From the NCBI GenBank assembly GCA_017390475.1, contig JAFPBO010000051.1, positions 389,897-453,896 on the forward strand: DNA of 64,000 nt, written 5' to 3'. Both the position numbers and the translations under genes were made by a program. The stretch's first letter is position 1. Each line of letters opens with the position of its first letter. Below the pieces are notes generated by a model. That model did no database searches. It was given only the letters and a program-made list of their open reading frames with translations, and was not told where the DNA came from. The DNA is from Loktanella sp. Its GTDB lineage: Bacteria; Pseudomonadota; Alphaproteobacteria; Rhodobacterales; Rhodobacteraceae. Of the stretch, positions 1 to 64,000 are shown piece by piece.

Positions 1-2530
1 GGGCGCGGGTCAGCGCAAAGGCCCGGTCCTGTTCCGGGTCCAGCGCCAGATCGTCATGACCCAACCGCGCATCCACCCGTGCCGCGCGGTTCTGAAACAC
101 CAGCAACCCGTCACGTTCCACCGCGTCAAAGCCATAGGCCAGCATCAGCACCTGCAAGGCCGCCCGCCCGCTGGTGACCCGGTCCAGATGATAGCCGCGC
201 ACAAGGCCGAACAACCGCGACACATCATAGCGGCGCACCCCGGCCTGATCACAGATCGCCGCCACCACCGCCGACAGCGGCAGATTGCTGGCCCGCCCGT
301 TCAGCCAATGCCCGCGCGCATAATTGCCCGCATCGGCCCAAAGCCCGCGGTTGCCCGGAAAGAACGGATAGGGCCGTGCATCCCAGGCCCAGACATGCAT
401 CCTTGCGGTATCGACCATCCGGCCGCCATAGACAGACGAGATCGGGTTACACGCCGGATCAGCATAATGCTGTGTCATCGCGCGCAGATATTGCATCTGC
501 ATCAGATCATCGCGGTTGCCATTCGAATAATGCGGCAGACCGGATTCCGATGATTTGAGATCCAGAAACCTGTTGGGCTGGTTCGCCCCCTTATCAATCG
601 CCGCACAGCCAAATTCGGTGAACCACACCGGTTTCGATGCAGGCACCCAGGCCGTCGGTTCCGCCTGTCTGACCCCGCCGATCCGTTCGTGATGGGCATG
701 GGACCACCATCCGGAGATATCCTTGACGCGCCAGACCCAGGGTTCCCCCGCATCATCAGTGATCGGCACACGGCGTTGGGCATTGCGGGCCTCTGGCGTC
801 GGGTAATACCAGTCATAGCCTTCACCCCCCGCGATATTGCCGCGCAGATAGGCCAGATTGTGGATCGTCCCGGCGCTGGCATCGGCGTGATCGTCGCCAT
901 CGCGCCAATCGGCCAGGGGCATGTAATTGTCGATCCCGATGAAATCGATATTGTCATCGGCCCAGAGCGGGTCCAGGTGGAACAGCTTGTCCGCCGTGCC
1001 TGCGGGCTGATAGCCGTGATATTCGCTCCAATCCGCAGCATAGCTGATCTTGCAATCCGGTCCCAGAATGGCGCGCACATCCGCCGCCAGCAGCCGCAAG
1101 GCCGCGACCGCCGGAAACCGGCCAGTCGCGCCACGTATCTGCGTGAACCCGCGCATTTCCGACCCGATGCAGAATGCATCCACCCCACCCGCAGCCGCAC
1201 ACAGATGCGCGTAATGCAGAATGAACCGGCGATAGCCGCCCTGCGCCGGGCCGGTGTAATCCACCCGGCTGCCCTGTACCGTGAAATCCTGCGGCTGTGC
1301 GCTGCCCATAAAGGCCGCCACCTCGGCTTCTGCCCCGGCGGTGCCATCCGCCGCCCCGCTGGTGATCCGGCCCCGCCAGGGCAAGGCAGGTTGCCCCACC
1401 GCCCCGGTCCAAGGATCAGGCAGATCATTGCCCGGCAGTTGTTCCATCAGGATGAACGGATAGAACACCGTCCCGATGCCGCGCGCGCGCTGGTCCCGGA
1501 TCGCCTCGACCACTGCTGCATCCGCAGGCGTGCCGCCATAGACCGGCGCATCGGCCTGATATGGCACGCGCTGCGCCATGCTGCGGGTCAGCCCTGACAC
1601 ACGCCACGGCATCGCCTGCGCGTCGACATCCTTCTGTTCTACCCGTGGCAGCACCTGACAGGACCCGCAGCGCAGGTCATCACCGAACCATGACACCACC
1701 AGCACCAGCGATTTGCAGCGCGGCAGATCGCCCTGCAACGCATCCATCGCGACGGTATAATCCGCCTGCCCTGCGGGGCTGTTGATATTCACCGCCACCT
1801 GTTCGCCATAGCGCGGCGACAGCGTGACCGGCGTCGTCGCCAGCCCGTATTCACCAGTGCCGGGGATCAATGCGACGCCTTGCAGGCCGTCGGCCAAGCC
1901 GCCCGCCAGCCCGGCGCGCACCACCTCGAAGGTCAGCTGCGGGATGCGGTTGCCGAACCGGCCCAGATCCAGATCCTCGATCACCACATAGGCGGTGCCG
2001 CGATAGGCAGGCACCTGCCCCGCGCCCTCGATCGCGGACATGCAGGGGTCGGGCAATTGATCGGCAGTACCGTGATAGAGCCGCATATTCAGATCATCCG
2101 GCGCAATCTCGACCCCATCGGCCCAGATCCGGCCAATCCGGTTGATCGGCCCGGCGCATAAAGCCACCGCAAAGCTGACGTGATAACTATGCGTCGTGGT
2201 CTGCGGCGCGCGGGGCGCACCTTTGCCGCCACCACCGGTGGTGCTGCTGGACTGGCTGAAATGGCTGGCCCAGATCACCTGCCCGCCGACGCGCATGCGC
2301 CCGTAGACCTGCCCGATATCCGCGCCTTCTGCCGCGCCGGTCAGGCGGAACCGGTCCACCTGCCCGGTCTCGACGGCATCACTGCCCGCACCCAGCAGGC
2401 GCTGGTCGATCCGCGCGCCCAGCATCGCACCGGCGGCGCGGCCCGCTGTCGCCATCGACAGGCCCAGAACGCTGCCCCCGATTGCGCCACCCAAGGCCGT
2501 GCCTGCGGCTGCAAGAACTATCGTTGCCAT
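1..2530 (-). CDS. GTA gene 15, TIM-barrel tail-tip/host-specificity protein (partial)
   Basis: The reading frame opens with ATG at 2530 (MATIVLAAAG) and stays open for 843 codons to the left edge, so the C-terminus lies outside the window. The N-terminal part resembles phage tail proteins. From about residue 420 to 720 is the glycosidase-like GTA_TIM domain, with stretches such as FCIGSEMRGF, ISYAADWSEYHGY and DFIGIDNYMPLADW. In the family this is the large baseplate protein at the tip of the GTA tail, thought to contact the recipient surface. The ATG is separated from the g14 stop codon by a single base (TGA C ATG), so the two are translationally linked. I checked the frame at three places and saw no frameshift. 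Function of the TIM barrel (true hydrolase or binding fold) is not settled by the sequence. Confidence 0.93.
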   Translation of the reverse strand, partial: MATIVLAAAGTALGGAIGGSVLGLSMATAGRAAGAMLGARIDQRLLGAGSDAVETGQVDRFRLTGAAEGADIGQVYGRMRVGGQVIWASHFSQSSSTTGGGGKGAPRAPQTTTHSYHVSFAVALCAGPINRIGRIWADGVEIAPDDLNMRLYHGTADQLPDPCMSAIEGAGQVPAYRGTAYVVIEDLDLGRFGNRIPQLTFEVVRAGLAGGLADGLQGVALIPGTGEYGLATTPVTLSPRYGEQVAVNINSPAGQADYTVAMDALQGDLPRCKSLVLVVSWFGDDLRCGSCQVLPRVEQKDVDAQAMPWRVSGLTRSMAQRVPYQADAPVYGGTPADAAVVEAIRDQRARGIGTVFYPFILMEQLPGNDLPDPWTGAVGQPALPWRGRITSGAADGTAGAEAEVAAFMGSAQPQDFTVQGSRVDYTGPAQGGYRRFILHYAHLCAAAGGVDAFCIGSEMRGFTQIRGATGRFPAVAALRLLAADVRAILGPDCKISYAADWSEYHGYQPAGTADKLFHLDPLWADDNIDFIGIDNYMPLADWRDGDDHADASAGTIHNLAYLRGNIAGGEGYDWYYPTPEARNAQRRVPITDDAGEPWVWRVKDISGWWSHAHHERIGGVRQAEPTAWVPASKPVWFTEFGCAAIDKGANQPNRFLDLKSSESGLPHYSNGNRDDLMQMQYLRAMTQHYADPACNPISSVYGGRMVDTARMHVWAWDARPYPFFPGNRGLWADAGNYARGHWLNGRASNLPLSAVVAAICDQAGVRRYDVSRLFGLVRGYHLDRVTSGRAALQVLMLAYGFDAVERDGLLVFQNRAARVDARLGHDDLALDPEQDRAFALTRA

Positions 2531-2531
2531 G

Positions 2532-2963
2532 TCAGTTTTCCTTTTGTGCAAAGATGAAACGGGCCGCGACCCGCCGCGCCCAGGGCGCAGACAGCGGGCT
2601 TTCGACCACGCCATGCCCGCTATAGGCATGGATAAAGGCGGGGTTTGCGCCGGTGGCGCTGACCAACCCCAGATGTTTCGCCACCCCGCCTGCGCGCATG
2701 CGGAACAACAGCACCTGGCCGGGCTGGATTGGTCCGGTGGCGGCAGGCATATGGCGCAGCGCGGCCTTCCAGAGCAATTCCGCGCCCTGCGGTTCGGACC
2801 AGTCGCTGGTATAGGCAGGCACCGGTTCCGGCTCTGCCCCATGCAATTCGCGCCACAGGCCGCGCAACAGGCCCAGACAATCGCAGCCCACGCCCTTTGC
2901 CGCGCCCTGATGCAGATAGGGCGTGCCGATCCAACCCCTTGCGGCGCTGATCACGGCGGTCAT
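2532..2963 (-). CDS. GTA gene 14, NlpC/P60-family cell-wall peptidase
   Basis: A 143-residue protein with an NlpC/P60 fold signature: the catalytic cysteine is in GVGCDCLGLLRG (Cys29) and a histidine follows in the PAFIHAYSGHG region. The family matches the putative phage cell-wall peptidase of GTAs. The role is probably local cleavage of peptidoglycan peptides when the particle delivers DNA. It overlaps g13 by 4 bases (ATGA) and is followed directly by g15, as in the Rhodobacter capsulatus cluster. The short length is normal for this GTA family. Confidence 0.93.
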   Translation of the reverse strand: MTAVISAARGWIGTPYLHQGAAKGVGCDCLGLLRGLWRELHGAEPEPVPAYTSDWSEPQGAELLWKAALRHMPAATGPIQPGQVLLFRMRAGGVAKHLGLVSATGANPAFIHAYSGHGVVESPLSAPWARRVAARFIFAQKEN

Positions 2964-3841
2964 TTGCCGCGCCTGCTCTGCCCGGTCAGGTTGCCGTCAC
3001 TGCGCGGCACCGCGACCAGCCAATCATCGCCGGGGATATCGGGGAAACCCTGAAAATTCAGCAGATTGGCGAATTTAACCCGGCAGGTCTGGGCCGCCTT
3101 GTCGCAGCCTGCGGTCAGGGCCAGCAGATCCGCCACCCCGACCGCAGCGCGGATCGGGTCCCAGAGCGTGATTTCACGCAGACCATCCAGCAGCCGGTCG
3201 GTTTTGACCGGGCCGCGCAAGCCCTGCGCCGCACCTGTGGTGACCAGCAGATCGCCACCGGTGAACCAGCCGTCATGAAACATCGGCAGCCCGGCGAACC
3301 GGAACACCCGACCGCCATCCACCGCGACGGGCGGCGCGGTGAACCGATAGGCCGGATCATCGGGATTGAACCGGCAGCGCGCATCGCCCAGCACCGCCGC
3401 GCAGGACGGCAGATAGGACCGCCCCTGCGGCTGGTTCAACGGCTCTGTCAGCCCGCGCAATTCGGCCTGAAAACCGCCCTTGGCGCGGGTCATCTCACCC
3501 AATGTCCCGGCGAAACGCAGATCGCGCTGCACGACATCATCCCAGCGCACCCGCCAGACCCGGACCTGCGCTGCGTCATAGCGGCCTGCGGTGATATCCG
3601 CCTCGGTGATTGCATCAGAACTCAGCGCGCCGACGGCATCACTGTTATTCACCGACAGCCCGGTGGTGCTGGCCACGGCCCGCGCTGACAGCCCGGTTTC
3701 GGGCGCAAAGCGGATACCATCAAAGGTCAGCGCCAGATCGTGATCGGTAAAGCCCAGGGTCACCCCATCGGCCCGCGTCACTGCCCAGCAATGGCACAGA
3801 TGCGTCGCCCCGCTGGCCAGATGATCAGACAGCGCGTTCAT
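2960..3841 (-). CDS. GTA gene 13, DUF2163 tail/baseplate protein
   Basis: A 293-residue protein beginning MNALSDHLASGATHLCHCWA, a typical DUF2163 N-terminus (hub/baseplate component of GTA and related siphophage tails). Several cysteines occur (for example CAAVLGDARCRFNPD and AGCDKAAQTCRVKF), a recurring feature of this family, which can bind a metal cluster in the tail hub; that assignment here is inference. It overlaps g12 upstream and g14 downstream by 4 bases each, so translation is coupled. Confidence 0.92.
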   Translation of the reverse strand: MNALSDHLASGATHLCHCWAVTRADGVTLGFTDHDLALTFDGIRFAPETGLSARAVASTTGLSVNNSDAVGALSSDAITEADITAGRYDAAQVRVWRVRWDDVVQRDLRFAGTLGEMTRAKGGFQAELRGLTEPLNQPQGRSYLPSCAAVLGDARCRFNPDDPAYRFTAPPVAVDGGRVFRFAGLPMFHDGWFTGGDLLVTTGAAQGLRGPVKTDRLLDGLREITLWDPIRAAVGVADLLALTAGCDKAAQTCRVKFANLLNFQGFPDIPGDDWLVAVPRSDGNLTGQSRRGK

Positions 3842-4467
3842 GGCCGCACCTCGATCACCGGCACATCGGGGGCCTCGCCCGCCTGAAACCGCGACATCGA
3901 CGTGCGGATATGATCGGTGGCAAAACGCACCGGCACGTCGAATTCATAACCTGCGGTGATCTCTGCCCCGAGAGCGGGCGGATCGGCGAAATGCACGACG
4001 CCGGTGGCGGGATCAACGGTGTAATCCAGCCCCGGTGCCATCGGATCGCCGCCACGGGTGATGCGGATCGTCCCGGCCACCGGTTTGGTGATCGGGCGGC
4101 GATAGCTGGTGTCGCCGGACCGATAGGTTTTCACCAGTTGAAAGTCCGTCGTCACCGCGTCACCGATGCCGATCAGCTGATCCGGGATCGTGATATCCTG
4201 CGACGGCAGGCAGGATTTGTAATCGGACCAGTCTTTCCAGCGAAAGCCGATCAACTGGCCCTGCCGCGCCTCGAAAAAGGCGATCAGGGTCGCCAGATCA
4301 TCCAGCGCAGACAGGCCCAGCCCCGCATCATAGCGCCTGCGGCTATGCGCCCAGGGGGTGTTGCGTTCCTCATGCCCATTGGCGAGGCTGACAATCTCTG
4401 TCCGCCGTTCCGGCCCGCCAGTGGCGCCGAATGACAAGGCGGCGGGGAATCTGATTTCGTGAAACAT
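3838..4467 (-). CDS. GTA gene 12, DUF2460 distal tail protein
   Basis: A 209-residue DUF2460 protein (MFHEIRFPAALSFGATGGPE). The family forms the distal tail ring linking tail tube and baseplate in GTAs. Conserved stretches seen include GHEERNTPWAHSRRRYD and GFRWKDWSDYKSC. The start is supported by an AAGGAT ribosome-binding site about 8 bases upstream of the ATG at 4467. It lies 11 bases after g11 and overlaps g13 by 4 bases. Confidence 0.93.
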   Translation of the reverse strand: MFHEIRFPAALSFGATGGPERRTEIVSLANGHEERNTPWAHSRRRYDAGLGLSALDDLATLIAFFEARQGQLIGFRWKDWSDYKSCLPSQDITIPDQLIGIGDAVTTDFQLVKTYRSGDTSYRRPITKPVAGTIRITRGGDPMAPGLDYTVDPATGVVHFADPPALGAEITAGYEFDVPVRFATDHIRTSMSRFQAGEAPDVPVIEVRP

Positions 4468-4478
4468 CGGGGTGATCC

Positions 4479-5135
4479 TTATGAATTGCGCTGGCTGCGC
4501 TGCATCGCGCGGGCCAGCTGGCTGGCGATCTGCGATTGGCTGCGCTGAAAGCCCTGCACATCCGGGGTCGTGATATGCATCGTGACATGCACGGCATTGC
4601 CGCCGCCTTGCACACCCAGCCGCCCGTCCGGGCCGCGCGCCAGCGGCATGATCGCCTCTGGCCCCGCTTCGCCCATCAAGCCGGTGCCGCCGCGCATCGC
4701 GAATGGCGTCGGGCTGGTGACCACGCCGCCCTTGGCAAAGGGCATGACGCGGCCTTGTGAAAACGGCGCACCATCGGCAAGAGGCATCAGGCCCGCGACA
4801 AGGCTGTTAAGGCCCCCGGCCAGCTTGCCGCCGAAATGGTCGGTGACGGGTTTGACTGCCGCGCCGTAAACCGTGCCGGACATCGCCCTGCCGAGGCCGG
4901 CAAAGACATCACTCAGGCTCTTGCCATCCAGCACGAGGCCATCCAGTGCGCGGCGCAGCCCGGTGGAAAAGCCGCTTTCAAGATTGCCCAGATCACGGGT
5001 GGTATCATTCAGCGCGGTCTGGGTGCCGCGCAACTGCCCCTCAAAGGCGGCGGTGACGGCAGAGGCATCGCCAAGGCTGCGTTCCAGCGCGTTGATATCG
5101 CTGTCGAAATCGTCGATACGGTCAAGATCGGACAT
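4479..5135 (-). CDS. GTA gene 11, short tail tape-measure protein
   Basis: A 218-residue protein starting MSDLDRIDDFDSDINALE at 5135, chosen because AAAGGAA precedes it at good spacing; the longer frame upstream has no such site. The N-terminus is probably a coiled coil and the middle is glycine-rich (GGKLAGGLNSLVAGLM), followed by a conserved C-terminal FAKGGVV...GEAGPEAIMPL segment typical of tape-measure proteins. At about 220 residues it is far shorter than phage homologues, consistent with the short GTA tail. It overlaps the end of the preceding small gene by 14 bases. Confidence 0.9.
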   Translation of the reverse strand: MSDLDRIDDFDSDINALERSLGDASAVTAAFEGQLRGTQTALNDTTRDLGNLESGFSTGLRRALDGLVLDGKSLSDVFAGLGRAMSGTVYGAAVKPVTDHFGGKLAGGLNSLVAGLMPLADGAPFSQGRVMPFAKGGVVTSPTPFAMRGGTGLMGEAGPEAIMPLARGPDGRLGVQGGGNAVHVTMHITTPDVQGFQRSQSQIASQLARAMQRSQRNS

Positions 5136-5331
5136 CGGGTGTTTCCTTTGCTTTATCGGGGAAAGCCTGCGCCAAAGCATCCAGCCCGGCGCGGGTCATC
5201 GGGGCGGGCCCGGCCTGCGCGCCCAGCATCACGTGCAGTTCCGCAGGCGTCAGCGCCCAAAAGGTGGCAGGCGGCAGCCGCAGGGTGCAAAGCCCGGCGC
5301 GCAGGAGGCCGGGCCAGTCCAGCCCGGTCAT
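5122..5331 (-). CDS. GTA gene 10.1, small tail assembly chaperone-like protein
   Basis: A 69-residue protein (MTGLDWPGLLRAGLCTLRLP) matching the small DUF2376-type protein lying between g10 and the tape measure in GTA clusters. The motif FWALTPAELHVMLGA is the characteristic part. By position (between tail-tube and tape-measure genes) it should serve as a tail assembly chaperone; this is inferred from phage gene order, not shown by the sequence. It overlaps g10 by 4 bases. Confidence 0.88.
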   Translation of the reverse strand: MTGLDWPGLLRAGLCTLRLPPATFWALTPAELHVMLGAQAGPAPMTRAGLDALAQAFPDKAKETPDVRS

Positions 5332-5642
5332 TGCGGCACCGTGAAGGCGCGCGCCAGCAGCGTGGCCGCCAGCCCTGCCGCGCCGACCGGGCCGCCGGGG
5401 AAATCGACGGCCAGCAGATCATCCGCCTGCCCGCGCCAGCCAGCACCGCGCAGCCCGGCGACGATCACCGCCACCACATCGCGGCTGGAAAACGCCCCGG
5501 TTTCAAACCGCGCCACCAGATCGACCAGCGACCCGGTCTGCAGGGCGGTTTCCAGTTCGGCCAATGCGCCAAGGGTCAGCTTGGCGTGATGCACCGTGTC
5601 GCCGATGGTGACGGCGACTTCACCTGCATAAGGATTGGCCAT
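5328..5642 (-). CDS. GTA gene 10, gene-transfer-agent family tail protein
   Basis: A 104-residue protein beginning MANPYAGEVAVTIGDTVHHA, the hallmark of the small GTA g10 family. The middle contains LTLGALAELETALQTGSLVDL, a typical tail assembly chaperone-like sequence that also occurs in siphophages upstream of the tape measure. The ATG shares one base with the g9 stop codon, and the end overlaps g10.1 by 4 bases, so the set is one translationally coupled string. Confidence 0.9.
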   Translation of the reverse strand: MANPYAGEVAVTIGDTVHHAKLTLGALAELETALQTGSLVDLVARFETGAFSSRDVVAVIVAGLRGAGWRGQADDLLAVDFPGGPVGAAGLAATLLARAFTVPQ

Positions 5643-6055
5643 CAGATCAGCACCGTAAAGGCCAGTGCCCCGGCAGAGGCGAGCGCAATTTCATAGGTCG
5701 CCTCGCCATTATGGCTGCCGGCGTAATCGATGCCGGTGATCTGGAACCGGCCCTGCAAAGTGCCGAAACCGGGGATGATGACCTGAAAATCCGGGGTCAG
5801 CCCGGCAAAGAATATCTGCCGCGCGCGGGCATCGGTGCCCGCATCCTTGAACACGCCAGAACCAGAGATCGCGGCGGTTTTCACCCCGGCCCCGCCCAGC
5901 AATTCGCGCCAGCCGCCGCTGTCGAGATTGGTCACATCGACGGTTTCCGCATTCAGGCTGATCCGCGTGGCGCGCAGGCCTGCGAGCGTTTCAAACTGGC
6001 CATCGCCAGTCATGTCGATCTTGACCAGCAGGTCTTTTCCGTTCTGGGCTGTCAT
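5642..6055 (-). CDS. GTA gene 9, major tail tube protein (TP901-1 family)
   Basis: A 137-residue protein starting MTAQNGKDLLVKIDMTGDGQ at 6055, chosen over an upstream ATG because AAGGAACGAAGCG sits just before it. TP901-1-like tail-tube features are GLRATRISLNAETVDVTNLD and the later ISGSGVFKDAG. Family members stack as hexameric rings to build the tail tube. A 22-base gap separates it from g8 and it abuts g10. Confidence 0.93.
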   Translation of the reverse strand: MTAQNGKDLLVKIDMTGDGQFETLAGLRATRISLNAETVDVTNLDSGGWRELLGGAGVKTAAISGSGVFKDAGTDARARQIFFAGLTPDFQVIIPGFGTLQGRFQITGIDYAGSHNGEATYEIALASAGALAFTVLI

Positions 6056-6077
6056 CGCTTCGTTCCTTATCAAGGGG

Positions 6078-6485
6078 TTAAGTGTCATCGGCCACGCGGG
6101 CGCGAAAGGTCAGGGTAATCCGGCGCGCGCCATCCTTGCGGGCGGCGCGGGCCTTGGAGAAATGCAGGCCGACCAGCGTGCCGCGCGTCAGCGGCAGGGC
6201 TGCGTCAAGCAAGGCGTCGCAGACCGCCGCCGCGGCCTGTTTGGCGGCGGCAAACCCACTGTCCTGACTGTGCAGCGTGATGGTCAGTGCGTGATCGGCA
6301 CCTTGGCCGGTCTGGTCAGAGGCGTCGCGCACCTCTTCGCCGCCCAGCAGCAGGTAAAGTGGCGGCACCGGACCGGCGGGCAGCGCGTCGTAGATCGCAG
6401 TCCCGATCAGCGCGGTCAGCGCGGGATCGGCTGTCAGCCTGCGATAGATCGCGCTTTGCAGGGCGGCGGCGATGGCATAGGTCAT
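6078..6485 (-). CDS. GTA gene 8, DUF3168 tail terminator-like protein
   Basis: A 135-residue DUF3168 protein (MTYAIAAALQSAIYRRLTAD). The family includes tail terminator/tail completion proteins of HK97-like phages, with the typical pattern of LLGGEEVRD followed by a beta-rich C-terminus (ARRITLTFRARVADDT). It overlaps g7 by 4 bases. The exact role in capping the tail tube is inferred from the family. Confidence 0.9.
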   Translation of the reverse strand: MTYAIAAALQSAIYRRLTADPALTALIGTAIYDALPAGPVPPLYLLLGGEEVRDASDQTGQGADHALTITLHSQDSGFAAAKQAAAAVCDALLDAALPLTRGTLVGLHFSKARAARKDGARRITLTFRARVADDT

Positions 6486-6808
6486 GTCGCCACCTGCGCG
6501 GTTGCGGTGCAGGTCAGATACAGGCCCTTGGGGTCGGCATCGGCCACCGCGTCGATCCGGTAGATCTGCGCGCCCTGCCGGAACCTTTGCCCCGGTACGG
6601 GCCGCGATGGCGCGCCATAGGGCGCGGCGCGCAGGGTGATCCGGTAGGTCATCCGTGACAGATTGTCTGCGGCGCGCCCGGTGCCGGGCCGGATCGCGGC
6701 CCAGATCATCCCCATCGGCTGCCAGTCGCTGACAAAGCCACCGGCACCGTCGGGCGATTGCACCTGATGTTCCAGCATAAGGGCGCGGGTCATTTGCGGG
6801 ATGCTCAT
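6482..6808 (-). CDS. GTA gene 7, head-tail adaptor (head closure) protein
   Basis: A 108-residue phage head-tail adaptor-type protein: GAGGFVSDWQPMGMIWAAIR and the RMTYRITLRAAP/GQRFRQGAQIYRID pattern are characteristic. It should form the stopper ring under the portal that joins head and tail. It overlaps g6 and g8 by 4 bases each. Confidence 0.9.
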   Translation of the reverse strand: MSIPQMTRALMLEHQVQSPDGAGGFVSDWQPMGMIWAAIRPGTGRAADNLSRMTYRITLRAAPYGAPSRPVPGQRFRQGAQIYRIDAVADADPKGLYLTCTATAQVAT

Positions 6809-7401
6809 CGCCGTGCCCCCAGCCGCAGCGGCCGATGCGGCGCGACCAGCGCCAGCACCGCCGCCGGGATCACGGCATAGCCGCCGACAGAAAAATCATG
6901 GCGGCTGTCATAATGATGCGCCGCCAGCATCAGGCTGGCCTCGGCCAGATCGGCGGGCAGATCGGCCCAGTCGGGCGCGAAACCGGCGCGCAGCCCGATG
7001 CGGATCGCGCCATGCGGCGGAATCCGTGGCAACAGACCGGCCTTGGCGACCAGTCCGGGGCGCTGGCTGTCTTGCAGCAGATACCAGTGATCGGCATTGG
7101 CGGCGGTTTCGCGGCCATCGGCGGTGATCCTTGTGACATGCAGAATGGCGCTGACCGGGGTCACCGGCAGGATCTGGCGCACCGGATCGCGCCAATGGGT
7201 CACGGTCCAGTTGAAATCGCGGCGGATCAGGATCTTGCCGGTGCGTGCCTCGATCTGCGCCATGGCGGCGCGCAGATGGCGCAGCAACAGCCCGTCCTGA
7301 TCGGCGGCATCGGCAAAACCGCTGGCCAGACGCAGGTATTGTTTCAGCTGGGCCAGTGGCAGGACCAGGTCCTGTATCGGTGTCTGTTCGACTAACATCA
7401 T
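6805..7401 (-). CDS. GTA gene 6, head-tail connector (phiE125 gp8-type)
   Basis: A 198-residue protein starting MMLVEQTPIQDLVLPLAQLK. The ATG at 7401 was chosen because GGAG lies 7 bases upstream; the longer upstream frame has no support. Features of the head-tail connector family include LPLAQLKQYLRL, MAQIEARTGKILIRRDFNWTV and the late PADLAEASLMLAAHHY helix. In the particle it forms the ring below the portal. A 157-base gap with a strong hairpin separates it from the capsid gene upstream. Confidence 0.9.
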   Translation of the reverse strand: MMLVEQTPIQDLVLPLAQLKQYLRLASGFADAADQDGLLLRHLRAAMAQIEARTGKILIRRDFNWTVTHWRDPVRQILPVTPVSAILHVTRITADGRETAANADHWYLLQDSQRPGLVAKAGLLPRIPPHGAIRIGLRAGFAPDWADLPADLAEASLMLAAHHYDSRHDFSVGGYAVIPAAVLALVAPHRPLRLGARR

Positions 7402-7558
7402 GGGATTGCTCCGAAAATTCTGGGGTGGCGCGGACCCGGATACGCCTTGCCGCTCTGCATCTCTCGACGGAAGGTTGGTTGCTGGACCATGCAGCGCGGG
7501 GCGCATCCGGGGGCGGGAGGGCGCGCCTGTGACGGCGCGCCAGCCTATCGCGGCAGCA
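7402..7558 (-). other. Gap between GTA capsid and connector genes with a perfect hairpin
   Basis: This 157-base spacer holds an 8-bp perfect stem, GGCGCGCC (7520-7527), loop TGTGAC, GGCGCGCC (7534-7541), 18 bases after the capsid stop codon on the transcribed strand. There is no run of T after it, so it is not a classical terminator. It could stabilise the 3' end of capsid mRNA or reduce downstream expression so that capsid protein is made in excess; this is inference. Confidence 0.55.
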
Positions 7559-8737
7559 TCAGCTGACCGCGAATTTCAACAATTTGATTGCGGCGAAATC
7601 GCTGACCGCGCCGCCGACGCGTTTGGTGGCATAGAACAGCACATGCGGCTTGGCCGAGAACGGATCGCGCAGCACCCGCAGATCGGGCCGTTCGGCGATG
7701 GTGTAACCCGTGCCGAAATCGCCAAAGGCGATCGGCGTGGCACCATCCGCGATATCGGGCATGTCTTCGGCAATCAGCACCGGATAACCCAGCAACCGCG
7801 CCGGTTCGCCCGCTGCCAGACCGTCGGACCAGAGGAAGCGGCCATCATTGTCTTTCAGCTTGCGAATGGTTCCGGCGGTTTTGGAATTCATCACGAAAGT
7901 GCCATTGGCGCGGTAAGCCGCCCCAAGCGCATAGACCAGATCGACGATGGCATCGCCGCCGTTGATGTCACCGCGCAGGCCGGTCGATACAAAGCCGATA
8001 AAGCCCCATTCGTGGATTTCATTCTCGACCTGCGGATAGGTCAGGATGCCCTTGGGTTTGTCGATACCGTCACCGTTGATGAAAGCCCCCGCCTCTGACC
8101 GGGCGAATTTATCGGCGATGCGGGTGGCAAGCCAGGTTTCGATATCAAAGGCGCTGTCATCCAGCAGCCGCTGCGAGGCCTTCGGCAGGGCAGAAAGTTC
8201 ATGCAGCGGGATGCTGATCCGGTCGATCTGTGGCGTGGCGGTATCGGTGACCGGGCCGGTTTCCGTCGCCCAGCCTGCGCCCATTTCGGAATGATCGACC
8301 AGCAGGTCATAAGAGGTGGCATCGACGCTGACCACGCTGGCGACAGCGCGGATCGAGGCGGTGGCGGACAAGCTGCCCTTGATCACATCGGCGGTCTGCG
8401 GATCGACCAGATAGCCGCCGTCAGCGGCCATGGCGGTGGACATCGCCTTGCCGTCCAGATCCAGCCCGCGCAGGGCATCATCATCGCCAGAGCGCAGATA
8501 GGCGGCAAAGGCTTTCTGATGCGGGGCTTCTTGCGCGGCGGCCATGGCCAGCGCCGGGCGGGCATTCATCAGTGTTTTACGGTCAAGCTTGTTCATGCGT
8601 TCATCCTGTTTTTGCAATTTGGCGTTAAGGTCGGTGGTAAAAGTGGTGAAATCAGCCAGAAATCCGCTGATCTGGGTGGCCAGGTCGGTGCCGGGCATAG
8701 CGTCGCCGGTCCGTGCCTGTGGCGCGGTTGTGGTCAT
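7559..8737 (-). CDS. GTA gene 5, HK97-family major capsid protein
   Basis: A 392-residue HK97-fold major capsid protein. The N-terminal ~60 residues form a predicted coiled coil (FTTDLNAKLQKQDERMNKL) that acts as the delta/scaffolding domain and should be removed by the g4 protease. The rest shows the canonical pattern: MAADGGYLVDPQTADVIKG, the WATETGPVTDTATPQ loop, FINGDGIDKPKGIL and TVAERPDL-like TIAERPDLRVLRDPFS. An AAAGGA site precedes the ATG at 8737. The protein builds the GTA head. Confidence 0.95.
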   Translation of the reverse strand: MTTTAPQARTGDAMPGTDLATQISGFLADFTTFTTDLNAKLQKQDERMNKLDRKTLMNARPALAMAAAQEAPHQKAFAAYLRSGDDDALRGLDLDGKAMSTAMAADGGYLVDPQTADVIKGSLSATASIRAVASVVSVDATSYDLLVDHSEMGAGWATETGPVTDTATPQIDRISIPLHELSALPKASQRLLDDSAFDIETWLATRIADKFARSEAGAFINGDGIDKPKGILTYPQVENEIHEWGFIGFVSTGLRGDINGGDAIVDLVYALGAAYRANGTFVMNSKTAGTIRKLKDNDGRFLWSDGLAAGEPARLLGYPVLIAEDMPDIADGATPIAFGDFGTGYTIAERPDLRVLRDPFSAKPHVLFYATKRVGGAVSDFAAIKLLKFAVS

Positions 8738-8758
8738 GGTCAGGTCCTTTGGTCGGGG

Positions 8759-9289
8759 TTAAAGCGGTGACAACAATCGACGCGCGGCGGCAAAGGCCGC
8801 GGTCAGCTGGCGCAGCTCATCCGCGCCAGCGGTTTCGGCCTTTGCGGCAATGCGCGCATCGGCCAGCATCGGGAAAGTGACCAGAGACACTTCCCACAGA
8901 TCCAGTTCGGTCAGGTGGCGCGCGCCCTGATCATCCTTGCGCGCCCTGATGGTGCGATACCCAATCGACAAACCGTCGATGGCCCCGGCGGCGATCAGCG
9001 ACGCGGCCTCGCGCGCCTTGGCGATATCGGTCAGCAGCCGGCCCTTGACCCAAAGGCCTTTGGCATCCTCGACCACCTCGTCCCAGATACCGATGGGCTG
9101 GGCCGGGTCATGCTGCCAAAGCATCCTGATCCGGCGTCCCTGCGCCAGGCTGGTGTGATAGGCCCCGCGGCTGACGATATCGCCGCCCTGATCGGATTTG
9201 CCGAACAGCGAGGCATAGCCCGAGATCACCTGCCCGTCGGTGACGGTCACGCGGCCCGGTCCGGCGCAATATTTATGTTCGAGTTTCAT
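8759..9289 (-). CDS. GTA gene 4, HK97-family prohead protease
   Basis: A 176-residue U35-type prohead protease starting MKLEHKYCAGPGRV at 9289 with an AGGGGGA ribosome-binding site. Catalytic-type residues are in MLWQHDPAQPIG (His) and GAIDGLSIGYR (Ser). It should trim the scaffolding N-terminus of the capsid protein during head maturation. It overlaps g3.5 by 4 bases and the capsid gene follows 21 bases later, the usual portal-protease-capsid order. Confidence 0.94.
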   Translation of the reverse strand: MKLEHKYCAGPGRVTVTDGQVISGYASLFGKSDQGGDIVSRGAYHTSLAQGRRIRMLWQHDPAQPIGIWDEVVEDAKGLWVKGRLLTDIAKAREAASLIAAGAIDGLSIGYRTIRARKDDQGARHLTELDLWEVSLVTFPMLADARIAAKAETAGADELRQLTAAFAAARRLLSPL

Positions 9290-9492
9290 GGGGTCCCCCT
9301 GCTGAGTGCTTTGACGATTTCGAAAACCAGCAGACCGGCACAGCCGCCGACAATGATCCAGATCTGCCATGCGAGCCGTGCGATGATGTATTCGATCTTG
9401 CCCAGCCGCAGATCGACCTGGGCGAACCAGAAATCAGAGGCCGGGGGCGGTGCGGGCTTTGGCCCACGCAAAGCGATGATCTTAGTGTCCAT
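9286..9492 (-). CDS. GTA gene 3.5, small single-pass membrane/head-formation protein
   Basis: A 68-residue protein starting MDTKIIALRGPKPAP at 9492, inside the end of the portal gene (11-base overlap) and overlapping g4 by 4 bases. The second half (about 42-63) is a hydrophobic segment, LAWQIWIIVGGCAGLLVFEI, so a membrane anchor is predicted. A small protein in this position is a standard part of GTA clusters and has been linked to head formation; the mechanism is unknown. Confidence 0.82.
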   Translation of the reverse strand: MDTKIIALRGPKPAPPPASDFWFAQVDLRLGKIEYIIARLAWQIWIIVGGCAGLLVFEIVKALSRGTP

Positions 9493-10660
9493 GACCGACC
9501 TCCTGCGCGGGCAGGCCCAGCAGGCTGCGTTTTTCGGCATCCGTCAGGAAAGTCGCGGCCCCGACCCGTTGCCAGAGACTGTCGCGTTCCTGCGACAAGG
9601 CGGGGATCTGGTCCTTGTCGGGGCGGATTTCGATCCTTTCACCGGAAAAATCCGACAGCCAGTCGGCAATGACCGAGCTGACCCGCGTGGCCAGCGGCAG
9701 CACGGTCAGCCGGTAAAAGGCGCGGTTGGCTTCCTGATAATTGGCATAGGTGGCGTCGCCCGGAATTCCCAGCAGCATCGGCGGCACGCCAAAGGCGATG
9801 GCGATTTCGCGGGCGGCGGCGGCTTTGGTTTGCTGAAATTCCATATCCGACGGCGAAAAGCCCATCGGTTTCCAGTCCAGCCCGCCTTCGAGCAGCATCG
9901 GGCGGCCCGCGTTGCGCGCGCCCTGATGCTGGGTTTCCATTTCATCGATCAGACGGTGATATTGATCCTGGGTCAGCGCGGATTGGCCATCCGCGCCACG
10001 ATAGATCATCGCCCCCGATGGCCGTGCCGCATTGTCGAGCAGGGCCTTGGACCAGCGCGCGGCGGCGTTATGCACGTCAATCGCGGCAGCGCAGGCCTGC
10101 AGCGCGGAAAAGCCGTAATGATCATCCTGCGGGTGGAACGATTTGACATGGCAGATCGGGCTGTGGTTTTCGGCACAGGCAAAACGGTGTTTGCGCCCGT
10201 CCACGGTATATTCATAACCCGCAGGCCAGCCATCCGGGCCGGGGATCACCGCCATCCGGTCAGACCGCAGCACATGCATTTCGGCAGGCAGGTCGCTGGT
10301 GCCCACCGCCTCCAGATAGCCATTGCCGGTCAGCAGCAGCTGGCCAAAGAGCGATTCCAGCAATTCGGCGCGGCCTTGCGCGGCATTGGGCCGGGCCAGC
10401 AAAGCCTGCACCGGGTGATGATCATAACGCTGGTCATCATCCTGCACGATCAGCGGGATCGCGGCGGCGGCTTCGGCGATCAGTTTCACCGCGCGATAGC
10501 CGATCGGATTGGCCAGAAAGCCGGTCCGGGTCAGCGAGACCACATCGCGCGGCGACCATGCCACCCGGCCTGCGCCCGGCATCGCCATGATCCGCCCGCT
10601 GGCCGAAGCCTTGACCGCAATGGCCGGGGGTTTGGGTTTGCGGTTGAGAAAATCGAACAT
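9482..10660 (-). CDS. GTA gene 3, HK97-family portal protein
   Basis: A 392-residue portal protein: GFLANPIGYRAVKLIAEAAA, the HPVQALLARPNAAQGR segment, TGNGYLEAV, and IAIAFGVPPMLLGIPGDATYANYQEANRAFYR are typical of HK97-type portals. The portal dodecamer is the DNA gateway at the head vertex and the docking site of the terminase. It follows the large terminase gene after an unusual 249-base spacer that contains a long inverted repeat. Confidence 0.95.
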   Translation of the reverse strand: MFDFLNRKPKPPAIAVKASASGRIMAMPGAGRVAWSPRDVVSLTRTGFLANPIGYRAVKLIAEAAAAIPLIVQDDDQRYDHHPVQALLARPNAAQGRAELLESLFGQLLLTGNGYLEAVGTSDLPAEMHVLRSDRMAVIPGPDGWPAGYEYTVDGRKHRFACAENHSPICHVKSFHPQDDHYGFSALQACAAAIDVHNAAARWSKALLDNAARPSGAMIYRGADGQSALTQDQYHRLIDEMETQHQGARNAGRPMLLEGGLDWKPMGFSPSDMEFQQTKAAAAREIAIAFGVPPMLLGIPGDATYANYQEANRAFYRLTVLPLATRVSSVIADWLSDFSGERIEIRPDKDQIPALSQERDSLWQRVGAATFLTDAEKRSLLGLPAQEVGHGH

Positions 10661-10909
10661 TGTCTACTCCTTGGTCGGGATCTGATGATCCTTGCGTCTT
10701 GAAACCAATTTATCCGGCAGGGATGAGAAAGTGCTTACCGGTGCGTACGGTGCCCGGCGCAACACCCTGTGGCGGGGACGGGTCGGCGCCTCCGGCGGGA
10801 GTATTTGGAGAAATAAGAAACACGGCGGCTGCCTTGTGCTGGCCCGGCTTCTTATTTCAAAAAATACTCCCGCGCGGCGCGCCCGAACATCCTGCAGGGA
10901 TGTGACGGA
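10661..10909 (-). repeat. Spacer between GTA terminase and portal genes with long inverted repeat
   Basis: No gene is seen in these 249 bases. The notable element is an inverted repeat at about 10795-10880: a left arm GCGGGAGTATTT..GAAATAAGAA and a right arm that is its near-exact reverse complement (two-base indel/mismatch region in the middle), with a loop of about 35 bases. The arms resemble the dispersed AAATATCCC..GCCGGAGG element also seen at about 35800 and 56010. It may be a pair of inserted repeats and may act as an attenuator between terminase and structural genes. Confidence 0.7.
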
Positions 10910-12253
10910 TCACAGGCTCCGGATCTGCGGATTGCGCCATCGGGCGGCGGGATCGATCATCAGATCCTGCAAGGCCCAGACCAGCGCATCGACCTGGTCG
11001 GGGGACCCGACACCCTCATAGCCGGCCGGAGTCATCTGGCACATCTGGTCTTCGAGATCGCCCAGGCCGCGCAGATGCCTGACCCGGCCCTGTTCATACA
11101 GCGCCGCAACAGGTTCGGCGCGTGCGACCTTGCCCTTGGTGGCATGGACCGCGCGGAACGGCACCAGCGGGTCGATCTGGCGGATCACCGCCTCCACCAT
11201 ATCGCCGCCCTGATTGACCTCGGCGACCAGCCGGTCGGCACCATGCCGCTGCATCGCCGCAACCGCCGCGCGCGCCCAGATCGCGGGGCTGGCCCCCTGC
11301 ACCGAGGCATCCTCGATCACATAGGCGCGCCAGTCCTGCACCGGGCCTGCCATCACCACGCCCGCGACGATGATGCCGCAGGCATCCGATCCGGCATGGG
11401 ATGTGGTCGGCGGATCGACAGCAACGACGATCCGGGTCAGGGATGGCAGCGCATCGATCTGGCAGGTCGCGAATTGGGCGCGCTGCCAGAGCGCGCCTTC
11501 GACATCGTCAAGCAATTCGCCCTCCAATTCCTGCCGCCCCAGCGCCGTGCCGGCATATTGCGCCGTGACCTCCGCCAGAAAGCTGTCGGCCAGATTGGCA
11601 CGGTTGGCGCTGGTCGGCGCATGGGTTGTCACCGTGCTGTCCCGCGCGAGCAGATCGCGCAGCATGCCCGACCGCTGCGGTGTCGTCGTCACGCAGACCT
11701 GTGGGTGATCACCCAGCCGCAGGGCAAATTGCAGCATCGTCCAGGTCTTGTCCGCCTTGCGCCATTTCGCCAGTTCATCGACCCAGGCAGCGTCGAATTG
11801 CGGCCCACGCAGGGCCTCTGGTTCCTGCGCGGAAAACAGCATCGCCTGCGCCCCGTTGCGCCATTGCAAAAGCTTGCGGCTGGCAATCCATTGCGGCCGG
11901 TTGTCGGGCGGGGCGATGGCCATGATGCCGCTGTCGCCGAAGACCATCACTTCGCGCCCCTGATCGAAGGTTTCGCCGATCACCGCCACCCGCCGGGCGC
12001 GGCCGGGGGCCAGCGGGCTGGACCCTTCGACCATGCTGCGCAGCCATTCGGCGCCTGCGCGGGTCTTGCCCGCACCCCGCCCGCCCAGAATGACCCAGGC
12101 CCGCCAGTTGCCCGGCGGCGGCAGTTGATGCGGCATGGCCCAGAAGGCGAAAAGATAGGGCAAGGCCGCCGTCTCAGCCCGCGTCAGGCTGGTCAGGAAG
12201 GCCTGCTGCTGCTGCGGTGTCGCGCAGGCGATCAAGTTTGCGCCCAAGTTCAT
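10910..12253 (-). CDS. GTA gene 2, large terminase subunit
   Basis: A 447-residue DNA-packaging ATPase/nuclease. The Walker A motif is GGRGAGKTRAGAEW, followed by a Walker-B-like FDAAWVDELAKW segment and a C-terminal nuclease half (IVVAVDPPTTSHAGSDACGI, with acidic Asp). GTA terminases package random ~4-kb pieces of host DNA by a headful mechanism. The start is uncertain: ATG 12253 (MNLGANLIA) is used here; another in-frame start at 12307 gives 465 residues. Either way it overlaps g1 by 80 bases or more, and no clear ribosome-binding site decides. Confidence 0.92.
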   Translation of the reverse strand: MNLGANLIACATPQQQQAFLTSLTRAETAALPYLFAFWAMPHQLPPPGNWRAWVILGGRGAGKTRAGAEWLRSMVEGSSPLAPGRARRVAVIGETFDQGREVMVFGDSGIMAIAPPDNRPQWIASRKLLQWRNGAQAMLFSAQEPEALRGPQFDAAWVDELAKWRKADKTWTMLQFALRLGDHPQVCVTTTPQRSGMLRDLLARDSTVTTHAPTSANRANLADSFLAEVTAQYAGTALGRQELEGELLDDVEGALWQRAQFATCQIDALPSLTRIVVAVDPPTTSHAGSDACGIIVAGVVMAGPVQDWRAYVIEDASVQGASPAIWARAAVAAMQRHGADRLVAEVNQGGDMVEAVIRQIDPLVPFRAVHATKGKVARAEPVAALYEQGRVRHLRGLGDLEDQMCQMTPAGYEGVGSPDQVDALVWALQDLMIDPAARWRNPQIRSL

Positions 12254-12524
12254 CGCGGATCGCGTCAAGGTCGGCAAGATGGGCGGGGTCAGTGGATTGT
12301 GCGACATTGAATGCCTCCTCTGCGGTCAGCACCTTGAGATGCGCCGCGATCAATTGGTCCATACGGGTGATGACAGCGCGCGGGGTTTCCTCTGACAGAT
12401 CGTCAGCGGCCCGCAGGCTGTGGTCGAGCAGCGCACGGATGCGCCCGAACAGATGGGTGATTTCAGCAACCCGGTCGTGGGCCTTGGCCAGCACAGCGGG
12501 ATCATGGGTTGGGGGGATGTTCAT
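12174..12524 (-). CDS. GTA gene 1, small terminase subunit
   Basis: A 116-residue, mostly helical protein starting MNIPPTHDPAVLAKAHDRVA at 12524. Helix-turn-coiled features (HLFGRIRALLDHSLRAADDL, LDAIRDELGRKLDRLRDTA) fit the GTA small terminase (TerS). In GTAs this subunit binds DNA without sequence preference. Its C-terminal part overlaps the start of the large terminase gene. The frame continues upstream to 12674 but that part lacks a ribosome-binding site and looks like non-coding translation. Confidence 0.85.
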   Translation of the reverse strand: MNIPPTHDPAVLAKAHDRVAEITHLFGRIRALLDHSLRAADDLSEETPRAVITRMDQLIAAHLKVLTAEEAFNVAQSTDPAHLADLDAIRDELGRKLDRLRDTAAAAGLPDQPDAG

Positions 12525-12595
12525 GGTAAGATGACCTGCAAGGTGCCTTCCGCAGGTCGAGTGGGCCGTGTTTGGTGGCCCATCCAGCAAGTGCC

Positions 12596-12624
12596 AATCT
12601 ACCCCGGGTTGTCGAGCAATGCAA
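12596..12624 (-). promoter_or_regulatory. Candidate sigma-70-type promoter of the GTA operon
   Basis: Read on the minus strand, TTGCAT (12619-12624) is followed after exactly 17 bases by TAGATT (12596-12601), placing a transcription start near 12588 and a leader of about 64 nt before g1. The -35 and -10 boxes each match consensus at four or five of six positions. In Rhodobacterales the GTA operon is switched on by GafA and CtrA; I could not identify their sites with confidence. Confidence 0.4.
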
Positions 12625-12684
12625 CGCGCCCGCGCCCGGGGTGCGGGCGGGGCGTTAGCGTTTTGGTGATGCAATTAACGGGGG

Positions 12685-12855
12685 AGGTCCCGGAACGGGG
12701 TCCGGGACTGCGGCGGGGGGTGCCTGTGGTAGGGTAAGGTCCCGGAGCGGGTCCGGGACTGCGGAGGCGGTGGATTGGTGGAGATGTGGGAGGTCCGGGG
12801 CTGCATGGGGGGATTGTGGTAGCTGCGCAGTCCCGGACCCCGCTCCGGGACCTCA
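12685..12855. repeat. Cluster of GTCCCGGA-type palindromic repeats
   Basis: Three near-identical units AGGTCCCGGA-N-CGGGTCCGGGACTGCGG occur at 12685-12713 and 12736-12763 (same orientation) and 12826-12855 (opposite orientation); a shorter AGGTCCGGGGCTGC relic is at 12791. Each unit is itself an imperfect palindrome able to fold as a hairpin. They look like REP-type intergenic elements and differ in sequence from the GTAGGTCGGGG family elsewhere in the window. Confidence 0.75.
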
Positions 12856-12900
12856 GCCTCCAGCCGCAGCACGACCCAGCCCACCGACACCACGTCGCGG

Positions 12901-12957
12901 CCAGGAAATGTCGGCAGGCATTTCCTGGCGGGGGAAGATTTTTCGGATGAAAAATCT
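12901..12957 (-). terminator. Double hairpin terminator downstream of mltG
   Basis: Two perfect hairpins follow mltG on the minus strand: AAGATTTTTC-ATCC-GAAAAATCTT (12938-12957 region) immediately after the stop codon, then CCAGGAAATG-CCTGCCGA-CATTTCCTGG (12901-12928). The first has a T-rich stem half and is the likely transcription terminator of the fab operon. Confidence 0.65.
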
Positions 12958-12960
12958 TGG

Positions 12961-14133
12961 CTAGGGCGCGTCAGCCTCGGGAGTGGCGGCGCGCTCTGCC
13001 TCGATCCGGCGCCAGACCGCGACGGCGCGGTTGTGATCGTCCAGATTGGTGGTGAATGTATGCCCCCCGGTCCCGTCCGCGACAAAGAAGATATAATCGG
13101 TCGTGTCGGGATTGACCGCCGCCTCGATACTGGCGCGGCCCGGATTGGCAATCGGCGTCGGCGGCAGGCCGGTGATCACATAAGTGTTCCACGGCGTTTC
13201 AGCGCGCAATTCGCTTTGCCGGATGCCGCGGCCCAGCACGCCTTCGCCACGGGTGACGCCATAGATCACGGTCGGGTCGGTCTGCAAACGCATCCCCTGC
13301 CGCAGACGGTTGACAAAGACGCTGGCAACCTGGCGGCGTTCGTCGCTGACGCCGGTTTCCTTTTCAATGATACTGGCCAGGATCAGCATCTCTTCGGGGC
13401 TGTCCAGCGGCAGATCATCATCCCGATTGGCCCAGGCGGTGGCGATGATATCATTCTGCCGTGATGTCATCTGCGCCAGAACAGCGGATACCGCCAGGCC
13501 CGGTCTCAGGTCATAGCTGCCGGGGGCAAGCGTGCCTTCTGCCGGGGTTTCGGTCACATCCGCCTGCAATATGCTGATCGCGCTCATCGCGTTCAGCACC
13601 TGCCAACTGGTCACGCCTTCGGCCAGGATCAGCCGGAAACGTGTGTCATTCTGGGTACGGACCTCGGCGTATTCTTCCGGGTCTTCGCCGGCGACCGGAT
13701 CAAATGTCACCAATTCCACGAAACGGTTGGTCACCGGGTCAAGGTCGCGCACCACGCCCTGCACCTGATTGACGCCGACCCTGTACACAACCTCTGTGCC
13801 GCAGGTATTGGCGCCGCCACGGGTGATGATATCGACGATATCTTCCATCGAGGATTGTTCCGGCACCAGAAAGCTGCCCGCTTTCAGCAGATTGGATTTA
13901 TCGGTGTAATCCGCCCCCATGCGCAGAATCATCCGCGAGGTGACCGCATTCTGTTCCGCCAACCGCTCGGCCACGCCCGACATCGAGGCACCGGGGGCAA
14001 CCTGAAAGCAGATCGCCTGCGCCAGCGGTCCGGGGTCGCGATATTGTTTCGCGCCCCAGCCGATGGCACCGGCCAGCAGGAACAACGCCACGATGAAAAA
14101 CGTCAGCGCATTCGATGCAATATGTCGCCACAT
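12961..14133 (-). CDS. mltG: Endolytic peptidoglycan transglycosylase MltG
   Basis: A 390-residue YceG/MltG family protein. One N-terminal membrane segment (about 9-28) anchors it in the inner membrane, with the catalytic domain in the periplasm. The active-site motif ASIIEKETGVSDERRQVASV has the catalytic glutamate at about position 257, followed by RLQTDPTVIYGVTRG and the late FVADGTGGHTFTTNLDDHN. It cuts nascent glycan strands and so sets their length. The start is ATG 14133, overlapping the fabF stop by one base (TGATG), so it is the last gene of the fatty-acid operon. Confidence 0.96.
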   Translation of the reverse strand: MWRHIASNALTFFIVALFLLAGAIGWGAKQYRDPGPLAQAICFQVAPGASMSGVAERLAEQNAVTSRMILRMGADYTDKSNLLKAGSFLVPEQSSMEDIVDIITRGGANTCGTEVVYRVGVNQVQGVVRDLDPVTNRFVELVTFDPVAGEDPEEYAEVRTQNDTRFRLILAEGVTSWQVLNAMSAISILQADVTETPAEGTLAPGSYDLRPGLAVSAVLAQMTSRQNDIIATAWANRDDDLPLDSPEEMLILASIIEKETGVSDERRQVASVFVNRLRQGMRLQTDPTVIYGVTRGEGVLGRGIRQSELRAETPWNTYVITGLPPTPIANPGRASIEAAVNPDTTDYIFFVADGTGGHTFTTNLDDHNRAVAVWRRIEAERAATPEADAP

Positions 14134-15395
14134 CAGGTCGGTTTCCCGAAGATCACGCTGGCATTGGTGCCGCCAAAGCCGAAGGAATTCGACAAAGCGA
14201 TATCGATCCGGCGCTCGCGTTTTTCGTTGGCGCAAAGGTCCACGACCGTCTCGACATCGGGATTGTCGAGGTTGATTGTCGGCGGTGCCACCTGATCGCG
14301 GATCGCGAGGATGGAGAAAATCGCCTCGATCGCGCCAGCGGCACCCAGCAAATGCCCAGTGGCGGATTTGGTCGATGACATGCTGAGTTTCGCCGCAGCC
14401 TCTGGCCCGACAAGCCGTTCAACGGCGGAAAGTTCGATGGTGTCAGCCATGGTCGAGGTGCCGTGGGCGTTCACGTAATCGATCTGCTGCGGTTCGATCT
14501 TCGCATTCCGGCAGGCGGCGCGCATCGCGCGTTCGGCCCCTTCATGGTCGGGCGGCGGGGCGGTGATGTGATGCGCGTCGCCGGACAGGCCGTAGCCCAA
14601 AACCTCGGCATAGATTTTCGCGCCACGCGCCTTGGCATGTTCATATTCTTCCAGCACGAGGATGCCCGCGCCCTCGCCCATGACAAACCCGTCGCGGTCT
14701 TTGTCCCATGGCCGGCTGGCCTTGGTCGGGTCGTCGTTATGCGCGGTGGACAAAGCCTTGCAGGCGTTGAACCCGGCGATGCCAAGCTCGCAGATCGCGG
14801 CCTCTGCCCCGCCTGCGATCATGACGTCCGCATCGCCGAACTGGATCAGCCGCGAGGCGTCGCCGATGGCATGGGCACCGGTCGAACAGGCGGTGACGAC
14901 AGCATGGTTCGGGCCACGGAAACCGTAGCGGATCGAGACTTGGCCAGAGATCAGATTGATCAGCGCGCCGGGGACGAAGAAGGGCGACACGCGGCGCGGG
15001 CCTTTTTCGGTCATCATCACCGCCGTGTTGGCGATGGAATTCAGCCCGCCAATACCAGAGCCGATCATCACGCCGGTGCGTTCCTGATCTTCACGCTCGG
15101 TCGGCATCCAGCCGGAATCTTCAATCGCTTGTTGGGCTGCCGCCATGCCGAACAGGATGAATGTATCGACTTTGCGCTGTTCTTTCGCTTCCATATAGGT
15201 GTCGGCGTTGAACGTGCCGTCGCTGCCATCGCCCAGCGGGACCTCGCAGGCATATTGGGTGGTCAGGCGGGACGGATCAAAGCCAGTGATCTTGCCTGCG
15301 CCGGATTTTCCGGCCAGCAATGCTTTCCAACTGTTTTCGACCCCGTCAGCCAGCGGCGTGACCAGCCCCAGCCCTGTTACAACGACACGACGCAT
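14133..15395 (-). CDS. fabF: Beta-ketoacyl-ACP synthase II FabF
   Basis: A 420-residue KAS II. The nucleophile is Cys170 in VVTACSTGAHAIG; the two catalytic histidines lie in NAHGTSTMADTIE and SATGHLLGAAGAIE. It condenses malonyl-ACP with acyl-ACP in fatty-acid elongation. The length is normal. It follows acpP after about 150 bases and is coupled to mltG by a one-base overlap, the typical Rhodobacterales arrangement. Confidence 0.97.
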   Translation of the reverse strand: MRRVVVTGLGLVTPLADGVENSWKALLAGKSGAGKITGFDPSRLTTQYACEVPLGDGSDGTFNADTYMEAKEQRKVDTFILFGMAAAQQAIEDSGWMPTEREDQERTGVMIGSGIGGLNSIANTAVMMTEKGPRRVSPFFVPGALINLISGQVSIRYGFRGPNHAVVTACSTGAHAIGDASRLIQFGDADVMIAGGAEAAICELGIAGFNACKALSTAHNDDPTKASRPWDKDRDGFVMGEGAGILVLEEYEHAKARGAKIYAEVLGYGLSGDAHHITAPPPDHEGAERAMRAACRNAKIEPQQIDYVNAHGTSTMADTIELSAVERLVGPEAAAKLSMSSTKSATGHLLGAAGAIEAIFSILAIRDQVAPPTINLDNPDVETVVDLCANEKRERRIDIALSNSFGFGGTNASVIFGKPT

Positions 15396-15546
15396 ATAAT
15401 GCCCTCACCTCTTGGCGTATTTTTGCCTTGATACCCCAGCCCGCCACATAGGGGCAAGGGCGCGGATCAACCTGTGGGCGCAAAGCTGCGCCTCAAAAGC
15501 AAAACGGCGCCCCGAGGGACGCCGTTTGCACCCGGATGACCCGGAT

Positions 15547-15780
15547 TTATTGTGCGCTGGAGATGAATTTCACCGCATCGCCAAAGGTCTGGATGGTTTC
15601 AGCAGCGTCATCAGGGATTTCGATCCCGAATTCTTCTTCGAAAGCCATGACCAATTCGACGGTGTCGAGGCTGTCTGCCCCAAGATCATCGATGAAAGAC
15701 GCAGTTTCAGTGACTTTGTCTTCTTCAACACCAAGATGTTCTACAACGATCTTGCGTACGCGGTCTGCGACATCGCTCAT
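15547..15780 (-). CDS. acpP: Acyl carrier protein AcpP
   Basis: A 77-residue, very acidic acyl carrier protein. The phosphopantetheine attachment serine is Ser37 in [18 protein letters not shown]. It carries the growing acyl chain for FabD, FabF and FabG, its neighbours. Codon and length are normal; it lies between fabG and fabF. Confidence 0.98.
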
Positions 15781-15926
15781 GTCAATTCCTCATGTCTTTC
15801 TGGGCAAGCGCCCGTTTTCAGATTCCCTTGCGGGAGTAGCAAAGCGGACAACGGCCCACGATTCAAGCTGCGAGGCTCATAGCAGAGAAATTCGTCTTGG
15901 CAAACGCTTTCCCGGCCATCGCCTGA

Positions 15927-16664
15927 TCAGAGCATGGCCATGCCGCCATTCACATGCAAGGTTGTTCCGGTGACATAGGCGGCCTCATTGCTGGCCAGAT
16001 ACAGCACGGCGGCGGCGATTTCCTCGGCCTCGCCCATGCGCCCGGCGGGAACCTGCGTCAGGATGCCGGTTTTCTGGTCATCGGTCAATTTATCGGTCAT
16101 CGCGGTGGTGATGAACCCCGGTGCGACACAGTTCACCGTGATCCCCCGGCTGGCGACCTCATAGGCGATGGATTTGGACATGCCGACCATGCCGGCCTTT
16201 GATGCCGCATAATTCGCCTGACCCGGATTGCCCGTGGCCCCCACGATGGAGGAGATATTCACGATCCGGCCCCAGCGCGCTTTCATCATGCCGCGAATGA
16301 CGCCTTTGCACAGCCGCATGGTGGAGGTCAGGTTGACGTTGAGCACATCGGCCCATTCGTCATCCGACATCCGCATGAACAGGTTGTCGCGGGTGATTCC
16401 GGCGTTGTTCACCAGAATATCAACGCTGCCCATCAGGTCCGCGGCCTGTTTGGGCAGGGCCGTGACAGCCTCTGCATCCGACAGGTTGCAGGGCAGGACA
16501 TGGGCGCGATCGCCCAGTTCGGCGGCGAGTTTTTCCAGCGGTTCAACGCGCGTTCCGGACAGGGCGACGGTTGCGCCGGCGTCATAAAGCGCCTTGGCGA
16601 TGGCGCCGCCGATGCCACCCGAGGCACCAGTGATCAGCGCGGTTTTTCCTGTGAGATCAAACAT
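15927..16664 (-). CDS. fabG: 3-oxoacyl-ACP reductase FabG
   Basis: A 245-residue SDR-family enzyme. The NADPH-binding motif is TGASGGIGG (13-20 region), NNAG is at 86-89, the catalytic Ser is in NISSIVG, and YxxxK is Tyr152/Lys156 in NYAASKAGMVGM. It reduces 3-oxoacyl-ACP. The start ATG 16664 is preceded by AAAGGAACGAAT; the upstream extension overlapping fabD is not used. It lies 10 bases after fabD. Confidence 0.97.
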   Translation of the reverse strand: MFDLTGKTALITGASGGIGGAIAKALYDAGATVALSGTRVEPLEKLAAELGDRAHVLPCNLSDAEAVTALPKQAADLMGSVDILVNNAGITRDNLFMRMSDDEWADVLNVNLTSTMRLCKGVIRGMMKARWGRIVNISSIVGATGNPGQANYAASKAGMVGMSKSIAYEVASRGITVNCVAPGFITTAMTDKLTDDQKTGILTQVPAGRMGEAEEIAAAVLYLASNEAAYVTGTTLHVNGGMAML

Positions 16665-16674
16665 ATTCGTTCCT

Positions 16675-17613
16675 TTATTCATGCAATGCGGCAGCCATGG
16701 CGGCCACCTCTTCGGGGGTGCCGATGGCACTGGCGGTCAGGTCGCGGTTGATCCGTTTGACCATGCCGGACAAAGCCTTGCCTGCGCCGATCTCATAGAC
16801 ATCGGTGACGCCTTGGGCCGCCATGAAAGCCACGCTTTCGCGCCAGCGGACGGAGCCGGTGACCTGAGCGACCAGCAATTTGCGAATCTCTGCGGGGTCG
16901 CTGACCACATCGGCCAGCACATTGGCGACCAAGGGCACGGCCGGGGCGTTGATGGTGACATTGGCAAGCGCATCCTGCATCACCGCCGCCGCCGGGGCCA
17001 TCAGGCTGCAATGGAAAGGTGCGCTGACGGGCAGCAGGATGGCGCGTTTGGCACCCGCAGCCTTGGCGATATCCAGCGCGCGTTCGACCGCGGCTTTGTG
17101 GCCGGAAACGACGACCTGCCCCGGATCATTGTCGTTGGCGGCCTCGCAGACCTCGCCCTGCGCGGCCTCTTCGGCGACGGCCTGCGCCTGTGCGAAATCG
17201 AGACCCAAAAGGGCGGCCATCGCGCCGATGCCGACCGGCACGGCGTCTTGCATCGCGCGGCCACGGATGCGCAACAGGCGGGCGGTATCGGCGATGGAAA
17301 GCGCGCGCGCGGCGGCAAGGGCGGAATATTCGCCCAAAGAATGCCCGGCGACGAAACTGGCGGCGGTCACATCGACGCCTTCTGATTCCAGCGCCCGCAT
17401 TGCGGCCAGCGATGTCGCCATCAAGGCAGGCTGCGCATTCTGGGTCAGGGTCAGATCGGCGATATCACCGTCCCAGATCAGGGAGGAGAGTTTTTCGCCC
17501 AAAGCGTCATCCACCTCGTCAAAGACGGCTTTGGCGGCTGGATAGGCCGCAGCCAGCGCCTGCCCCATCCCGATTGTCTGCGCCCCTTGGCCGGGAAACA
17601 CGAATGCCCGCAT
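16675..17613 (-). CDS. fabD: Malonyl-CoA:ACP transacylase FabD
   Basis: A 312-residue malonyl transferase: N-terminal MRAFVFPGQGAQTIGMG, the nucleophile Ser92 in AGHSLGEYSAL, and the catalytic His in VSAPFHCSLM. It loads malonyl groups onto AcpP. The ATG at 17613 has AAGGAG nine bases upstream; a further ATG seven codons earlier lacks one. It is the first gene of the fab operon, which is transcribed away from the divergent cytochrome b561-YceI gene. Confidence 0.97.
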   Translation of the reverse strand: MRAFVFPGQGAQTIGMGQALAAAYPAAKAVFDEVDDALGEKLSSLIWDGDIADLTLTQNAQPALMATSLAAMRALESEGVDVTAASFVAGHSLGEYSALAAARALSIADTARLLRIRGRAMQDAVPVGIGAMAALLGLDFAQAQAVAEEAAQGEVCEAANDNDPGQVVVSGHKAAVERALDIAKAAGAKRAILLPVSAPFHCSLMAPAAAVMQDALANVTINAPAVPLVANVLADVVSDPAEIRKLLVAQVTGSVRWRESVAFMAAQGVTDVYEIGAGKALSGMVKRINRDLTASAIGTPEEVAAMAAALHE

Positions 17614-17772
17614 CTGGAATTGCTCCTTATTCATTGTCTGGCTGTGGGTTTACCGCGTGGTGCGGGCCACGGCAAGCAATGCAGCACAGATGCACAAAGG
17701 CTCTGCATGGGTGGGTGTTTGCCGCCGCGTCAGGCGCTGCTATCTGCAGTGCAGCATTTACAGGAGATGACG

Positions 17773-18960
17773 ATGCCCGCAGCCAATACCGCGCAGACCT
17801 ATGGGTCGGTGACCAAGACATTCCACTGGCTGACCGCCTTGCTTATTCTGGCGCTGGTGCCTTTGGGGCTGGTGGCCAACTGGCTGCCTTATGAAACCGA
17901 TGCTGAACTGGCGCTGAAGGCGCAGGTGTTTTCCGTCCATAAAACACTGGGGGTGATGGTGTTTTTTGTCGCCTTGGCGCGGATTGCCTGGGCTTTGACC
18001 CAGCCAAAACCCGGCGATCTGAACCATGACCACAAGGTGCAATCGGCGCTGGCGGCGGTGGTGCATTGGGTGCTGTATATCTCTTTGGTTGCGGTGCCGC
18101 TGTCGGGCTGGGTGCATCATGCGGCGACGGCGGGTTTCGCGCCGATCTGGTGGCCTTTCGGGCAGGGCCTGCCTTTTGTGCCACTGAATGAAACATTGGC
18201 CGAAAGCGCCGCTGCGCTGCATTGGCTGTTCAGCAAGATCATGATTGCCTCGATCCTGTTGCATGTCGTGGGGGCGCTGAAACATCATCTAATCGACAAG
18301 GACGCCACATTGCGCCGGATGTGGTTTGGCAAGGCAGATGCGCCTTTGGTGCCGGCGCATCGTGGGTCGCTGGCCGCCCCTGTCGGCGCTGTGGTGATCT
18401 TTGCGCTGGCCACCGGGGGGGCCGCAGCGGCGGGGCTGTTCCGTGAACATGACAGCATGCCACGCGAGGCGCTGGCCAGCGTGGCGTCGGAATGGACCGT
18501 CACCGAGGGCGAGATCGGGATCAGCGTGATCCAGATGGGCAGCGCGGTGCAGGGCAGCTTTGCCGATTGGACTGCCGCGATCAGCTTTGACCCCGCTGTG
18601 ACCGGTGCCGCTGGCGAGGTGACGACAACCATCGCGATCCCGTCTCTGACGCTGGGATCGGTGACCAGCCAAGCGATGGGCGCGGATTTCTTTGACAGCG
18701 CGACCTATCCGACGGCGACCTTTACCGGGACGATCATTGCGGATGCCGGGGCTTATACCGCCGATGGTGTGCTGGTGATCAAAGGGGCCGAGGTGCCGGT
18801 GAGCTTTCCGTTTGATCTGCTGGTGGACGGGGATACCGCCGAAATGAACGGCACGGTGACACTGGACCGCCGCGATTTTGCGATCGGTGCGTCGATGGCC
18901 GATGAGGGCAGTTTGGGTTTCGCCGTCGAGGTGGTGTTAAGGGTCGTCGCCCAGAGGTAG
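17773..18960 (+). CDS. Cytochrome b561-YceI fusion protein
   Basis: A 395-residue two-domain protein. Residues 1-175 are a cytochrome b561-type membrane domain with four predicted helices (about 19-37, 58-76, 95-115, 152-170) and candidate haem histidines His18, His56, His150 and His164. A fifth helix (201-221) leads to a C-terminal YceI-like lipocalin-fold domain (about 238-395: WTVTEGEIGISVIQMGSAVQ, ATYPTATFTGTI). YceI proteins bind isoprenoid lipids, so a role in quinone-linked electron transfer at the periplasmic face is plausible but inferred. ATG 17773 is chosen because AGGAG is six bases upstream; an ATG two codons earlier touches the AGGAG directly. Confidence 0.9.
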   Translation: MPAANTAQTYGSVTKTFHWLTALLILALVPLGLVANWLPYETDAELALKAQVFSVHKTLGVMVFFVALARIAWALTQPKPGDLNHDHKVQSALAAVVHWVLYISLVAVPLSGWVHHAATAGFAPIWWPFGQGLPFVPLNETLAESAAALHWLFSKIMIASILLHVVGALKHHLIDKDATLRRMWFGKADAPLVPAHRGSLAAPVGAVVIFALATGGAAAAGLFREHDSMPREALASVASEWTVTEGEIGISVIQMGSAVQGSFADWTAAISFDPAVTGAAGEVTTTIAIPSLTLGSVTSQAMGADFFDSATYPTATFTGTIIADAGAYTADGVLVIKGAEVPVSFPFDLLVDGDTAEMNGTVTLDRRDFAIGASMADEGSLGFAVEVVLRVVAQR

Positions 18961-19221
18961 GGCAGGGTTCACCCGGTCGTACCGGTTGGGTGAAGGTGGG
19001 TCGGGGAGAACCCCGACCTACGGGCCTTGATCGATATCGGAACATGCGATGCGTCCAGTAGGGCGGGGTTCACCCCGCCGCACCGGTCGGGTTGGCGTGG
19101 GTGAAGGTGGGTCGGGGAGAACCCCGACCCACGGGCCTTGAACGGTATCGGGACATCCGACGCGTCCGGTAGGGCGGGGTTCACCCCGCCGCGCGGGTTG
19201 TACCGCGTTCAGGCGCCCTGC
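18961..19221. repeat. Tandem block of GGTCGGGG palindromes after the b561-YceI gene
   Basis: About 260 bases with no gene. Two imperfect tandem copies with a period of 111 bases start at 18995 and 19106. Each copy contains two palindromes in opposite orientation: GGTCGGGGAGAACCCCGACC and GTAGGGCGGGGTTCACCCCG. The copies differ at scattered positions. This is the densest cluster of one palindrome family that recurs at 28950, 32650-32850, 44630-44780 and 50560-50613. It lies between convergent genes and could serve as a bidirectional terminator. Confidence 0.8.
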
Positions 19222-20007
19222 TCAGCCATGCTGCCTTTGGCTCAGCCCGCCGTCGATGGTCAGGCAGCTGGCAGTCATGAAGCGGCATTCATCCGAGATC
19301 ATGAAAGTGGCGGCGCGGGCGATTTCGCCGACCTCGGCGATCCGGCCTTGCGGGTGCAGCGCCAGTGTCGCGGCGCGGGCGGCGGCGGGGTCGGGTTGGC
19401 TGTGCCACCAGTCCAGCACCTTTTGCGTCGCGACATAGCCCGGTGCGATGGCATTCACCCGCACCCCCTGCCCGGCATATTCCAGCGCCAGCGATTTGGT
19501 CAGCCCCAGCAGCGCGTGTTTGACCACCGGATAGGGAAAGGTGCCGGGGATGATGGTCAGGGCATGGGTCGAGGCGATGTTGACGATGGACCCGGTCCGG
19601 GCGGCGATCATGCCGGGCAGCACGGCGCGGGCGCAGGACCACGCGCCTTCGAGGTTGATCGCGAATGCGCGTTGCCATTCAGCAGCGCTGGTGTCGAGCG
19701 GCGCGTGAAACACATTGACCCCCGCGTTATTGACCAGCCCGTCAAGGCTGCGCCCGGCCTGCGCTGCGGCATCGGCAAAGACCTCTGCGACGCGCGCCGG
19801 ATCGGCGATATCGGCGGCGGCGTGGTAGATACGGCCGCCAGGACTGGCTGACAGGTCGCTGACCGCCTGTGCCAGGGCATCACCGTCAATATCGAGCAGG
19901 AACAGATCGGCGCCTTCGCTGCGGAAATCGGCGGCAATCGCCTGGCCGATCCCCTGTGCCGCGCCGGTGACGGCGATGAACCGTCCTGCCAATCTGCCCT
20001 GTGTCAT
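19222..20007 (-). CDS. SDR-family sugar dehydrogenase, probable galactose/aldose 1-dehydrogenase
   Basis: A 261-residue short-chain dehydrogenase: TGAAQGIGQAIA (cofactor site), NNAG, NIASTHAL (Ser) and YPVVKHALLGLTKS (Tyr-xxx-Lys). It is the last gene of the glycoside operon, ten bases after D-galactonate dehydratase. Because it precedes a galactonate-using enzyme in function, oxidation of D-galactose to galactonolactone is the most likely reaction, but SDR sequences alone do not fix the sugar; L-fucose or L-arabinose are alternatives. Start ATG 20007 has AGGGGG five bases upstream; a GTG two codons earlier is possible. Confidence 0.8.
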   Translation of the reverse strand: MTQGRLAGRFIAVTGAAQGIGQAIAADFRSEGADLFLLDIDGDALAQAVSDLSASPGGRIYHAAADIADPARVAEVFADAAAQAGRSLDGLVNNAGVNVFHAPLDTSAAEWQRAFAINLEGAWSCARAVLPGMIAARTGSIVNIASTHALTIIPGTFPYPVVKHALLGLTKSLALEYAGQGVRVNAIAPGYVATQKVLDWWHSQPDPAAARAATLALHPQGRIAEVGEIARAATFMISDECRFMTASCLTIDGGLSQRQHG

Positions 20008-20016
20008 CAGCACCCC

Positions 20017-21168
20017 CTACCATTCCGCCACCGAACCATCGGCATGCCGCCACAACGGATTGCGCCAGCGGTGGCCGGTTGCGGCGGCGGCGATGACGCG
20101 CTTTTCGTCAATCTCGATCCCCAGACCGGGGCCTTGCGGGATATCGACCATGCCGTCCTTGTAGGTGAAGACATCGGGATCGACCAGATAGGCCAGCAGA
20201 TCACGGTCCGGCCCGTTGTAGTGGATGCCCAGAGATTGTTCCTGAATGAAGGCGTTATAGCTGACCGCATCGACCTGCAGACAGGCGGCCAGCGCGATGG
20301 GTCCGAGCGGGCAATGCGGGGCCAATGCGACGTCATAGGCTTCGGCCATGGCGGCGATCTTGCGGCATTCGGTGATGCCACCGGCATGGCTGAGATCGGG
20401 CTGGATGATATCGACGACCCTGCTTTCCAGCACCTTGCGGAAATCCCAGCGCGAATACAGCCGTTCCCCCAGTGCAATCGGCGTGGCAGAACCGCGCGTG
20501 ACCTCTGCTATGGCATCCAGATGGTCGGACAGCAGCGGTTCTTCGATGAACATCAGCCGGAACTGGTCCAGCTCGCGGATCAGCTGTTTGGCCATCGGGC
20601 GATGCACCCGGCCATGGAAATCGACCGCCAGCCCGATATTGGGCCCGACGGCGGCGCGGACTTCGGACAGGGTGGCGACAAGCTGGTCGATCCGGGCATG
20701 GCTGTCGACGATCTGCATCCTTTCGGTGCCGTTCATCTTGAGCGCGGTGAAACCGGCGGCGACGGCCTTGACCGCCTGCGCCGCGACATCGCCGGGGCTG
20801 TCGCCGCCGACCCAGGAATAGACCCTGATCCGGTCGCGGCAAGCCCCGCCCAGCAATTGATGCACTGGCTGGCCGTAGGCGCGGCCCTTGATATCCCACA
20901 AAGCCTGATCGACGCCTGCAATCGCGCTCATCAAAATCGGGCCACCGCGATAGAAGGCACCGCGATACATCACCGACCACAGATCCTCGATCCGCATCGG
21001 GTCTTTGCCGATCAGATAGTCAGACAGTTCATCGACCGCCGTCTGTACCGTATGCGCGCGGCCTTCGACGATGGGTTCGCCCCAGCCGCAGATGCCTTCG
21101 TCGGTTTCGATCTTGAGGAACAGCCAGCGCGGTGGAACGATAAAGGTTTTCAGCGCGGTGATTTTCAT
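20017..21168 (-). CDS. dgoD: D-galactonate dehydratase DgoD
   Basis: A 383-residue enolase-superfamily (mandelate racemase-like) enzyme, equal in length to known DgoD. Typical stretches are VDFHGRVHRPMAKQLIREL, FIEEPLL, the QPDLSHAGGITECRKIA segment, LAPHCPLGPIALAACLQVD and the C-terminus WRNPLWRHADGSVAEW. It dehydrates D-galactonate to 2-keto-3-deoxygalactonate. Start ATG 21168 overlaps the ABC ATPase stop by 4 bases. The aldolase, kinase and lactonase of the pathway are not in this window. Confidence 0.93.
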   Translation of the reverse strand: MKITALKTFIVPPRWLFLKIETDEGICGWGEPIVEGRAHTVQTAVDELSDYLIGKDPMRIEDLWSVMYRGAFYRGGPILMSAIAGVDQALWDIKGRAYGQPVHQLLGGACRDRIRVYSWVGGDSPGDVAAQAVKAVAAGFTALKMNGTERMQIVDSHARIDQLVATLSEVRAAVGPNIGLAVDFHGRVHRPMAKQLIRELDQFRLMFIEEPLLSDHLDAIAEVTRGSATPIALGERLYSRWDFRKVLESRVVDIIQPDLSHAGGITECRKIAAMAEAYDVALAPHCPLGPIALAACLQVDAVSYNAFIQEQSLGIHYNGPDRDLLAYLVDPDVFTYKDGMVDIPQGPGLGIEIDEKRVIAAAATGHRWRNPLWRHADGSVAEW

Positions 21169-22190
21169 GCTGCGGCCCCGCGCAGGCGCTGGCCTTGGGC
21201 GTCGAAGTAAAGTGGGCGTGCAGGCAGGGCCAGACCGATGCTGTCGCCCGGGGCGGGCCGGTTTTCGCCGCGCGCCTCGGCCAGGATCGCCTGACCGTCG
21301 GGCAGGGTGCAATGCAGGATCGAGGTACCGCCCAGGTTTTCAACCACTGCGACGCTGGCCGTGATATCCTGACCGGGGCTGAATTGTTCCGGGCGCACAC
21401 CGATCACCTGTGCCCCCGCCGGGGCCGCCACCGGATGCCCGGCCAGCGCGCCATCTTTCAGGTCCAGCAGATTCATCCGGGGTGATCCGATGAAACCCGC
21501 CACGAATGTATTGTCAGGATCATTGTAAAGTGTATCGGGCGCACCGACCTGTGCGACCTGCCCATCACGCAAAACCACGATTTTATCACCCAAAGTCATC
21601 GCTTCGACCTGATCATGGGTGACATAGATCATCGTCGCCCCCAGCCGTTTGTGCAATTGCCCCAGTTCGACCCGCATCTGCGCGCGCAATTCGGCGTCGA
21701 GGTTGGACAGAGGTTCATCGAACAAAAACGCCCGTGGTTGGCGCACGATGGCGCGCCCAATGGCGACCCGTTGCCGCTGTCCGCCGGATAATTGCGCCGG
21801 TTTGCGGTCCATCAGGGGACCCAGTTGCAGGATGCCTGCGGCCTCTGCCACCCTTGCGGCGGTGTCTTGTTTGGTATGGCCGGTGCGGCGCAGGCCAAAG
21901 CTCATGTTCTGCGCCACGGTCATATGGGGATAGAGCGCGTAGGATTGGAACACCATGGCGATGCCACGGTCGGCGGGGGCAATGTCATTGACCACCTCGT
22001 CGCCGATGCTGACCTGCCCGCTGGTGATGGTTTCCAGCCCGGCGATCATCCGCAGCAAGGTGGATTTGCCACAGCCCGACGGGCCGACGAAGATGCAGAA
22101 TTCGCCTTCCTCCACTGTCAGGCTGACATCGCGGATCACGTTGAGCGCGCCGAAGCTTTTGCGGATATTGTGCAGCGTGATCGCGCTCAT
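21165..22190 (-). CDS. Sugar ABC transporter ATPase (UgpC/MsmK type)
   Basis: A 341-residue CUT1-family ATPase. Walker A is GPSGCGKSTLLRM, the signature is LSGGQRQRVAIGRA, Walker B is AFLFDEPLSNLDAELR, and the C-terminal third is a TOBE/regulatory domain. It powers sugar import with the two permeases and binding protein of the same operon. Start ATG 22190 has AGGAG upstream and overlaps the GH2 gene by 4 bases. Confidence 0.95.
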   Translation of the reverse strand: MSAITLHNIRKSFGALNVIRDVSLTVEEGEFCIFVGPSGCGKSTLLRMIAGLETITSGQVSIGDEVVNDIAPADRGIAMVFQSYALYPHMTVAQNMSFGLRRTGHTKQDTAARVAEAAGILQLGPLMDRKPAQLSGGQRQRVAIGRAIVRQPRAFLFDEPLSNLDAELRAQMRVELGQLHKRLGATMIYVTHDQVEAMTLGDKIVVLRDGQVAQVGAPDTLYNDPDNTFVAGFIGSPRMNLLDLKDGALAGHPVAAPAGAQVIGVRPEQFSPGQDITASVAVVENLGGTSILHCTLPDGQAILAEARGENRPAPGDSIGLALPARPLYFDAQGQRLRGAAA

Positions 22191-24883
22191 GCTGTTGGCT
22201 CCTGCGTCAGGGCGGCTTTGGCCCAGTCGCGCAGGGCGGCAGGGCTGATCGCCGGGACATCGGGCTGCGGTGTCGTGATGGTGGCCTGCAAGGCCCGCGC
22301 CAAGGCGGCGGCGACCGGCCGGTCCGGTGTGGTCAGGTCCACCGCACAAAGCACCAGATGGCCTTTGCCGACCCGCGCTTCGGCCAGCAGCGCCAGATCG
22401 CGGTTGCTGTTCCAGTCGTCGATCACATCGATGATCCGGCCAAAACCCAGCCCGGCCAGATCAAAGGCGCGCCGTCCGTGGGTCAGTTCCCATTGGTGCC
22501 AGCCACTGGCCTGTTCTGCCGGGAATTGTGCAAAAACCGGGTGTTCCAGCCGGTTGATCAGCCCCAGCGTGGTGGGCGGCTGGCCGTTGGTCCAGACCGT
22601 ATTCCAGAACACGACCGTATGACCAAGCTCTGCATTCGGGGTGATCTGGTCGGGGGCGGGGCAGAAGACCAGGGTGTCGCCTGCCTCCAGCCGCGCAATT
22701 TCAGCCGCGCCCAGCGTGGTGGTGATGGGCAGATCGGCCTTGCCCGCAGCAAAGACCCAGAGGTCCCAGCTATTTTCGCCGCCACCGGCAGACAGATGCA
22801 GCCTGTATTGCCCCTGTGCCAGACCAGAGGTGTCAATCGTGATCTGCCCCAGATCATGCAAATCGCCGGTGGCAAGCGCGCCATGCGGCAATTGGCCTTC
22901 GGCGCAGGTGGCACCGCTGGCGTCACGCAATTGCCATGTCGCATTGCCTGCGGGCAGGTCATCGGCGCTAAAACAGGAAAGTTCGGCGCGGGCGCTGAAG
23001 GTCTCGCCCTGCGTGAAAACAAAACCTTCGGCCCGGATCAGCGGCACTACCGGCCCGCAGAACCGCGCAAAAGCGTCGCGGTCATCATAGGGTTTGTCCT
23101 GCCAGAAGGCATCGACCACGCCGACCAGCGCGGTGCCCTGCCCCGAGAAATCCTGCAGGCCCAGCAATTGGAAACCGCCGTAATCGGGGGTGCGCAGGCT
23201 TGCCTCGATGTCTTCTTTGTAGAGTGCGGTCTGCAAGGTGCCGGAACAGATCAGCTTTTCGCGGGCGCGGTCGCGCTGGCCCTTGGCTTGCAGGTCCTGT
23301 TCCACCAGATCAAAGGCATGATTGGCCAAAGGCCCGTCATAAAGCGGCCCGGCGTCCAGATCGGGATAGGCGCACCATTGCCCGATTTCATGGCCAAGCA
23401 AAGGCTGCGGCTGTTTGCGGACCCAATCGGACCAGTCGGTCATGGTTTCCAGCGCGCGTGCGTTCAACCGGCTGGCCAGCCCTTCGCCCCAGCGATGACT
23501 GCGAGGTTCAGGCTTGGACAGGTAATCGGCGCGTTGCAAGGTCGGCCAGCCGGAGCCGCCGCTGTAGATCCGGCGCGGATCTTTCTGACACCAATGGTCC
23601 AGAAACCGTTCCAGCCAGGCATGCAAGCCGGGGCCCGCGACCTCATTACCCGCTGTCAGCATGACAAAGGACGGGTGGTTGCCATAGGTGGCGATGATCC
23701 GTTCCGCCTCTTGCCGGACCAGCGCGTCAAGGCCGGGATCGGCCCCCAGCACGCACCAGACGGGCGTTTCGACATGCAGATAAATACCCATGTCATCGGC
23801 GACCTGAAACGCGGCGCGCGGCGGGCACCAGCTATGGAAGCGGACATGGTTCAGCCCATGCGCCTTGACCGCGTCAAAAACGATGCGCCAGCCGTCCTGA
23901 TCCATTGGCGGATGGCCGGTTTTCGGGAACAGGGCGCAATCCAGCGTGCCGCGCAGAAAGATCCGCCGTCCGTTCAGCAGGATATGCCGCCCGACCCGGT
24001 CGATCCAGCGCAGGCCGAATGTGGTTTCGCGCCGGTCCAGACAGATACCGTCGCGCCACCATTCGGCGCGCAATTGATGCGTGACGGGCGAAAATTCATC
24101 CCATTGCGGTGTGCCTGCGGGCAGGTCCAGACGGCAGGTCAGCGGGGTAAAGGCAGATGTGATCTTTACCGGCTGCGCGCTTGTCACCTCGCGCCCGTCG
24201 GACAATATGGCGGTCAGCCGCAGTTCATCCTTGTGTTCGCCTGTCGTCCAGAAGGTCGGCCAATAGCGGTTGGGGTCCAGCGCGTCGAGTTCGACCGCAA
24301 TATCAATCGCATCATTGTCAGAGCTGACGTCGAGTCTGGCGATCCTTGCGCCGCGCGCCTCGATCCTGATCGCGCCGACGATACCGTTCCAGTTCGATTG
24401 CGTGTGATCAGAGGTCGCATGCGACACATCGGGGTTGGTGTCCTGATGCGCACCGCCGACCTGCGGAAAATCGCCATTGTCGACGCAGATCACCAGCCGG
24501 TGCTTGCCCGGTGCGAGCTGGCCCAGCAGGAACGTATTGGGCGTGCAAAGCCCCAGATCGCGGCCGATTTCCAGCCCGTCCAGCCAGACCCGGACCGCGC
24601 CATGCGGGCGTTCCAGAAACAGGTCATGATACAGCCCGTCATGATCGGCGGGCACGTCGATGTCGCGGGCATACCAGGCCGGGCCGACATAGGGGTTGCG
24701 CCGGGTCAGAAAGGCCATGCCAGCCGAAGGGCCAGCCGGGCATTTGCGCGCCAGATCGACGGTGCCCGGCAATGCGATCACATCGTCGAACCGGCCATTA
24801 TGCCAGCCATCGGCCAGCCCCTGCCGCTGTGCGTCAAGCGCAAATTCCCAATCGCCGTGAAGCGCAATTTCTTTGATCATCAT
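22187..24883 (-). CDS. Glycoside hydrolase family 2 enzyme (beta-galactosidase/glucuronidase-like)
   Basis: An 898-residue enzyme without signal peptide, so probably cytoplasmic. Residues 1-170 form a GH2 sugar-binding jelly roll (ARDIDVPADHDGLYHDLFLE), then an Ig-like domain and a TIM barrel with GRRIFLRGTLDCALF, GLNHVRFHSWCPPRAAF, an acid/base-type glutamate in TAGNEVAGPG and a likely nucleophile in GHEIGQW. The substrate is not evident from sequence; dgoD and the SDR in the same operon argue for a galactose-containing glycoside. Either of two adjacent ATG codons may start it. Confidence 0.87.
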   Translation of the reverse strand: MMIKEIALHGDWEFALDAQRQGLADGWHNGRFDDVIALPGTVDLARKCPAGPSAGMAFLTRRNPYVGPAWYARDIDVPADHDGLYHDLFLERPHGAVRVWLDGLEIGRDLGLCTPNTFLLGQLAPGKHRLVICVDNGDFPQVGGAHQDTNPDVSHATSDHTQSNWNGIVGAIRIEARGARIARLDVSSDNDAIDIAVELDALDPNRYWPTFWTTGEHKDELRLTAILSDGREVTSAQPVKITSAFTPLTCRLDLPAGTPQWDEFSPVTHQLRAEWWRDGICLDRRETTFGLRWIDRVGRHILLNGRRIFLRGTLDCALFPKTGHPPMDQDGWRIVFDAVKAHGLNHVRFHSWCPPRAAFQVADDMGIYLHVETPVWCVLGADPGLDALVRQEAERIIATYGNHPSFVMLTAGNEVAGPGLHAWLERFLDHWCQKDPRRIYSGGSGWPTLQRADYLSKPEPRSHRWGEGLASRLNARALETMTDWSDWVRKQPQPLLGHEIGQWCAYPDLDAGPLYDGPLANHAFDLVEQDLQAKGQRDRAREKLICSGTLQTALYKEDIEASLRTPDYGGFQLLGLQDFSGQGTALVGVVDAFWQDKPYDDRDAFARFCGPVVPLIRAEGFVFTQGETFSARAELSCFSADDLPAGNATWQLRDASGATCAEGQLPHGALATGDLHDLGQITIDTSGLAQGQYRLHLSAGGGENSWDLWVFAAGKADLPITTTLGAAEIARLEAGDTLVFCPAPDQITPNAELGHTVVFWNTVWTNGQPPTTLGLINRLEHPVFAQFPAEQASGWHQWELTHGRRAFDLAGLGFGRIIDVIDDWNSNRDLALLAEARVGKGHLVLCAVDLTTPDRPVAAALARALQATITTPQPDVPAISPAALRDWAKAALTQEPTA

Positions 24884-24946
24884 CTGTTCCAGTATCGAAA
24901 ATGGGGTGACCGGCGGCAGCCATGCCGCCGGATCAGGGGGTTACGG
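24884..24946 (-). repeat. Intercistronic hairpin after the sugar-binding protein gene
   Basis: A perfect 9-bp stem, CCGGCGGCA / TGCCGCCGG with a four-base loop (24910-24931), lies between the binding-protein stop codon and the GH2 gene. No T-run follows it. In ABC operons such hairpins after the binding-protein gene often protect its mRNA and raise its yield; that role is inferred here. Confidence 0.55.
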
Positions 24947-26239
24947 TTACAGTCGGGCGGCCAGCCGGGTCTGCGCCTGTTCCAGCGCCTGTTCCGGGGT
25001 GGCGACGCGGCGGACGATATTGTCGACCGCGCTTTGCATGGTTTCGCCGACCAGCCGGTCATTGGTGTTCAGCGTCCATGGCGACATGGTCGCCTGCACC
25101 TCGGCAAAGACGGTGTTGACGTTCTGCCCGGCGTAATAGGGATCTTCGAAATTGATCCATTCGGCACTGCCTGCGGGCAGATAGCCAGGGTACAGATCGT
25201 CATTCTGGTATTGCTGTTTGAGGCTTTCGTCATCGGTGACCAGCCAGTGGATAAAGGCCCATGCCGCCTCTTTATTCTGCGAGGTTTCCAGAATGCCGAT
25301 GTGATCGCCGCCATAATTCCAGGCGCGGTTGCCGGTGTCATCTGCCGGGATCGGGGACACACCCCATTTGCCCGCATCATCCGGGGCAAAGGCACGTTTC
25401 AACAGACCGCCGAACCAATTGCCCGACATGATCGTCGCGATCTGGCCATTGCCAAAGGCGGATTGCCATTCCGGCGACCACATCACGAAAGGCGAGATCA
25501 ACCCCGCCTCTGCCGCCGCATCGACCAGATCGAGGCCGTCGCGGATCACGGCATGATCCAGTTGCAGATTGCCGTCGGCGTCAAACCAGCTGACCCCGGC
25601 CTGCCCCATCCGGGCGGTCAGGATTTCGATACCATTGGCGATCATCCAGCGTTCATTGGGCCGGACAAGCTGCGCGCCGCCTTCGATCAGGGCGGGCCAG
25701 GTGGCGAATTGATCTGCCACTGCATCGGGGTCCGATGGCAGGCCGACCGCGTCAAAGATATCGCGGCGATAGAACAACGCGCCGGGGCCGGTATGTTTGG
25801 GCAGGGCGACGATCTTGCCCTCGGCTGTGGTGACGTTTTCGACGGTGAAATCCGCGAAATCGGCCAGCAGGCTGCCCGCGTTATAGGGCTCTGCCGCCAG
25901 ATCGACCCATTGCGGGCGCTGCGCCAGCAAGGCCAGTTCGTTGATCTCGATCATCGCGACATCGGGGCCAGAGCCGGACAGTAACGCGCGCTGCACGGTG
26001 TTGAGGTAATTGGAATTGGCATTGGGAAAGCCCTGCACCTCGACCCGGATATTGGGATAGGCGGCGTTGAAGGCGGGCAGCAATGCGTTGATCGTGCGGT
26101 CATTATTGGGCCAGGTCCAGACCGTGATTGACGCGCTCATATTCGGGTCCACCTGCAAAGGCGCGCCTTGCGCCCAGCCGGGCCGTGCGGCCAGTGCCAT
26201 CAGCCCCGAGGCCAGCATCATACGTCTTGTCAGTTCCAT
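24947..26239 (-). CDS. Sugar ABC transporter substrate-binding protein
   Basis: A 430-residue CUT1-type (COG1653) extracellular binding protein. The N-terminus MELTRRMMLASGLMALAARP has a twin-arginine-like/Sec signal peptide with probable cleavage after PGWAQ. Conserved parts include ITVWTWPNNDRTINALLPAF, GSGPDVAMIEINELALLAQR and NYGGDHIGILETSQNKEAAW. A GGGAGGAAACG ribosome-binding site precedes ATG 26239. It captures the sugar in the periplasm for the permeases encoded just upstream. Confidence 0.94.
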   Translation of the reverse strand: MELTRRMMLASGLMALAARPGWAQGAPLQVDPNMSASITVWTWPNNDRTINALLPAFNAAYPNIRVEVQGFPNANSNYLNTVQRALLSGSGPDVAMIEINELALLAQRPQWVDLAAEPYNAGSLLADFADFTVENVTTAEGKIVALPKHTGPGALFYRRDIFDAVGLPSDPDAVADQFATWPALIEGGAQLVRPNERWMIANGIEILTARMGQAGVSWFDADGNLQLDHAVIRDGLDLVDAAAEAGLISPFVMWSPEWQSAFGNGQIATIMSGNWFGGLLKRAFAPDDAGKWGVSPIPADDTGNRAWNYGGDHIGILETSQNKEAAWAFIHWLVTDDESLKQQYQNDDLYPGYLPAGSAEWINFEDPYYAGQNVNTVFAEVQATMSPWTLNTNDRLVGETMQSAVDNIVRRVATPEQALEQAQTRLAARL

Positions 26240-26274
26240 CGTTTCCTCCCTTTGGATTGATCGTATCGTCGTCG

Positions 26275-27117
26275 TTACTTGACCGCCCCCGATGTCAGCC
26301 CCGCGATGAATTGCCGCGACAGCAGCGCGAACAGGATGAACACCGGCACCAGCCCGATCAGCGTGGCCAGCATGACAGCGGGCGTGTCCGAATAATGCGT
26401 CTGTGACAGCATGGTCAGCGCCAGCGGCACGGTGAATTTCGTGCCATCGCCCAGCACCACCAAAGGCAGTTGGAAATCATTCCAGGTGCTGATCACGGTC
26501 CAGACACCCAGCGCCGCCAGACCGGGCCGGATGATCGGCAGCACCACATAAAAGAAGGTCGCAATCGGGCCGGAATTATCCATCTCGGCGGCTTCATAAA
26601 GCTCATGCGGGATCGAGGAGCCGATATAGGTATACATCCAGATCACCCCGAAGCCTGACGCCATCGCAGGCACGATCAATGGCCAGAAGGTGTTGAGCCA
26701 GCCGAGCCAGCTCATCTGCAGAAAGAACGGGATCAGCGCCAGTGAAGGTGGGAAAAACAGCGTGGCAAAGGTCATGGCGAGCAGGAACCTATGCCCCGGC
26801 CGCCCGGCGTAACGCGCCAGACCATATCCCGCCAAGGCCGAGATCAGCACCAGACCCACGGTTTTCGGCAGCACGACGATCAGGCTGTTCCAGATCGGGC
26901 GCAAAGGCGGAAACACCGCCTCGATCCGGCTGTAATTGACGAAAAGCTGATCGCCGAACCAGATCGGCGGCGGGAACTGGAACACCTCTGGCAGGGTGCG
27001 GGTCGCGAAAACGGCGGTCCAGTACAAGGGCAGCACAAAGAACAGCGACAGCACGATCATGCCAAGGGTCAGGACAAGGTTCCACCGGGTTTCGCGATTG
27101 CGCCAAAGACGTTTCAT
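26275..27117 (-). CDS. Sugar ABC transporter permease (MalG type)
   Basis: A 280-residue inner-membrane permease with six predicted helices and the EAA motif region YEAAEMDNSGPIATFFYVVL. It pairs with the MalF-type protein encoded upstream, overlapping it by 4 bases. A 35-base gap separates it from the binding protein gene. Confidence 0.95.
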   Translation of the reverse strand: MKRLWRNRETRWNLVLTLGMIVLSLFFVLPLYWTAVFATRTLPEVFQFPPPIWFGDQLFVNYSRIEAVFPPLRPIWNSLIVVLPKTVGLVLISALAGYGLARYAGRPGHRFLLAMTFATLFFPPSLALIPFFLQMSWLGWLNTFWPLIVPAMASGFGVIWMYTYIGSSIPHELYEAAEMDNSGPIATFFYVVLPIIRPGLAALGVWTVISTWNDFQLPLVVLGDGTKFTVPLALTMLSQTHYSDTPAVMLATLIGLVPVFILFALLSRQFIAGLTSGAVK

Positions 27118-28013
27118 CGTGTGGCCCCCATGCCTGCGCTGATCCGGCGATAAAGCAGCGTCATCGCCACCACGGCGGCGAAAATGTACCAGCTGACCGC
27201 GGCCCCGAGGCCAAAGTCAAACTGCGTGAAAGCGGTGGCATACAGATACATGCCCAGCGTCGTTGCCGCATTGTCAGTACCGCCCAAACCTTGGGTCAGG
27301 ACGAAAGGTTCGTCGAACATCTGCAGACCGCCCAAGGTTGCCGTGATGATCGAAAACGCCAGCGCGGGCGCCAACAGCGGCAGGGTGATCCGGCTGAACA
27401 CCGACCAGCGGCTGACGCCTTCCAGACGGGCGGCCTCATAGATATCGCGGGGGATCGCCTGCAATCCGGCCAGAAAGATGATCATATGCCAGCCGGTCCA
27501 GCGCCAGATCACCAGCAGGATGACCAGCGGCTTGATCCAGAATTCGGAATCGAACCAGCTGAAAAATGTCGGCGTGCCGGTGATTTCACCGATCAGCATA
27601 TTCACCAGCCCGCCATTGGCGGTGAAAAACACCCGCAGGATGATCGCCGCAATCGCAGGGGCGACCAACAGCGGCAGCAGGAACACCAGCCGGAAATAAT
27701 TGCGGCCAAACAGCGCATATTCATTGATCAGGACCGCCAGGGTCAGCGCCAGACCGCAGGTGAACAGCGTCGACCAGAACCAGACATGCACAGTGTTCCA
27801 GACCGCCTTGCGGAACACAGGATCACCCAGCGCGGTGCTGTAATTGTCCAGCCCCACGAAACGCGGCGGCGAAAATCCGTCCCAGTCATGCACGCCGAGC
27901 CAGGCGGAAAACAGCACCGGAAACACCGAAAACGCCAGAAAGATCACCAGAAACGGGGTCATGGTCAGCCATAGCGGCCCCGCACCTTGCATCAGCTTTG
28001 GTCGATAACTCAT
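27114..28013 (-). CDS. Sugar ABC transporter permease (MalF type)
   Basis: A 299-residue permease, first gene of the glycoside operon. Six predicted helices and the EAA loop YEAARLEGVSRWSVFSRITL are visible. With the MalG-type partner it forms the membrane channel of a CUT1 importer. The GTCCCCCCGC-type upstream region on the minus strand contains GGAGGGGCGGGG; transcription starts in the region shared with the divergent GntR-family regulator. Confidence 0.95.
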   Translation of the reverse strand: MSYRPKLMQGAGPLWLTMTPFLVIFLAFSVFPVLFSAWLGVHDWDGFSPPRFVGLDNYSTALGDPVFRKAVWNTVHVWFWSTLFTCGLALTLAVLINEYALFGRNYFRLVFLLPLLVAPAIAAIILRVFFTANGGLVNMLIGEITGTPTFFSWFDSEFWIKPLVILLVIWRWTGWHMIIFLAGLQAIPRDIYEAARLEGVSRWSVFSRITLPLLAPALAFSIITATLGGLQMFDEPFVLTQGLGGTDNAATTLGMYLYATAFTQFDFGLGAAVSWYIFAAVVAMTLLYRRISAGMGATR

Positions 28014-28079
28014 GGTCCCCCCGCCCCTCCCCGACTGGTTCTGACAAAGTATTGTCGGATGAATGGGGGTCCGTCAAGC

Positions 28080-28094
28080 ATTAATCAGACTAAT
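28080..28094. promoter_or_regulatory. Candidate operator palindrome between the glycoside operon and its regulator
   Basis: ATTAATCAGACTAAT is an imperfect 15-base palindrome (12 of 15 positions symmetric) in the 198-base divergent promoter region. It is the best dyad I found between the two divergent genes, and its size suits a GntR/FCD-family dimer. No footprint-like evidence is available from sequence alone. Confidence 0.4.
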
Positions 28095-28211
28095 GAGGAT
28101 CACAGGTGTTCTGACGCTGCTATGAAAGGGTTTCAGCGAAAAAACCGCTTGGTTGACGGTCTTTGCAGGTGCAGCTATGCATTGATATGTATGATGAATG
28201 AGGCGGAATGA

Positions 28212-28940
28212 ATGACGGATGACGGCAGCCTGGCCAGTCGCGGCAAACCGCGCGTGCATAAGCAGACGGTGAAAACGCTGGCGTTTTCGATTCTGCGCGG
28301 CGATTTTCCTGCCGGGCATGTGCTGCCGCCGGAAACTGAATTATGCGACACATTGGGCATCAGCCGCAGTGCTTTGCGCGAATCGATCCGGGCGCTGAAA
28401 GACAAGGGCATGCTAGTCGCCCGCCCGCGCCATGGCACGATCGTCCAGCCGCGCAGTGCCTGGCAATTGCTGGATGCCGATCTGCTGAGCTGGTCGATGG
28501 AGATTGATCCGGGTGCCGAATTCGTGCTGTCACTGTTCGAGGCGCGGCAGGTGATCGAACCCGCCGCCGCAAGGCTGTCGGCCCTGCGCGCCACGCCGGA
28601 TGATCTGGCAGCGCTGGAAACCGCCTTTGCCGATATGACCAGGGCCAAGGCCGCCGGTGATTTCCCGCGTTTCAACGAGGCCGATATCGCCTTTCATCTG
28701 GCGCTGTTGCGGGCGTCCTCGAATGTGGTGTTCATCCAGTTGTCGAATATGATCGGCACCGCGTTGGCGATTGCCTTTCGGATGTCGATTGCCCGCGCCC
28801 GCGAACCCGGCGCGTCCCTGTCCAAACATGGCGATCTGATCACGATGATCCGCGCCCGCGATCCGGTCGGGGCAGAAAACATGATGTCACGGCTGCTGGC
28901 GATTGCCGCGATTGATCTGGGGCTGAATGGCGGGGAATGA
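28212..28940 (+). CDS. GntR/FadR-family transcriptional regulator
   Basis: A 242-residue regulator. An N-terminal winged helix-turn-helix (about 10-80: LPPETELCDTLGISRSALRE, KDKGMLVARPRHGTIV) is followed by an FCD ligand-binding domain (LFEARQVIEPAAARL, FNEADIAFHLALLRASSN, SKHGDLITMIRARDP) with metal-ligand histidines. It is divergent from the glycoside operon, so local repression relieved by galactonate or a related sugar acid (as for DgoR) is the likely role. ATG 28212 has GAGG eight bases upstream. Confidence 0.9.
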   Translation: MTDDGSLASRGKPRVHKQTVKTLAFSILRGDFPAGHVLPPETELCDTLGISRSALRESIRALKDKGMLVARPRHGTIVQPRSAWQLLDADLLSWSMEIDPGAEFVLSLFEARQVIEPAAARLSALRATPDDLAALETAFADMTRAKAAGDFPRFNEADIAFHLALLRASSNVVFIQLSNMIGTALAIAFRMSIARAREPGASLSKHGDLITMIRARDPVGAENMMSRLLAIAAIDLGLNGGE

Positions 28941-29263
28941 TGGGGGGAAAGAGGTCGGGGAGAACCCCGACCTACATAATGGGAGCGACGACACGCCGTC
29001 GCGCGGGGTTTACCACGCCGCCGGGACCCAGATCGGGCGCACCCCGACCCGCCAAACGAGCAACGACACACCGTGTATGCCGGGATTCACCCCGCCGGGG
29101 GCGGCTGCGGGGTCTTTGCACAAAAAGACCGCCCCGGGATCCCCGGCGCGGTCTGGTACTGATCAAATCGCTTCTTTCAATGTAAACTCGTTTACGCGTT
29201 TCACTGAAAACCCGATATATTCACGCGACATAGATTGATTGACCCAAAGTCAACCCGGTTCGC
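28941..29263. other. Convergent intergenic region with repeat and terminator
   Basis: About 320 bases between the GntR-type gene and yceI. It begins with one copy of the dispersed palindrome (GAGGTCGGGGAGAACCCCGACCTAC, 28950-28975), continues with degenerate CACGCCG/CACCCCG copies (29000-29100), a strong terminator for yceI, a GTAAAC-TC-GTTTAC dyad near 29181 and a TTGACCCAAAGTCAA inverted repeat near 29240. No coding region is supported. Confidence 0.7.
29122..29154 (-). terminator. Rho-independent terminator of the yceI gene
   Basis: On the minus strand AGACCGC-GCCGGGGATCCCGG-GGCGGTCT is followed by TTTTT. The GC-rich stem and T-run are typical. It lies 110 bases downstream of the yceI stop codon. 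Confidence 0.75.
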
Positions 29264-29833
29264 TTACTCGGCCAGCATCGCCTCGATCGAGATCATGACC
29301 TGCACTTCGTCGCTGATGAATGGCGCGAAGGCACCCAGTTCATAATCAGAGCGCAGCAGGGTGGTGGTGGCGTCGAAACCGGCCCATTCACGGTTTTCCA
29401 TCGGATGCATGCCGGCCTGGTTCAGTTTGGCATCCAGCACGACTTCGTTCGTCACGCCGTTCAGGGTCAGATCGCCGGTGATCAGGGCGGTGTCGTCGCC
29501 GGTGACTTCGATACCGGTCGAGGTGAAGGAAACGGTTTCGTCATCAGCAGCGTCAAAGAAATCGGCGCTCATGAAATGTTCGAAACGGCCTTCCCAACCG
29601 GTCAGCATGGTGCGGACGGGGAATTCGACGGCGACAGAAGAGGCGGCAGGATCTTCCTGGTTGAAGGTGATCTCACCCTCGAAACCGGAGAACATGCCAT
29701 AGGTGGTGGAAAAGCCAAGGTGGTCATAGGTGAACACGATCTGGCTGTGGCTGGCGTCCAGCACGTAATCCTGCGCAAAGGCAGGGACGGCGGCAAAAGT
29801 TGTCAGGGCTGCGGCGGCAAAGAGGTTTTTCAT
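29264..29833 (-). CDS. YceI-family periplasmic lipid-binding protein
   Basis: A 189-residue stand-alone YceI protein with signal peptide (MKNLFAAAALTTFAAVPAFA, cleavage before QDYVLDASHS). The lipocalin-like body shows FTYDHLGFSTTYGMFSGFEG, SADFFDAADDETVSF and LTLNGVTNEVVLDAKLN, the usual YceI sequence landmarks. Members bind polyisoprenoid lipids in the periplasm. Start ATG 29833 has GGAG seven bases upstream. It is the second YceI domain in the window; the other is fused to cytochrome b561 at 17773-18960. Confidence 0.94.
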   Translation of the reverse strand: MKNLFAAAALTTFAAVPAFAQDYVLDASHSQIVFTYDHLGFSTTYGMFSGFEGEITFNQEDPAASSVAVEFPVRTMLTGWEGRFEHFMSADFFDAADDETVSFTSTGIEVTGDDTALITGDLTLNGVTNEVVLDAKLNQAGMHPMENREWAGFDATTTLLRSDYELGAFAPFISDEVQVMISIEAMLAE

Positions 29834-29965
29834 TTGGATGCTCCGGTTGGGCGTTTCATGTGTGCTGCTTATAGAGTTACCCCCCCACCCCGCCGCAATC
29901 CCGCAGGAATGCACATGACTTGTTCAGCCTGACACCGGGCGGTTTCCCGCTGCCGCCAAACGGGC

Positions 29966-29993
29966 TTGCATCGCGGGCCAGCCTGCGTATAAG
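29966..29993 (+). promoter_or_regulatory. Candidate promoter of the rpsF-rpsR-rplI operon
   Basis: TTGCAT (29966-29971), a 16-base spacer and TATAAG (29988-29993) form a good sigma-70-type promoter with a start near 30000. The ~100-nt leader contains a GC-rich hairpin, GGGG-T-GCAG / CTGCCCC (about 30042-30065), in a position where ribosomal proteins S6:S18 autoregulate in many bacteria; the match to that motif was not verified. Confidence 0.5.
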
Positions 29994-30102
29994 GCCCCAT
30001 CCTTCTGTGTATTGTTATGAACTGCGCAGACTCTCGTGGCTGGGGTGCAGAAGGGTCACTGCCCCGCCTTTGAAATGCGCTGAGAAAAGAACTGGAGTAT
30101 AC

Positions 30103-30486
30103 ATGCCGCTATATGAGCATGTGATGATTGCGCGTCAGGACTTGTCCAACACGCAAGCCGAAGCCTTGATCGAACATTTCGGCACGGTGCTGACCGATAA
30201 CGGCGGCAAGCTGCTGGAAAACGAATATTGGGGCGTCAAAACGATGGCCTATAAGATCAACAAGAACCGCAAGGGCCACTACGCCCTGCTGCGCACCGAC
30301 GCCCCTGCCCCTGCGATCCAGGAAATGGAACGTCTGATGCGCCTGCATGATGACGTCATGCGTGTGCTGACCATCAAGGTCGATGCCCACGAAGACGGCC
30401 CATCGGTGCAGATGCAAAAGCGCGAAGAGCGCGGTGACCGGGGCGACCGTCCTGACCGTGGCGGCGAACGCCGCGAACGTCGTTGA
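30103..30486 (+). CDS. rpsF: Ribosomal protein S6
   Basis: A 127-residue bS6 protein (MPLYEHVMIARQDLSNTQAE, ENEYWGVKTMAYKINKNRKG, HYALLRTDAPA). The C-terminus is an Arg/Asp/Gly-rich tail (REERGDRGDRPDRGGERRER), as in many alphaproteobacteria. GGAG lies a few bases before ATG 30103. It is first in the rpsF-rpsR-rplI operon and binds 16S rRNA with S18. Confidence 0.98.
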   Translation: MPLYEHVMIARQDLSNTQAEALIEHFGTVLTDNGGKLLENEYWGVKTMAYKINKNRKGHYALLRTDAPAPAIQEMERLMRLHDDVMRVLTIKVDAHEDGPSVQMQKREERGDRGDRPDRGGERRERR

Positions 30487-30505
30487 TCATTAAAGGATAG
30501 CAATC

Positions 30506-30733
30506 ATGGCAACCAAACCATTCTTCCGCCGTCGCAAGTCCGATCCATTCGAAGGCGATGACGCCCCGAAGATCGACTATAAAGACACCCGCACCCTGCA
30601 GCGCTATATCTCTGAGCGTGGCAAGATCGTGCCAGCCCGTATCACCGCTGTCGGTTCCAAGAACCAGCGCGCTCTCGCCCGTGCGATCAAGCGTGCCCGG
30701 TTCCTGGCCCTGCTGCCCTATGCTGTTAAGTAA
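30506..30733 (+). CDS. rpsR: Ribosomal protein S18
   Basis: A 75-residue bS18 protein: [60 protein letters not shown]. Its length and sequence are typical. It begins 19 bases after rpsF and pairs with S6 in the small subunit. Confidence 0.98.
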
Positions 30734-30744
30734 GGACATCTGAC

Positions 30745-31332
30745 ATGGATATCATTCTACTCGAACGCGTGGCAAAGCTCGGCCAGATGGGCGAAGTCGT
30801 GTCCGTCAAGGACGGCTATGCCCGCAACTATCTGCTGGCCCAGGGCAAGGCCCTGCGCGTGAACAAGGCCAACCTTGCACGTTTTGAGGCTGACAAAGCC
30901 CAGATGGAAGCCCGCAACCTGGAATCCAAGAAAGAAGCTGAAGCCTTGGGCGAAAAGCTCGATGGTCAGACTTTCGTGGTGATCCGCTCTGCCTCTGACG
31001 GTGGTGCGCTTTACGGGTCGGTCACGACACGTGACGCCGCCGAAGCCGCCACGGCTGACGGTTTCTCTGTCGACAAGAAACAGGTTGTGCTGAAAGGCGC
31101 GATCAAGGATCTGGGCCTGCATGACGTTGATGTCGTGCTGCACCCCGAGGTCACTGTGACGGTCACGCTGAACATTGCGCGTTCGCGCGAAGAGGCTGAA
31201 CTGCAGGCCGCCGGGAAATCCATCGCCGAACTGGCTGCCGAAGAAGAGGCTGCTGCTGAATTCGAAATTCAGGAATTGTTCGACGATATCGGCAGCGCTG
31301 CTGACGAATTCGGCGACGACGACGACAAGTAA
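30745..31332 (+). CDS. rplI: Ribosomal protein L9
   Basis: A 195-residue bL9 protein: [30 protein letters not shown]-type N-domain (positions 1-50), a long connecting helix, and the C-terminal RNA-binding domain with [13 protein letters not shown] and [12 protein letters not shown]. An acidic C-terminal extension ([20 protein letters not shown]) lengthens it beyond the ~150-residue E. coli protein, common in Rhodobacterales. Last gene of the operon; a terminator follows. Confidence 0.98.
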
Positions 31333-31354
31333 TCTGATCTTTGACCGCAAAATT

Positions 31355-31387
31355 GGGGCCGCTTGCAGATGCAGGCGGCCCTTTTTT
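31355..31387 (+). terminator. Rho-independent terminator after rplI
   Basis: GGGCCGC..TGCA / TGCA..GCGGCCC hairpin followed by TTTTTT, 22 bases after the rplI stop codon. Confidence 0.85.
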
Positions 31388-31502
31388 ATGGCCGCGTGGT
31401 GCGCGCCAGCATGCACCTGACATGACAATCTTGTTATGGAACCTCGCCTTATCCCTGTTGTTAACCAGATATTGATGGGAACGATATAAAAGAGGGAATA
31501 TG

Positions 31503-32642
31503 ATGACCAAATTCACAGCATTCACCACCGCAACGGCGATCATGGTCGCGGCACCTGCTTTTGCGCAGAATTACACGCATGAGGTTCTTGCCGAAGGGTT
31601 GGAACGGCCCTGGGCGATGGAATTTCTGCCAAATGGCGATGACATTCTGATGACCGGCCGTAACGGAACATTCTTTCTGTACGAAGCGGCCACTGGCGAC
31701 GTGACCGAACTGGGCGGCGCGCCGGATGTGGCGACAGCCGGTCAGGGCGGGTTGCTGGATATCGCATTGGCCCCGGATTTCGAGACCAGCAATGTCGTCT
31801 ACATGACATGGTCCGGCGCGGTTGACGGCGGCACCACCACGCATCTGGGCCGCGGCACGCTGGATCTGGCGGCAGGGGAAGTGACGAATGTCGAAACCCT
31901 GTTTCAGGTCAGCCCCGGTGTGGACAGCAATGCGCATTACGGGTCGCGCATCGTATTTCATGACGGGCATATCTTTATGGGCACCGGCGACCGCAACAAC
32001 AAGGATTTCGGCCCCGAACATATCGCCCAGAATATCGCGACAGAAAATGGCAGCGTCCTGCGCCTGACGATGGATGGCGAAGCCCCCGCCGATAACCCAT
32101 TCGTCGATATCGCAGGGGCAGCACCGGCGATCTGGTCCTATGGCCACCGCAATATTCAGGCGATGACAGTGCATCCTGATACCGGCGCGATCTGGCTGGC
32201 CGAACATGGCGAAGCGGGCGGAGATGAGATCAATGTCGTCCAGCGCGGTGAAAATTACGGCTGGCCGCTGGCCGCTTATGGCGTGGATTACCGCACCGGT
32301 GAACAATTCGCCGCGGTGCATCAGGATGGTGACGGTTTTGTCGCGCCGGTGTATAATTGGGGTCCGGGCCGCGACGACCATTTCCCGCCCTCAGGCATGG
32401 CGTTTTATGACGGCGATGCCTTCCCCGACTGGCAGGGTCATTTGATGGTGGGCAACCTGTTCCATGAATATCTGGGCCTGTTCGCGGTGGATGGTGACGA
32501 CGTGTCAGCCCCCGCGCGCCTGCTGGAAGGCGAAGGCCACCGCATCCGCGACGTGAAGGTGGGACCGAATGACGGGTTCATCTATGTGCTGGGCGATGGC
32601 GATTCTGCGCCGCTGCTGCGGATTACACCCAGCGAAGGGTGA
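31503..32642 (+). CDS. PQQ-dependent aldose sugar dehydrogenase, periplasmic
   Basis: A 379-residue soluble glucose dehydrogenase-type beta-propeller with signal peptide (cleavage near APAFAQ). Family landmarks are GLERPWAMEFLPNGD, AGQGGLLDIALAP, NAHYGSRIVFHDGHIFMGTGDR, SYGHRNIQAMTVHP, LAEHGEAGGDEINVVQRGENYGWP and PSGMAFYDGDAFPDWQGHL. Such enzymes oxidise free aldoses in the periplasm using PQQ and calcium. ATG 31503 is favoured over ATG 31500 because AGAGGG is six bases away. Single gene; it may add a periplasmic sugar oxidation route, but it is not in the glycoside operon. Confidence 0.9.
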   Translation: MTKFTAFTTATAIMVAAPAFAQNYTHEVLAEGLERPWAMEFLPNGDDILMTGRNGTFFLYEAATGDVTELGGAPDVATAGQGGLLDIALAPDFETSNVVYMTWSGAVDGGTTTHLGRGTLDLAAGEVTNVETLFQVSPGVDSNAHYGSRIVFHDGHIFMGTGDRNNKDFGPEHIAQNIATENGSVLRLTMDGEAPADNPFVDIAGAAPAIWSYGHRNIQAMTVHPDTGAIWLAEHGEAGGDEINVVQRGENYGWPLAAYGVDYRTGEQFAAVHQDGDGFVAPVYNWGPGRDDHFPPSGMAFYDGDAFPDWQGHLMVGNLFHEYLGLFAVDGDDVSAPARLLEGEGHRIRDVKVGPNDGFIYVLGDGDSAPLLRITPSEG

Positions 32643-32866
32643 TTTGTTTTGTGGGTCGGGGAGAACCCCGACCTACATACCCATTCCAGGCAAAGAGAGC
32701 GTGACCCGTAGGTCGGGGTTCACCCCGACACACACACGCATGCTAGGCAAAGGGTGAGCGGATGCCGTAGGTCGGGGTTCACCCCGACAAACACACACGC
32801 ATGCCAGGCAAAGGGTGAGCGGATGCCGTAGGTCGGGGTTCACCCCGACACACCTACAGCACCAAC
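32643..32866. repeat. Tandem array of ~60-base units each carrying a GTAGGTCGGGG palindrome
   Basis: Between convergent genes. An inverted copy GGTCGGGGAGAACCCCGACC lies at 32651-32676, then three direct copies of GTAGGTCGGGGTTCACCCCG start at 32708, 32767 and 32828 (spacing 59 and 61). The spacers are themselves repeated (ACACACACGCATGC, CAGGCAAAGGGTGAGCGGATGCC), so whole units were duplicated. Short proline/cysteine-rich translations across it are artefacts. Confidence 0.88.
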
Positions 32867-32894
32867 AAAAAAGGGCACCCGAAGGTGCCCTTTT
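32867..32894 (-). terminator. Terminator of tig (bidirectional-looking)
   Basis: GGGCACC-TTCG-GGTGCCC followed by TTTTTT on the minus strand, 20 bases after the tig stop codon; on the plus strand a shorter TTTT run follows, so it may also stop transcription from the sugar dehydrogenase gene. Confidence 0.85.
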
Positions 32895-32914
32895 CCACAA
32901 GCATTTGCTTGTGT

Positions 32915-34246
32915 TTATTCTTCTTCCAGCTTTTCAACGGCTGCCTGCAAATCTTCCTTGCTGACTTCTTTTTCCGTCATCGTGGCGGCGTCAAAGATGT
33001 GATCGACCACCTTGTCCTCGAACAAAGGCGCCTGCAATTGCTGGCGGAATTGCGCATTCTGCTGAACAAACTCAAAGAACTGGCGTTCCTGACCCGGATA
33101 TTGCCGCGCCTGATTCATGATCGACTGGGTCATTTCCTGATCGGTGACCTTGACCTCGGCCTTCTGGCCGATATCAGCCAGCAACAGCCCCAGTTTCACC
33201 CGGCGTTCGGCGAGCGATTTATGCTCATGCGTGGGGGTGATTTCGGGGTGATCATGGCCCTGCACGTCAGGGTTTTCTTCATGCCACAGCTGATGCGCGA
33301 TCTGGTTCGCCTCGGCCTCGACCAAGGACGCGGGCAGGTCAAAGCTGACCTCTTTGTCCAAAGCATCCAGCAGCGCGCGTTTAGCCAAGGCGCGCGAGGC
33401 ACCTTTGTATTCGGCTTCCAGACGGTCGGCGATCTGGGTTTTCAGCGCGGCAAGATCGTCAGCGCCGAATTTCTTGGCCAGCTCGTCGTCAATCTCGGGC
33501 GCTTTGGGCGCGCGGACTTCTTTGATCGTGCAGGTAAAGACGGCGGTTTTGCCGGCCAGATGCGGTGCCTGATAATCTTCGGGGAAGGTGACTTCGACGT
33601 CTTTCGTCTCGCCGGCCTTGACCTTCAGCAGGCCATCTTCAAAGCCGGGGATGAAGGAATTAGAGCCCAGCACCAAAGGATAATCTTCGGCGGTGCCGCC
33701 TTCGAATGCTTCGCCGTCAACCTTGCCGACAAAATCCAGAACGACCTGATCGTCCTTTTTCGCCTGGGTTTTCTTGGGCTCGTAGGACACGGCCTGCGGT
33801 GAGGCGGCCAGATTGTCCAGGGCTTCCTGCACGGCGGCGTCGTCAGCTTTGACAACCATACGTTCCAATTCGATTTTCGCGAAATCGACAGCCGGAATAT
33901 CGGGCAGCTTTTCATAGGTCACATCGACCTGCACATCATCGCCAGGTTTCCAGTCCTGATTGGTCATCTTCATCTCGGGCTGGGCCGCGGGGCGGTCGCC
34001 GGATGTATCCAGATGTTCGCGCACGGCATTGTCGATGCTGTCCTGCATCGCTTCGCCCATCAGGCGCTGGCCATGTTGCTTACGCAGCAATGCCATCGGG
34101 ACCTTGCCCTTGCGGAAACCCTTCATCTCGATGCTGGGCTGGGCTTCTTTGAGCTTTTCTTCGACTTTCGCGTCCAGTTCAGCCGCCGTGACGGTGATGG
34201 CATAGCCGCGCTTGAGGCCTTCGTTCAGGGTCTCGGTGACCTGCAT
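32915..34246 (-). CDS. tig: Trigger factor (ribosome-associated chaperone/PPIase)
   Basis: A 443-residue trigger factor: N-terminal ribosome-binding domain with the signature [17 protein letters not shown] (about 44-60), FKBP-type PPIase domain ([20 protein letters not shown]), and a helical C-domain. It binds nascent chains at the ribosome exit. Start ATG 34246 has AAGGA seven bases upstream. Acidic C-terminus is usual. A tRNA-Leu gene lies 24 bases upstream on the same strand. Confidence 0.97.
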
Positions 34247-34270
34247 GTGCTGTCCTTCTTTCAACTAACT

Positions 34271-34355
34271 TGGTGCGGGTGGAGGGACTTGAACCCCCAC
34301 GCCTTGCGGCGCCAGAACCTAAATCTGGTGCGTCTACCAATTTCGCCACACCCGC
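34271..34355 (-). tRNA. tRNA-Leu (anticodon UAG)
   Basis: On the minus strand GCGGGTG...CACCCGC form the acceptor stem; the D-arm contains AATTGGTAGACGC, the anticodon arm is CCAGA-TTTAGGT-TCTGG with anticodon TAG, there is a long variable arm GCGCCGCAAGGCGT typical of class II tRNAs, and GGTTCAAGTCC is the T-arm. CCA is encoded. Total 85 bases including CCA. Confidence 0.97.
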
Positions 34356-34457
34356 ATGATCAAAAGGGGCAGGTTTGCGGGCCTGCCCCATGTTGGGCGC
34401 TGTCTAGCAAAGCTGCAGGCGGGATGCGAGAGGAAAAATCGTCATTGTGACAAAGGT

Positions 34458-36515
<2,058 letters not shown>

Positions 36516-36580
36516 CACCCCTTGCTCTCGCCCGCGCAGGGTGATGCAAGGTAACGCAGATACTCACGAAAGGTGCCCTT

Positions 36581-37987
36581 ATGGACAATAAAGCTGTTCT
36601 GAAACTGATGAAGGATGAAGAGGTCGATTACGTCGATATCCGCTTCACCGACCCGCGCGGCAAGCTGCAACACGTCACCGTGGTTGCCGACCTTGTTGAC
36701 GAAGACTTCCTTGAAGAAGGCTTCATGTTTGACGGCTCGTCCATTGCCGGTTGGAAATCGATTGACCAATCCGACATGAAACTGATGCCCGATGCGGCCA
36801 GCGCCTATATCGATCCGTTCTATGCCGAAAAGACGTTGTGCGTACATTGCAACGTGGTCGAACCCGATACGATGGAACCCTATGACCGCGACCCACGCGG
36901 CACAGCTGTGAAGGCCGAGGAATATCTGAAAGCCTCCGGCGTGGGCGACACCGCCTATTTCGGGCCGGAAGCTGAATTCTTTGTATTTGACGACGTGCGT
37001 TACAGCGTGTCGATGAACAAAGTCTCGTTCCAGGTCGATGCGCTTGACGGCGCATGGAACACCGATACCGAATATGAAATGGGCAACACTGGCCACCGTC
37101 CCGGCATCAAGGGCGGCTATTTCCCGGTGAACCCGATCGATGACGCGCAGGAAATGCGGTCCGAAATGCTGTCCACGATGAAGCGGATGGGCATGAAGGT
37201 CGACAAGCACCACCACGAAGTCGCGTCCTGCCAGCATGAGCTGGGTCTGATTTTCGGCACGCTGACGCATCAGGCCGATGAGATCCAGAAATACAAATAT
37301 GTGATCCACAACGTGGCACAGGCCTACGGCAAATCGGCGACTTTCATGCCAAAGCCAATCGCGGGCGACAACGGTACCGGGATGCATGTGAACATGTCGA
37401 TCTGGAAAGACGGCAAGCCTTTGTTCGCAGGCGATAAGTACGCCGATCTGTCACAGGAAGCCCTGTATTTCATCGGTGGTATCCTCAAGCACGCCAAGGC
37501 GCTGAACGCGATCACCAACCCGACGACCAACAGCTACAAGCGCCTGATCCCCGGCTTTGAAGCCCCCGTGCTGCGCGCCTATTCCGCGCGTAACCGGTCG
37601 GGTTGCGTCCGTATCCCATGGGCCGAATCCCCCAAGGCAAAACGCGTCGAGGCCCGTTTCCCCGATCCGGCTGCGAACCCATACCTGTGTTTCGCCGCTT
37701 TGCTGATGGCTGGCATCGACGGGATCAAGAACAAGATCGATCCGGGCCCGTCTTCGGACAAAGACCTCTACGATCTGCCACCGGAAGAGCTGGCATCGAT
37801 CCCGACTGTCTGCGGATCTTTGCGCGAAGCCCTGCAAGAACTGGAAGCCGATCACGAATTCCTGCTGGCCGGTGACGTCTTCACCAAATCCCAGCTGGAA
37901 GGCTATATGGCGCTGCGCTGGGAAGAGGTTTACGCCTACGAGCACACACCGCATCCGATTGAGTATAAGATGTATTACAGCTGCTAA
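36581..37987 (+). CDS. glnA: Glutamine synthetase type I
   Basis: A 468-residue GSI-beta: [19 protein letters not shown], the metal/glutamate site [10 protein letters not shown] and [40 protein letters not shown], and the adenylylation tyrosine Tyr397 in [11 protein letters not shown]. It makes glutamine from glutamate and ammonia. The glnB-glnA pair is a usual operon in this group, here with 65 bases between genes. Confidence 0.98.
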
Positions 37988-38010
37988 AGGCTGAATGATG
38001 GTAAAAGAAA

Positions 38011-38038
38011 AGGGCGCCCCGCAACGGGCGCCCTTTTT
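38011..38038 (+). terminator. Rho-independent terminator after glnA
   Basis: AGGGCGCCC-CGCAAC-GGGCGCCC followed by TTTTT, 24 bases after the glnA stop codon. Confidence 0.9.
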
Positions 38039-38107
38039 GCATGGCGTGGCTTGCGAAAACCCACAGAAACACCAATTATGGTGCAATAAGATCAGAGGTC
38101 ATATGTC

Positions 38108-38287
38108 ATGGCGAACAAGAAACCAAAATCAGCGACGGTCAACCGATCAGCCATGACAGGGCGCTTTGTTGTGCGTGAAGACGGCGGGCCTGCGACAACC
38201 CATCAGGTCAAGCCGAAATCAGCCGCCGTGATCCGCGAAAGTGTCGCAAAAAACAGGGACGCTTTGCAGCGGTTGGCAAATCGGTAA
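38108..38287 (+). CDS. Small putative antitoxin, partner of Doc-type toxin
   Basis: A 59-residue basic protein (MANKKPKSATVNRSAMTGRF...RDALQRLANR), too short for most gene lists. It overlaps the start of the Doc-type gene by 47 bases, the organisation of a toxin-antitoxin operon. The sequence carries two related KPKSA(T/A)V.R segments (about 5-13 and 35-43) and an NRSAMTGRFV element seen in other small proteins. It does not show a recognisable Phd DNA-binding domain. Its role as antitoxin is inferred only from position. The ATATGTCATGG context has no strong ribosome-binding site. Confidence 0.65.
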   Translation: MANKKPKSATVNRSAMTGRFVVREDGGPATTHQVKPKSAAVIRESVAKNRDALQRLANR

Positions 38288-38663
38288 ACGCCATTACCGC
38301 GTCACTTTTGCGGACGCCTTGGAAGCGCATGAAATGTCGCTTGATGCCTTCGGTGGGCTGCGCGGTATCAGCAATATTGATAATATCCTAGGCGCACTGG
38401 GTCGTCCATATCACGGCTATCACCGCATGATTTGGGCCAAGGGTGCAGCCCTGTTGCATGGCGTTGCGTCGAGCCACGGATTCAACGATGGCAACAAACG
38501 CACGTCTTGGCTGTTGACAGAGCTCTTGTTTGAGCGTTGTGGCTATGCGCTGGACTTGCGCGAGGATGACCGGCTTGATGATATAGTGGTCGCCGTTGTC
38601 GAAGGGACCATGACACAGACCGATTTGGAAAATTGGTTGAAGGAACGCACCGTGCGTACATGA
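38241..38663 (+). CDS. Doc-type Fic-fold toxin (death-on-curing family)
   Basis: A 140-residue protein of the Fic/Doc fold. The catalytic motif is HGFNDGNKRTSWLL (His, Asp, Lys, Arg present), preceded by a Doc-type ISNIDNILGALGRPY segment. Doc enzymes phosphorylate or otherwise modify translation factors such as EF-Tu. The only in-frame start before the conserved RVTFADALEAHEMSLDAFGG is a GTG at 38241, inside the antitoxin gene; alternatively expression depends on re-initiation near the antitoxin stop. It is followed by the convergent bioY terminator. Confidence 0.82.
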   Translation: MSQKTGTLCSGWQIGKRHYRVTFADALEAHEMSLDAFGGLRGISNIDNILGALGRPYHGYHRMIWAKGAALLHGVASSHGFNDGNKRTSWLLTELLFERCGYALDLREDDRLDDIVVAVVEGTMTQTDLENWLKERTVRT

Positions 38664-38726
38664 TACATATTTGCTGCATCAGATGATCGGTGATCGTCAA
38701 AGCAACAGCCATAATCAGGACTCAAA

Positions 38727-38759
38727 CAAAAAAAAGCGCGGACCTTTCAGCCCGCGCCT
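38727..38759 (-). terminator. Rho-independent terminator of bioY
   Basis: On the minus strand GCGCGG-GCTGAAAGGT-CCGCGC is followed by eight T. It lies just after the bioY stop codon. Confidence 0.85.
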
Positions 38760-38784
38760 TTCATCTCTCAATCTCACCCGGCGC

Positions 38785-39390
38785 TTATTTCCGCGCGTCG
38801 CCAATCAGCTTCCACAGGCCCGGCAGCAGCAGGGCCGCCAGACCCAGTTTCAGTGCGTCGCCCAAAAGGAACGGTGTCAGACCCCAGGCGAAGATCGGCT
38901 GGTCAAAGCCGTAGAGCACGCCGAGCCAGGCCACACCCGGCACATAGATCAGTACATTGCCGATCAGCATGGCGAGCGCCATCATCACCACCGACCGGTC
39001 CCAGCCGGCGCGGGCGGCATACCCGAGCGCCAAGGTTGCCAGCACATAGCCGACCAGATAGCCGCCGGTGCTGCCCATCATATAGCTGATGCCGTAAGCT
39101 TCTGCGCTGGAGCTTTGGAACACGTCAAAGCCGAGCATACCGACGATCATCCAGCCCAGCATCGTCGCCAGACCCAGACGCGGGCCATAGGCGGCGGCGA
39201 CGGTCAGCACGGCGAAAGTGCCCATGCTGATCGCGACGGGGCTGCCGGGGACCGGGACTTTGATCTTGGCCATTACCGCCAGAACGATGATGCCCAGCAC
39301 CACCATCAGCGCCTGTTTGACGCGCAGGGCGGTGCCCTGCTGCGGACCGAAGGCTTCGGTCAGGACTCTGTCATTCAATGCGAGGGCCAT
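38785..39390 (-). CDS. bioY: Biotin transporter BioY
   Basis: A 201-residue S-component of an ECF-type biotin importer with about six hydrophobic helices. Typical parts are KIKVPVPGSPVAISMGTFAVL, MGSTGGYLVGYVLATLA and the C-terminal FLLGDALKLGLAALLLPGLW. ATG 39390 has GGAG eight bases upstream. No BioMN partner genes are adjacent; solitary BioY works alone in some Rhodobacterales. I found no obvious biotin-regulator box upstream. Confidence 0.94.
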   Translation of the reverse strand: MALALNDRVLTEAFGPQQGTALRVKQALMVVLGIIVLAVMAKIKVPVPGSPVAISMGTFAVLTVAAAYGPRLGLATMLGWMIVGMLGFDVFQSSSAEAYGISYMMGSTGGYLVGYVLATLALGYAARAGWDRSVVMMALAMLIGNVLIYVPGVAWLGVLYGFDQPIFAWGLTPFLLGDALKLGLAALLLPGLWKLIGDARK

Positions 39391-39486
39391 GTGCCGCTCT
39401 CCCCTATTGTGAATTCGTGACATATTTATTGCTGATGCTGCGTCGCGGCGCAAGCGCTCGTCGCGTCGGGTAGATTTTAATCCACC

Positions 39487-39900
39487 TTACCGGGTGTAAT
39501 CCGTGACGGAGGTGTAATCCTTGCGCGGGCCATTCACCACCCAGGTCGCGCGCCAATCGGGCCAGCGGGTGAAATCATAGGTGACAGTATAATAATCTTC
39601 CCCGCAGGGATGGTCAGTGCCCGCCGCCTGCCCTGTTGGCGTGAAGCTGTGGAAATCACCGCCATCGGCGAAACGGATGACCACGCGGTCTGGCAGGAAT
39701 TGCCAGCGATAGGCGCGTGTCGCCTGCATCGGCGGGGCGGTGCCGAACCGCATCTGGCCTGTTTCCACATAATCCAGCCCGTCATCGCCCATGGGTGTCA
39801 GCAGTGCCGTGCCGGTGAATTCCCCCCGCATCCCGCCATGCCGGTCGTCGATCCGGCGCGCCAGATGCCAATTCCCTGCAAAATCACTGCGCCCCAGCAC
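39487..39900 (-). CDS. DUF6314-family protein (uncharacterised)
   Basis: A 137-residue protein with probable GTG start at 39900 (preceded by AAGGATGTTGAT). Landmarks are RSDFAGNWHLARRIDDRHGG, GEFTGTALLTPMGDDGLDYV, RAYRWQFLPDRVVIRFADGG and HPCGEDYYTVTYDF. A lipocalin-like beta barrel is likely. No function is known. Divergent from purB, whose start is 94 bases away. An in-frame extension to 39996 would overlap the purB start and is not used. Confidence 0.75.
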   Translation of the reverse strand: MLGRSDFAGNWHLARRIDDRHGGMRGEFTGTALLTPMGDDGLDYVETGQMRFGTAPPMQATRAYRWQFLPDRVVIRFADGGDFHSFTPTGQAAGTDHPCGEDYYTVTYDFTRWPDWRATWVVNGPRKDYTSVTDYTR

Positions 39901-39994
39901 ATCAACATCCTTGTTCTTGGGTTGAGGCCGCGCCCCTTCCCTTTTATGACGCAAAGGCAATCTGCTGCCCAGACCCATCAAAAAGGTGCCTCTC

Positions 39995-41302
39995 ATGATC
40001 CCACGTTATTCCCGCCCCGAAATGACCGATATCTGGGAGCCTGCCACCAAGTTCCGCATCTGGTACGAGATCGAGGCGCATGCCTGCGACGCGCAGGCCG
40101 CGATTGGCGTGATCCCGGCGGAAAATGCGGCGGCGGTGTGGAAAGCCAAGGATGTGGCCTTTGACGTGGCGCGGATTGATGAGATCGAGGCGGTGACCAA
40201 ACATGACGTCATCGCCTTTCTGACCCATCTGGCCGAGATCATCGGGCAGGATACTGCCCGGTTTGTCCACCAAGGGATGACATCATCGGATGTGCTGGAC
40301 ACGACGTTCAACGTGCAATTGGTGCGCGCGAGCGATCTGCTGCTCGCAGGTATGGACCGCGTGCTGGCGGCGCTGAAAACCCGCGCGCTGGAACATAAGG
40401 ACACCGTGCGGATCGGGCGCAGCCATGGCATTCACGCAGAACCGACGACAATGGGTCTGACCTTTGCCCGGTTCTATGCCGAAATGGACCGGAACCGCGC
40501 CCGTCTGGTCAATGCGCGGGCCGAGATTGCGACGGGTGCCATTTCCGGGGCTGTCGGGACCTTCGCCAATATCGATCCTTCGGTCGAGGAACATGTCTGC
40601 GCGCAGCTGGGCCTGACACCGGAACCGATCAGCACGCAGGTGATCCCGCGCGACCGGCATGCGATGTTCTTTGCCACTTTGGGTGTGATCGCATCCAGCA
40701 TTGAAAACATCGCCATCGAGATCCGCCATATGCAGCGCACCGAAGTGCTGGAGGCAGAGGAATTCTTTTCCGCCGGGCAAAAGGGCAGTTCCGCCATGCC
40801 GCATAAACGCAACCCGGTGCTGACCGAAAACCTGACCGGGCTGGCGCGGCTGGTGCGGATGTCGGTGGTGCCTGCGATGGAAAACGTGGCCCTGTGGCAT
40901 GAGCGCGATATCAGCCATTCATCTGTCGAACGCGCCATCGGGCCGGATACGACGATCACGCTGGATTTCGCGCTGCACCGGCTGGCGGGGGTGATCGAAA
41001 AACTGGTGATCTATCCCGAAAACATGCTGGCCAATATGAATAAATTCCGGGGGCTGGTGATGTCGCAACGGGTACTTTTGGCGCTGACGCAGGCCGGGGT
41101 GAACCGCGAAGATGCCTATAAAATGGTGCAGCGCAATGCGATGCGGGTCTGGGAACAGGGGGCCGATTTCAAGACCGAGCTGCTCGCCGATGCCGATGTG
41201 CTGGCTGCGCTGACACCCGCCGAGATCGAAGAGAAATTCGACCTCGGGTATCATGTGAAACATGTCGATACGATTTTCGCGCGGGTGTTCGGCGCGACGT
41301 AA
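39995..41302 (+). CDS. purB: Adenylosuccinate lyase
   Basis: A 435-residue fumarase-superfamily lyase: MIPRYSRPEMTDIWEP start, TSSDVLDT, and the signature GSSAMPHKRNPVLTEN. It acts twice in purine synthesis (SAICAR and adenylosuccinate cleavage). ATG 39995 has AAAAGG eight bases upstream; a GTG three codons earlier has none. Confidence 0.97.
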   Translation: MIPRYSRPEMTDIWEPATKFRIWYEIEAHACDAQAAIGVIPAENAAAVWKAKDVAFDVARIDEIEAVTKHDVIAFLTHLAEIIGQDTARFVHQGMTSSDVLDTTFNVQLVRASDLLLAGMDRVLAALKTRALEHKDTVRIGRSHGIHAEPTTMGLTFARFYAEMDRNRARLVNARAEIATGAISGAVGTFANIDPSVEEHVCAQLGLTPEPISTQVIPRDRHAMFFATLGVIASSIENIAIEIRHMQRTEVLEAEEFFSAGQKGSSAMPHKRNPVLTENLTGLARLVRMSVVPAMENVALWHERDISHSSVERAIGPDTTITLDFALHRLAGVIEKLVIYPENMLANMNKFRGLVMSQRVLLALTQAGVNREDAYKMVQRNAMRVWEQGADFKTELLADADVLAALTPAEIEEKFDLGYHVKHVDTIFARVFGAT

Positions 41303-41312
41303 GGCAGGGTCT

Positions 41313-41339
41313 ACATCCGGGCGGGACCACGCCCGGATA
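41313..41339. terminator. Palindrome between purB and luxI, possible bidirectional terminator
   Basis: ATCCGGGCG-GGACCA-CGCCCGGAT, a perfect 9-bp stem between the convergent purB and luxI-type genes. There is no long T-run, so function is uncertain. Confidence 0.5.
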
Positions 41340-41356
41340 TCCAGGCAGGCGCGGTT

Positions 41357-42034
41357 TCAGTGCGGTGAAGCCGCGTAAGTGGGCTGTGACTGCGGCGTGG
41401 TCCGGTCATGATCTGCGGATGTGGCCGCCTGTGTCAGTGATGAGCGCGACTGCTGGCCCACGGGCATGCTCAGCACGACATAGCGGCGTCCATCCTCGGC
41501 ATTGACATAGGGTTCGCCGATCATCCGTGGCGCGTAACCGAATTTACGCAGGGTGCGCATCAGTGACGGTGGGCTGAGCGACATCAGATCGGTTGCATTC
41601 TGGGCAACGGCCTGTTCGACAAGACCGTCGACAATCAGTTCCAGACAGCGCGCGCTGGCAGCCTGATCCTTGATCTCCGACGACACAACCAGACGGGTGC
41701 ATTCCCAGATATTCGCGGTGACAAAAGCTTCTGGCACCACCGATGCGGGAATGCCGATGATCTTACCCTCGATTGCATCGCGCAACATATAAGTATGTGA
41801 TCCCCAGCGGGCGGTTGTGGCCATGGCCCGACCCCCGCCGATCACCTTGCCGTCGCGCAGCACCAGCGAATAATAGGCTTGCGGGTTGTCGTATTGATCC
41901 ATCTCCACATCATCGTCATGCGGGATGTCCCAACCCAGCTGGTCGACAAAAACTTGCTTGCGCAAGGCAAGATATTCGAAAAACGCAGTGCCATGTTTGT
42001 GCAATTGCGTCAGATTGAACGTGATCTTTTCCAT
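41357..42034 (-). CDS. Acyl-homoserine-lactone synthase (LuxI family)
   Basis: A 225-residue LuxI-type synthase. All core residues of the family appear: Arg25, Phe29, Trp35 (ALRKQVFVDQLGW), Asp46 and Asp49 (EMDQYDNPQAYY), Arg69 (GGGRAMATTARWG), Glu111 and Arg114 (IWECTRLVVSSE). It makes AHL signal from SAM and an acyl donor. A ~30-residue polar tail (QSRSSLTQAATSADHDRTT) extends the C-terminus. It lies 122 bases after the luxR-type gene on the same strand, a standard quorum-sensing pair. Confidence 0.95.
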   Translation of the reverse strand: MEKITFNLTQLHKHGTAFFEYLALRKQVFVDQLGWDIPHDDDVEMDQYDNPQAYYSLVLRDGKVIGGGRAMATTARWGSHTYMLRDAIEGKIIGIPASVVPEAFVTANIWECTRLVVSSEIKDQAASARCLELIVDGLVEQAVAQNATDLMSLSPPSLMRTLRKFGYAPRMIGEPYVNAEDGRRYVVLSMPVGQQSRSSLTQAATSADHDRTTPQSQPTYAASPH

Positions 42035-42065
42035 AGGTCCCTCATTTGCCAGGCGATATTGCGGT

Positions 42066-42095
42066 CAGGCTTGCATCTCTGGATTGCAAAGCCTG
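42066..42095. promoter_or_regulatory. Inverted repeat between luxR and luxI genes
   Basis: CAGGCTTGCA-TCTCTGGAT-TGCAAAGCCTG: arms match except for one extra base. It lies in the 122-base gap upstream of luxI. It could be an operator of the LuxR-type protein (lux-box-like dyad, though longer than the usual 20 bases) or an RNA hairpin between the two genes. Confidence 0.5.
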
Positions 42096-42156
42096 CCTCA
42101 CATTAACGATTTATCGCGAATTTTAGGTATATAAGAGGGAAAAAATCGACAAAGTG

Positions 42157-42765
42157 TCAGATTAAACCATATTGATTTGCCAAGGCCGCTGCCTGAGTGC
42201 CGGTTTTCGCACCAAGTTTGAGCTTGGCATTCTTTAGTCGCTGCTTGACCGCGCCTTCGCTGACGCCCAGGTCATGCGCAATTTCCTTGAGCCGCTTGCC
42301 GTCCTTGACCATGCGCAATGCTTCTAGTTCGGCGCGGGTCAGGTTGGTGGGCGGCGCCGTTTCGCCATGACGTCGCGTCAGGAAAGCATGCAGCAATTTG
42401 ATTTCCAGATCACTGAATTCCCGGTCCGGACGGGTAAAGCTGCCAAAGGATCGTTGCGCGCCACTGCCGCTGTCCATCACCGACACTGTGACGCCAAACC
42501 GCAGGCCAAAGCTGCGCGCCTGCAGAATGACCCGTTTGGGGTCCTCTTGTTCCAGCTCGCTCCACCGGCAGGCACCGGTATTGCCATAGGCCCAGCGAAC
42601 CGCCGGATCGAACAACATAAACCTTTGTTTAGTATAGTGATCTACCCAATCCGCAGGCAATGCATTGGCTTCTTCCATGGGGAAGGCAAAGCCGATGCGC
42701 AACGCAATGTAATATCCGGACGGCGCAAGTTGCGCGATATCGTCCGGCCCCAATAATGCACACAT
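42157..42765 (-). CDS. LuxR-family quorum-sensing regulator
   Basis: A 202-residue regulator. The autoinducer-binding domain (about 1-130) has the conserved pocket residues Trp40, Tyr44 (DWVDHYTKQRF), Asp53, Pro54 (FDPAVRW) and Trp68 (CRWSE). The LuxR helix-turn-helix occupies about 142-202 (LTRAELEALRMVKDGKRLKE, LGVSEGAVKQRLKNAKLKL). It is shorter at the N-terminus than the usual 230-250 residues. It should bind the AHL made by the adjacent synthase and control target promoters. Confidence 0.93.
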   Translation of the reverse strand: MCALLGPDDIAQLAPSGYYIALRIGFAFPMEEANALPADWVDHYTKQRFMLFDPAVRWAYGNTGACRWSELEQEDPKRVILQARSFGLRFGVTVSVMDSGSGAQRSFGSFTRPDREFSDLEIKLLHAFLTRRHGETAPPTNLTRAELEALRMVKDGKRLKEIAHDLGVSEGAVKQRLKNAKLKLGAKTGTQAAALANQYGLI

Positions 42766-42903
42766 AAAAATCCCTCTGACCTCGCCGCTGCGACAAAGGT
42801 CTTGTTGTAGCTCAATTGTTACCTATACACTGGGGACACTCAACGGCGTTGCTTTATTATCGCCAGTTTAGACAAGTTAGCAACCAGAAAGCGAGTTCGC
42901 AAT

Positions 42904-43392
42904 ATGACTGGCACGGGGTTTGACCTCAGTAAGACACTTGGGGAATTCAAACTGCGCGCGGCCTCTGGCTATGCGATGGGTCTGCATATCAATTTCACCA
43001 CACCGGCATATTTTTTCCAAAGCTATCCCCGTGCCTGGCTGGATCATTATTCACAGGCCGGGCTGTTGATGAGAGATCCGACGGTATCCTGGTGTTTTGA
43101 AAATACCGGATTTTGCCGTTGGTCCGACATGGATGATCCGGCGGGCGTTTTAACGCAGGCCGCTGAATTTGGCATGAGATACGGCATTTCCTATGCAACC
43201 AATCTGTCCGGCAGTCACAGCATGGCCGGTTTTGCCCGGCCCGACCGTGAATATACAGATTCGGAAATCGCGGAACTGACTGAATTATTTGACATCCTGC
43301 ATGAGGCGACGCGCCAGCAGGCCTCGCTGCCGGCAGCGACGGTCGAGCAATTGAAAAAGATGTCGATCATCGTCACCCATCCGGGATCGTAA
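42904..43392 (+). CDS. LuxR-like autoinducer-binding protein without DNA-binding domain
   Basis: A 162-residue protein made of a LuxR autoinducer-binding domain only. Pocket residues are kept with canonical spacing: Trp45, Tyr49 (AWLDHYS), Asp58, Pro59 (MRDPTVSW), Trp73 (CRWSD), and the FARPDREYTDSEI segment is nearly the same as FTRPDREFSDLEI of the neighbouring LuxR, so the two are paralogues. The C-terminus (LPAATVEQLKKMSIIVTHPG) resembles the first bit of the HTH domain (LTRAELEALRMVKDG) and then ends; no HTH continues downstream in any frame. Divergent from luxR. It may act as an anti-activator by heterodimerising, or as a ligand sink. Confidence 0.88.
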   Translation: MTGTGFDLSKTLGEFKLRAASGYAMGLHINFTTPAYFFQSYPRAWLDHYSQAGLLMRDPTVSWCFENTGFCRWSDMDDPAGVLTQAAEFGMRYGISYATNLSGSHSMAGFARPDREYTDSEIAELTELFDILHEATRQQASLPAATVEQLKKMSIIVTHPGS

Positions 43393-43427
43393 CGGATTTT
43401 TCACCCCTGACATGGTAATCTGCGGGC

Positions 43428-44468
43428 ATGAGCTTCATGTCCGACCTTCCCGATGCCACGCTGACCCGTCGCCGCAAGGCCGCGATTGTGGTGCAGATGC
43501 TGATCGCCGATGGTGGCAGCCTGCCGTTATCCTCTCTGCCCGAATCATTGCAGGAAACCCTGACTGCGGAACTGGCGGCGCTGCGCCTGCTGGACCGCGC
43601 CACGATGGATGCGGTGGCGGCAGAATTTGCCGGTGAACTCGACCGGATCGGCATGGCGGCACCCGGCAGCCGGGATGCGGCGATAACCGCGCTGGCCGAT
43701 CATCTGAGCCCGGATCTGGCACAACGTTTGCAGGCGCAACGCGCCGCCGTGCGCGACGGCGATCATTGGCCTGTGCTGGCCGATCTTCCGGTGGACCGGC
43801 TGGCGCAGATCATGCAGGCCGAAAGCGTCGAAATCGGCGCTGTGGCGCTTTCCAAATTGCCGGTCACCAAAGCGGCAGAGGTGCTGGCAAAAACCCCCGG
43901 CGACCGCGCCCGCCGGATCACCTATGCCATGTCACTGACCGCCGCGATCGCCCCGGCCATGGTGCAGCGGATCGGCCGTGCGCTGGCACAGGATTACGGC
44001 AGCGACCGCCCGGTTGCCTTTGACAAAGCCCCGGCACAACGGCTGGGCGCGATCCTGATGTCCACGCCGCAGGACACGCGCGACGATCTGCTGAACGGGC
44101 TGGGCGCACAGGATGAAGATTTCGCCAGCGACCTGCGCCGGGCGATCTTTACCTTCAAGGATATAGCGACAAGGGTGAAACCCGCCGATATCGCCAATTG
44201 CCTGCGCGCAGTGGATGCCCCGGTGTTGAGCACCGCGCTGGCCGCAGCGCTGGCCGGGGATGCCGCGCTGGCGGCGGCGGCGGAACATATCCTTGACAAT
44301 ATCTCGCAACGGATGGCCGCGCAGATGCGCGACGATGCCCGCGACCGCGGCGCGGTGAAAAAGACCGATGGCGAGGCTGCGATGGCCACCGTCAGCGCCG
44401 CAGTGCGGGATCTGGTTGACAGCGGGGCGATCACCCTGCGCGACATGGATGCAGAGGGTGAGGCATGA
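43428..44468 (+). CDS. FliG-like flagellar motor switch protein (divergent)
   Basis: A 346-residue FliG-family protein. The N-terminal RRRKAAIVVQMLIADGGSLP resembles FliG domain 1; middle DLPVDRLAQIMQAESVEIGA, SKLPVTKAAEVLAKTPGDRA resembles the middle domain; the C-terminus has LRRAIFTFKDIATRVKPADI, HILDNISQRMAAQMRDDARD and VRDLVDSGAITLRD, matching the torque domain. The charged DDR-type cluster after FxDI in typical FliG is replaced by VKPAD, and the EHPQ motif is not evident. No other flagellar gene is in this window. It may be the sole FliG of this lineage or a non-motor paralogue. Start is ATG 43428 or 43437. Confidence 0.75.
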   Translation: MSFMSDLPDATLTRRRKAAIVVQMLIADGGSLPLSSLPESLQETLTAELAALRLLDRATMDAVAAEFAGELDRIGMAAPGSRDAAITALADHLSPDLAQRLQAQRAAVRDGDHWPVLADLPVDRLAQIMQAESVEIGAVALSKLPVTKAAEVLAKTPGDRARRITYAMSLTAAIAPAMVQRIGRALAQDYGSDRPVAFDKAPAQRLGAILMSTPQDTRDDLLNGLGAQDEDFASDLRRAIFTFKDIATRVKPADIANCLRAVDAPVLSTALAAALAGDAALAAAAEHILDNISQRMAAQMRDDARDRGAVKKTDGEAAMATVSAAVRDLVDSGAITLRDMDAEGEA

Positions 44469-44922
44469 CCGCTGCGACAACCTGCCCGAAGGGGGAGTGT
44501 CACGGCGGATAAGGACTGGCTACGCCTGTCGAGCTGGCTGGTCGGCAGATGCGGCGGGCCTGCGGCAGGCGCGACAGGCCTATGGGGCGGGCGCGGGTTG
44601 CGCATTCTTCGCCCGATGCATCACCGGTAGGGTGGGTCAGGACCCACCTTACCTGCCCGATTGCCAGGTCAGCCCATGCCGTCAGGGTGCAATATCGGCG
44701 ACGACCTGTGGCAGAACAGTCTTGCCACCTGCGATTTCCGCCAAGGCACTGTCGTAGGGTGGGTCAGAACCCACCCCGTCCGAGCCCCCGACCCAACATC
44801 GCCGCGCCCCACCTATCCGGTCACTGCCGTATTCGCGTGGACACAGGCCGCGGTTGCGCTTAATCCTGCGCCATGACCCAAGCCCATGCCCCCCTTGGTC
44901 TGACCCGGCATCCGGACAGCCC
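44469..44922. other. Repeat-containing spacer without a supported gene
   Basis: About 450 bases between the FliG-like and acyltransferase genes. Two palindromic GTAGGGTGGGTCA..ACCCACC copies (44627-44652 and 44754-44776) are present. The open frames here have repeat-derived or unlikely composition; a 15-codon ATG frame overlapping the FliG-like stop is too short to support. Confidence 0.65.
44627..44776. repeat. Two GTAGGGTGGGTC palindromes
   Basis: GTAGGGTGGGTCAGGACCCACC (44627 onward, followed by TTAC) and GTAGGGTGGGTCAGAACCCACC (44754 onward), same orientation, 127 bases apart. They are sister forms of the GTAGGTCGGGG family seen elsewhere in the window. Confidence 0.75.
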
Positions 44923-45810
44923 TTGACAGACTCGCCTTTGATCACCGGCAGCACCGCCGACTGGCTGGCTGATCTTGCCCTGCGCGGGCTGATCGGCACC
45001 GCCCGCCGCCTGCCCTATGCCGCGCGGGTGCGGATGATGGGCCTTGCGCTGGCCCATGGAATTGCACCGCTGGCAGGTTATCGCAAACGGGCCGAGACGC
45101 ATCTGGCGCTGATCTATCCGCAGATGCCTGTGGCAGAGCGTCGCGCGCTGGCCCACGCCTGCTGCGACAATTTCGGTCGCACCCTGATCGAGAATTATTC
45201 CTGGCGCGATTTTGCCACAAGGCTGGCAGATACGATGCCCAAAGGTCCGGGGCTGGCCGCCTTGCAACAGGCTGCCGCTGACCGCCGTCCGGTGATCTTT
45301 GCCACCGGGCATTTCGGCAATCACGAAGCGCCGCGGCAGGTCCTGACGCGGCTGGGCTATGATATCGGCGGGTTGTACCGGCCGATGCAGAATGCCTTTT
45401 TCAACGCCCATTACGCCCGCACCATGACATCATGGGGTGGGCCGGTGTTTGAACAGGGGCGGCAGGGCACCATGGGTTTCGTGCGGCATCTGCGCGGCGG
45501 CGGCATGGGGACCTTGCTGTTCGATGTCGCGGCCAAGGGTCCGGCGATCCCGTTTCTGGGTCAGCCCGCCCATACCGCCACCTCGATTGCCGAGATTGCC
45601 CTGCGTACTGATGCGCTGGTGATTCCCTATTTCGGGGTCAGGCAGGCTGATGGGCTGTCATTCGAAATCGTGCTTGATGGCCCTGTCACCCCCGACAGCC
45701 CGCAGGCGATGATGCAAGAGATCACCCAGGCGCTGGAACGTCAGATCGCCCGGCATCCGGCGCAATGGTTCTGGGTGCATCGGCGCTGGAAACCGCGCCA
45801 GGACGGTTAG
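44923..45810 (+). CDS. Lipid A biosynthesis-type acyltransferase (LpxL/HtrB family)
   Basis: A 295-residue lysophospholipid/lauroyl acyltransferase-family protein: an RTLIENYSWRDF region, the FATGHFGNHEAPRQV motif (H-x4-E catalytic pair: GHFGNHEA), LYRPMQNAFFNAH, GFVRHLRGGGMGTLLFD and WFWVHRRWKPR at the end. It transfers a secondary acyl chain to lipid A or a lipid precursor at the inner membrane. The start is uncertain: TTG at 44923 (LTDSPLITG) gives the family's usual N-terminus; a TTG at 44854 gives 318 residues. It overlaps the convergent DUF1223 gene by 4 bases. Confidence 0.85.
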   Translation: MTDSPLITGSTADWLADLALRGLIGTARRLPYAARVRMMGLALAHGIAPLAGYRKRAETHLALIYPQMPVAERRALAHACCDNFGRTLIENYSWRDFATRLADTMPKGPGLAALQQAAADRRPVIFATGHFGNHEAPRQVLTRLGYDIGGLYRPMQNAFFNAHYARTMTSWGGPVFEQGRQGTMGFVRHLRGGGMGTLLFDVAAKGPAIPFLGQPAHTATSIAEIALRTDALVIPYFGVRQADGLSFEIVLDGPVTPDSPQAMMQEITQALERQIARHPAQWFWVHRRWKPRQDG

Positions 45811-46499
45811 CGCAGCCGCGCCGCGCCGACAATCGCGCCCGGGCCGGTCTTTTGCAAGATCACCACCACTGGGTCTGCGCCTTCGACGCGGGCGCGCAGC
45901 TCTAGCGGGGTGGTCCCGTCCCACTGGCGCAATACCTCCCAGGAGGTGACGACATTGGCATATTCCATGACATTACCGGCATTTTCGCCATGCCGGATAT
46001 TGACGGTTTGCAGGGGGACATAGCGCACCAGCTGCACATCGTAAGTGCCCGGCACACCGGGATTGGCGGTGATCGTCACAATATCGCCGGTTCTGGTCAG
46101 CTGCACGTCAAAGCCGCTTTGCAGGCGGGCGTGGGCCTGCAACGTATCCATCACCTGCATCGGGCGCGATCCCACCAGCTGATCCACCCCACCCACCACC
46201 ATCTGGGGTGTATAGATCGTCCTTGCTTCGGTGGCGCGGGCATAGGCCTGCTGCCGGGCGGTGTTTTCGGGCCGACCAAAGACATCGACCCAGCCGATGT
46301 AATCCCAGTAATCCACATGAAGCGCCAGCGCGATCACATTGTCCCGGGTCGCCAGATTGCGCAGGATTTCATCCGCCGGCGGACAGGCCGAACACCCCTG
46401 AGAGGTGAACAGTTCAACCACAACAGGGTTGTTCTGCGCCATGACTTGCGGGGTCTGCAAGAAACTGAAAATTGAGATCGCTGCAAAAATTAGACGCAT
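45807..46499 (-). CDS. DUF1223 thioredoxin-like exported protein
   Basis: A 230-residue DUF1223 protein with signal peptide (cleavage near QVMAQN). A thioredoxin-like CxxC is in ELFTSQGCSACPPADEIL, and HVDYWDYIGWVDVFGRP and YTPQMVVGG are family landmarks. A periplasmic thiol-redox role is inferred; the family has no firm function. Convergent with the acyltransferase and divergent from acnA. Confidence 0.9.
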   Translation of the reverse strand: MRLIFAAISIFSFLQTPQVMAQNNPVVVELFTSQGCSACPPADEILRNLATRDNVIALALHVDYWDYIGWVDVFGRPENTARQQAYARATEARTIYTPQMVVGGVDQLVGSRPMQVMDTLQAHARLQSGFDVQLTRTGDIVTITANPGVPGTYDVQLVRYVPLQTVNIRHGENAGNVMEYANVVTSWEVLRQWDGTTPLELRARVEGADPVVVILQKTGPGAIVGAARLR

Positions 46500-46636
46500 G
46501 GTTCATCCCGATGACGGCTGCCCGCAAGAGTTAGACATATCTCCCACCGAATGCCAATCAAGCAATCGCGACTATCCGTGTGCTATGTTACAAAAGCACT
46601 CAATGTTTCAGCGCAATGCGACGAAAAATTCATCAA

Positions 46637-46656
46637 TTGTGTGCAATGGTATACAA
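46637..46656. promoter_or_regulatory. Dyad TTGTGTGC..GGTATACAA upstream of acnA
   Basis: A 20-base imperfect inverted repeat (arms TTGTGT / ATACAA with further partial symmetry) about 90 bases before the acnA start. The TTGTATACAA-like arms resemble operators of some GntR-family regulators, but no regulator can be named. The rest of the 247-base acnA upstream region shows no gene. Confidence 0.35.
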
Positions 46657-46746
46657 ATAATCGCGACACCCCCTTGATCGGTGGCCCGGCATCGGGCAAA
46701 AGCGGCGCAATAGCCTTGCTTTGCATAAGCCACGAAAGGGATAGCC

Positions 46747-49524
46747 ATGACCGTTACAGTCGGCAAAGATACCGCCAAAACCCGCAAGACCCTGACCGTC
46801 GGCGACCAGTCGGTCGCCTATTATTCGATCCCCGCCGCCGAAGCCGCTGGTCTGGGTGATTTTTCGAAATTGCCCGCCGCGCTGAAAGTCGTGCTGGAAA
46901 ACCTGCTGCGGTTCGAAGACGGCGGTTTTTCCGTCTCTGTCGACGATATCAAGGCGTTTTCGGAATGGGCCGACAAAGGCGGCAAGAACCCTCGCGAAAT
47001 CGCCTATCGTCCGGCGCGCGTCTTGATGCAGGATTTCACCGGTGTGCCTGCGGTCGTTGACCTTGCCGCGATGCGCGACGGGATCAAGGCCCTGGGTGGC
47101 GATGCCCAGCAGATCAACCCGCTGAACCCGGTCGATCTGGTCATCGACCATTCGGTGATGATCGACGAATTCGGCAATCCCCGCGCGTTTCAGATGAATG
47201 TGGACCGCGAATATGAGCGGAACATGGAACGCTATCAGTTCCTGAAATGGGGCCAGAAAGCGTTCAAGAACTTCCGTGTTGTCCCACCGGGCACCGGCAT
47301 CTGCCATCAGGTGAACCTGGAATATCTGGCCCAGACTGTCTGGACCGATACCGACCAGAACGGCGAATTGGTGGCTTATCCTGACACCTTGGTCGGCACC
47401 GACAGCCACACCACCATGGTCAATGGTCTGGCCGTGCTCGGCTGGGGCGTCGGCGGGATCGAGGCGGAAGCCGCGATGCTGGGCCAGCCTGTGTCGATGC
47501 TGATCCCCGAAGTTGTGGGTTTTGAGCTGACAGGCGAAATGACCGAAGGCACCACCGGTACCGATCTGGTGCTGAAAGTGGTTGAAATGCTGCGCCAATT
47601 GGGTGTGGTCGGCAAATTCGTGGAATTCTACGGCGCGGGCCTTGATAACCTGCCTTTGGCGGATCGTGCGACCATCGCCAATATGGCGCCTGAATATGGT
47701 GCGACCTGCGGGTTCTTCCCGATTGATGACGAAACCCTGCGCTACCTGCGCAACACTGGCCGGGACGAGGGTCGCATCGCGCTGGTCGAAGCCTATGCCA
47801 AGGAAAACGGGTTCTGGCGCGGTGCGGATTACGCGCCGATCTATACCGCCACGCTGTCGCTGGATATGGGCACCGTGGTGCCTGCGATTTCCGGCCCGAA
47901 ACGGCCACAGGATCACATCAATCTGGATGTGGCGGGCAAAGCCTTTGGCGATTACGTCAAGGGCGTGCGCGGCGGCGTCGATGCCACGGTCAAGGAAGAA
48001 GCCCGTTGGGAAGGTGAAGGCGGCCAGCCCGAACCCACCACGATCCCCGGCGACGAAGGCCACCACAGCCGTGGCTATGTCAAAACCGACGAAGGCAGCT
48101 ATCAATTGCATGACGGGTCGATTGTCATTGCCTCGATCACATCCTGCACCAATACATCGAACCCTTATGTGATGATTGGCGCTGGTCTTGTCGCGCGGAA
48201 GGCGCGTGCCTTGGGTCTGAACCGCAAACCTTGGGTGAAAACCTCGCTCGCCCCCGGGTCACAGGTCGTGTCGGAATATCTGGAGGCTGCGGGCCTGCAA
48301 GAGGACCTTGATTCCATCGGGTTCAACCTTGTCGGCTATGGCTGCACAACTTGCATCGGCAATTCCGGCCCGCTGGATGCGCCGATCAGCAAGGCGATCA
48401 ATGATTATGACCTGATCGCCACCTCGGTCCTGTCGGGTAACCGCAATTTTGAAGGGCGGATTTCGCCTGACGTGCGCGCAAACTATCTGGCCTCTCCGCC
48501 GCTGGTCGTGGCCTATGCCTTGGTCGGTGACATGAATGTCAATATCGCGACGGATGTGATCGGGCAGGATAAAGACGGCAATGACGTCTATCTGCGCGAT
48601 ATCTGGCCCACCTCGGCAGAGATCAATGAACTGGTCGAACGCACTGTGACGCGCGAAGCCTTCATCAAGAAATACGCCGATGTGTTCAAAGGCGACGAAA
48701 AATGGCAGGCGGTCGAAACAACGGATAGCGAGACCTATGATTGGCCCGCGACATCGACCTATGTCCAGAATCCGCCTTATTTCAAAGGCATATCCAAGGA
48801 TGCCGGCACGATCCAGAACGTGAAAGATGCCAAGGTGCTGGCAATTCTGGGCGATATGGTCACAACCGACCACATCTCGCCTGCCGGGTCGTTCAAGGAT
48901 ACCACCCCTGCCGGGCAATATCTGATCGACCGTCAGGTGCCGGTGCGCGAATTCAACTCTTACGGGTCGCGGCGCGGCAATCATGAGGTGATGATGCGCG
49001 GCACGTTCGCCAATATCCGCATCAAGAACGAAATGCTGGATGGCGTCGAAGGTGGCTATACCACAGGGCCGGATGGCGCGCAGACCTCGATCTTCGATGC
49101 CGCCATGGCGCATCAGGAAAACGGCACGCCTTTGGTCATCTTTGCGGGTGAACAATATGGTGCCGGGTCATCGCGTGACTGGGCGGCGAAAGGCACAGCC
49201 TTGCTGGGCGTCAAAGCCGTGATCGCGGAAAGCTTTGAACGTATCCACCGGTCCAACCTTGTGGGCATGGGCGTGGTGCCGTTTGAATTCACCGGCGGCG
49301 ATACGCGCAAATCCCTGGGCCTGACAGGTGAAGAAACCGTCAGCATCGCAGGGCTGGATGCGGTCAAACCATTGCAAGAGATGACAGCCCAGATCACCAT
49401 GGCCGATGGATCGGTGAAAGAGATCACCGTGATATGCCGGATCGATACCGCCGTCGAGATTGAATATATCGAAAACGGTGGCGTGCTGCATTACGTGTTG
49501 CGCAATCTGGCGAAAGTGGCCTGA
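46747..49524 (+). CDS. acnA: Aconitate hydratase A
   Basis: A 925-residue aconitase of the AcnA/IRP type. The three 4Fe-4S cysteines are Cys467 (ITSCTNTSNP), Cys533 and Cys536 (GYGCTTCIGNSG). Substrate-site stretches include DLVIDHSVMID, GTDSHTTMVNGL, and the swivel domain GEQYGAGSSRDWAAKG. It interconverts citrate and isocitrate. Length is normal. The sequence CACGAAAGGGATAGCC before ATG 46747 provides the ribosome-binding site. Confidence 0.98.
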   Translation: MTVTVGKDTAKTRKTLTVGDQSVAYYSIPAAEAAGLGDFSKLPAALKVVLENLLRFEDGGFSVSVDDIKAFSEWADKGGKNPREIAYRPARVLMQDFTGVPAVVDLAAMRDGIKALGGDAQQINPLNPVDLVIDHSVMIDEFGNPRAFQMNVDREYERNMERYQFLKWGQKAFKNFRVVPPGTGICHQVNLEYLAQTVWTDTDQNGELVAYPDTLVGTDSHTTMVNGLAVLGWGVGGIEAEAAMLGQPVSMLIPEVVGFELTGEMTEGTTGTDLVLKVVEMLRQLGVVGKFVEFYGAGLDNLPLADRATIANMAPEYGATCGFFPIDDETLRYLRNTGRDEGRIALVEAYAKENGFWRGADYAPIYTATLSLDMGTVVPAISGPKRPQDHINLDVAGKAFGDYVKGVRGGVDATVKEEARWEGEGGQPEPTTIPGDEGHHSRGYVKTDEGSYQLHDGSIVIASITSCTNTSNPYVMIGAGLVARKARALGLNRKPWVKTSLAPGSQVVSEYLEAAGLQEDLDSIGFNLVGYGCTTCIGNSGPLDAPISKAINDYDLIATSVLSGNRNFEGRISPDVRANYLASPPLVVAYALVGDMNVNIATDVIGQDKDGNDVYLRDIWPTSAEINELVERTVTREAFIKKYADVFKGDEKWQAVETTDSETYDWPATSTYVQNPPYFKGISKDAGTIQNVKDAKVLAILGDMVTTDHISPAGSFKDTTPAGQYLIDRQVPVREFNSYGSRRGNHEVMMRGTFANIRIKNEMLDGVEGGYTTGPDGAQTSIFDAAMAHQENGTPLVIFAGEQYGAGSSRDWAAKGTALLGVKAVIAESFERIHRSNLVGMGVVPFEFTGGDTRKSLGLTGEETVSIAGLDAVKPLQEMTAQITMADGSVKEITVICRIDTAVEIEYIENGGVLHYVLRNLAKVA

Positions 49525-49532
49525 TATTAATG

Positions 49533-49554
49533 GGGTGCGCAGCACTGCGCACCC
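49533..49554. terminator. Palindrome between acnA and the ExoD gene
   Basis: GGGTGCGCAG-CA-CTGCGCACCC, a perfect 10-bp stem directly after acnA and touching the stop codon of the convergent ExoD-family gene. It could end transcription in both directions. It has the look of another dispersed palindrome. Confidence 0.55.
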
Positions 49555-50186
49555 TACCCCACCTGCGTGGCAACAAATTCGATCACATTGCCCACCAGGA
49601 TCCCCAGCACAACAATCAGCACCAGCGCCAGCAGCAGGACCAGCCCATCGCGGGTGATCAGCGCGATGGCCAGCACCGCCACAACCAGCCCGATCATCGA
49701 AGAGGCGAATGGCACCAGTTCCAGCACCGGCACACAGGCTGCCAGCATGATCACGCCGACATAGATCACCCGGCGCATCGGTGCCGATGTCAGGGCCGCC
49801 AGCCGGGGCCGGGTCACATATTCGCTGATCCGCACGACATGGCGCAGGGTATGGGCGGCTTGCTGCACCTTTGCCCCGGATAATTCACGCCGCGCCAGAA
49901 CCTGTGGCAACCAGATCCGGCTGCGCCCCAGCGCGCCCTGCGCCGCGATCAGGCAGATCACCAGCGCACAAAAGCTGGAAAACAACGGAATCCCGCTGAG
50001 CGGCGAGACCATCAGCAGCGCCGGAACCAGCAGACAGGGTGGAAATGCGGCATCGCCGAAACCGGTCAGCAGATCTTCGAACAGCAGGGTTTCAGCTTTG
50101 GCCACCCGCTGCAATGTCGCGACAATGTCTCTGATCGGGTGGCTTACCATAACCGCATTAACGCGATCGCTGTTGTGCGGTTCCAT
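49554..50186 (-). CDS. ExoD-family membrane protein
   Basis: A 210-residue protein of the ExoD family (exopolysaccharide synthesis, ExoD) with about four to five hydrophobic helices: LTGFGDAAFPPCLLVPALLM, IPLFSSFCALVICLIAAQ, VIYVGVIMLAACVPVLELV and a strongly hydrophobic C-terminus. ExoD affects exopolysaccharide production and alkali tolerance in rhizobia; the molecular function is unknown. ATG 50186 or 50150 may be the start; neither has a strong ribosome-binding site. Confidence 0.85.
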   Translation of the reverse strand: MEPHNSDRVNAVMVSHPIRDIVATLQRVAKAETLLFEDLLTGFGDAAFPPCLLVPALLMVSPLSGIPLFSSFCALVICLIAAQGALGRSRIWLPQVLARRELSGAKVQQAAHTLRHVVRISEYVTRPRLAALTSAPMRRVIYVGVIMLAACVPVLELVPFASSMIGLVVAVLAIALITRDGLVLLLALVLIVVLGILVGNVIEFVATQVG

Positions 50187-50195
50187 GCCAGCGGC

Positions 50196-50534
50196 TTAAT
50201 CGCTGACCTTTTTGACGAATTGCGATTTTAGCCCCATCTGGCCGAAACCGGGGATCTTGCAATCAATGTCGTGATCGCCGCTGACCAGCCGGATGCCGGT
50301 GACCTTGGTGCCGACTTTCAGCGCGGTTGATGATCCTTTGACCTTGAGGTCCTTGATCACGGTGACGGTGTCGCCGTCTTGCAGGATATTACCAACGGAA
50401 TCGCGGATCACATCGGTGTCAGTCTCAGCCACGACGGACCATTCATGACCGCATGACGGACAATTCAGCAGGGCATCGACGGCATAGGTGAAATCAGCGC
50501 CGCATTCGGGGCATGGGGGCAGTGTATCGGGCAT
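50196..50534 (-). CDS. YjdM/PhnA-family zinc-ribbon protein
   Basis: A 112-residue protein with an N-terminal zinc ribbon (CPECGADFTYAVDALLNCPS, two Cys pairs) and the PhnA/YjdM C-terminal SH3-like domain (DSVGNILQDGDTVTVIKDLK, KVKGSSTALKVGTKV). It was historically named for alkylphosphonate uptake, but no phosphonate genes are nearby and the role is unclear. It begins a few bases from the ExoD-type gene on the same strand. Confidence 0.92.
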   Translation of the reverse strand: MPDTLPPCPECGADFTYAVDALLNCPSCGHEWSVVAETDTDVIRDSVGNILQDGDTVTVIKDLKVKGSSTALKVGTKVTGIRLVSGDHDIDCKIPGFGQMGLKSQFVKKVSD

Positions 50535-50558
50535 GGGTTTCTTTCCTTGGTGGGGCGT

Positions 50559-50613
50559 GGCGGGGTGAACCCCGCCCTACGGGACATTTTGTAGGTCGGG
50601 GTTCTCCCCGACC
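50559..50613. repeat. Pair of GGTCGGGG-type palindromes
   Basis: GGCGGGGTGAACCCCGCCCTAC (50559-50580) and GTAGGTCGGGGTTCTCCCCG followed by ACC (50591-50613) lie in opposite orientation in the gap between the Atm1-type exporter and YjdM genes. Members of the dispersed family. Confidence 0.8.
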
Positions 50614-50629
50614 GGATCACGGTGGCGCG

Positions 50630-52456
50630 TCAAACCGGCGCTGCCTCTTCCTCGACCTGCCGGTTCCACAGATGGGCATAGCGCCCGTCCTGTGCCAGCA
50701 AGGCCTCGTGCCGGCCCTGTTCGACGATCACGCCATCCTCCAGAACCACGATCAGATCAGCATCGGCGATGGTGGACAACCGATGCGCGATGGTGATGAC
50801 AGTACGGCCCTGCCCCATGGCTTTCAGTTCTGCCTGAATTTCCATTTCGGTCTGGGTATCAAGCGCACTCGTCGCCTCATCCAGCAGCAGGATCGGCGGG
50901 TTTTTCAGCAAGGTCCGCGCGATACCGACGCGCTGTTTTTCACCGCCCGACAGTTTTAACCCGCGTTCGCCGACCTGTGTCTGATAGCCATCCGGCAGGC
51001 TCATGATGAAATCATGGATCTTGGCGGCTTTCGCTGCGACGATAATCGCCTCCTCGCCCGCATCCGGGCGGCCATAGGCGATGTTGTAATGCACAGTATC
51101 GTTGAACAGCACCGTATCCTGCGGCACGACGCCGATCTGGGCGTGCAATGTGTCCTGCGTCACGTCGCGGATATCCTGATCGTCGATCAGCAGCGCGCCG
51201 CCGGTCACATCATAGAACCGGAACAACAGCCGCCCGATGGTGGATTTACCTGACCCGGAGGAACCGACAATCGCGACCGTCTGACCGGGGGCGACATCAA
51301 GGTTGATCCCCTTTAAAATCCCCCGCGCGGCATCATAGCCAAAGGTGACATCGCGCAAGGTCACCCGCCCGCCGGTCACGACCAAGGGCTTGGCATCCGG
51401 CGCATCCTGCACCTCTGCCGGTTGGCCGAGAAGATCGAACATATCGCCCATATCGATCAGCGCCTGACGGATTTCGCGGTAGACCGTGCCAAGGAAGTTC
51501 AGCGGCATGGTGATCTGGATCATATAGGCGTTCACCATGACGAAATCGCCGACGGTCAGATCGCCGCGCTGCACGCCATAGGCGGCCATGACCATGACCA
51601 AAACCAGCCCGCCGGTGATCAGCACCGACTGGCCGAAGTTCAGAAAGGCCAGCGAATAATTGGTGCGGATCGCGGCATTTTCATATTGCGCCATCGCGCG
51701 GTCATAGCGATCCGCCTCCCATTTTTCCGCTCCGAAGTATTTGACGGTTTCGAAATTCAGCAAGCTGTCGATGGCTTTCTGGTTCGCATCCGTATCCTGA
51801 TCATTCATGATCTTGCGGATTTTCACCCGCCATTCGGTGATCGCAAAGGTGAACCAGACATAAAGCGCGATGGTTCCCACGACGACCGCCAGATACCAGA
51901 CGTCGAACAGGAAAAACAACACAACGGCGATCATCAGCAGTTCCAGCACCAATGGCCCCATTGAGAACAGCAGGAACCGCAGCAGGAAATCCACGCCTTT
52001 GACCCCCCGTTCGATGACACGGGACAGACCCCCGGTCTTGCGGGTGATGTGATAGCGCAGCGACAGGCGGTGGATATGGGTGAAGGTTTCCAGCGCCAAT
52101 TGCCGCAACGCGCGTTGGCCGACGCGGGTAAAGATCACATCGCGCAATTGCTGGAAACCGACATTCATCAATCTGGCAAAGCCATAGGCCAGCGTCAGAC
52201 CTACCGCGCCCAGCCCCAGTATAGTGGCGGCATCGGCACCTTCGGGCGCCAGGGCATCGACCGCTTGTTTATACAGGATCGGGGTGCCGACCGCGATCAC
52301 CTTGGCCAACAGCAGTACCAGCAGCGCCCAGACGACCCGGCGTTTGACCCAGCCCTGCTCGTCCGGCCACAGATAGGGCAATACCCGCCGGATCACGTTC
52401 CAGCCCTGGGTGCGGCTATTGTTCAGATTGGCTTCGGAATGATTGGTGGGGCGCAT
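50630..52456 (-). CDS. Atm1-type ABC exporter (half-transporter)
   Basis: A 608-residue fused ABC transporter: six-helix transmembrane domain (about 45-330) and ATPase (about 350-600; GSSGSGKSTIGRLLFRFYD, LSGGEKQRVGIARTLL, ILLLDEATSALDTQTE). The stretches RYHITRKTGGLSRVIERGVK and DSLLNFETVKYFGAEKWEAD are hallmark of Atm1/HMT1 exporters, which move glutathione-linked metal or sulfur species across the inner membrane. It forms a homodimer. Confidence 0.94.
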   Translation of the reverse strand: MRPTNHSEANLNNSRTQGWNVIRRVLPYLWPDEQGWVKRRVVWALLVLLLAKVIAVGTPILYKQAVDALAPEGADAATILGLGAVGLTLAYGFARLMNVGFQQLRDVIFTRVGQRALRQLALETFTHIHRLSLRYHITRKTGGLSRVIERGVKGVDFLLRFLLFSMGPLVLELLMIAVVLFFLFDVWYLAVVVGTIALYVWFTFAITEWRVKIRKIMNDQDTDANQKAIDSLLNFETVKYFGAEKWEADRYDRAMAQYENAAIRTNYSLAFLNFGQSVLITGGLVLVMVMAAYGVQRGDLTVGDFVMVNAYMIQITMPLNFLGTVYREIRQALIDMGDMFDLLGQPAEVQDAPDAKPLVVTGGRVTLRDVTFGYDAARGILKGINLDVAPGQTVAIVGSSGSGKSTIGRLLFRFYDVTGGALLIDDQDIRDVTQDTLHAQIGVVPQDTVLFNDTVHYNIAYGRPDAGEEAIIVAAKAAKIHDFIMSLPDGYQTQVGERGLKLSGGEKQRVGIARTLLKNPPILLLDEATSALDTQTEMEIQAELKAMGQGRTVITIAHRLSTIADADLIVVLEDGVIVEQGRHEALLAQDGRYAHLWNRQVEEEAAPV

Positions 52457-52519
52457 CGGTCTCTCCGGCTGACCGGTTCTTCCTAGGCGGATGCCCGGCG
52501 ATTGACCAGTGCTACGACG

Positions 52520-53641
52520 TCATCGGGCGGGTTCGGGGATGCGAAATACCTGACCCGGATAAATCAGATCAGGGTCGCGGATCTGATCGCTGTTCGCCTC
52601 GAACACCTGCACGTAAAAGATGCCAGCCCCCAGCGTTTCTTCAGCAATCGCCCAGAGCGTGGACCCCGGCTGCACGGTGCGGATCGCCACCTCGAACCCG
52701 GGCTGCGCGGTTTCTTCGGCCATCACGGCGGCGACATTGGCGGGTTCTTCACGCCGGAATGGGGTTTCCATCCGCGATACGACGGTGCCATCGCTGTCCA
52801 CCTCGTCAATCCGCAAGGTATAAATGCCGGTATCGACATCGGGCAGATCGATGCGCCAGTCGCGCCCTGCCAGCACCGGTGCAGTCGAAACAGGCCGATC
52901 ATCCAGATAGATCTGCACCTGTCCGTTGCCGGTGGCGCGACCGGACAATTGCAAGGTGCCTGCAGGATCATAGGTGATCGCGTCCAGCATGACATTGGGC
53001 GCAGGCAGCGCAGGCGCGCCCTGCGCGATCCGCAGGCCATCGGCATCGGCCTGCACGACAACCGGCGGGCTGGCGGCGGGCGTTGGATCAGCGGTGGCCA
53101 GATCTGCCAGTACCGCGACAGGCTGATCATCGGCATCCCCGATGGCGGGCTGGTCGATGGCAGGCATGTCCGCCAGCGCGGCGGGGGCCGTGATTGGTGC
53201 CACCAGATAGCTGCCTTGCGACGGCAGCGCGGCACCTGCTGGATCAGCCAGCAGCGACAGGCGGCGGGGCGCGTCAGATATCCCGGCCTCGGACAGCATC
53301 ACGAAACTGCCGCTGGCATCAGCCGTGGCAGAGCCGATCACCTCATCGGCAAGGATCAGGTCCACCACCTGCCCCGGTGCCGCGCGCCCGGCGACAACCA
53401 TGCCGCCGTCCGGGTCAAGGCGGAACGTATCGAATGTGGGCGGCGTGGCCGCGGGCACCATAATTTCTGCAGGTTCCGGTATTTCCGGCACTGGCGCGGG
53501 CATGACCACCGCAACATCCGGCACGGTTTCAGGCATAATATCCGGTGCCGGCCACAAATAGAAGGTGCCAGCCCCGATCACGACAATTGCCAAAGCGCCA
53601 AGCGCCCCCGCTTTGGTCTGGAATCCTTTGTCCTCGTTCAC
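52520..53641 (-). CDS. LysM-domain membrane-anchored protein
   Basis: A 373-residue protein with one N-terminal membrane segment (about 12-29: GALGALAIVVIGAGTFYL), a long Pro/Ala-rich region, two Ig-like repeats (DTFRLDPDGGMVVAGRAAPG and TYDPAGTLQLSGRATGNGQV, likely bacterial Ig folds) and a C-terminal LysM domain (TVQPGSTLWAIAEETLGAGI, YPGQVFRIP). The architecture fits a periplasmic peptidoglycan-binding protein. Function is unknown. Confidence 0.9.
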   Translation of the reverse strand: MNEDKGFQTKAGALGALAIVVIGAGTFYLWPAPDIMPETVPDVAVVMPAPVPEIPEPAEIMVPAATPPTFDTFRLDPDGGMVVAGRAAPGQVVDLILADEVIGSATADASGSFVMLSEAGISDAPRRLSLLADPAGAALPSQGSYLVAPITAPAALADMPAIDQPAIGDADDQPVAVLADLATADPTPAASPPVVVQADADGLRIAQGAPALPAPNVMLDAITYDPAGTLQLSGRATGNGQVQIYLDDRPVSTAPVLAGRDWRIDLPDVDTGIYTLRIDEVDSDGTVVSRMETPFRREEPANVAAVMAEETAQPGFEVAIRTVQPGSTLWAIAEETLGAGIFYVQVFEANSDQIRDPDLIYPGQVFRIPEPAR

Positions 53642-53727
53642 GACAGTGTTCCCCGCACAGATGGTTGAGCCAATCTAGCAAGCCCGCTATGACCGGGTCA
53701 AAGCGAAGCTGCAACAACGGGGTGCAA

Positions 53728-54282
53728 ATGTCCGATTTTCCACGATCAGTGTGTGTTTATTGCGGCTCTCGCGACGGAATCAGCCCCGATTATGCACAGG
53801 CCGCATCCGATACCGGCGCGATGCTGGTCCGCAACAATTGGCGGCTGGTTTACGGCGCAGGCGATGTCGGGTTGATGGGACGCACTGCGCAGGCGGTACA
53901 AAAGGCGGGCGGGCGCACCTTTGGCGTGATCCCCACCCATCTGATGGCATTGGAAGTCGGCAAGCGCGATCTGGACCAGTTCATCGTGACCGAAACCATG
54001 CATGAACGCAAAAAGGTGATGTTCATGAATGCCGATGCCGTGGTGGTGTTGCCCGGTGGTGCCGGTAGCCTTGACGAGTTTTTCGAGGCCCTGACATGGC
54101 GGCAATTGGGCCTGCATGGCAAACCTATCGTGCTGCTCAATATCAACGGGTTCTGGGACCCGTTACTGGCACTGCTGCGCCATGTGGTGGATCAGGGCTT
54201 TGCCGGGGATGATATCCTTGGCTTTGTCAGCGTCGCCGATGATGTGGCGGCGCTGGAACAGGTGCTGGCAGCGGCGCTATAG
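53728..54282 (+). CDS. LOG-family nucleotide phosphoribohydrolase-like protein
   Basis: A 184-residue LOG/TIGR00730 protein: CVYCGSRDGISPDYA, LVYGAGDVGLMGRTA, HERKKVMFMNADAVVVLPGG and the PGGAGSLDEFFEALTW motif (canonical PGGxGTxxE). Such enzymes release free base from nucleoside 5'-monophosphates (cytokinin activation in plants). ATG 53728 is chosen from the family N-terminus; there is no strong ribosome-binding site. It overlaps the convergent dehydratase by 6 bases. Confidence 0.93.
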   Translation: MSDFPRSVCVYCGSRDGISPDYAQAASDTGAMLVRNNWRLVYGAGDVGLMGRTAQAVQKAGGRTFGVIPTHLMALEVGKRDLDQFIVTETMHERKKVMFMNADAVVVLPGGAGSLDEFFEALTWRQLGLHGKPIVLLNINGFWDPLLALLRHVVDQGFAGDDILGFVSVADDVAALEQVLAAAL

Positions 54283-55248
54283 CGCCGCCATCAGATCGGC
54301 GTAGCGGGTCAGCGAGATATTGGACCCACAGGCGATGATCCCCACATGCCGGTCTTTCAGATCATCCCGCAAGGGCCCGATGATCGCGGCCAATGACGCG
54401 GCACAGGCCGGTTCTGCCGTGATCCGCAAGATGGATTGGTAGATGTCCATCGCGCGCAGCATATCCGCGTCTTCAATCCGCACGATCCGGTCGACATAGT
54501 GCTGCACGATCCCAAAAGTATCGGGCAGCGCCAAAGGTGCCCCAAGGCTGTCGGCAATCGTCGCGACCCGGTCCAAAGTGACAGGCGTACCCTGCGCCAA
54601 TGACCGGAACATGCTGTCGGCACCGAACGGTTCCACCCCGATCACCTCCGCATCGGGGCGCGCCTGTTTAATGGCGCAGGCCATGCCAGAGATCAGCCCG
54701 CCGCCGCCAATGGGCACGATAAAGGTATCCAAATCGGGTGCCTGCGTCGCATATTCCAAGCCACATGTCGCCGACCCCAGCACCATATGCGGCGCTTCGA
54801 ACGGATGCATCAGCGTCCGGCCCTTGTTCGCCGCATCATTCATCGCCGCAAAAGCCGCGGCCATATCATCATAAAGCGCGACCTTTGCCCCCAAAGCCTC
54901 GCACCCCGCGATTCGCGCCGGGTCCACGCCGCGCGGCATGCAGATCAGCGCATCCACCCCTGCCGCCTGCGCCGCCCAGGCCACGGCCAGCGCGTGATTG
55001 CCACCGCTGGCCGCGACAACACCCGCCGCACGCTGCGCCGCATCCAGCCCGACAATCCCCAGATAGGCACCGCGCGCCTTGAACGATCCGGCCTGCTGGA
55101 ACAATTCCAGCTTCAGCATGACGCTTGCGCAATCCGGCAAAACCCCATCCCAGCGCGCCGATGTCAGCGGCAGCACCGGGGTTGCGATCACCGCATCTTG
55201 CAGCGTGGCAGCAGCAGCGTTGATCGCCGCCAGATCAGGACCTGTCAT
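54277..55248 (-). CDS. Threonine/serine dehydratase-like PLP enzyme
   Basis: A 323-residue fold-type II PLP enzyme. The cofactor lysine is in QQAGSFKARGAYLG, ASGGNHALAVAWAAQ is the substrate/phosphate loop, and PIGGGGLISGMACAI the glycine loop. Catabolic threonine ammonia-lyase or a serine/hydroxyaspartate dehydratase are possible; no ACT domain is present. ATG 55248 has GGAG six bases upstream; the longer frame runs through the sodB terminator. Confidence 0.9.
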   Translation of the reverse strand: MTGPDLAAINAAAATLQDAVIATPVLPLTSARWDGVLPDCASVMLKLELFQQAGSFKARGAYLGIVGLDAAQRAAGVVAASGGNHALAVAWAAQAAGVDALICMPRGVDPARIAGCEALGAKVALYDDMAAAFAAMNDAANKGRTLMHPFEAPHMVLGSATCGLEYATQAPDLDTFIVPIGGGGLISGMACAIKQARPDAEVIGVEPFGADSMFRSLAQGTPVTLDRVATIADSLGAPLALPDTFGIVQHYVDRIVRIEDADMLRAMDIYQSILRITAEPACAASLAAIIGPLRDDLKDRHVGIIACGSNISLTRYADLMAAL

Positions 55249-55264
55249 CACATTCTCCAAAAGC

Positions 55265-55297
55265 AAAAGACCCGTGAGGATGTCCCACGGGTCTTTG
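55265..55297 (-). terminator. Rho-independent terminator after sodB
   Basis: On the minus strand AAAGACCCGTG-GGACATCCT-CACGGGTCTTTT. It lies 25 bases after the sodB stop codon. Confidence 0.85.
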
Positions 55298-55321
55298 CAA
55301 TTGTCCATGTCGCTGCGGCAA

Positions 55322-55921
55322 TTACATCCGGCTGGCGACGTTTTCCCAATTCACCAGGTTATCCAGGAAATTGGTCAGATAGGCGGGCCGCTTGTTGCGG
55401 AAATCGATGTAATAGGAATGTTCCCAGACATCACAGCCCAGCAGCGCGGTCTGACCAAAGCAGAGCGGGTTCACGCCGTTTTCGCTCTTGGTGATTGCCA
55501 GCGATCCATCTTCCTTCTTCACCAGCCAGGCCCAGCCAGAGCCGAACTGCCCGGCACCCGCTTCGCTGAATTTGGTCTTGAAATCATCGACGGAACCGAA
55601 GTTTTCAACCAAAGCCTTTTCCAGCTCGCTTGGCATCTTGCTGACGTCGGGCGACATCATTTCCCAGAACTGGTTATGGTTCCACAACTGGCTGATATTG
55701 TTGAAAATACCGTTCTGCGCCACGGCGGATTTGTCGTAGGTGCCTACAATGATCTCTTCCAGCGATTTGCCAGCCCATTCGGTGCCTTCAATCGCCTTGT
55801 TGCCATTGGTCACATAGGCATTGTGGTGGATGTCGTGGTGAAATTCCAGCGTCTCGGCGGACATGCCTTTGGCGGCAAGCGCATCATGGGCATAGGGCAG
55901 ATCGGGAAGGGAGAATGACAT
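55322..55921 (-). CDS. sodB: Superoxide dismutase [Fe]
   Basis: A 199-residue Fe/Mn SOD: MSFSLPDLPYAHDALAAKGM, metal ligands in HHDIHHNAYV, QLWNHNQFWE, DVWEHSYYIDFRN; GAGQFGSGWAWLV favours the iron type. It converts superoxide to peroxide and oxygen in the cytoplasm. It has its own terminator and lies between the dehydratase and sarcosine oxidase genes. Confidence 0.96.
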   Translation of the reverse strand: MSFSLPDLPYAHDALAAKGMSAETLEFHHDIHHNAYVTNGNKAIEGTEWAGKSLEEIIVGTYDKSAVAQNGIFNNISQLWNHNQFWEMMSPDVSKMPSELEKALVENFGSVDDFKTKFSEAGAGQFGSGWAWLVKKEDGSLAITKSENGVNPLCFGQTALLGCDVWEHSYYIDFRNKRPAYLTNFLDNLVNWENVASRM

Positions 55922-56008
55922 GATTAGTCCTCTTTGTTGTTCAAACGGCTTCCTCTCTTAGGTGGCCCTCACGCGCCGCAAGGTCAAGAGCAAGCCATGG
56001 ATCTTGCC

Positions 56009-56043
56009 CATCTTCCGAGCATAAATATCCCCGCCGGAGGCCT
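56009..56043. repeat. Dispersed repeat, intergenic copy
   Basis: CCATCTTCCGAGCATAAATATC followed by CCCGCCGGAGGC, between sodB and soxG. Its first 22 bases match the copy inside nnr (35797 onward) except for two bases. Also similar to the GCGGGAGTATTT arms near 10795 in the GTA operon. Confidence 0.7.
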
Positions 56044-56065
56044 GCGCGCAGCGCAGTCAGCAAGC

Positions 56066-56629
56066 TCAGAACACCCCGACACGCCCGCCTTTGGCCGAGG
56101 CCACCAGCAAATCAAAGGCATATTCCGCGACAGATCGGAAACAGATCACCGCGAAAGTGTCTTCATCGGGCATCCAGAAGGCCGCAGGCACTTGCGACAG
56201 CCGCGAGCGGCGAAAATCACCGGGGCCGAAATGCGCGGGATGCAGATCGACGGGGGTCACTTTCGCCATGACCTCGCGCGCAAATTCGCCCTCCACAAAA
56301 ATAAGCGCGCGGGCGTCAGAGACATTCTCGGCCAGATGATGCTGCCCCTGTAAGGCCGCATCGATCCGCCCCAAGGCACCCGTCACCTGTGCGTAGGGCA
56401 GCAGAATCAGGATTTCATCAGGCGACATCCAGCACATGGCGGTCTCACCCTCGGCACTGATCTTGCCGCGATCAGGAAAATCCTGCCCCGTCACATCCGT
56501 GCAAATGCCCCGCAGCGCGGCATCCGACAAATCCCCGCGCAGGGTGATCATCCCGCGCAAACCGGCCTCGCGCACAGTCACTTCGCCGGGCACCATCCGG
56601 CCTTGCAGGGCGCTGATCGCATCAGACAT
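56066..56629 (-). CDS. soxG: Sarcosine oxidase gamma subunit
   Basis: A 187-residue SoxG subunit (MSDAISALQGRMVPGEVTVR, GQDFPDRGKISAEGETAMCW, VTPVDLHPAHFGPGDFRRS, AFWMPDEDTFAVICFRS). Start ATG 56629 overlaps the soxA stop by 8 bases. It is the last gene of the soxB-soxD-soxA-soxG set and part of the heterotetramer that demethylates sarcosine to glycine. Confidence 0.94.
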   Translation of the reverse strand: MSDAISALQGRMVPGEVTVREAGLRGMITLRGDLSDAALRGICTDVTGQDFPDRGKISAEGETAMCWMSPDEILILLPYAQVTGALGRIDAALQGQHHLAENVSDARALIFVEGEFAREVMAKVTPVDLHPAHFGPGDFRRSRLSQVPAAFWMPDEDTFAVICFRSVAEYAFDLLVASAKGGRVGVF

Positions 56630-59621
56630 TCTGTTTTGCCCCTTCTTTGTCATAGAACACCGGATCAACGATGCGGGCCGCGACGGTCTTGCCCTCTTCC
56701 ACCGTGTTGAAGGTGATCACCTCGCCCATTCTGTCGGGCCCGCGATGCACCAGCCCCATGGCAATCCCGCGCCCCAATGTGGGCGAGTGATAGGTCGAGG
56801 TGACGCGCCCTTCGGTATTGCGCTGCCCGTTGCTATTCACACCTTCGGCAATCGCATAGGCCCCGTCCGGAAGGACGGACCCGTCCAGCGTTTCTAAACC
56901 CACCAGTCGCCAGCGATCCGGGTTATCCATGAAACGGCGTTCCTGCGCGCGTCTGCCCAGATAATCATCTTTCTTCTTGGACAAGGCCCAATGTAGGTTC
57001 AAATCCTGCGGGATCACGGTACCATCGGTTTCATCGCCGATCATGATAAACCCTTTCTCGGCACGCATGATATGCAGGGCTTCGGTGCCGTAAGGCATCA
57101 CGCCGAATTCCGCGCCCGCGGCCAGCAGCGTATCCCAGAACGCCAGACCCTGCCCGGCAGGCACGGCAATCTCATAGCTCAGCTCACCCGAGAAACTGAT
57201 CCGGAACACCCGCGCATCGAACCCGCCGATCTGTCCCGCCTGCCATTGCATGAAAGGCAGCGCCGACAGGTCCATGCCGCCGATTTTGTCCAGCAATTGC
57301 CGCGCTTTCGGCCCGACGACAGCGACCTGGGCATATTGTTCAGTGACATTGGCGATGTAGACTTTCCAGTCCCACCATTCGCATTGCAGCCAGTCTTCCA
57401 TCCAGGCATGAATCCGCTCCGCCCCGCCGGTGGTGGTGTGGCAGAGCCAGGTGTCATCAGACATCCGCGCGACCACGCCATCATCCATCAGGAACCCGTT
57501 TTCCGAACACATCAGCCCATAGCGGCATTTGCCGACGGCCAGATTAGACATCATATTGGTGTAGAGCATGTCGAGGAACCGGCCCGCATCCGGCCCTTTG
57601 ACCACCAGCTTGCCAAGAGTCGAAGCATCCAGCAGCCCGACATTGTTGCGCGCATTGATAACCTCGCGGTTCACCGCATCGTGGACGGTTTCGCCTGCGC
57701 GCAGATAGGCAAAGGGCCTGCGCCATTGCCCGACAGGTTCGTTATCGGCGCCATTGGCGTTATGCCAATCCGAGATCGGGGTCTTGCGCAGGGGCTGGAA
57801 AATCTCATCCCGCGCAGCGCCAGCAATCGCCGCCATCGAAATCGGCGTATAGGGCGGGCGGAATGTCGTTGTCCCGACATTCGGGATCGCCGCACGCAGT
57901 GCATCAGAAAGAACCGCCAGTCCATTGATATTGCTCAACTTACCCTGATCCGTTGCCATCCCCAGGGTGGTATAGCGTTTGGCATGTTCGACGCTCTCGA
58001 ACCCTTCCTGCGCGGCCAGCTGCACGTCAGAGACCTTTACATCGTTTTGGAAATCCAGCCATGTCTTGGACCGCAGCGCATAGCTTGCGCCTTGGGGCAT
58101 CAGCCAGACCGGGGCAATCGCGCCCTCATCTGCGTCAACCGCTGCGGGCGCTTCGGCTACCGGTTCCGTGGTCAAGGCGGCAGCCTTGCCCGCGGCGACC
58201 GCATCCACCAGCACATCACCGCTGCGCAGATGCCCATTCGCGGTACCCGCAGCCAAGACGAAACCCGCACCATCGGCCCCCGTCGGCGGGCGGGCGCTAT
58301 CAGGCCGGAACATCGCCTGCGCGTCATCCCATGTCAGCTTGCCACCGCAATGCGACCACAGATGCACGACCGGGGACCAGCCGCCCGACATGGCGACGCA
58401 ATCGCAGGCAATCTCTTCCAGCACAGCGCCTTCACCGGCCTGCGCGCAGATCGCCACACCGGTGACACGTTTGCCGCCCTTGACCTTTGCGATGCCCTTG
58501 CCGGCAGCGACGCGAATGCCCAAAGCGCGCGCCTGATCGATCAGCGGCCCTGCGGGCGCGGGGCGCGCATCGACGATCACCGGCACCTCCAGCCCCGCCT
58601 GTTTCAGCGCAATCGCAGTGCGATAGGCGTCGTCGTTATTGGTTACCACCACCGTCCGGTCGCCAATCGACACACCGAAATTCACCGCATAATCGCGCAC
58701 AGCCCCGGCCAGCAACACGCCGGGGATGTCATTGCCTGCAAAGGACAAAGGCCGTTCAATCGCTCCCGTCGCCGTCACGATCCGGCGCGCGCGAATACGC
58801 CAGAGCCGGTGACGCGGCCCGTCCTGATCCGGGGCATGATCATTCAGCCGTTCATAGGCCAGCGTATAGCCATGATCATAGACCCCCGCCCCCATGCAAC
58901 GTGAATGCAGGGTGACATTCGGCATATTTTCAAGATCTTGCAGCGCTATCTTTACCCAATCCTGCGCCGCCATCCCATTGATCTTCGGGCCATCAACCAC
59001 AGCACGTCCACCCCAATCGGCGGTCTGTTCGATCAGAAGAACCCGCGCGCCCGCCTCTCCGGCAGCCTTCGCCGCTGCTAGCCCGGCGATGCCGCCGCCG
59101 ACGACAAGCACATCGACATGACAGTGGACATGCTCGTATGTATCCGCGTCCCGGTCATTGGGCGCACGGCCCAGCCCGGCGGATTGCCGGATGATCGGCT
59201 CATAGACATGTTTCCAGAAAGCACGCGGATACATGAACATCTTGTAATAGAACCCGGCGGGCAGGAACCGTGACAGATGCGTATTGATCGCACCAACGTC
59301 AAATTCCAGACTCGGCCAATGGTTCTGGCTTTTCGCCACCAGACCGTCAAACAATTCGGTGGTGGTGATGCGCTGGTTGGGTTCAAACTGCGCGCCTTCG
59401 CCCAGATTGACCAGCCCGTTGGGTTCCTCTGCCCCCGCTGCCACGACGCCGCGCGGGCGGTGGTATTTGAACGACCGGCCCACCAGCATCTGGTCATTGG
59501 CCAGCAGCGCCGAGGCGAGCGTATCCCCCGCGAATCCGCGCAATCTTTTGCCGTTAAAGGTGAAATGGACGGGTTTTGTCTTGTCGATCAGACGGCCTGC
59601 CTTGGCCAGACGCGTGCTCAT
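56622..59621 (-). CDS. soxA: Sarcosine oxidase alpha subunit
   Basis: A 999-residue SoxA. An N-terminal Fer2-like domain (about 16-100; NGKRLRGFAGDTLASALL) precedes an NAD-binding FAD-type domain with VVGGGIAGLAAAKAAGEAGA (GGGIAG at 175-180), and the C-terminal ~380 residues are a folate-binding aminomethyltransferase (GcvT-like) domain. The complex passes the one-carbon unit to tetrahydrofolate. Start ATG 59621 overlaps soxD by 4 bases. This Sox is sarcosine oxidase, not the sulfur oxidation system. Confidence 0.96.
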   Translation of the reverse strand: MSTRLAKAGRLIDKTKPVHFTFNGKRLRGFAGDTLASALLANDQMLVGRSFKYHRPRGVVAAGAEEPNGLVNLGEGAQFEPNQRITTTELFDGLVAKSQNHWPSLEFDVGAINTHLSRFLPAGFYYKMFMYPRAFWKHVYEPIIRQSAGLGRAPNDRDADTYEHVHCHVDVLVVGGGIAGLAAAKAAGEAGARVLLIEQTADWGGRAVVDGPKINGMAAQDWVKIALQDLENMPNVTLHSRCMGAGVYDHGYTLAYERLNDHAPDQDGPRHRLWRIRARRIVTATGAIERPLSFAGNDIPGVLLAGAVRDYAVNFGVSIGDRTVVVTNNDDAYRTAIALKQAGLEVPVIVDARPAPAGPLIDQARALGIRVAAGKGIAKVKGGKRVTGVAICAQAGEGAVLEEIACDCVAMSGGWSPVVHLWSHCGGKLTWDDAQAMFRPDSARPPTGADGAGFVLAAGTANGHLRSGDVLVDAVAAGKAAALTTEPVAEAPAAVDADEGAIAPVWLMPQGASYALRSKTWLDFQNDVKVSDVQLAAQEGFESVEHAKRYTTLGMATDQGKLSNINGLAVLSDALRAAIPNVGTTTFRPPYTPISMAAIAGAARDEIFQPLRKTPISDWHNANGADNEPVGQWRRPFAYLRAGETVHDAVNREVINARNNVGLLDASTLGKLVVKGPDAGRFLDMLYTNMMSNLAVGKCRYGLMCSENGFLMDDGVVARMSDDTWLCHTTTGGAERIHAWMEDWLQCEWWDWKVYIANVTEQYAQVAVVGPKARQLLDKIGGMDLSALPFMQWQAGQIGGFDARVFRISFSGELSYEIAVPAGQGLAFWDTLLAAGAEFGVMPYGTEALHIMRAEKGFIMIGDETDGTVIPQDLNLHWALSKKKDDYLGRRAQERRFMDNPDRWRLVGLETLDGSVLPDGAYAIAEGVNSNGQRNTEGRVTSTYHSPTLGRGIAMGLVHRGPDRMGEVITFNTVEEGKTVAARIVDPVFYDKEGAKQNV

Positions 59622-59947
59622 GCGAAATCCCCCCATGTCCAGCCGGGGCGCTTGGCACTGATCCTGTCGCGGATATCCTGCGGCGGTTCTGTGGTCTGGG
59701 CGGGATAGGTCCCAAACACCTCCAATGTCGCGGTGCAGCGCGCGGCGAGGAACCATTTCCCGCAGCCATAGACATGCCGCCAGCGTTCGAAATGCACACC
59801 CTTGGGGTTTTCGCGCATGAACATGTAATCCTCGAAATCATCATCGGATGACCCGGGGCCATGGCGTTTGAGATGCGCCTGCCCGCCTGCATGCAGATCG
59901 GTTTCATCGACATCTTGGCCGCAATAGGGACAATGCAGGATCAGCAT
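59618..59947 (-). CDS. soxD: Sarcosine oxidase delta subunit
   Basis: A 109-residue SoxD: MLILHCPYCGQDVDETDLHA at the N-terminus (CPYC zinc ligands), DYMFMRENPKGVHFERWRHV, and GCGKWFLAARC. It binds zinc and holds the heterotetramer together. It overlaps soxA by 4 bases. About 80 bases upstream lies a small membrane protein gene that sits inside the sox operon. Confidence 0.96.
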   Translation of the reverse strand: MLILHCPYCGQDVDETDLHAGGQAHLKRHGPGSSDDDFEDYMFMRENPKGVHFERWRHVYGCGKWFLAARCTATLEVFGTYPAQTTEPPQDIRDRISAKRPGWTWGDFA

Positions 59948-60025
59948 GGGCAGGCCTTTGGTCTGGACGCAAAAAAGACGGGCGCAAAGCTGCGCCCGCC
60001 TATCAGCGTTGCCGGTTGGATCGGA

Positions 60026-60250
60026 TTATTGCAGGACAGGGTCCGCAGGTGCGGCCGGTTCGCCAATGGGATCAGCAGGTGGCGGTGCCATCGGGTCAGC
60101 CGGGGCCGGTGCCATCGGGTCACCCGGTGCAGGTGCCGTCGCATCGGGCGTGCTGCCGCCAGAGAACAAAGCGACCAGCAAAACCAGCGCAACAACACCG
60201 ACGGCGATGCCGACCCAGAGCCTGGTGCCGGATTGTGAAACATTTGCCAT
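60026..60250 (-). CDS. Small proline-rich single-pass membrane protein in the sox operon
   Basis: A 74-residue protein between soxB and soxD. Residues about 10-30 form a membrane helix (RLWVGIAVGVVALVLLVALF), followed by a periplasmic-type tail of eight-residue repeats APAPGDPM, APAPADPM, APPPADPI. It has the strongest ribosome-binding site seen here, AAGGAGG seven bases before ATG 60250. No function can be given. The repeat-rich tail may be variable between strains. Confidence 0.8.
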   Translation of the reverse strand: MANVSQSGTRLWVGIAVGVVALVLLVALFSGGSTPDATAPAPGDPMAPAPADPMAPPPADPIGEPAAPADPVLQ

Positions 60251-60407
60251 GATGAAACCTCCTTCAAAAACAGTGTCATCAAGTCAGAAAACACGACACC
60301 AGACCGGGTTGTTCCGCCGCAGGCCACAGATCGGCGAAAGCCAGCCGGTTTGCGATGCGGGGATGGGCAGGAGATTGCCGAAGGGTGTGTGGAGGCGAGG
60401 TTGGGCA

Positions 60408-61655
60408 TCAATGCGCCACCCCCGCTGCTACGCTTTCATCGATGAACTTGCCTTCACGGAACCGGAACATTGAAAACTCATCCGTCAGCGGCGATGCGCC
60501 CTTGGCGATCAGTTCCGCCATGGCCCAGCCTGATCCGGGGATCGCCTTGAACCCGCCTGTCCCCCAACCGCAATTGACAAACACGCCCTCCACCGGCGTT
60601 TTCGACAGAATCGGTGACCGGTCGCCGGTCACATCCACGATCCCGCCCCATTGCCGCAGCATTTTCAGCCGCGCGATCATCGGGAAGGTTTCGATCAGGG
60701 CGCGGACGGTTTCCTCGATATGGTGGAATGACCCGCGCTGGGTGTAGTTATTGTAACCATCGGTGCCGCCACCAATCACCATCTCGCCTTTGTCGGATTG
60801 CGACATATAGCCATGCACGGTGTTGGCCATGACGACGACATCCATGCAGGGTTTGATCGGCTCGCTGACCAGCGCCTGCAGGGCCACGCTTTCAATCGGC
60901 AGCCGGAACCCGGCCATCTGCGCCAGCACACCGGAATGACCGGCCACCACCAGCCCCAGCTTGTCGCAATCAATCGGCCCCTTGGTGGTATCGACACCGA
61001 CGACACGCCCGCCGTCGCGGCGCACGGCTGTGACCTCGCATTGCTGGATCACATGCATGCCCATGTCGGAACAGGCCCGCGCATAGCCCCAGGCCACCGC
61101 ATCATGCCGCGCGGTGCCACCACGTGCCTGCCATAACCCGCCCAGCACCGGATAACGCGGCCCGTCGATATTCATGATCGGGCAGAGGTCCTTGACCCGG
61201 TCCGGGCCGATCCATTCGGTCTGCACCCCTTGCAGCGCATTGGCATGGGCGGTGCGTTTATAGCCGCGCACCTCATGCTGGGTCTGCGCCAGCATGATCA
61301 CGCCGCGCGGGCTGAACATGACGTTGTAATTCAGGTCCTGCGACATCGTCTCATAAAGACTGCGCGATTTTTCATAGATCGCTGCAGAGGGGTCCTGCAG
61401 ATAATTGGACCGGATGATCGTCGTGTTGCGGCCCGTGTTGCCGCCGCCGAGCCAGCCTTTTTCCAGGATCGCGACATTGGTGATACCGAAATTCTTGCCC
61501 AGATAATAGGCGGTCGCCAGACCATGCCCGCCCGCGCCGACGATGATCACGTCATAGCGGGGTTTCGGTTCGCGGCGCGCCCAGGCGCGGGTCCAGCCGC
61601 TATGCTGGCGAAAGGCTTCGCGCGCGATGGCAAAGGCGGAATATCGGTTTTTCAC
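60408..61655 (-). CDS. soxB: Sarcosine oxidase beta subunit
   Basis: A 415-residue SoxB with a GTG start at 61655 (VKNRYSAFAIAREAF), preceded by AAGGAATCGC; this N-terminus matches the family, unlike the longer ATG frame. The FAD motif is VGAGGHGLATAYYLG (GAGGHG at 40-45). His183 in GGTARHDAVAWGY lies in the region where this family attaches FMN covalently. C-terminal NCGWGTGGFKAIPGSGWAMA is typical. It oxidises sarcosine with SoxADG. Confidence 0.95.
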   Translation of the reverse strand: MKNRYSAFAIAREAFRQHSGWTRAWARREPKPRYDVIIVGAGGHGLATAYYLGKNFGITNVAILEKGWLGGGNTGRNTTIIRSNYLQDPSAAIYEKSRSLYETMSQDLNYNVMFSPRGVIMLAQTQHEVRGYKRTAHANALQGVQTEWIGPDRVKDLCPIMNIDGPRYPVLGGLWQARGGTARHDAVAWGYARACSDMGMHVIQQCEVTAVRRDGGRVVGVDTTKGPIDCDKLGLVVAGHSGVLAQMAGFRLPIESVALQALVSEPIKPCMDVVVMANTVHGYMSQSDKGEMVIGGGTDGYNNYTQRGSFHHIEETVRALIETFPMIARLKMLRQWGGIVDVTGDRSPILSKTPVEGVFVNCGWGTGGFKAIPGSGWAMAELIAKGASPLTDEFSMFRFREGKFIDESVAAGVAH

Positions 61656-61839
61656 ACAAGCGATTCCTTGACAGATCCTTGCCCCTGTCTGGACCTTTCG
61701 CCGCTGCAAAAGGATACCGCCAGCGGCGTCTGGCTGGCAATTTACGACATCGTCATCAGACAGTGAATGGTCACCGGGTCGCAGCCCCTTTTCACGCCGC
61801 CCGCGCGGGGCTATGTCGGGGCCAGAAATGTGAGGAAAT

Positions 61840-63036
61840 ATGGTATTCTGGATAACAGCACTGGTCCTGACGCTGGCCGTGGCCATGATGATCGCGGTGC
61901 CGCTGATCCGCAGGCAGGATCATGAGGACGGCAATCCCGATGTCGCGATCTATCGCGCACAGCTAACCGAAATCGACCGCGATCTGGACCGTGGCCTGCT
62001 GGACCCCGCAGAGGCAGAACGGTCGCGCACCGAAATCGCGCGCCGCCTGCTGGCCGCCTCGAAAGTGGCAGCGGCCCCGGTCGCGGCCAGCAAACAGCAT
62101 CTGCTGCTGGCCGCGCTGGTGGTGCTGGTGATCGGCGCTGTCACCTTTGTCACCTATACGCGGATCGGCGCGCCCGGATACGGCGATGTGCCTTTGCAGG
62201 CGCGGCTTGCCGCCTCGGAAGAGATGCGGGCGAACCGTCCGGCACAGGCATTGCTGGAACAGGTCGCCCCGCCACCGCCGCCGGTGGACCTGCCCGAGGA
62301 TTACCGCGCGGCCATCGACCGGCTGCGCGATCTCGCCCCCGAGCGTCCAGATGATCTGGAAGCCTGGTCGCGGCTGGCCTTTCATGAGGTGGAATTGCGT
62401 AATTATGCCGGTGCCGCCGCAGCGCAGGAACGGGTCATCGCAATCATGGGCGATGACGCCGGTGTCACGGATATGACCCGGCTGCTGGATCTGCAGGTGG
62501 TGGCTGCCGGTGGTCTGGTCTCGCCCGAGGCGGAACAGCTGATCCGCCAGATCCTGTCCCGCGATGACGGCAGTCTGGCGGCGCGCTATTACCTGGGGCT
62601 GCTCTATGATCAGACCGACCGGCCTGATCTGGCCTATCGGCTTTGGCGCGATGTGGCGGAAAACGGGCCCGAGGATAATTTCCACACCGCCTCTGCCCGC
62701 CAGATGATCGAGGATGCAGCCTTCCGCGCCGGGATCAATTACACATTGCCCGCGCTGCGCGGCCCCTCTGCCGCAGAGATCGAGACCGCACAGGATATGG
62801 CACCCGACGACCGCGAGGCGATGATCGGCGATATGGTCGCAAGTCTGGCTGACAGGCTGGCCAATGACGGCGGCACCGCCGCCGACTGGGCACGGCTGAT
62901 CACCGCTTATGGCGTGCTGGGCAATCTGGACGATGCGCGCGTCGTCTGGGTCGAAGGGCGCGATGTGTTCGGTGCCGACCCCGCCGCGATGGAAATTTTG
63001 AGAGAGGCCGCACAAAACGCCGGGCTGATCGAATGA
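61840..63036 (+). CDS. ccmI: Cytochrome c biogenesis protein CcmI
   Basis: A 398-residue CcmI/CycH: N-terminal membrane segment (about 3-21), a short cytoplasmic/leucine zipper-like loop, second membrane segment (about 87-107), then a periplasmic TPR domain (DDLEAWSRLAFHEVELRNYA, GLLYDQTDRPDLAYRLWRDV). It delivers apocytochrome c to the haem lyase. GAGGAAAT precedes ATG 61840. It is coupled to ruvX by a 4-base overlap. Confidence 0.95.
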   Translation: MVFWITALVLTLAVAMMIAVPLIRRQDHEDGNPDVAIYRAQLTEIDRDLDRGLLDPAEAERSRTEIARRLLAASKVAAAPVAASKQHLLLAALVVLVIGAVTFVTYTRIGAPGYGDVPLQARLAASEEMRANRPAQALLEQVAPPPPPVDLPEDYRAAIDRLRDLAPERPDDLEAWSRLAFHEVELRNYAGAAAAQERVIAIMGDDAGVTDMTRLLDLQVVAAGGLVSPEAEQLIRQILSRDDGSLAARYYLGLLYDQTDRPDLAYRLWRDVAENGPEDNFHTASARQMIEDAAFRAGINYTLPALRGPSAAEIETAQDMAPDDREAMIGDMVASLADRLANDGGTAADWARLITAYGVLGNLDDARVVWVEGRDVFGADPAAMEILREAAQNAGLIE

Positions 63037-63509
63037 TCCTTGATACACCGCAGGATTTCGCCGCCGCCCTGCCAAAGGTGGGCGCGATTGCAGGGCTTGA
63101 TCTGGGAACCGTGACCATCGGCATTGCGGTTTCTGACGTTCTGCGCAGCGTCGCGACCCCGCTGGAAACCATCAGGCGCAAGAAATTCACGCTCGACGCC
63201 GCCCGCCTGTTCGAGATTACCAGCCACCGCAGCATCACGGGCCTTGTGCTGGGCCTGCCGCGCAATATGGACGGGTCAGAGGGGCCGCGCTGTCAGGCCA
63301 CCCGCGCCTTTGCCCGCAATCTGGAAAAGCTGACGCCGCTGCCGATCACCTATTGGGATGAACGATTGTCAACGGTCGCCGCCGAAAGATCCATGCTGGA
63401 GGCGGATATGTCCCGCAAACGTCGCGCCGAGATCATCGACAATGTCGCCGCCAGCTATATTCTGCAAGGCATGCTGGACCGGCTGCAGCACCTGGAACGG
63501 AACCCATGA
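63033..63509 (+). CDS. ruvX: Putative pre-16S rRNA nuclease YqgF/RuvX
   Basis: A 158-residue RNase H-fold YqgF protein: GLDLGTVTIGIAVSD (catalytic Asp), LVLGLPRNMDGSEGPRCQAT and YWDERLSTVAAERSM. It likely trims the 5' end of 16S rRNA. It overlaps ccmI and the next gene by 4 bases each. Confidence 0.96.
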   Translation: MILDTPQDFAAALPKVGAIAGLDLGTVTIGIAVSDVLRSVATPLETIRRKKFTLDAARLFEITSHRSITGLVLGLPRNMDGSEGPRCQATRAFARNLEKLTPLPITYWDERLSTVAAERSMLEADMSRKRRAEIIDNVAASYILQGMLDRLQHLERNP

Positions 63510-63748
63510 GCAAACCCGACCCGAGCGATCAGATCTGGAAACGGGCCGAAATCGACAGCCCGTGTATCAAGACCTGCGTGATCGAGCCGAAGACGCGATT
63601 GTGCATCGGTTGTCTGCGCACGATTGACGAGATCACTGCATGGTCGCGAATGACAGCGGAGGTACGGGCCGAGGTGATGGCGGAACTGCCGGGACGGCAG
63701 GGGCAGATCGCGAAACGGCGCGGGGGGCGTGCGGGAAGGTTGAAGTGA
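63506..63748 (+). CDS. DUF1289 cysteine-rich protein
   Basis: An 80-residue DUF1289 protein with four cysteines in CIKTCVIEPKTRLCIGC, presumably a metal site. The C-terminus is very basic (KRRGGRAGRLK). Function is unknown; the gene is translationally coupled to ruvX. Confidence 0.93.
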   Translation: MSKPDPSDQIWKRAEIDSPCIKTCVIEPKTRLCIGCLRTIDEITAWSRMTAEVRAEVMAELPGRQGQIAKRRGGRAGRLK

Positions 63749-64000
63749 GGGGGGAAGGAACGCTACGCGGGACATTCGGATCGGCGATTATGGTACCGCG
63801 CATTGGTGCCTAAGAAGGCCTCAACTGTGATAAGGTCTTCTAAATTGAGTTTCTAGGGAGTTAACCGCAATAATTCATGATCGCCCTGTTTTGGCACTTG
63901 ATGAGTTGTTGGCAGCCTCTCTTGTTTCAGTAGCGCACGGCTGATCTGCGCCCTGATTTTGCATCAGACGTTGTTGGTGATCGGGTGCTGTGTGGGTTGG
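63749..64000. other. Right edge, no supported gene
   Basis: The last ~250 bases after the DUF1289 gene are less GC-rich than the rest and show only short open frames. A gene may begin beyond the edge; I see no recognisable protein here. Confidence 0.5.

Follow-up and report, generated by a model that had tools for sequence, protein, structure and literature searches.

An autoinducer-binding protein without a DNA-binding domain, encoded divergently from luxR-luxI in Loktanella, is a probable CerN orthologue of a family-wide module

Introduction

The closest described relative of the system analysed here is CerN of Cereibacter sphaeroides, a protein with an autoinducer-binding domain (Autoind_bind) and no HTH that, together with AHL, binds the LuxR-type protein CerM and weakens its hold on DNA, as reported from pull-down with AHL, EMSA, an E. 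coli reporter and mutants (PMC11655674, 2024). According to that report CerM needs no AHL for DNA binding and reduces ctrA and motility by an indirect route, loss of CerN resembles loss of the synthase, and swimming is partly regained in a cerI cerN double mutant (PMC11655674). The same paper describes a weakening of CerM-DNA binding in vitro by AHL alone and a fall in the CerM level without CerN; it also records that CerM has Phe at the position of the first pocket Trp, a change that its authors hypothesize to matter for a lower AHL affinity (PMC11655674). TraR of Agrobacterium is reported to need AHL for DNA binding (PMC11655674, PMC13043044).

Two surveys have described a locus of the kind considered here. 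Topology D of Cude and Buchan (2013, PMC3824088) has fliG opposite luxRI and adenylosuccinate lyase in six genomes, each listed with two luxR loci and none then investigated for quorum sensing, and Subramoni (2015, PMC4338825) placed an 'abd, autoinducer binding domain protein' between fliG and luxR in a group 4 from Rubellimicrobium and Loktanella. We analysed such a locus in a 64,000-nucleotide stretch of a Loktanella sp. genome (contig JAFPBO010000051.1, positions 389,897 to 453,896), hereafter the window.

Results

An autoinducer-binding protein that ends after a segment resembling the first helix of an HTH

The genome (4.13 Mb, 99.99% complete) carries in the window the gene order purB (+), luxI (-), luxR (-), P0001 (+) and fliG homologue (+), with the following features:

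39986..41302, + strand, purB, adenylosuccinate lyase, a flank typical of the published topology D
41357..42034, - strand, P0003, LuxI-type AHL synthase of 225 aa (Pfam)
42157..42765, - strand, P0002, full-length LuxR partner of 202 aa with Autoind_bind and GerE, putative CerM orthologue (Pfam and trees)
42766..42903, no strand, intergenic region of 138 bp common to the divergent P0001 and P0002 (sequence)
42880..42895, + strand, conserved 16-bp element GCAACCNNAAAGCGAG shortly before the start of P0001, overlapping the -35-like hexamer of a luxR-strand promoter match
42904..43392, + strand, P0001, HTH-less autoinducer-binding protein of 162 aa with an ATG start, putative CerN orthologue (Pfam and trees)
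43333..43389, + strand, C-terminal tail of P0001, residues 144-162, a first-HTH-helix-like segment followed by MSIIVTHPG (alignment, model and codon changes)
43428..44468, + strand, P0004, FliG homologue on the same strand as P0001, its first ATG 35 bp beyond the P0001 stop, sole FliG_C match in the genome

In a Pfam search of P0001 and its neighbours in which matches were accepted up to E 1, Autoind_bind was the sole match in P0001 (59.5 bits; cut-off 23), and GerE, the C-terminal HTH by which LuxR transcription factors are recognised, gave none at that threshold. Inspection by eye of the three forward frames as far as 43700 likewise showed no HTH downstream, and a prior reading of the DNA made without database searches (the sequence-only reading), which had taken 42904..43392 to encode an HTH-less autoinducer-binding protein divergent from luxR-luxI, is thereby confirmed. 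Rfam gave no match within 41300-44600.

P0001 and P0002 share 38% identity over 138 residues (E 1e-32) and have the motifs CRWS and F.RPDRE..D.EI in common, as the sequence-only reading had noted. Also as claimed there, P0001 has the AHL-pocket residues W45, Y49, D58, P59 and W73, to which we add G94 (W57, Y61, D70, P71, W85 and G113 of TraR, respectively); the pairing of G113 with G94 rather than G90 is a choice made from an alignment without a TraR row, and G90 is kept as well, in 93 of 96 HTH-less proteins. The complete WYDPWG pocket occurs in 92 of these 96 proteins, and all six residues are present in 85 of 91 partner LuxRs. The first pocket Trp is kept in P0002 and in 90 of the 91 partners, so that the Trp-to-Phe change of CerM cannot be the general basis of such pairs. 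The structure predicted for P0001 (mean pLDDT 89.4, pTM 0.85) is that of a LuxR ligand-binding domain.

The end of P0001 lies not ahead of the first HTH helix, as had been proposed, but beyond a segment resembling that helix: residues 142-151 align with the beginning of the HTH of P0002 (GerE of P0002 from residue 141), residues 144-152 form a helix in the predicted structure, and it is all of the HTH beyond this segment that is absent. Beyond T136 the 96 HTH-less proteins have a median of 26 residues (6 to 43), as against 66 (65 to 68) in the 91 partners. The helix is followed by a tail with the genus consensus MSI.VTHPG, kept in most relatives and common rather than universal (S154 in 77 of 96; 'TH' within the final 14 residues in 65 of 96; no tail in L164 and L165). 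Between near pairs of the genus, codon changes in the tail fall mostly at third positions (0.478, compared with 0.093 for first and 0.047 for second positions), so that the tail is under constraint.

The FliG homologue of the locus is an orphan, FliM and FlhA having no match in the same genome (FliM was searched for in this genome only). FlhA is missing from 20 of 56 genomes of the genus, and among these 20 FliG_C scored above the cut-off in 17, weakly in one and not at all in two; fliG is thus kept in genomes where other flagellar genes are missing.

The gene is conserved, under purifying selection and found across the family

The genus of the window comprises at least 56 genomes, of which 36 were searched for P0001; it was matched in 35, its own genome counted, the exception being a genome that is 84% complete. 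In the first scan, of 60 genomes in all, none of the 24 from other families matched. Loci were read for 32 of the 35 matches, and the protein was HTH-less in all 32. Nine relatives named from genome contigs belong to Loktanella, Yoonia, uncultured Rhodobacteraceae or Alphaproteobacteria. The HTH-less genes are under purifying selection, with dN/dS of 0.018-0.139 in 13 pairs (15 were listed, and two were dropped as their locus was absent from the set); the values are rough in the 7 of 13 pairs with dS above 1.5, and dS was saturated in 3 of the 13 partner pairs.

A family sample of 394 genomes, nearly one per genus, gave 186 with a match to P0001 or its profile, a count that includes full-length LuxRs. 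The best-match loci contained 96 HTH-less genes from 95 genomes (32 of them of the window's genus), in addition to one in G069 and a second one in G424; the locus table from which they come had 97 rows, one of which was removed because it represented the neighbouring LuxR, truncated to 100 aa where locus L028 ends. The HTH-less gene, orthologues of which the sequence-only reading had suggested seeking beside luxRI in other Rhodobacterales, is present in at least 66 of the 394 family genomes (G069, two from the window's genus and 63 from other genera). In a class sample 2 of 385 genomes matched at 1e-25, both of the window's genus; the same sample contained at least three further genomes of the family, which gave no such match.

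Linkage to a divergent LuxR is nearly constant: one lies beside 91 of the 96 HTH-less genes in the stretch examined, and LuxI is found there in 85 of the 97 table rows. The five exceptions are L028, in which the divergent LuxR is cut at the locus end, L148, L149 and L151, in which the LuxR is on the same strand, and L159, which has no LuxR in the stretch. In another locus set, in which some genomes are counted twice, the pair was divergent in 67 of 67 loci, with LuxI in 64 and fliG in 59 within the stretch. What had been a report from one species thus becomes an old, family-wide module, nearly always beside luxR and mostly with luxI.

Two genomes have two separate HTH-less/LuxR loci each (L044 and L182 in G424; L058 and L091 in G065). 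L148, L149 and L151 form a subgroup (100% in the 141-row tree described below) with the HTH-less gene and luxR on the same strand and a Trp at the pocket position G94, and L148 also has Leu in place of W73; the ligand of this subgroup is perhaps another one.

P0001 and P0002 group with the putative CerN and CerM

We infer from gene order, sizes and pocket residues that locus L166 of genome G110 carries the CerN gene. The order in G110 is HTH-less (-), LuxR (+), LuxR (+), LuxI (+); the HTH-less protein scores 65.6 bits, against 66.1 given for CerN in PMC11655674, and its pocket (WYDPWG) and that of the adjoining LuxR (FYDPWG) match Table 2 of that paper. P0001 and CerN are 33% identical.

In a 76-row tree of ligand-binding domains, 31 HTH-less proteins, including P0001 and the CerN gene product, lie on one side of a branch with support of 100/98, and 31 partner LuxRs, including P0002 and CerM, are grouped at 100/100, apart from 10 GtaR-type rows; the bootstrap of this tree was not fully settled (0.957), L156 had long branches and the 10 GtaR rows did not form one group. 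In a quick tree of 141 rows (10 of the 32 genus genomes and every second locus of L043-L070), a 98% branch splits 62 HTH-less and 4 outgroup rows from 58 partners and 17 GtaR rows; the 58 partners are joined at 100%, and no branch sets the HTH-less rows apart from the outgroup. L184, whose best domain match was a short stray stretch, L071, a repeat of L166, and L073, which was removed by the row filter, were dropped. AU tests rejected a clade of P0001 with P0002 (p-AU 6e-6) and one of CerN with CerM (p-AU 4e-4); a third constraint, in which CerN and CerM were grouped with their nearest relatives, was rejected less firmly (p 0.011).

Because the trees and the AU tests separate the HTH-less proteins from the partners, the HTH was most simply lost once, before the sampled genera parted, and P0001/P0002 are, as judged from these sequences, orthologous to CerN/CerM, an assignment that depends on G110 being Cereibacter sphaeroides. 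P0001 had been called a paralogue of the adjacent LuxR; as a local duplicate it is not, since a clade of the two is rejected and the split is older than the sampled genera.

Three other assignments were tried and rejected. P0002 is not an orthologue of GtaR, lying as it does inside the 100/100 partner clade and apart from the GtaR-type rows. Dshi_4067 ('luxB', PMC4046655) was rejected as an orthologue too, since the ORF on the matching plasmid of a putative D. shibae genome (L168) reaches only 20.5 bits. Nor is P0001 a recent truncation of the TrlR type: such a protein would be nearly identical to its full-length target, and P0001 is 38% identical to P0002, with which it forms no clade.

In L166 (G110) and L161 (G162) the genes next after the CerM-type LuxR encode another LuxR and a LuxI, both of them distant (the LuxI proteins score 53.5 and 43.2 bits with the LuxI profile), an arrangement that looks like replacement of the original synthase.

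A conserved element upstream of the HTH-less gene

Intergenic regions were measured in 65 of 67 loci, 61 of them distinct. They are 135-141 bp long in the loci of the genus, with the exception of 424 bp in L033, and in 33 of 34 distinct genus regions a block with the sequence GCAACCNNAAAGCGAG ends 6-9 bp before the HTH-less start. The element is exact in 27 of the 34 regions and has at most two mismatches in 31; the corresponding numbers in other genera are 7 and 11 of 27, as against about 0.05 in shuffles. It may serve as a site of autoregulation, form part of the region in which the HTH-less mRNA starts, or combine the two roles. The luxR-strand promoter match that it overlaps is a pattern match and not proof of a promoter.

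A regulon of the GCAACC-AAAGCGAG element was not seen genome-wide, where the exact element occurs once and 28 sites in all have at most two mismatches, as against 19 for a backward control. The element agrees with the published CerM site at 10 of 15 letters, a likeness that 109 of 500 shuffles attain as well, and for the printed CerM motif 193 of 500 do so. A stricter LuxR-strand promoter pattern was found in 4 of 60 loci, with 0.43 expected, and is not general as formulated.

The GTA-like cluster in the window

The sequence-only reading had connected P0001, through quorum sensing, with a GTA cluster some 29 kb away. A cluster of phage-type genes for head and tail (those for terminase, portal, prohead protease, capsid, adaptor and tail) does lie at about 2960-12307, approximately 30 kb from P0001 and GTA- or prophage-like in kind, so that the distance was rightly given; the link to P0001 is unsupported. 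The conserved element occurs near these genes no more than by chance (in the window there are two matches with 3 mismatches, at 13997 and 58341, and the chance mean for all is 6.7). A GtaR-type LuxR was not seen in the genome, in which the family profile matches only P0001 and P0002; a third protein with Autoind_bind, at no more than 32 bits, is distant from GtaR.

Divergence of the HTH-less protein and of LuxI

Pairwise protein distances were compared among 48 and 77 of the 94 loci, those having all the proteins needed, after two repeats had been dropped; the loci are not independent. In the 48 loci with all four proteins, the partial correlation between HTH-less and LuxI distances, allowing for LuxR and FliG, was 0.47, that between LuxR and LuxI -0.06 and that between HTH-less and LuxR 0.33. 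In the test with 77 loci the values for LuxI were 0.37 (HTH-less) and 0.13 (LuxR), and the 5-95% range of their difference touches 0. By ranks, and with the window as the only member of its genus (n = 21), they were 0.48 and -0.16, an order kept in 200 of 200 subsamples; sets of three proteins gave 0.33 and 0.14 (n = 77) and 0.37 and 0.06 (n = 50), with the order kept in 190 and 195 of 200 subsamples, respectively. These distances are an indirect hint that it is the HTH-less protein that senses the LuxI signal.

Discussion

By analogy with CerN and CerM, P0001 is probably an AHL-dependent anti-LuxR that works with P0002 as a split receptor, P0001 mainly sensing the signal and P0002 binding DNA. 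P0001 would bind the AHL made by the adjacent LuxI; thus loaded, it would bind the divergent P0002 and lower its hold on DNA, a step established only for CerN/CerM, and as the signal accumulates the genes held by P0002 would change state. An HTH-less, ligand-binding LuxR acting on a full LuxR is what the sequence-only reading had envisaged, and this is the nature reported for the putative orthologue CerN (PMC11655674). The direction of the effect is taken from the same pair. Because loss of CerN resembles loss of the synthase in C. sphaeroides, P0001 would by analogy be an inducer arm, turning the quorum response on instead of acting as a brake. The direction is made less certain by the findings on CerM itself, whose DNA binding was weakened in vitro by AHL alone and whose level fell without CerN, and by the partial return of swimming in the cerI cerN double mutant (PMC11655674); the low identity of P0001 to CerN also speaks against the analogy.

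A brake, as the sequence-only reading had it, would require that P0002, like TraR, needs AHL to bind DNA and to activate, and that P0001 forms inactive heterodimers with it and so raises the quorum threshold. TrlR provides the precedent (PMC11655674, PMC13043044), and the full pocket of P0002, including the Trp lost by CerM, is in keeping with it, as are the complete pockets of most partners: with this Trp, P0002 may bind AHL itself and, unlike CerM, may need it for DNA binding. However, in CerN/CerM, the sole orthologous pair studied, the effect is the opposite, CerM binding DNA without AHL and CerN with AHL relieving its effect (PMC11655674), and TrlR is 88% identical to TraR (PMC11655674), whereas the families of P0001 and P0002 split long ago; we therefore regard a brake of the TrlR kind as unlikely, though still worth keeping in view. 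An intact pocket would also suit a signal buffer, P0001 acting as a sink for AHL without touching a partner, but the nearly fixed divergent pairing with one LuxR clade, the constrained tail beyond the pocket domain and the AHL-dependent binding of CerN to CerM (PMC11655674) make this very improbable. Almost no credence can be given to a decaying or mis-sequenced LuxR copy, which would explain the missing HTH as a broken gene or, as the sequence-only reading had allowed, as a frameshift or sequencing error, given that no forward frame holds an HTH, that 35 of 36 genus genomes match, that dN/dS is well below 1 with mostly third-position changes in the tail, and that the HTH-less proteins are one group in the 76-row tree and are kept across genera.

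More tentatively, and with somewhat greater odds of being wrong than right, we propose that in one of the widespread LuxR/LuxI cassettes of the Rhodobacteraceae sensing and DNA binding are split between two subunits, that the HTH-less protein is the AHL receptor proper, that the split has been kept since the origin of the cassette, and that the LuxR is tied only loosely to the LuxI signal; the HTH-less protein is put forward as the main sensor because its divergence tracks that of LuxI better than the divergence of LuxR does. If the family-wide module works as proposed here, predictions drawn for these bacteria from the presence of luxRI may be mistaken about the sign of the effect or about the sensor.

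Proteins of the CerN kind and the type of locus are already known; as far as the literature was searched, the orthology with CerN/CerM, the spread through the family, the C-terminal tail, the promoter block and the comparison of pockets are new, and we found no open-licence PubMed Central paper that joins topology D or 'abd' loci to CerN. Topology D is the same locus type as that of the window, and its descriptions in PMC3824088 list luxR loci without mention of a missing HTH; so is group 4, in which the 'abd' gene is named in the account of PMC4338825 without a function. GtaR and LuxR1 of R. capsulatus and D. shibae, for which a link between quorum sensing and GTA is established (PMC11655674), belong to a LuxR branch related to P0002. 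TrlR of Agrobacterium resembles P0001 in being a LuxR-type protein without a DNA-binding domain, and blocks a full LuxR, TraR, through heterodimers (PMC11655674, PMC13043044); it differs in its near-identity to its target (PMC11655674), P0001 being of old origin and distant from P0002. The likeness is greatest to CerN/CerM, where an HTH-less AHL-domain protein with a WYDPWG pocket, the probable orthologue of P0001, is encoded beside and divergently from a full LuxR in the putative C. sphaeroides genome. The two loci differ in that P0002 lies directly before luxI, with fliG behind P0001, whereas the next genes in C. sphaeroides are cerR and cerI, and in that CerM has a pocket Phe where P0002 has Trp.
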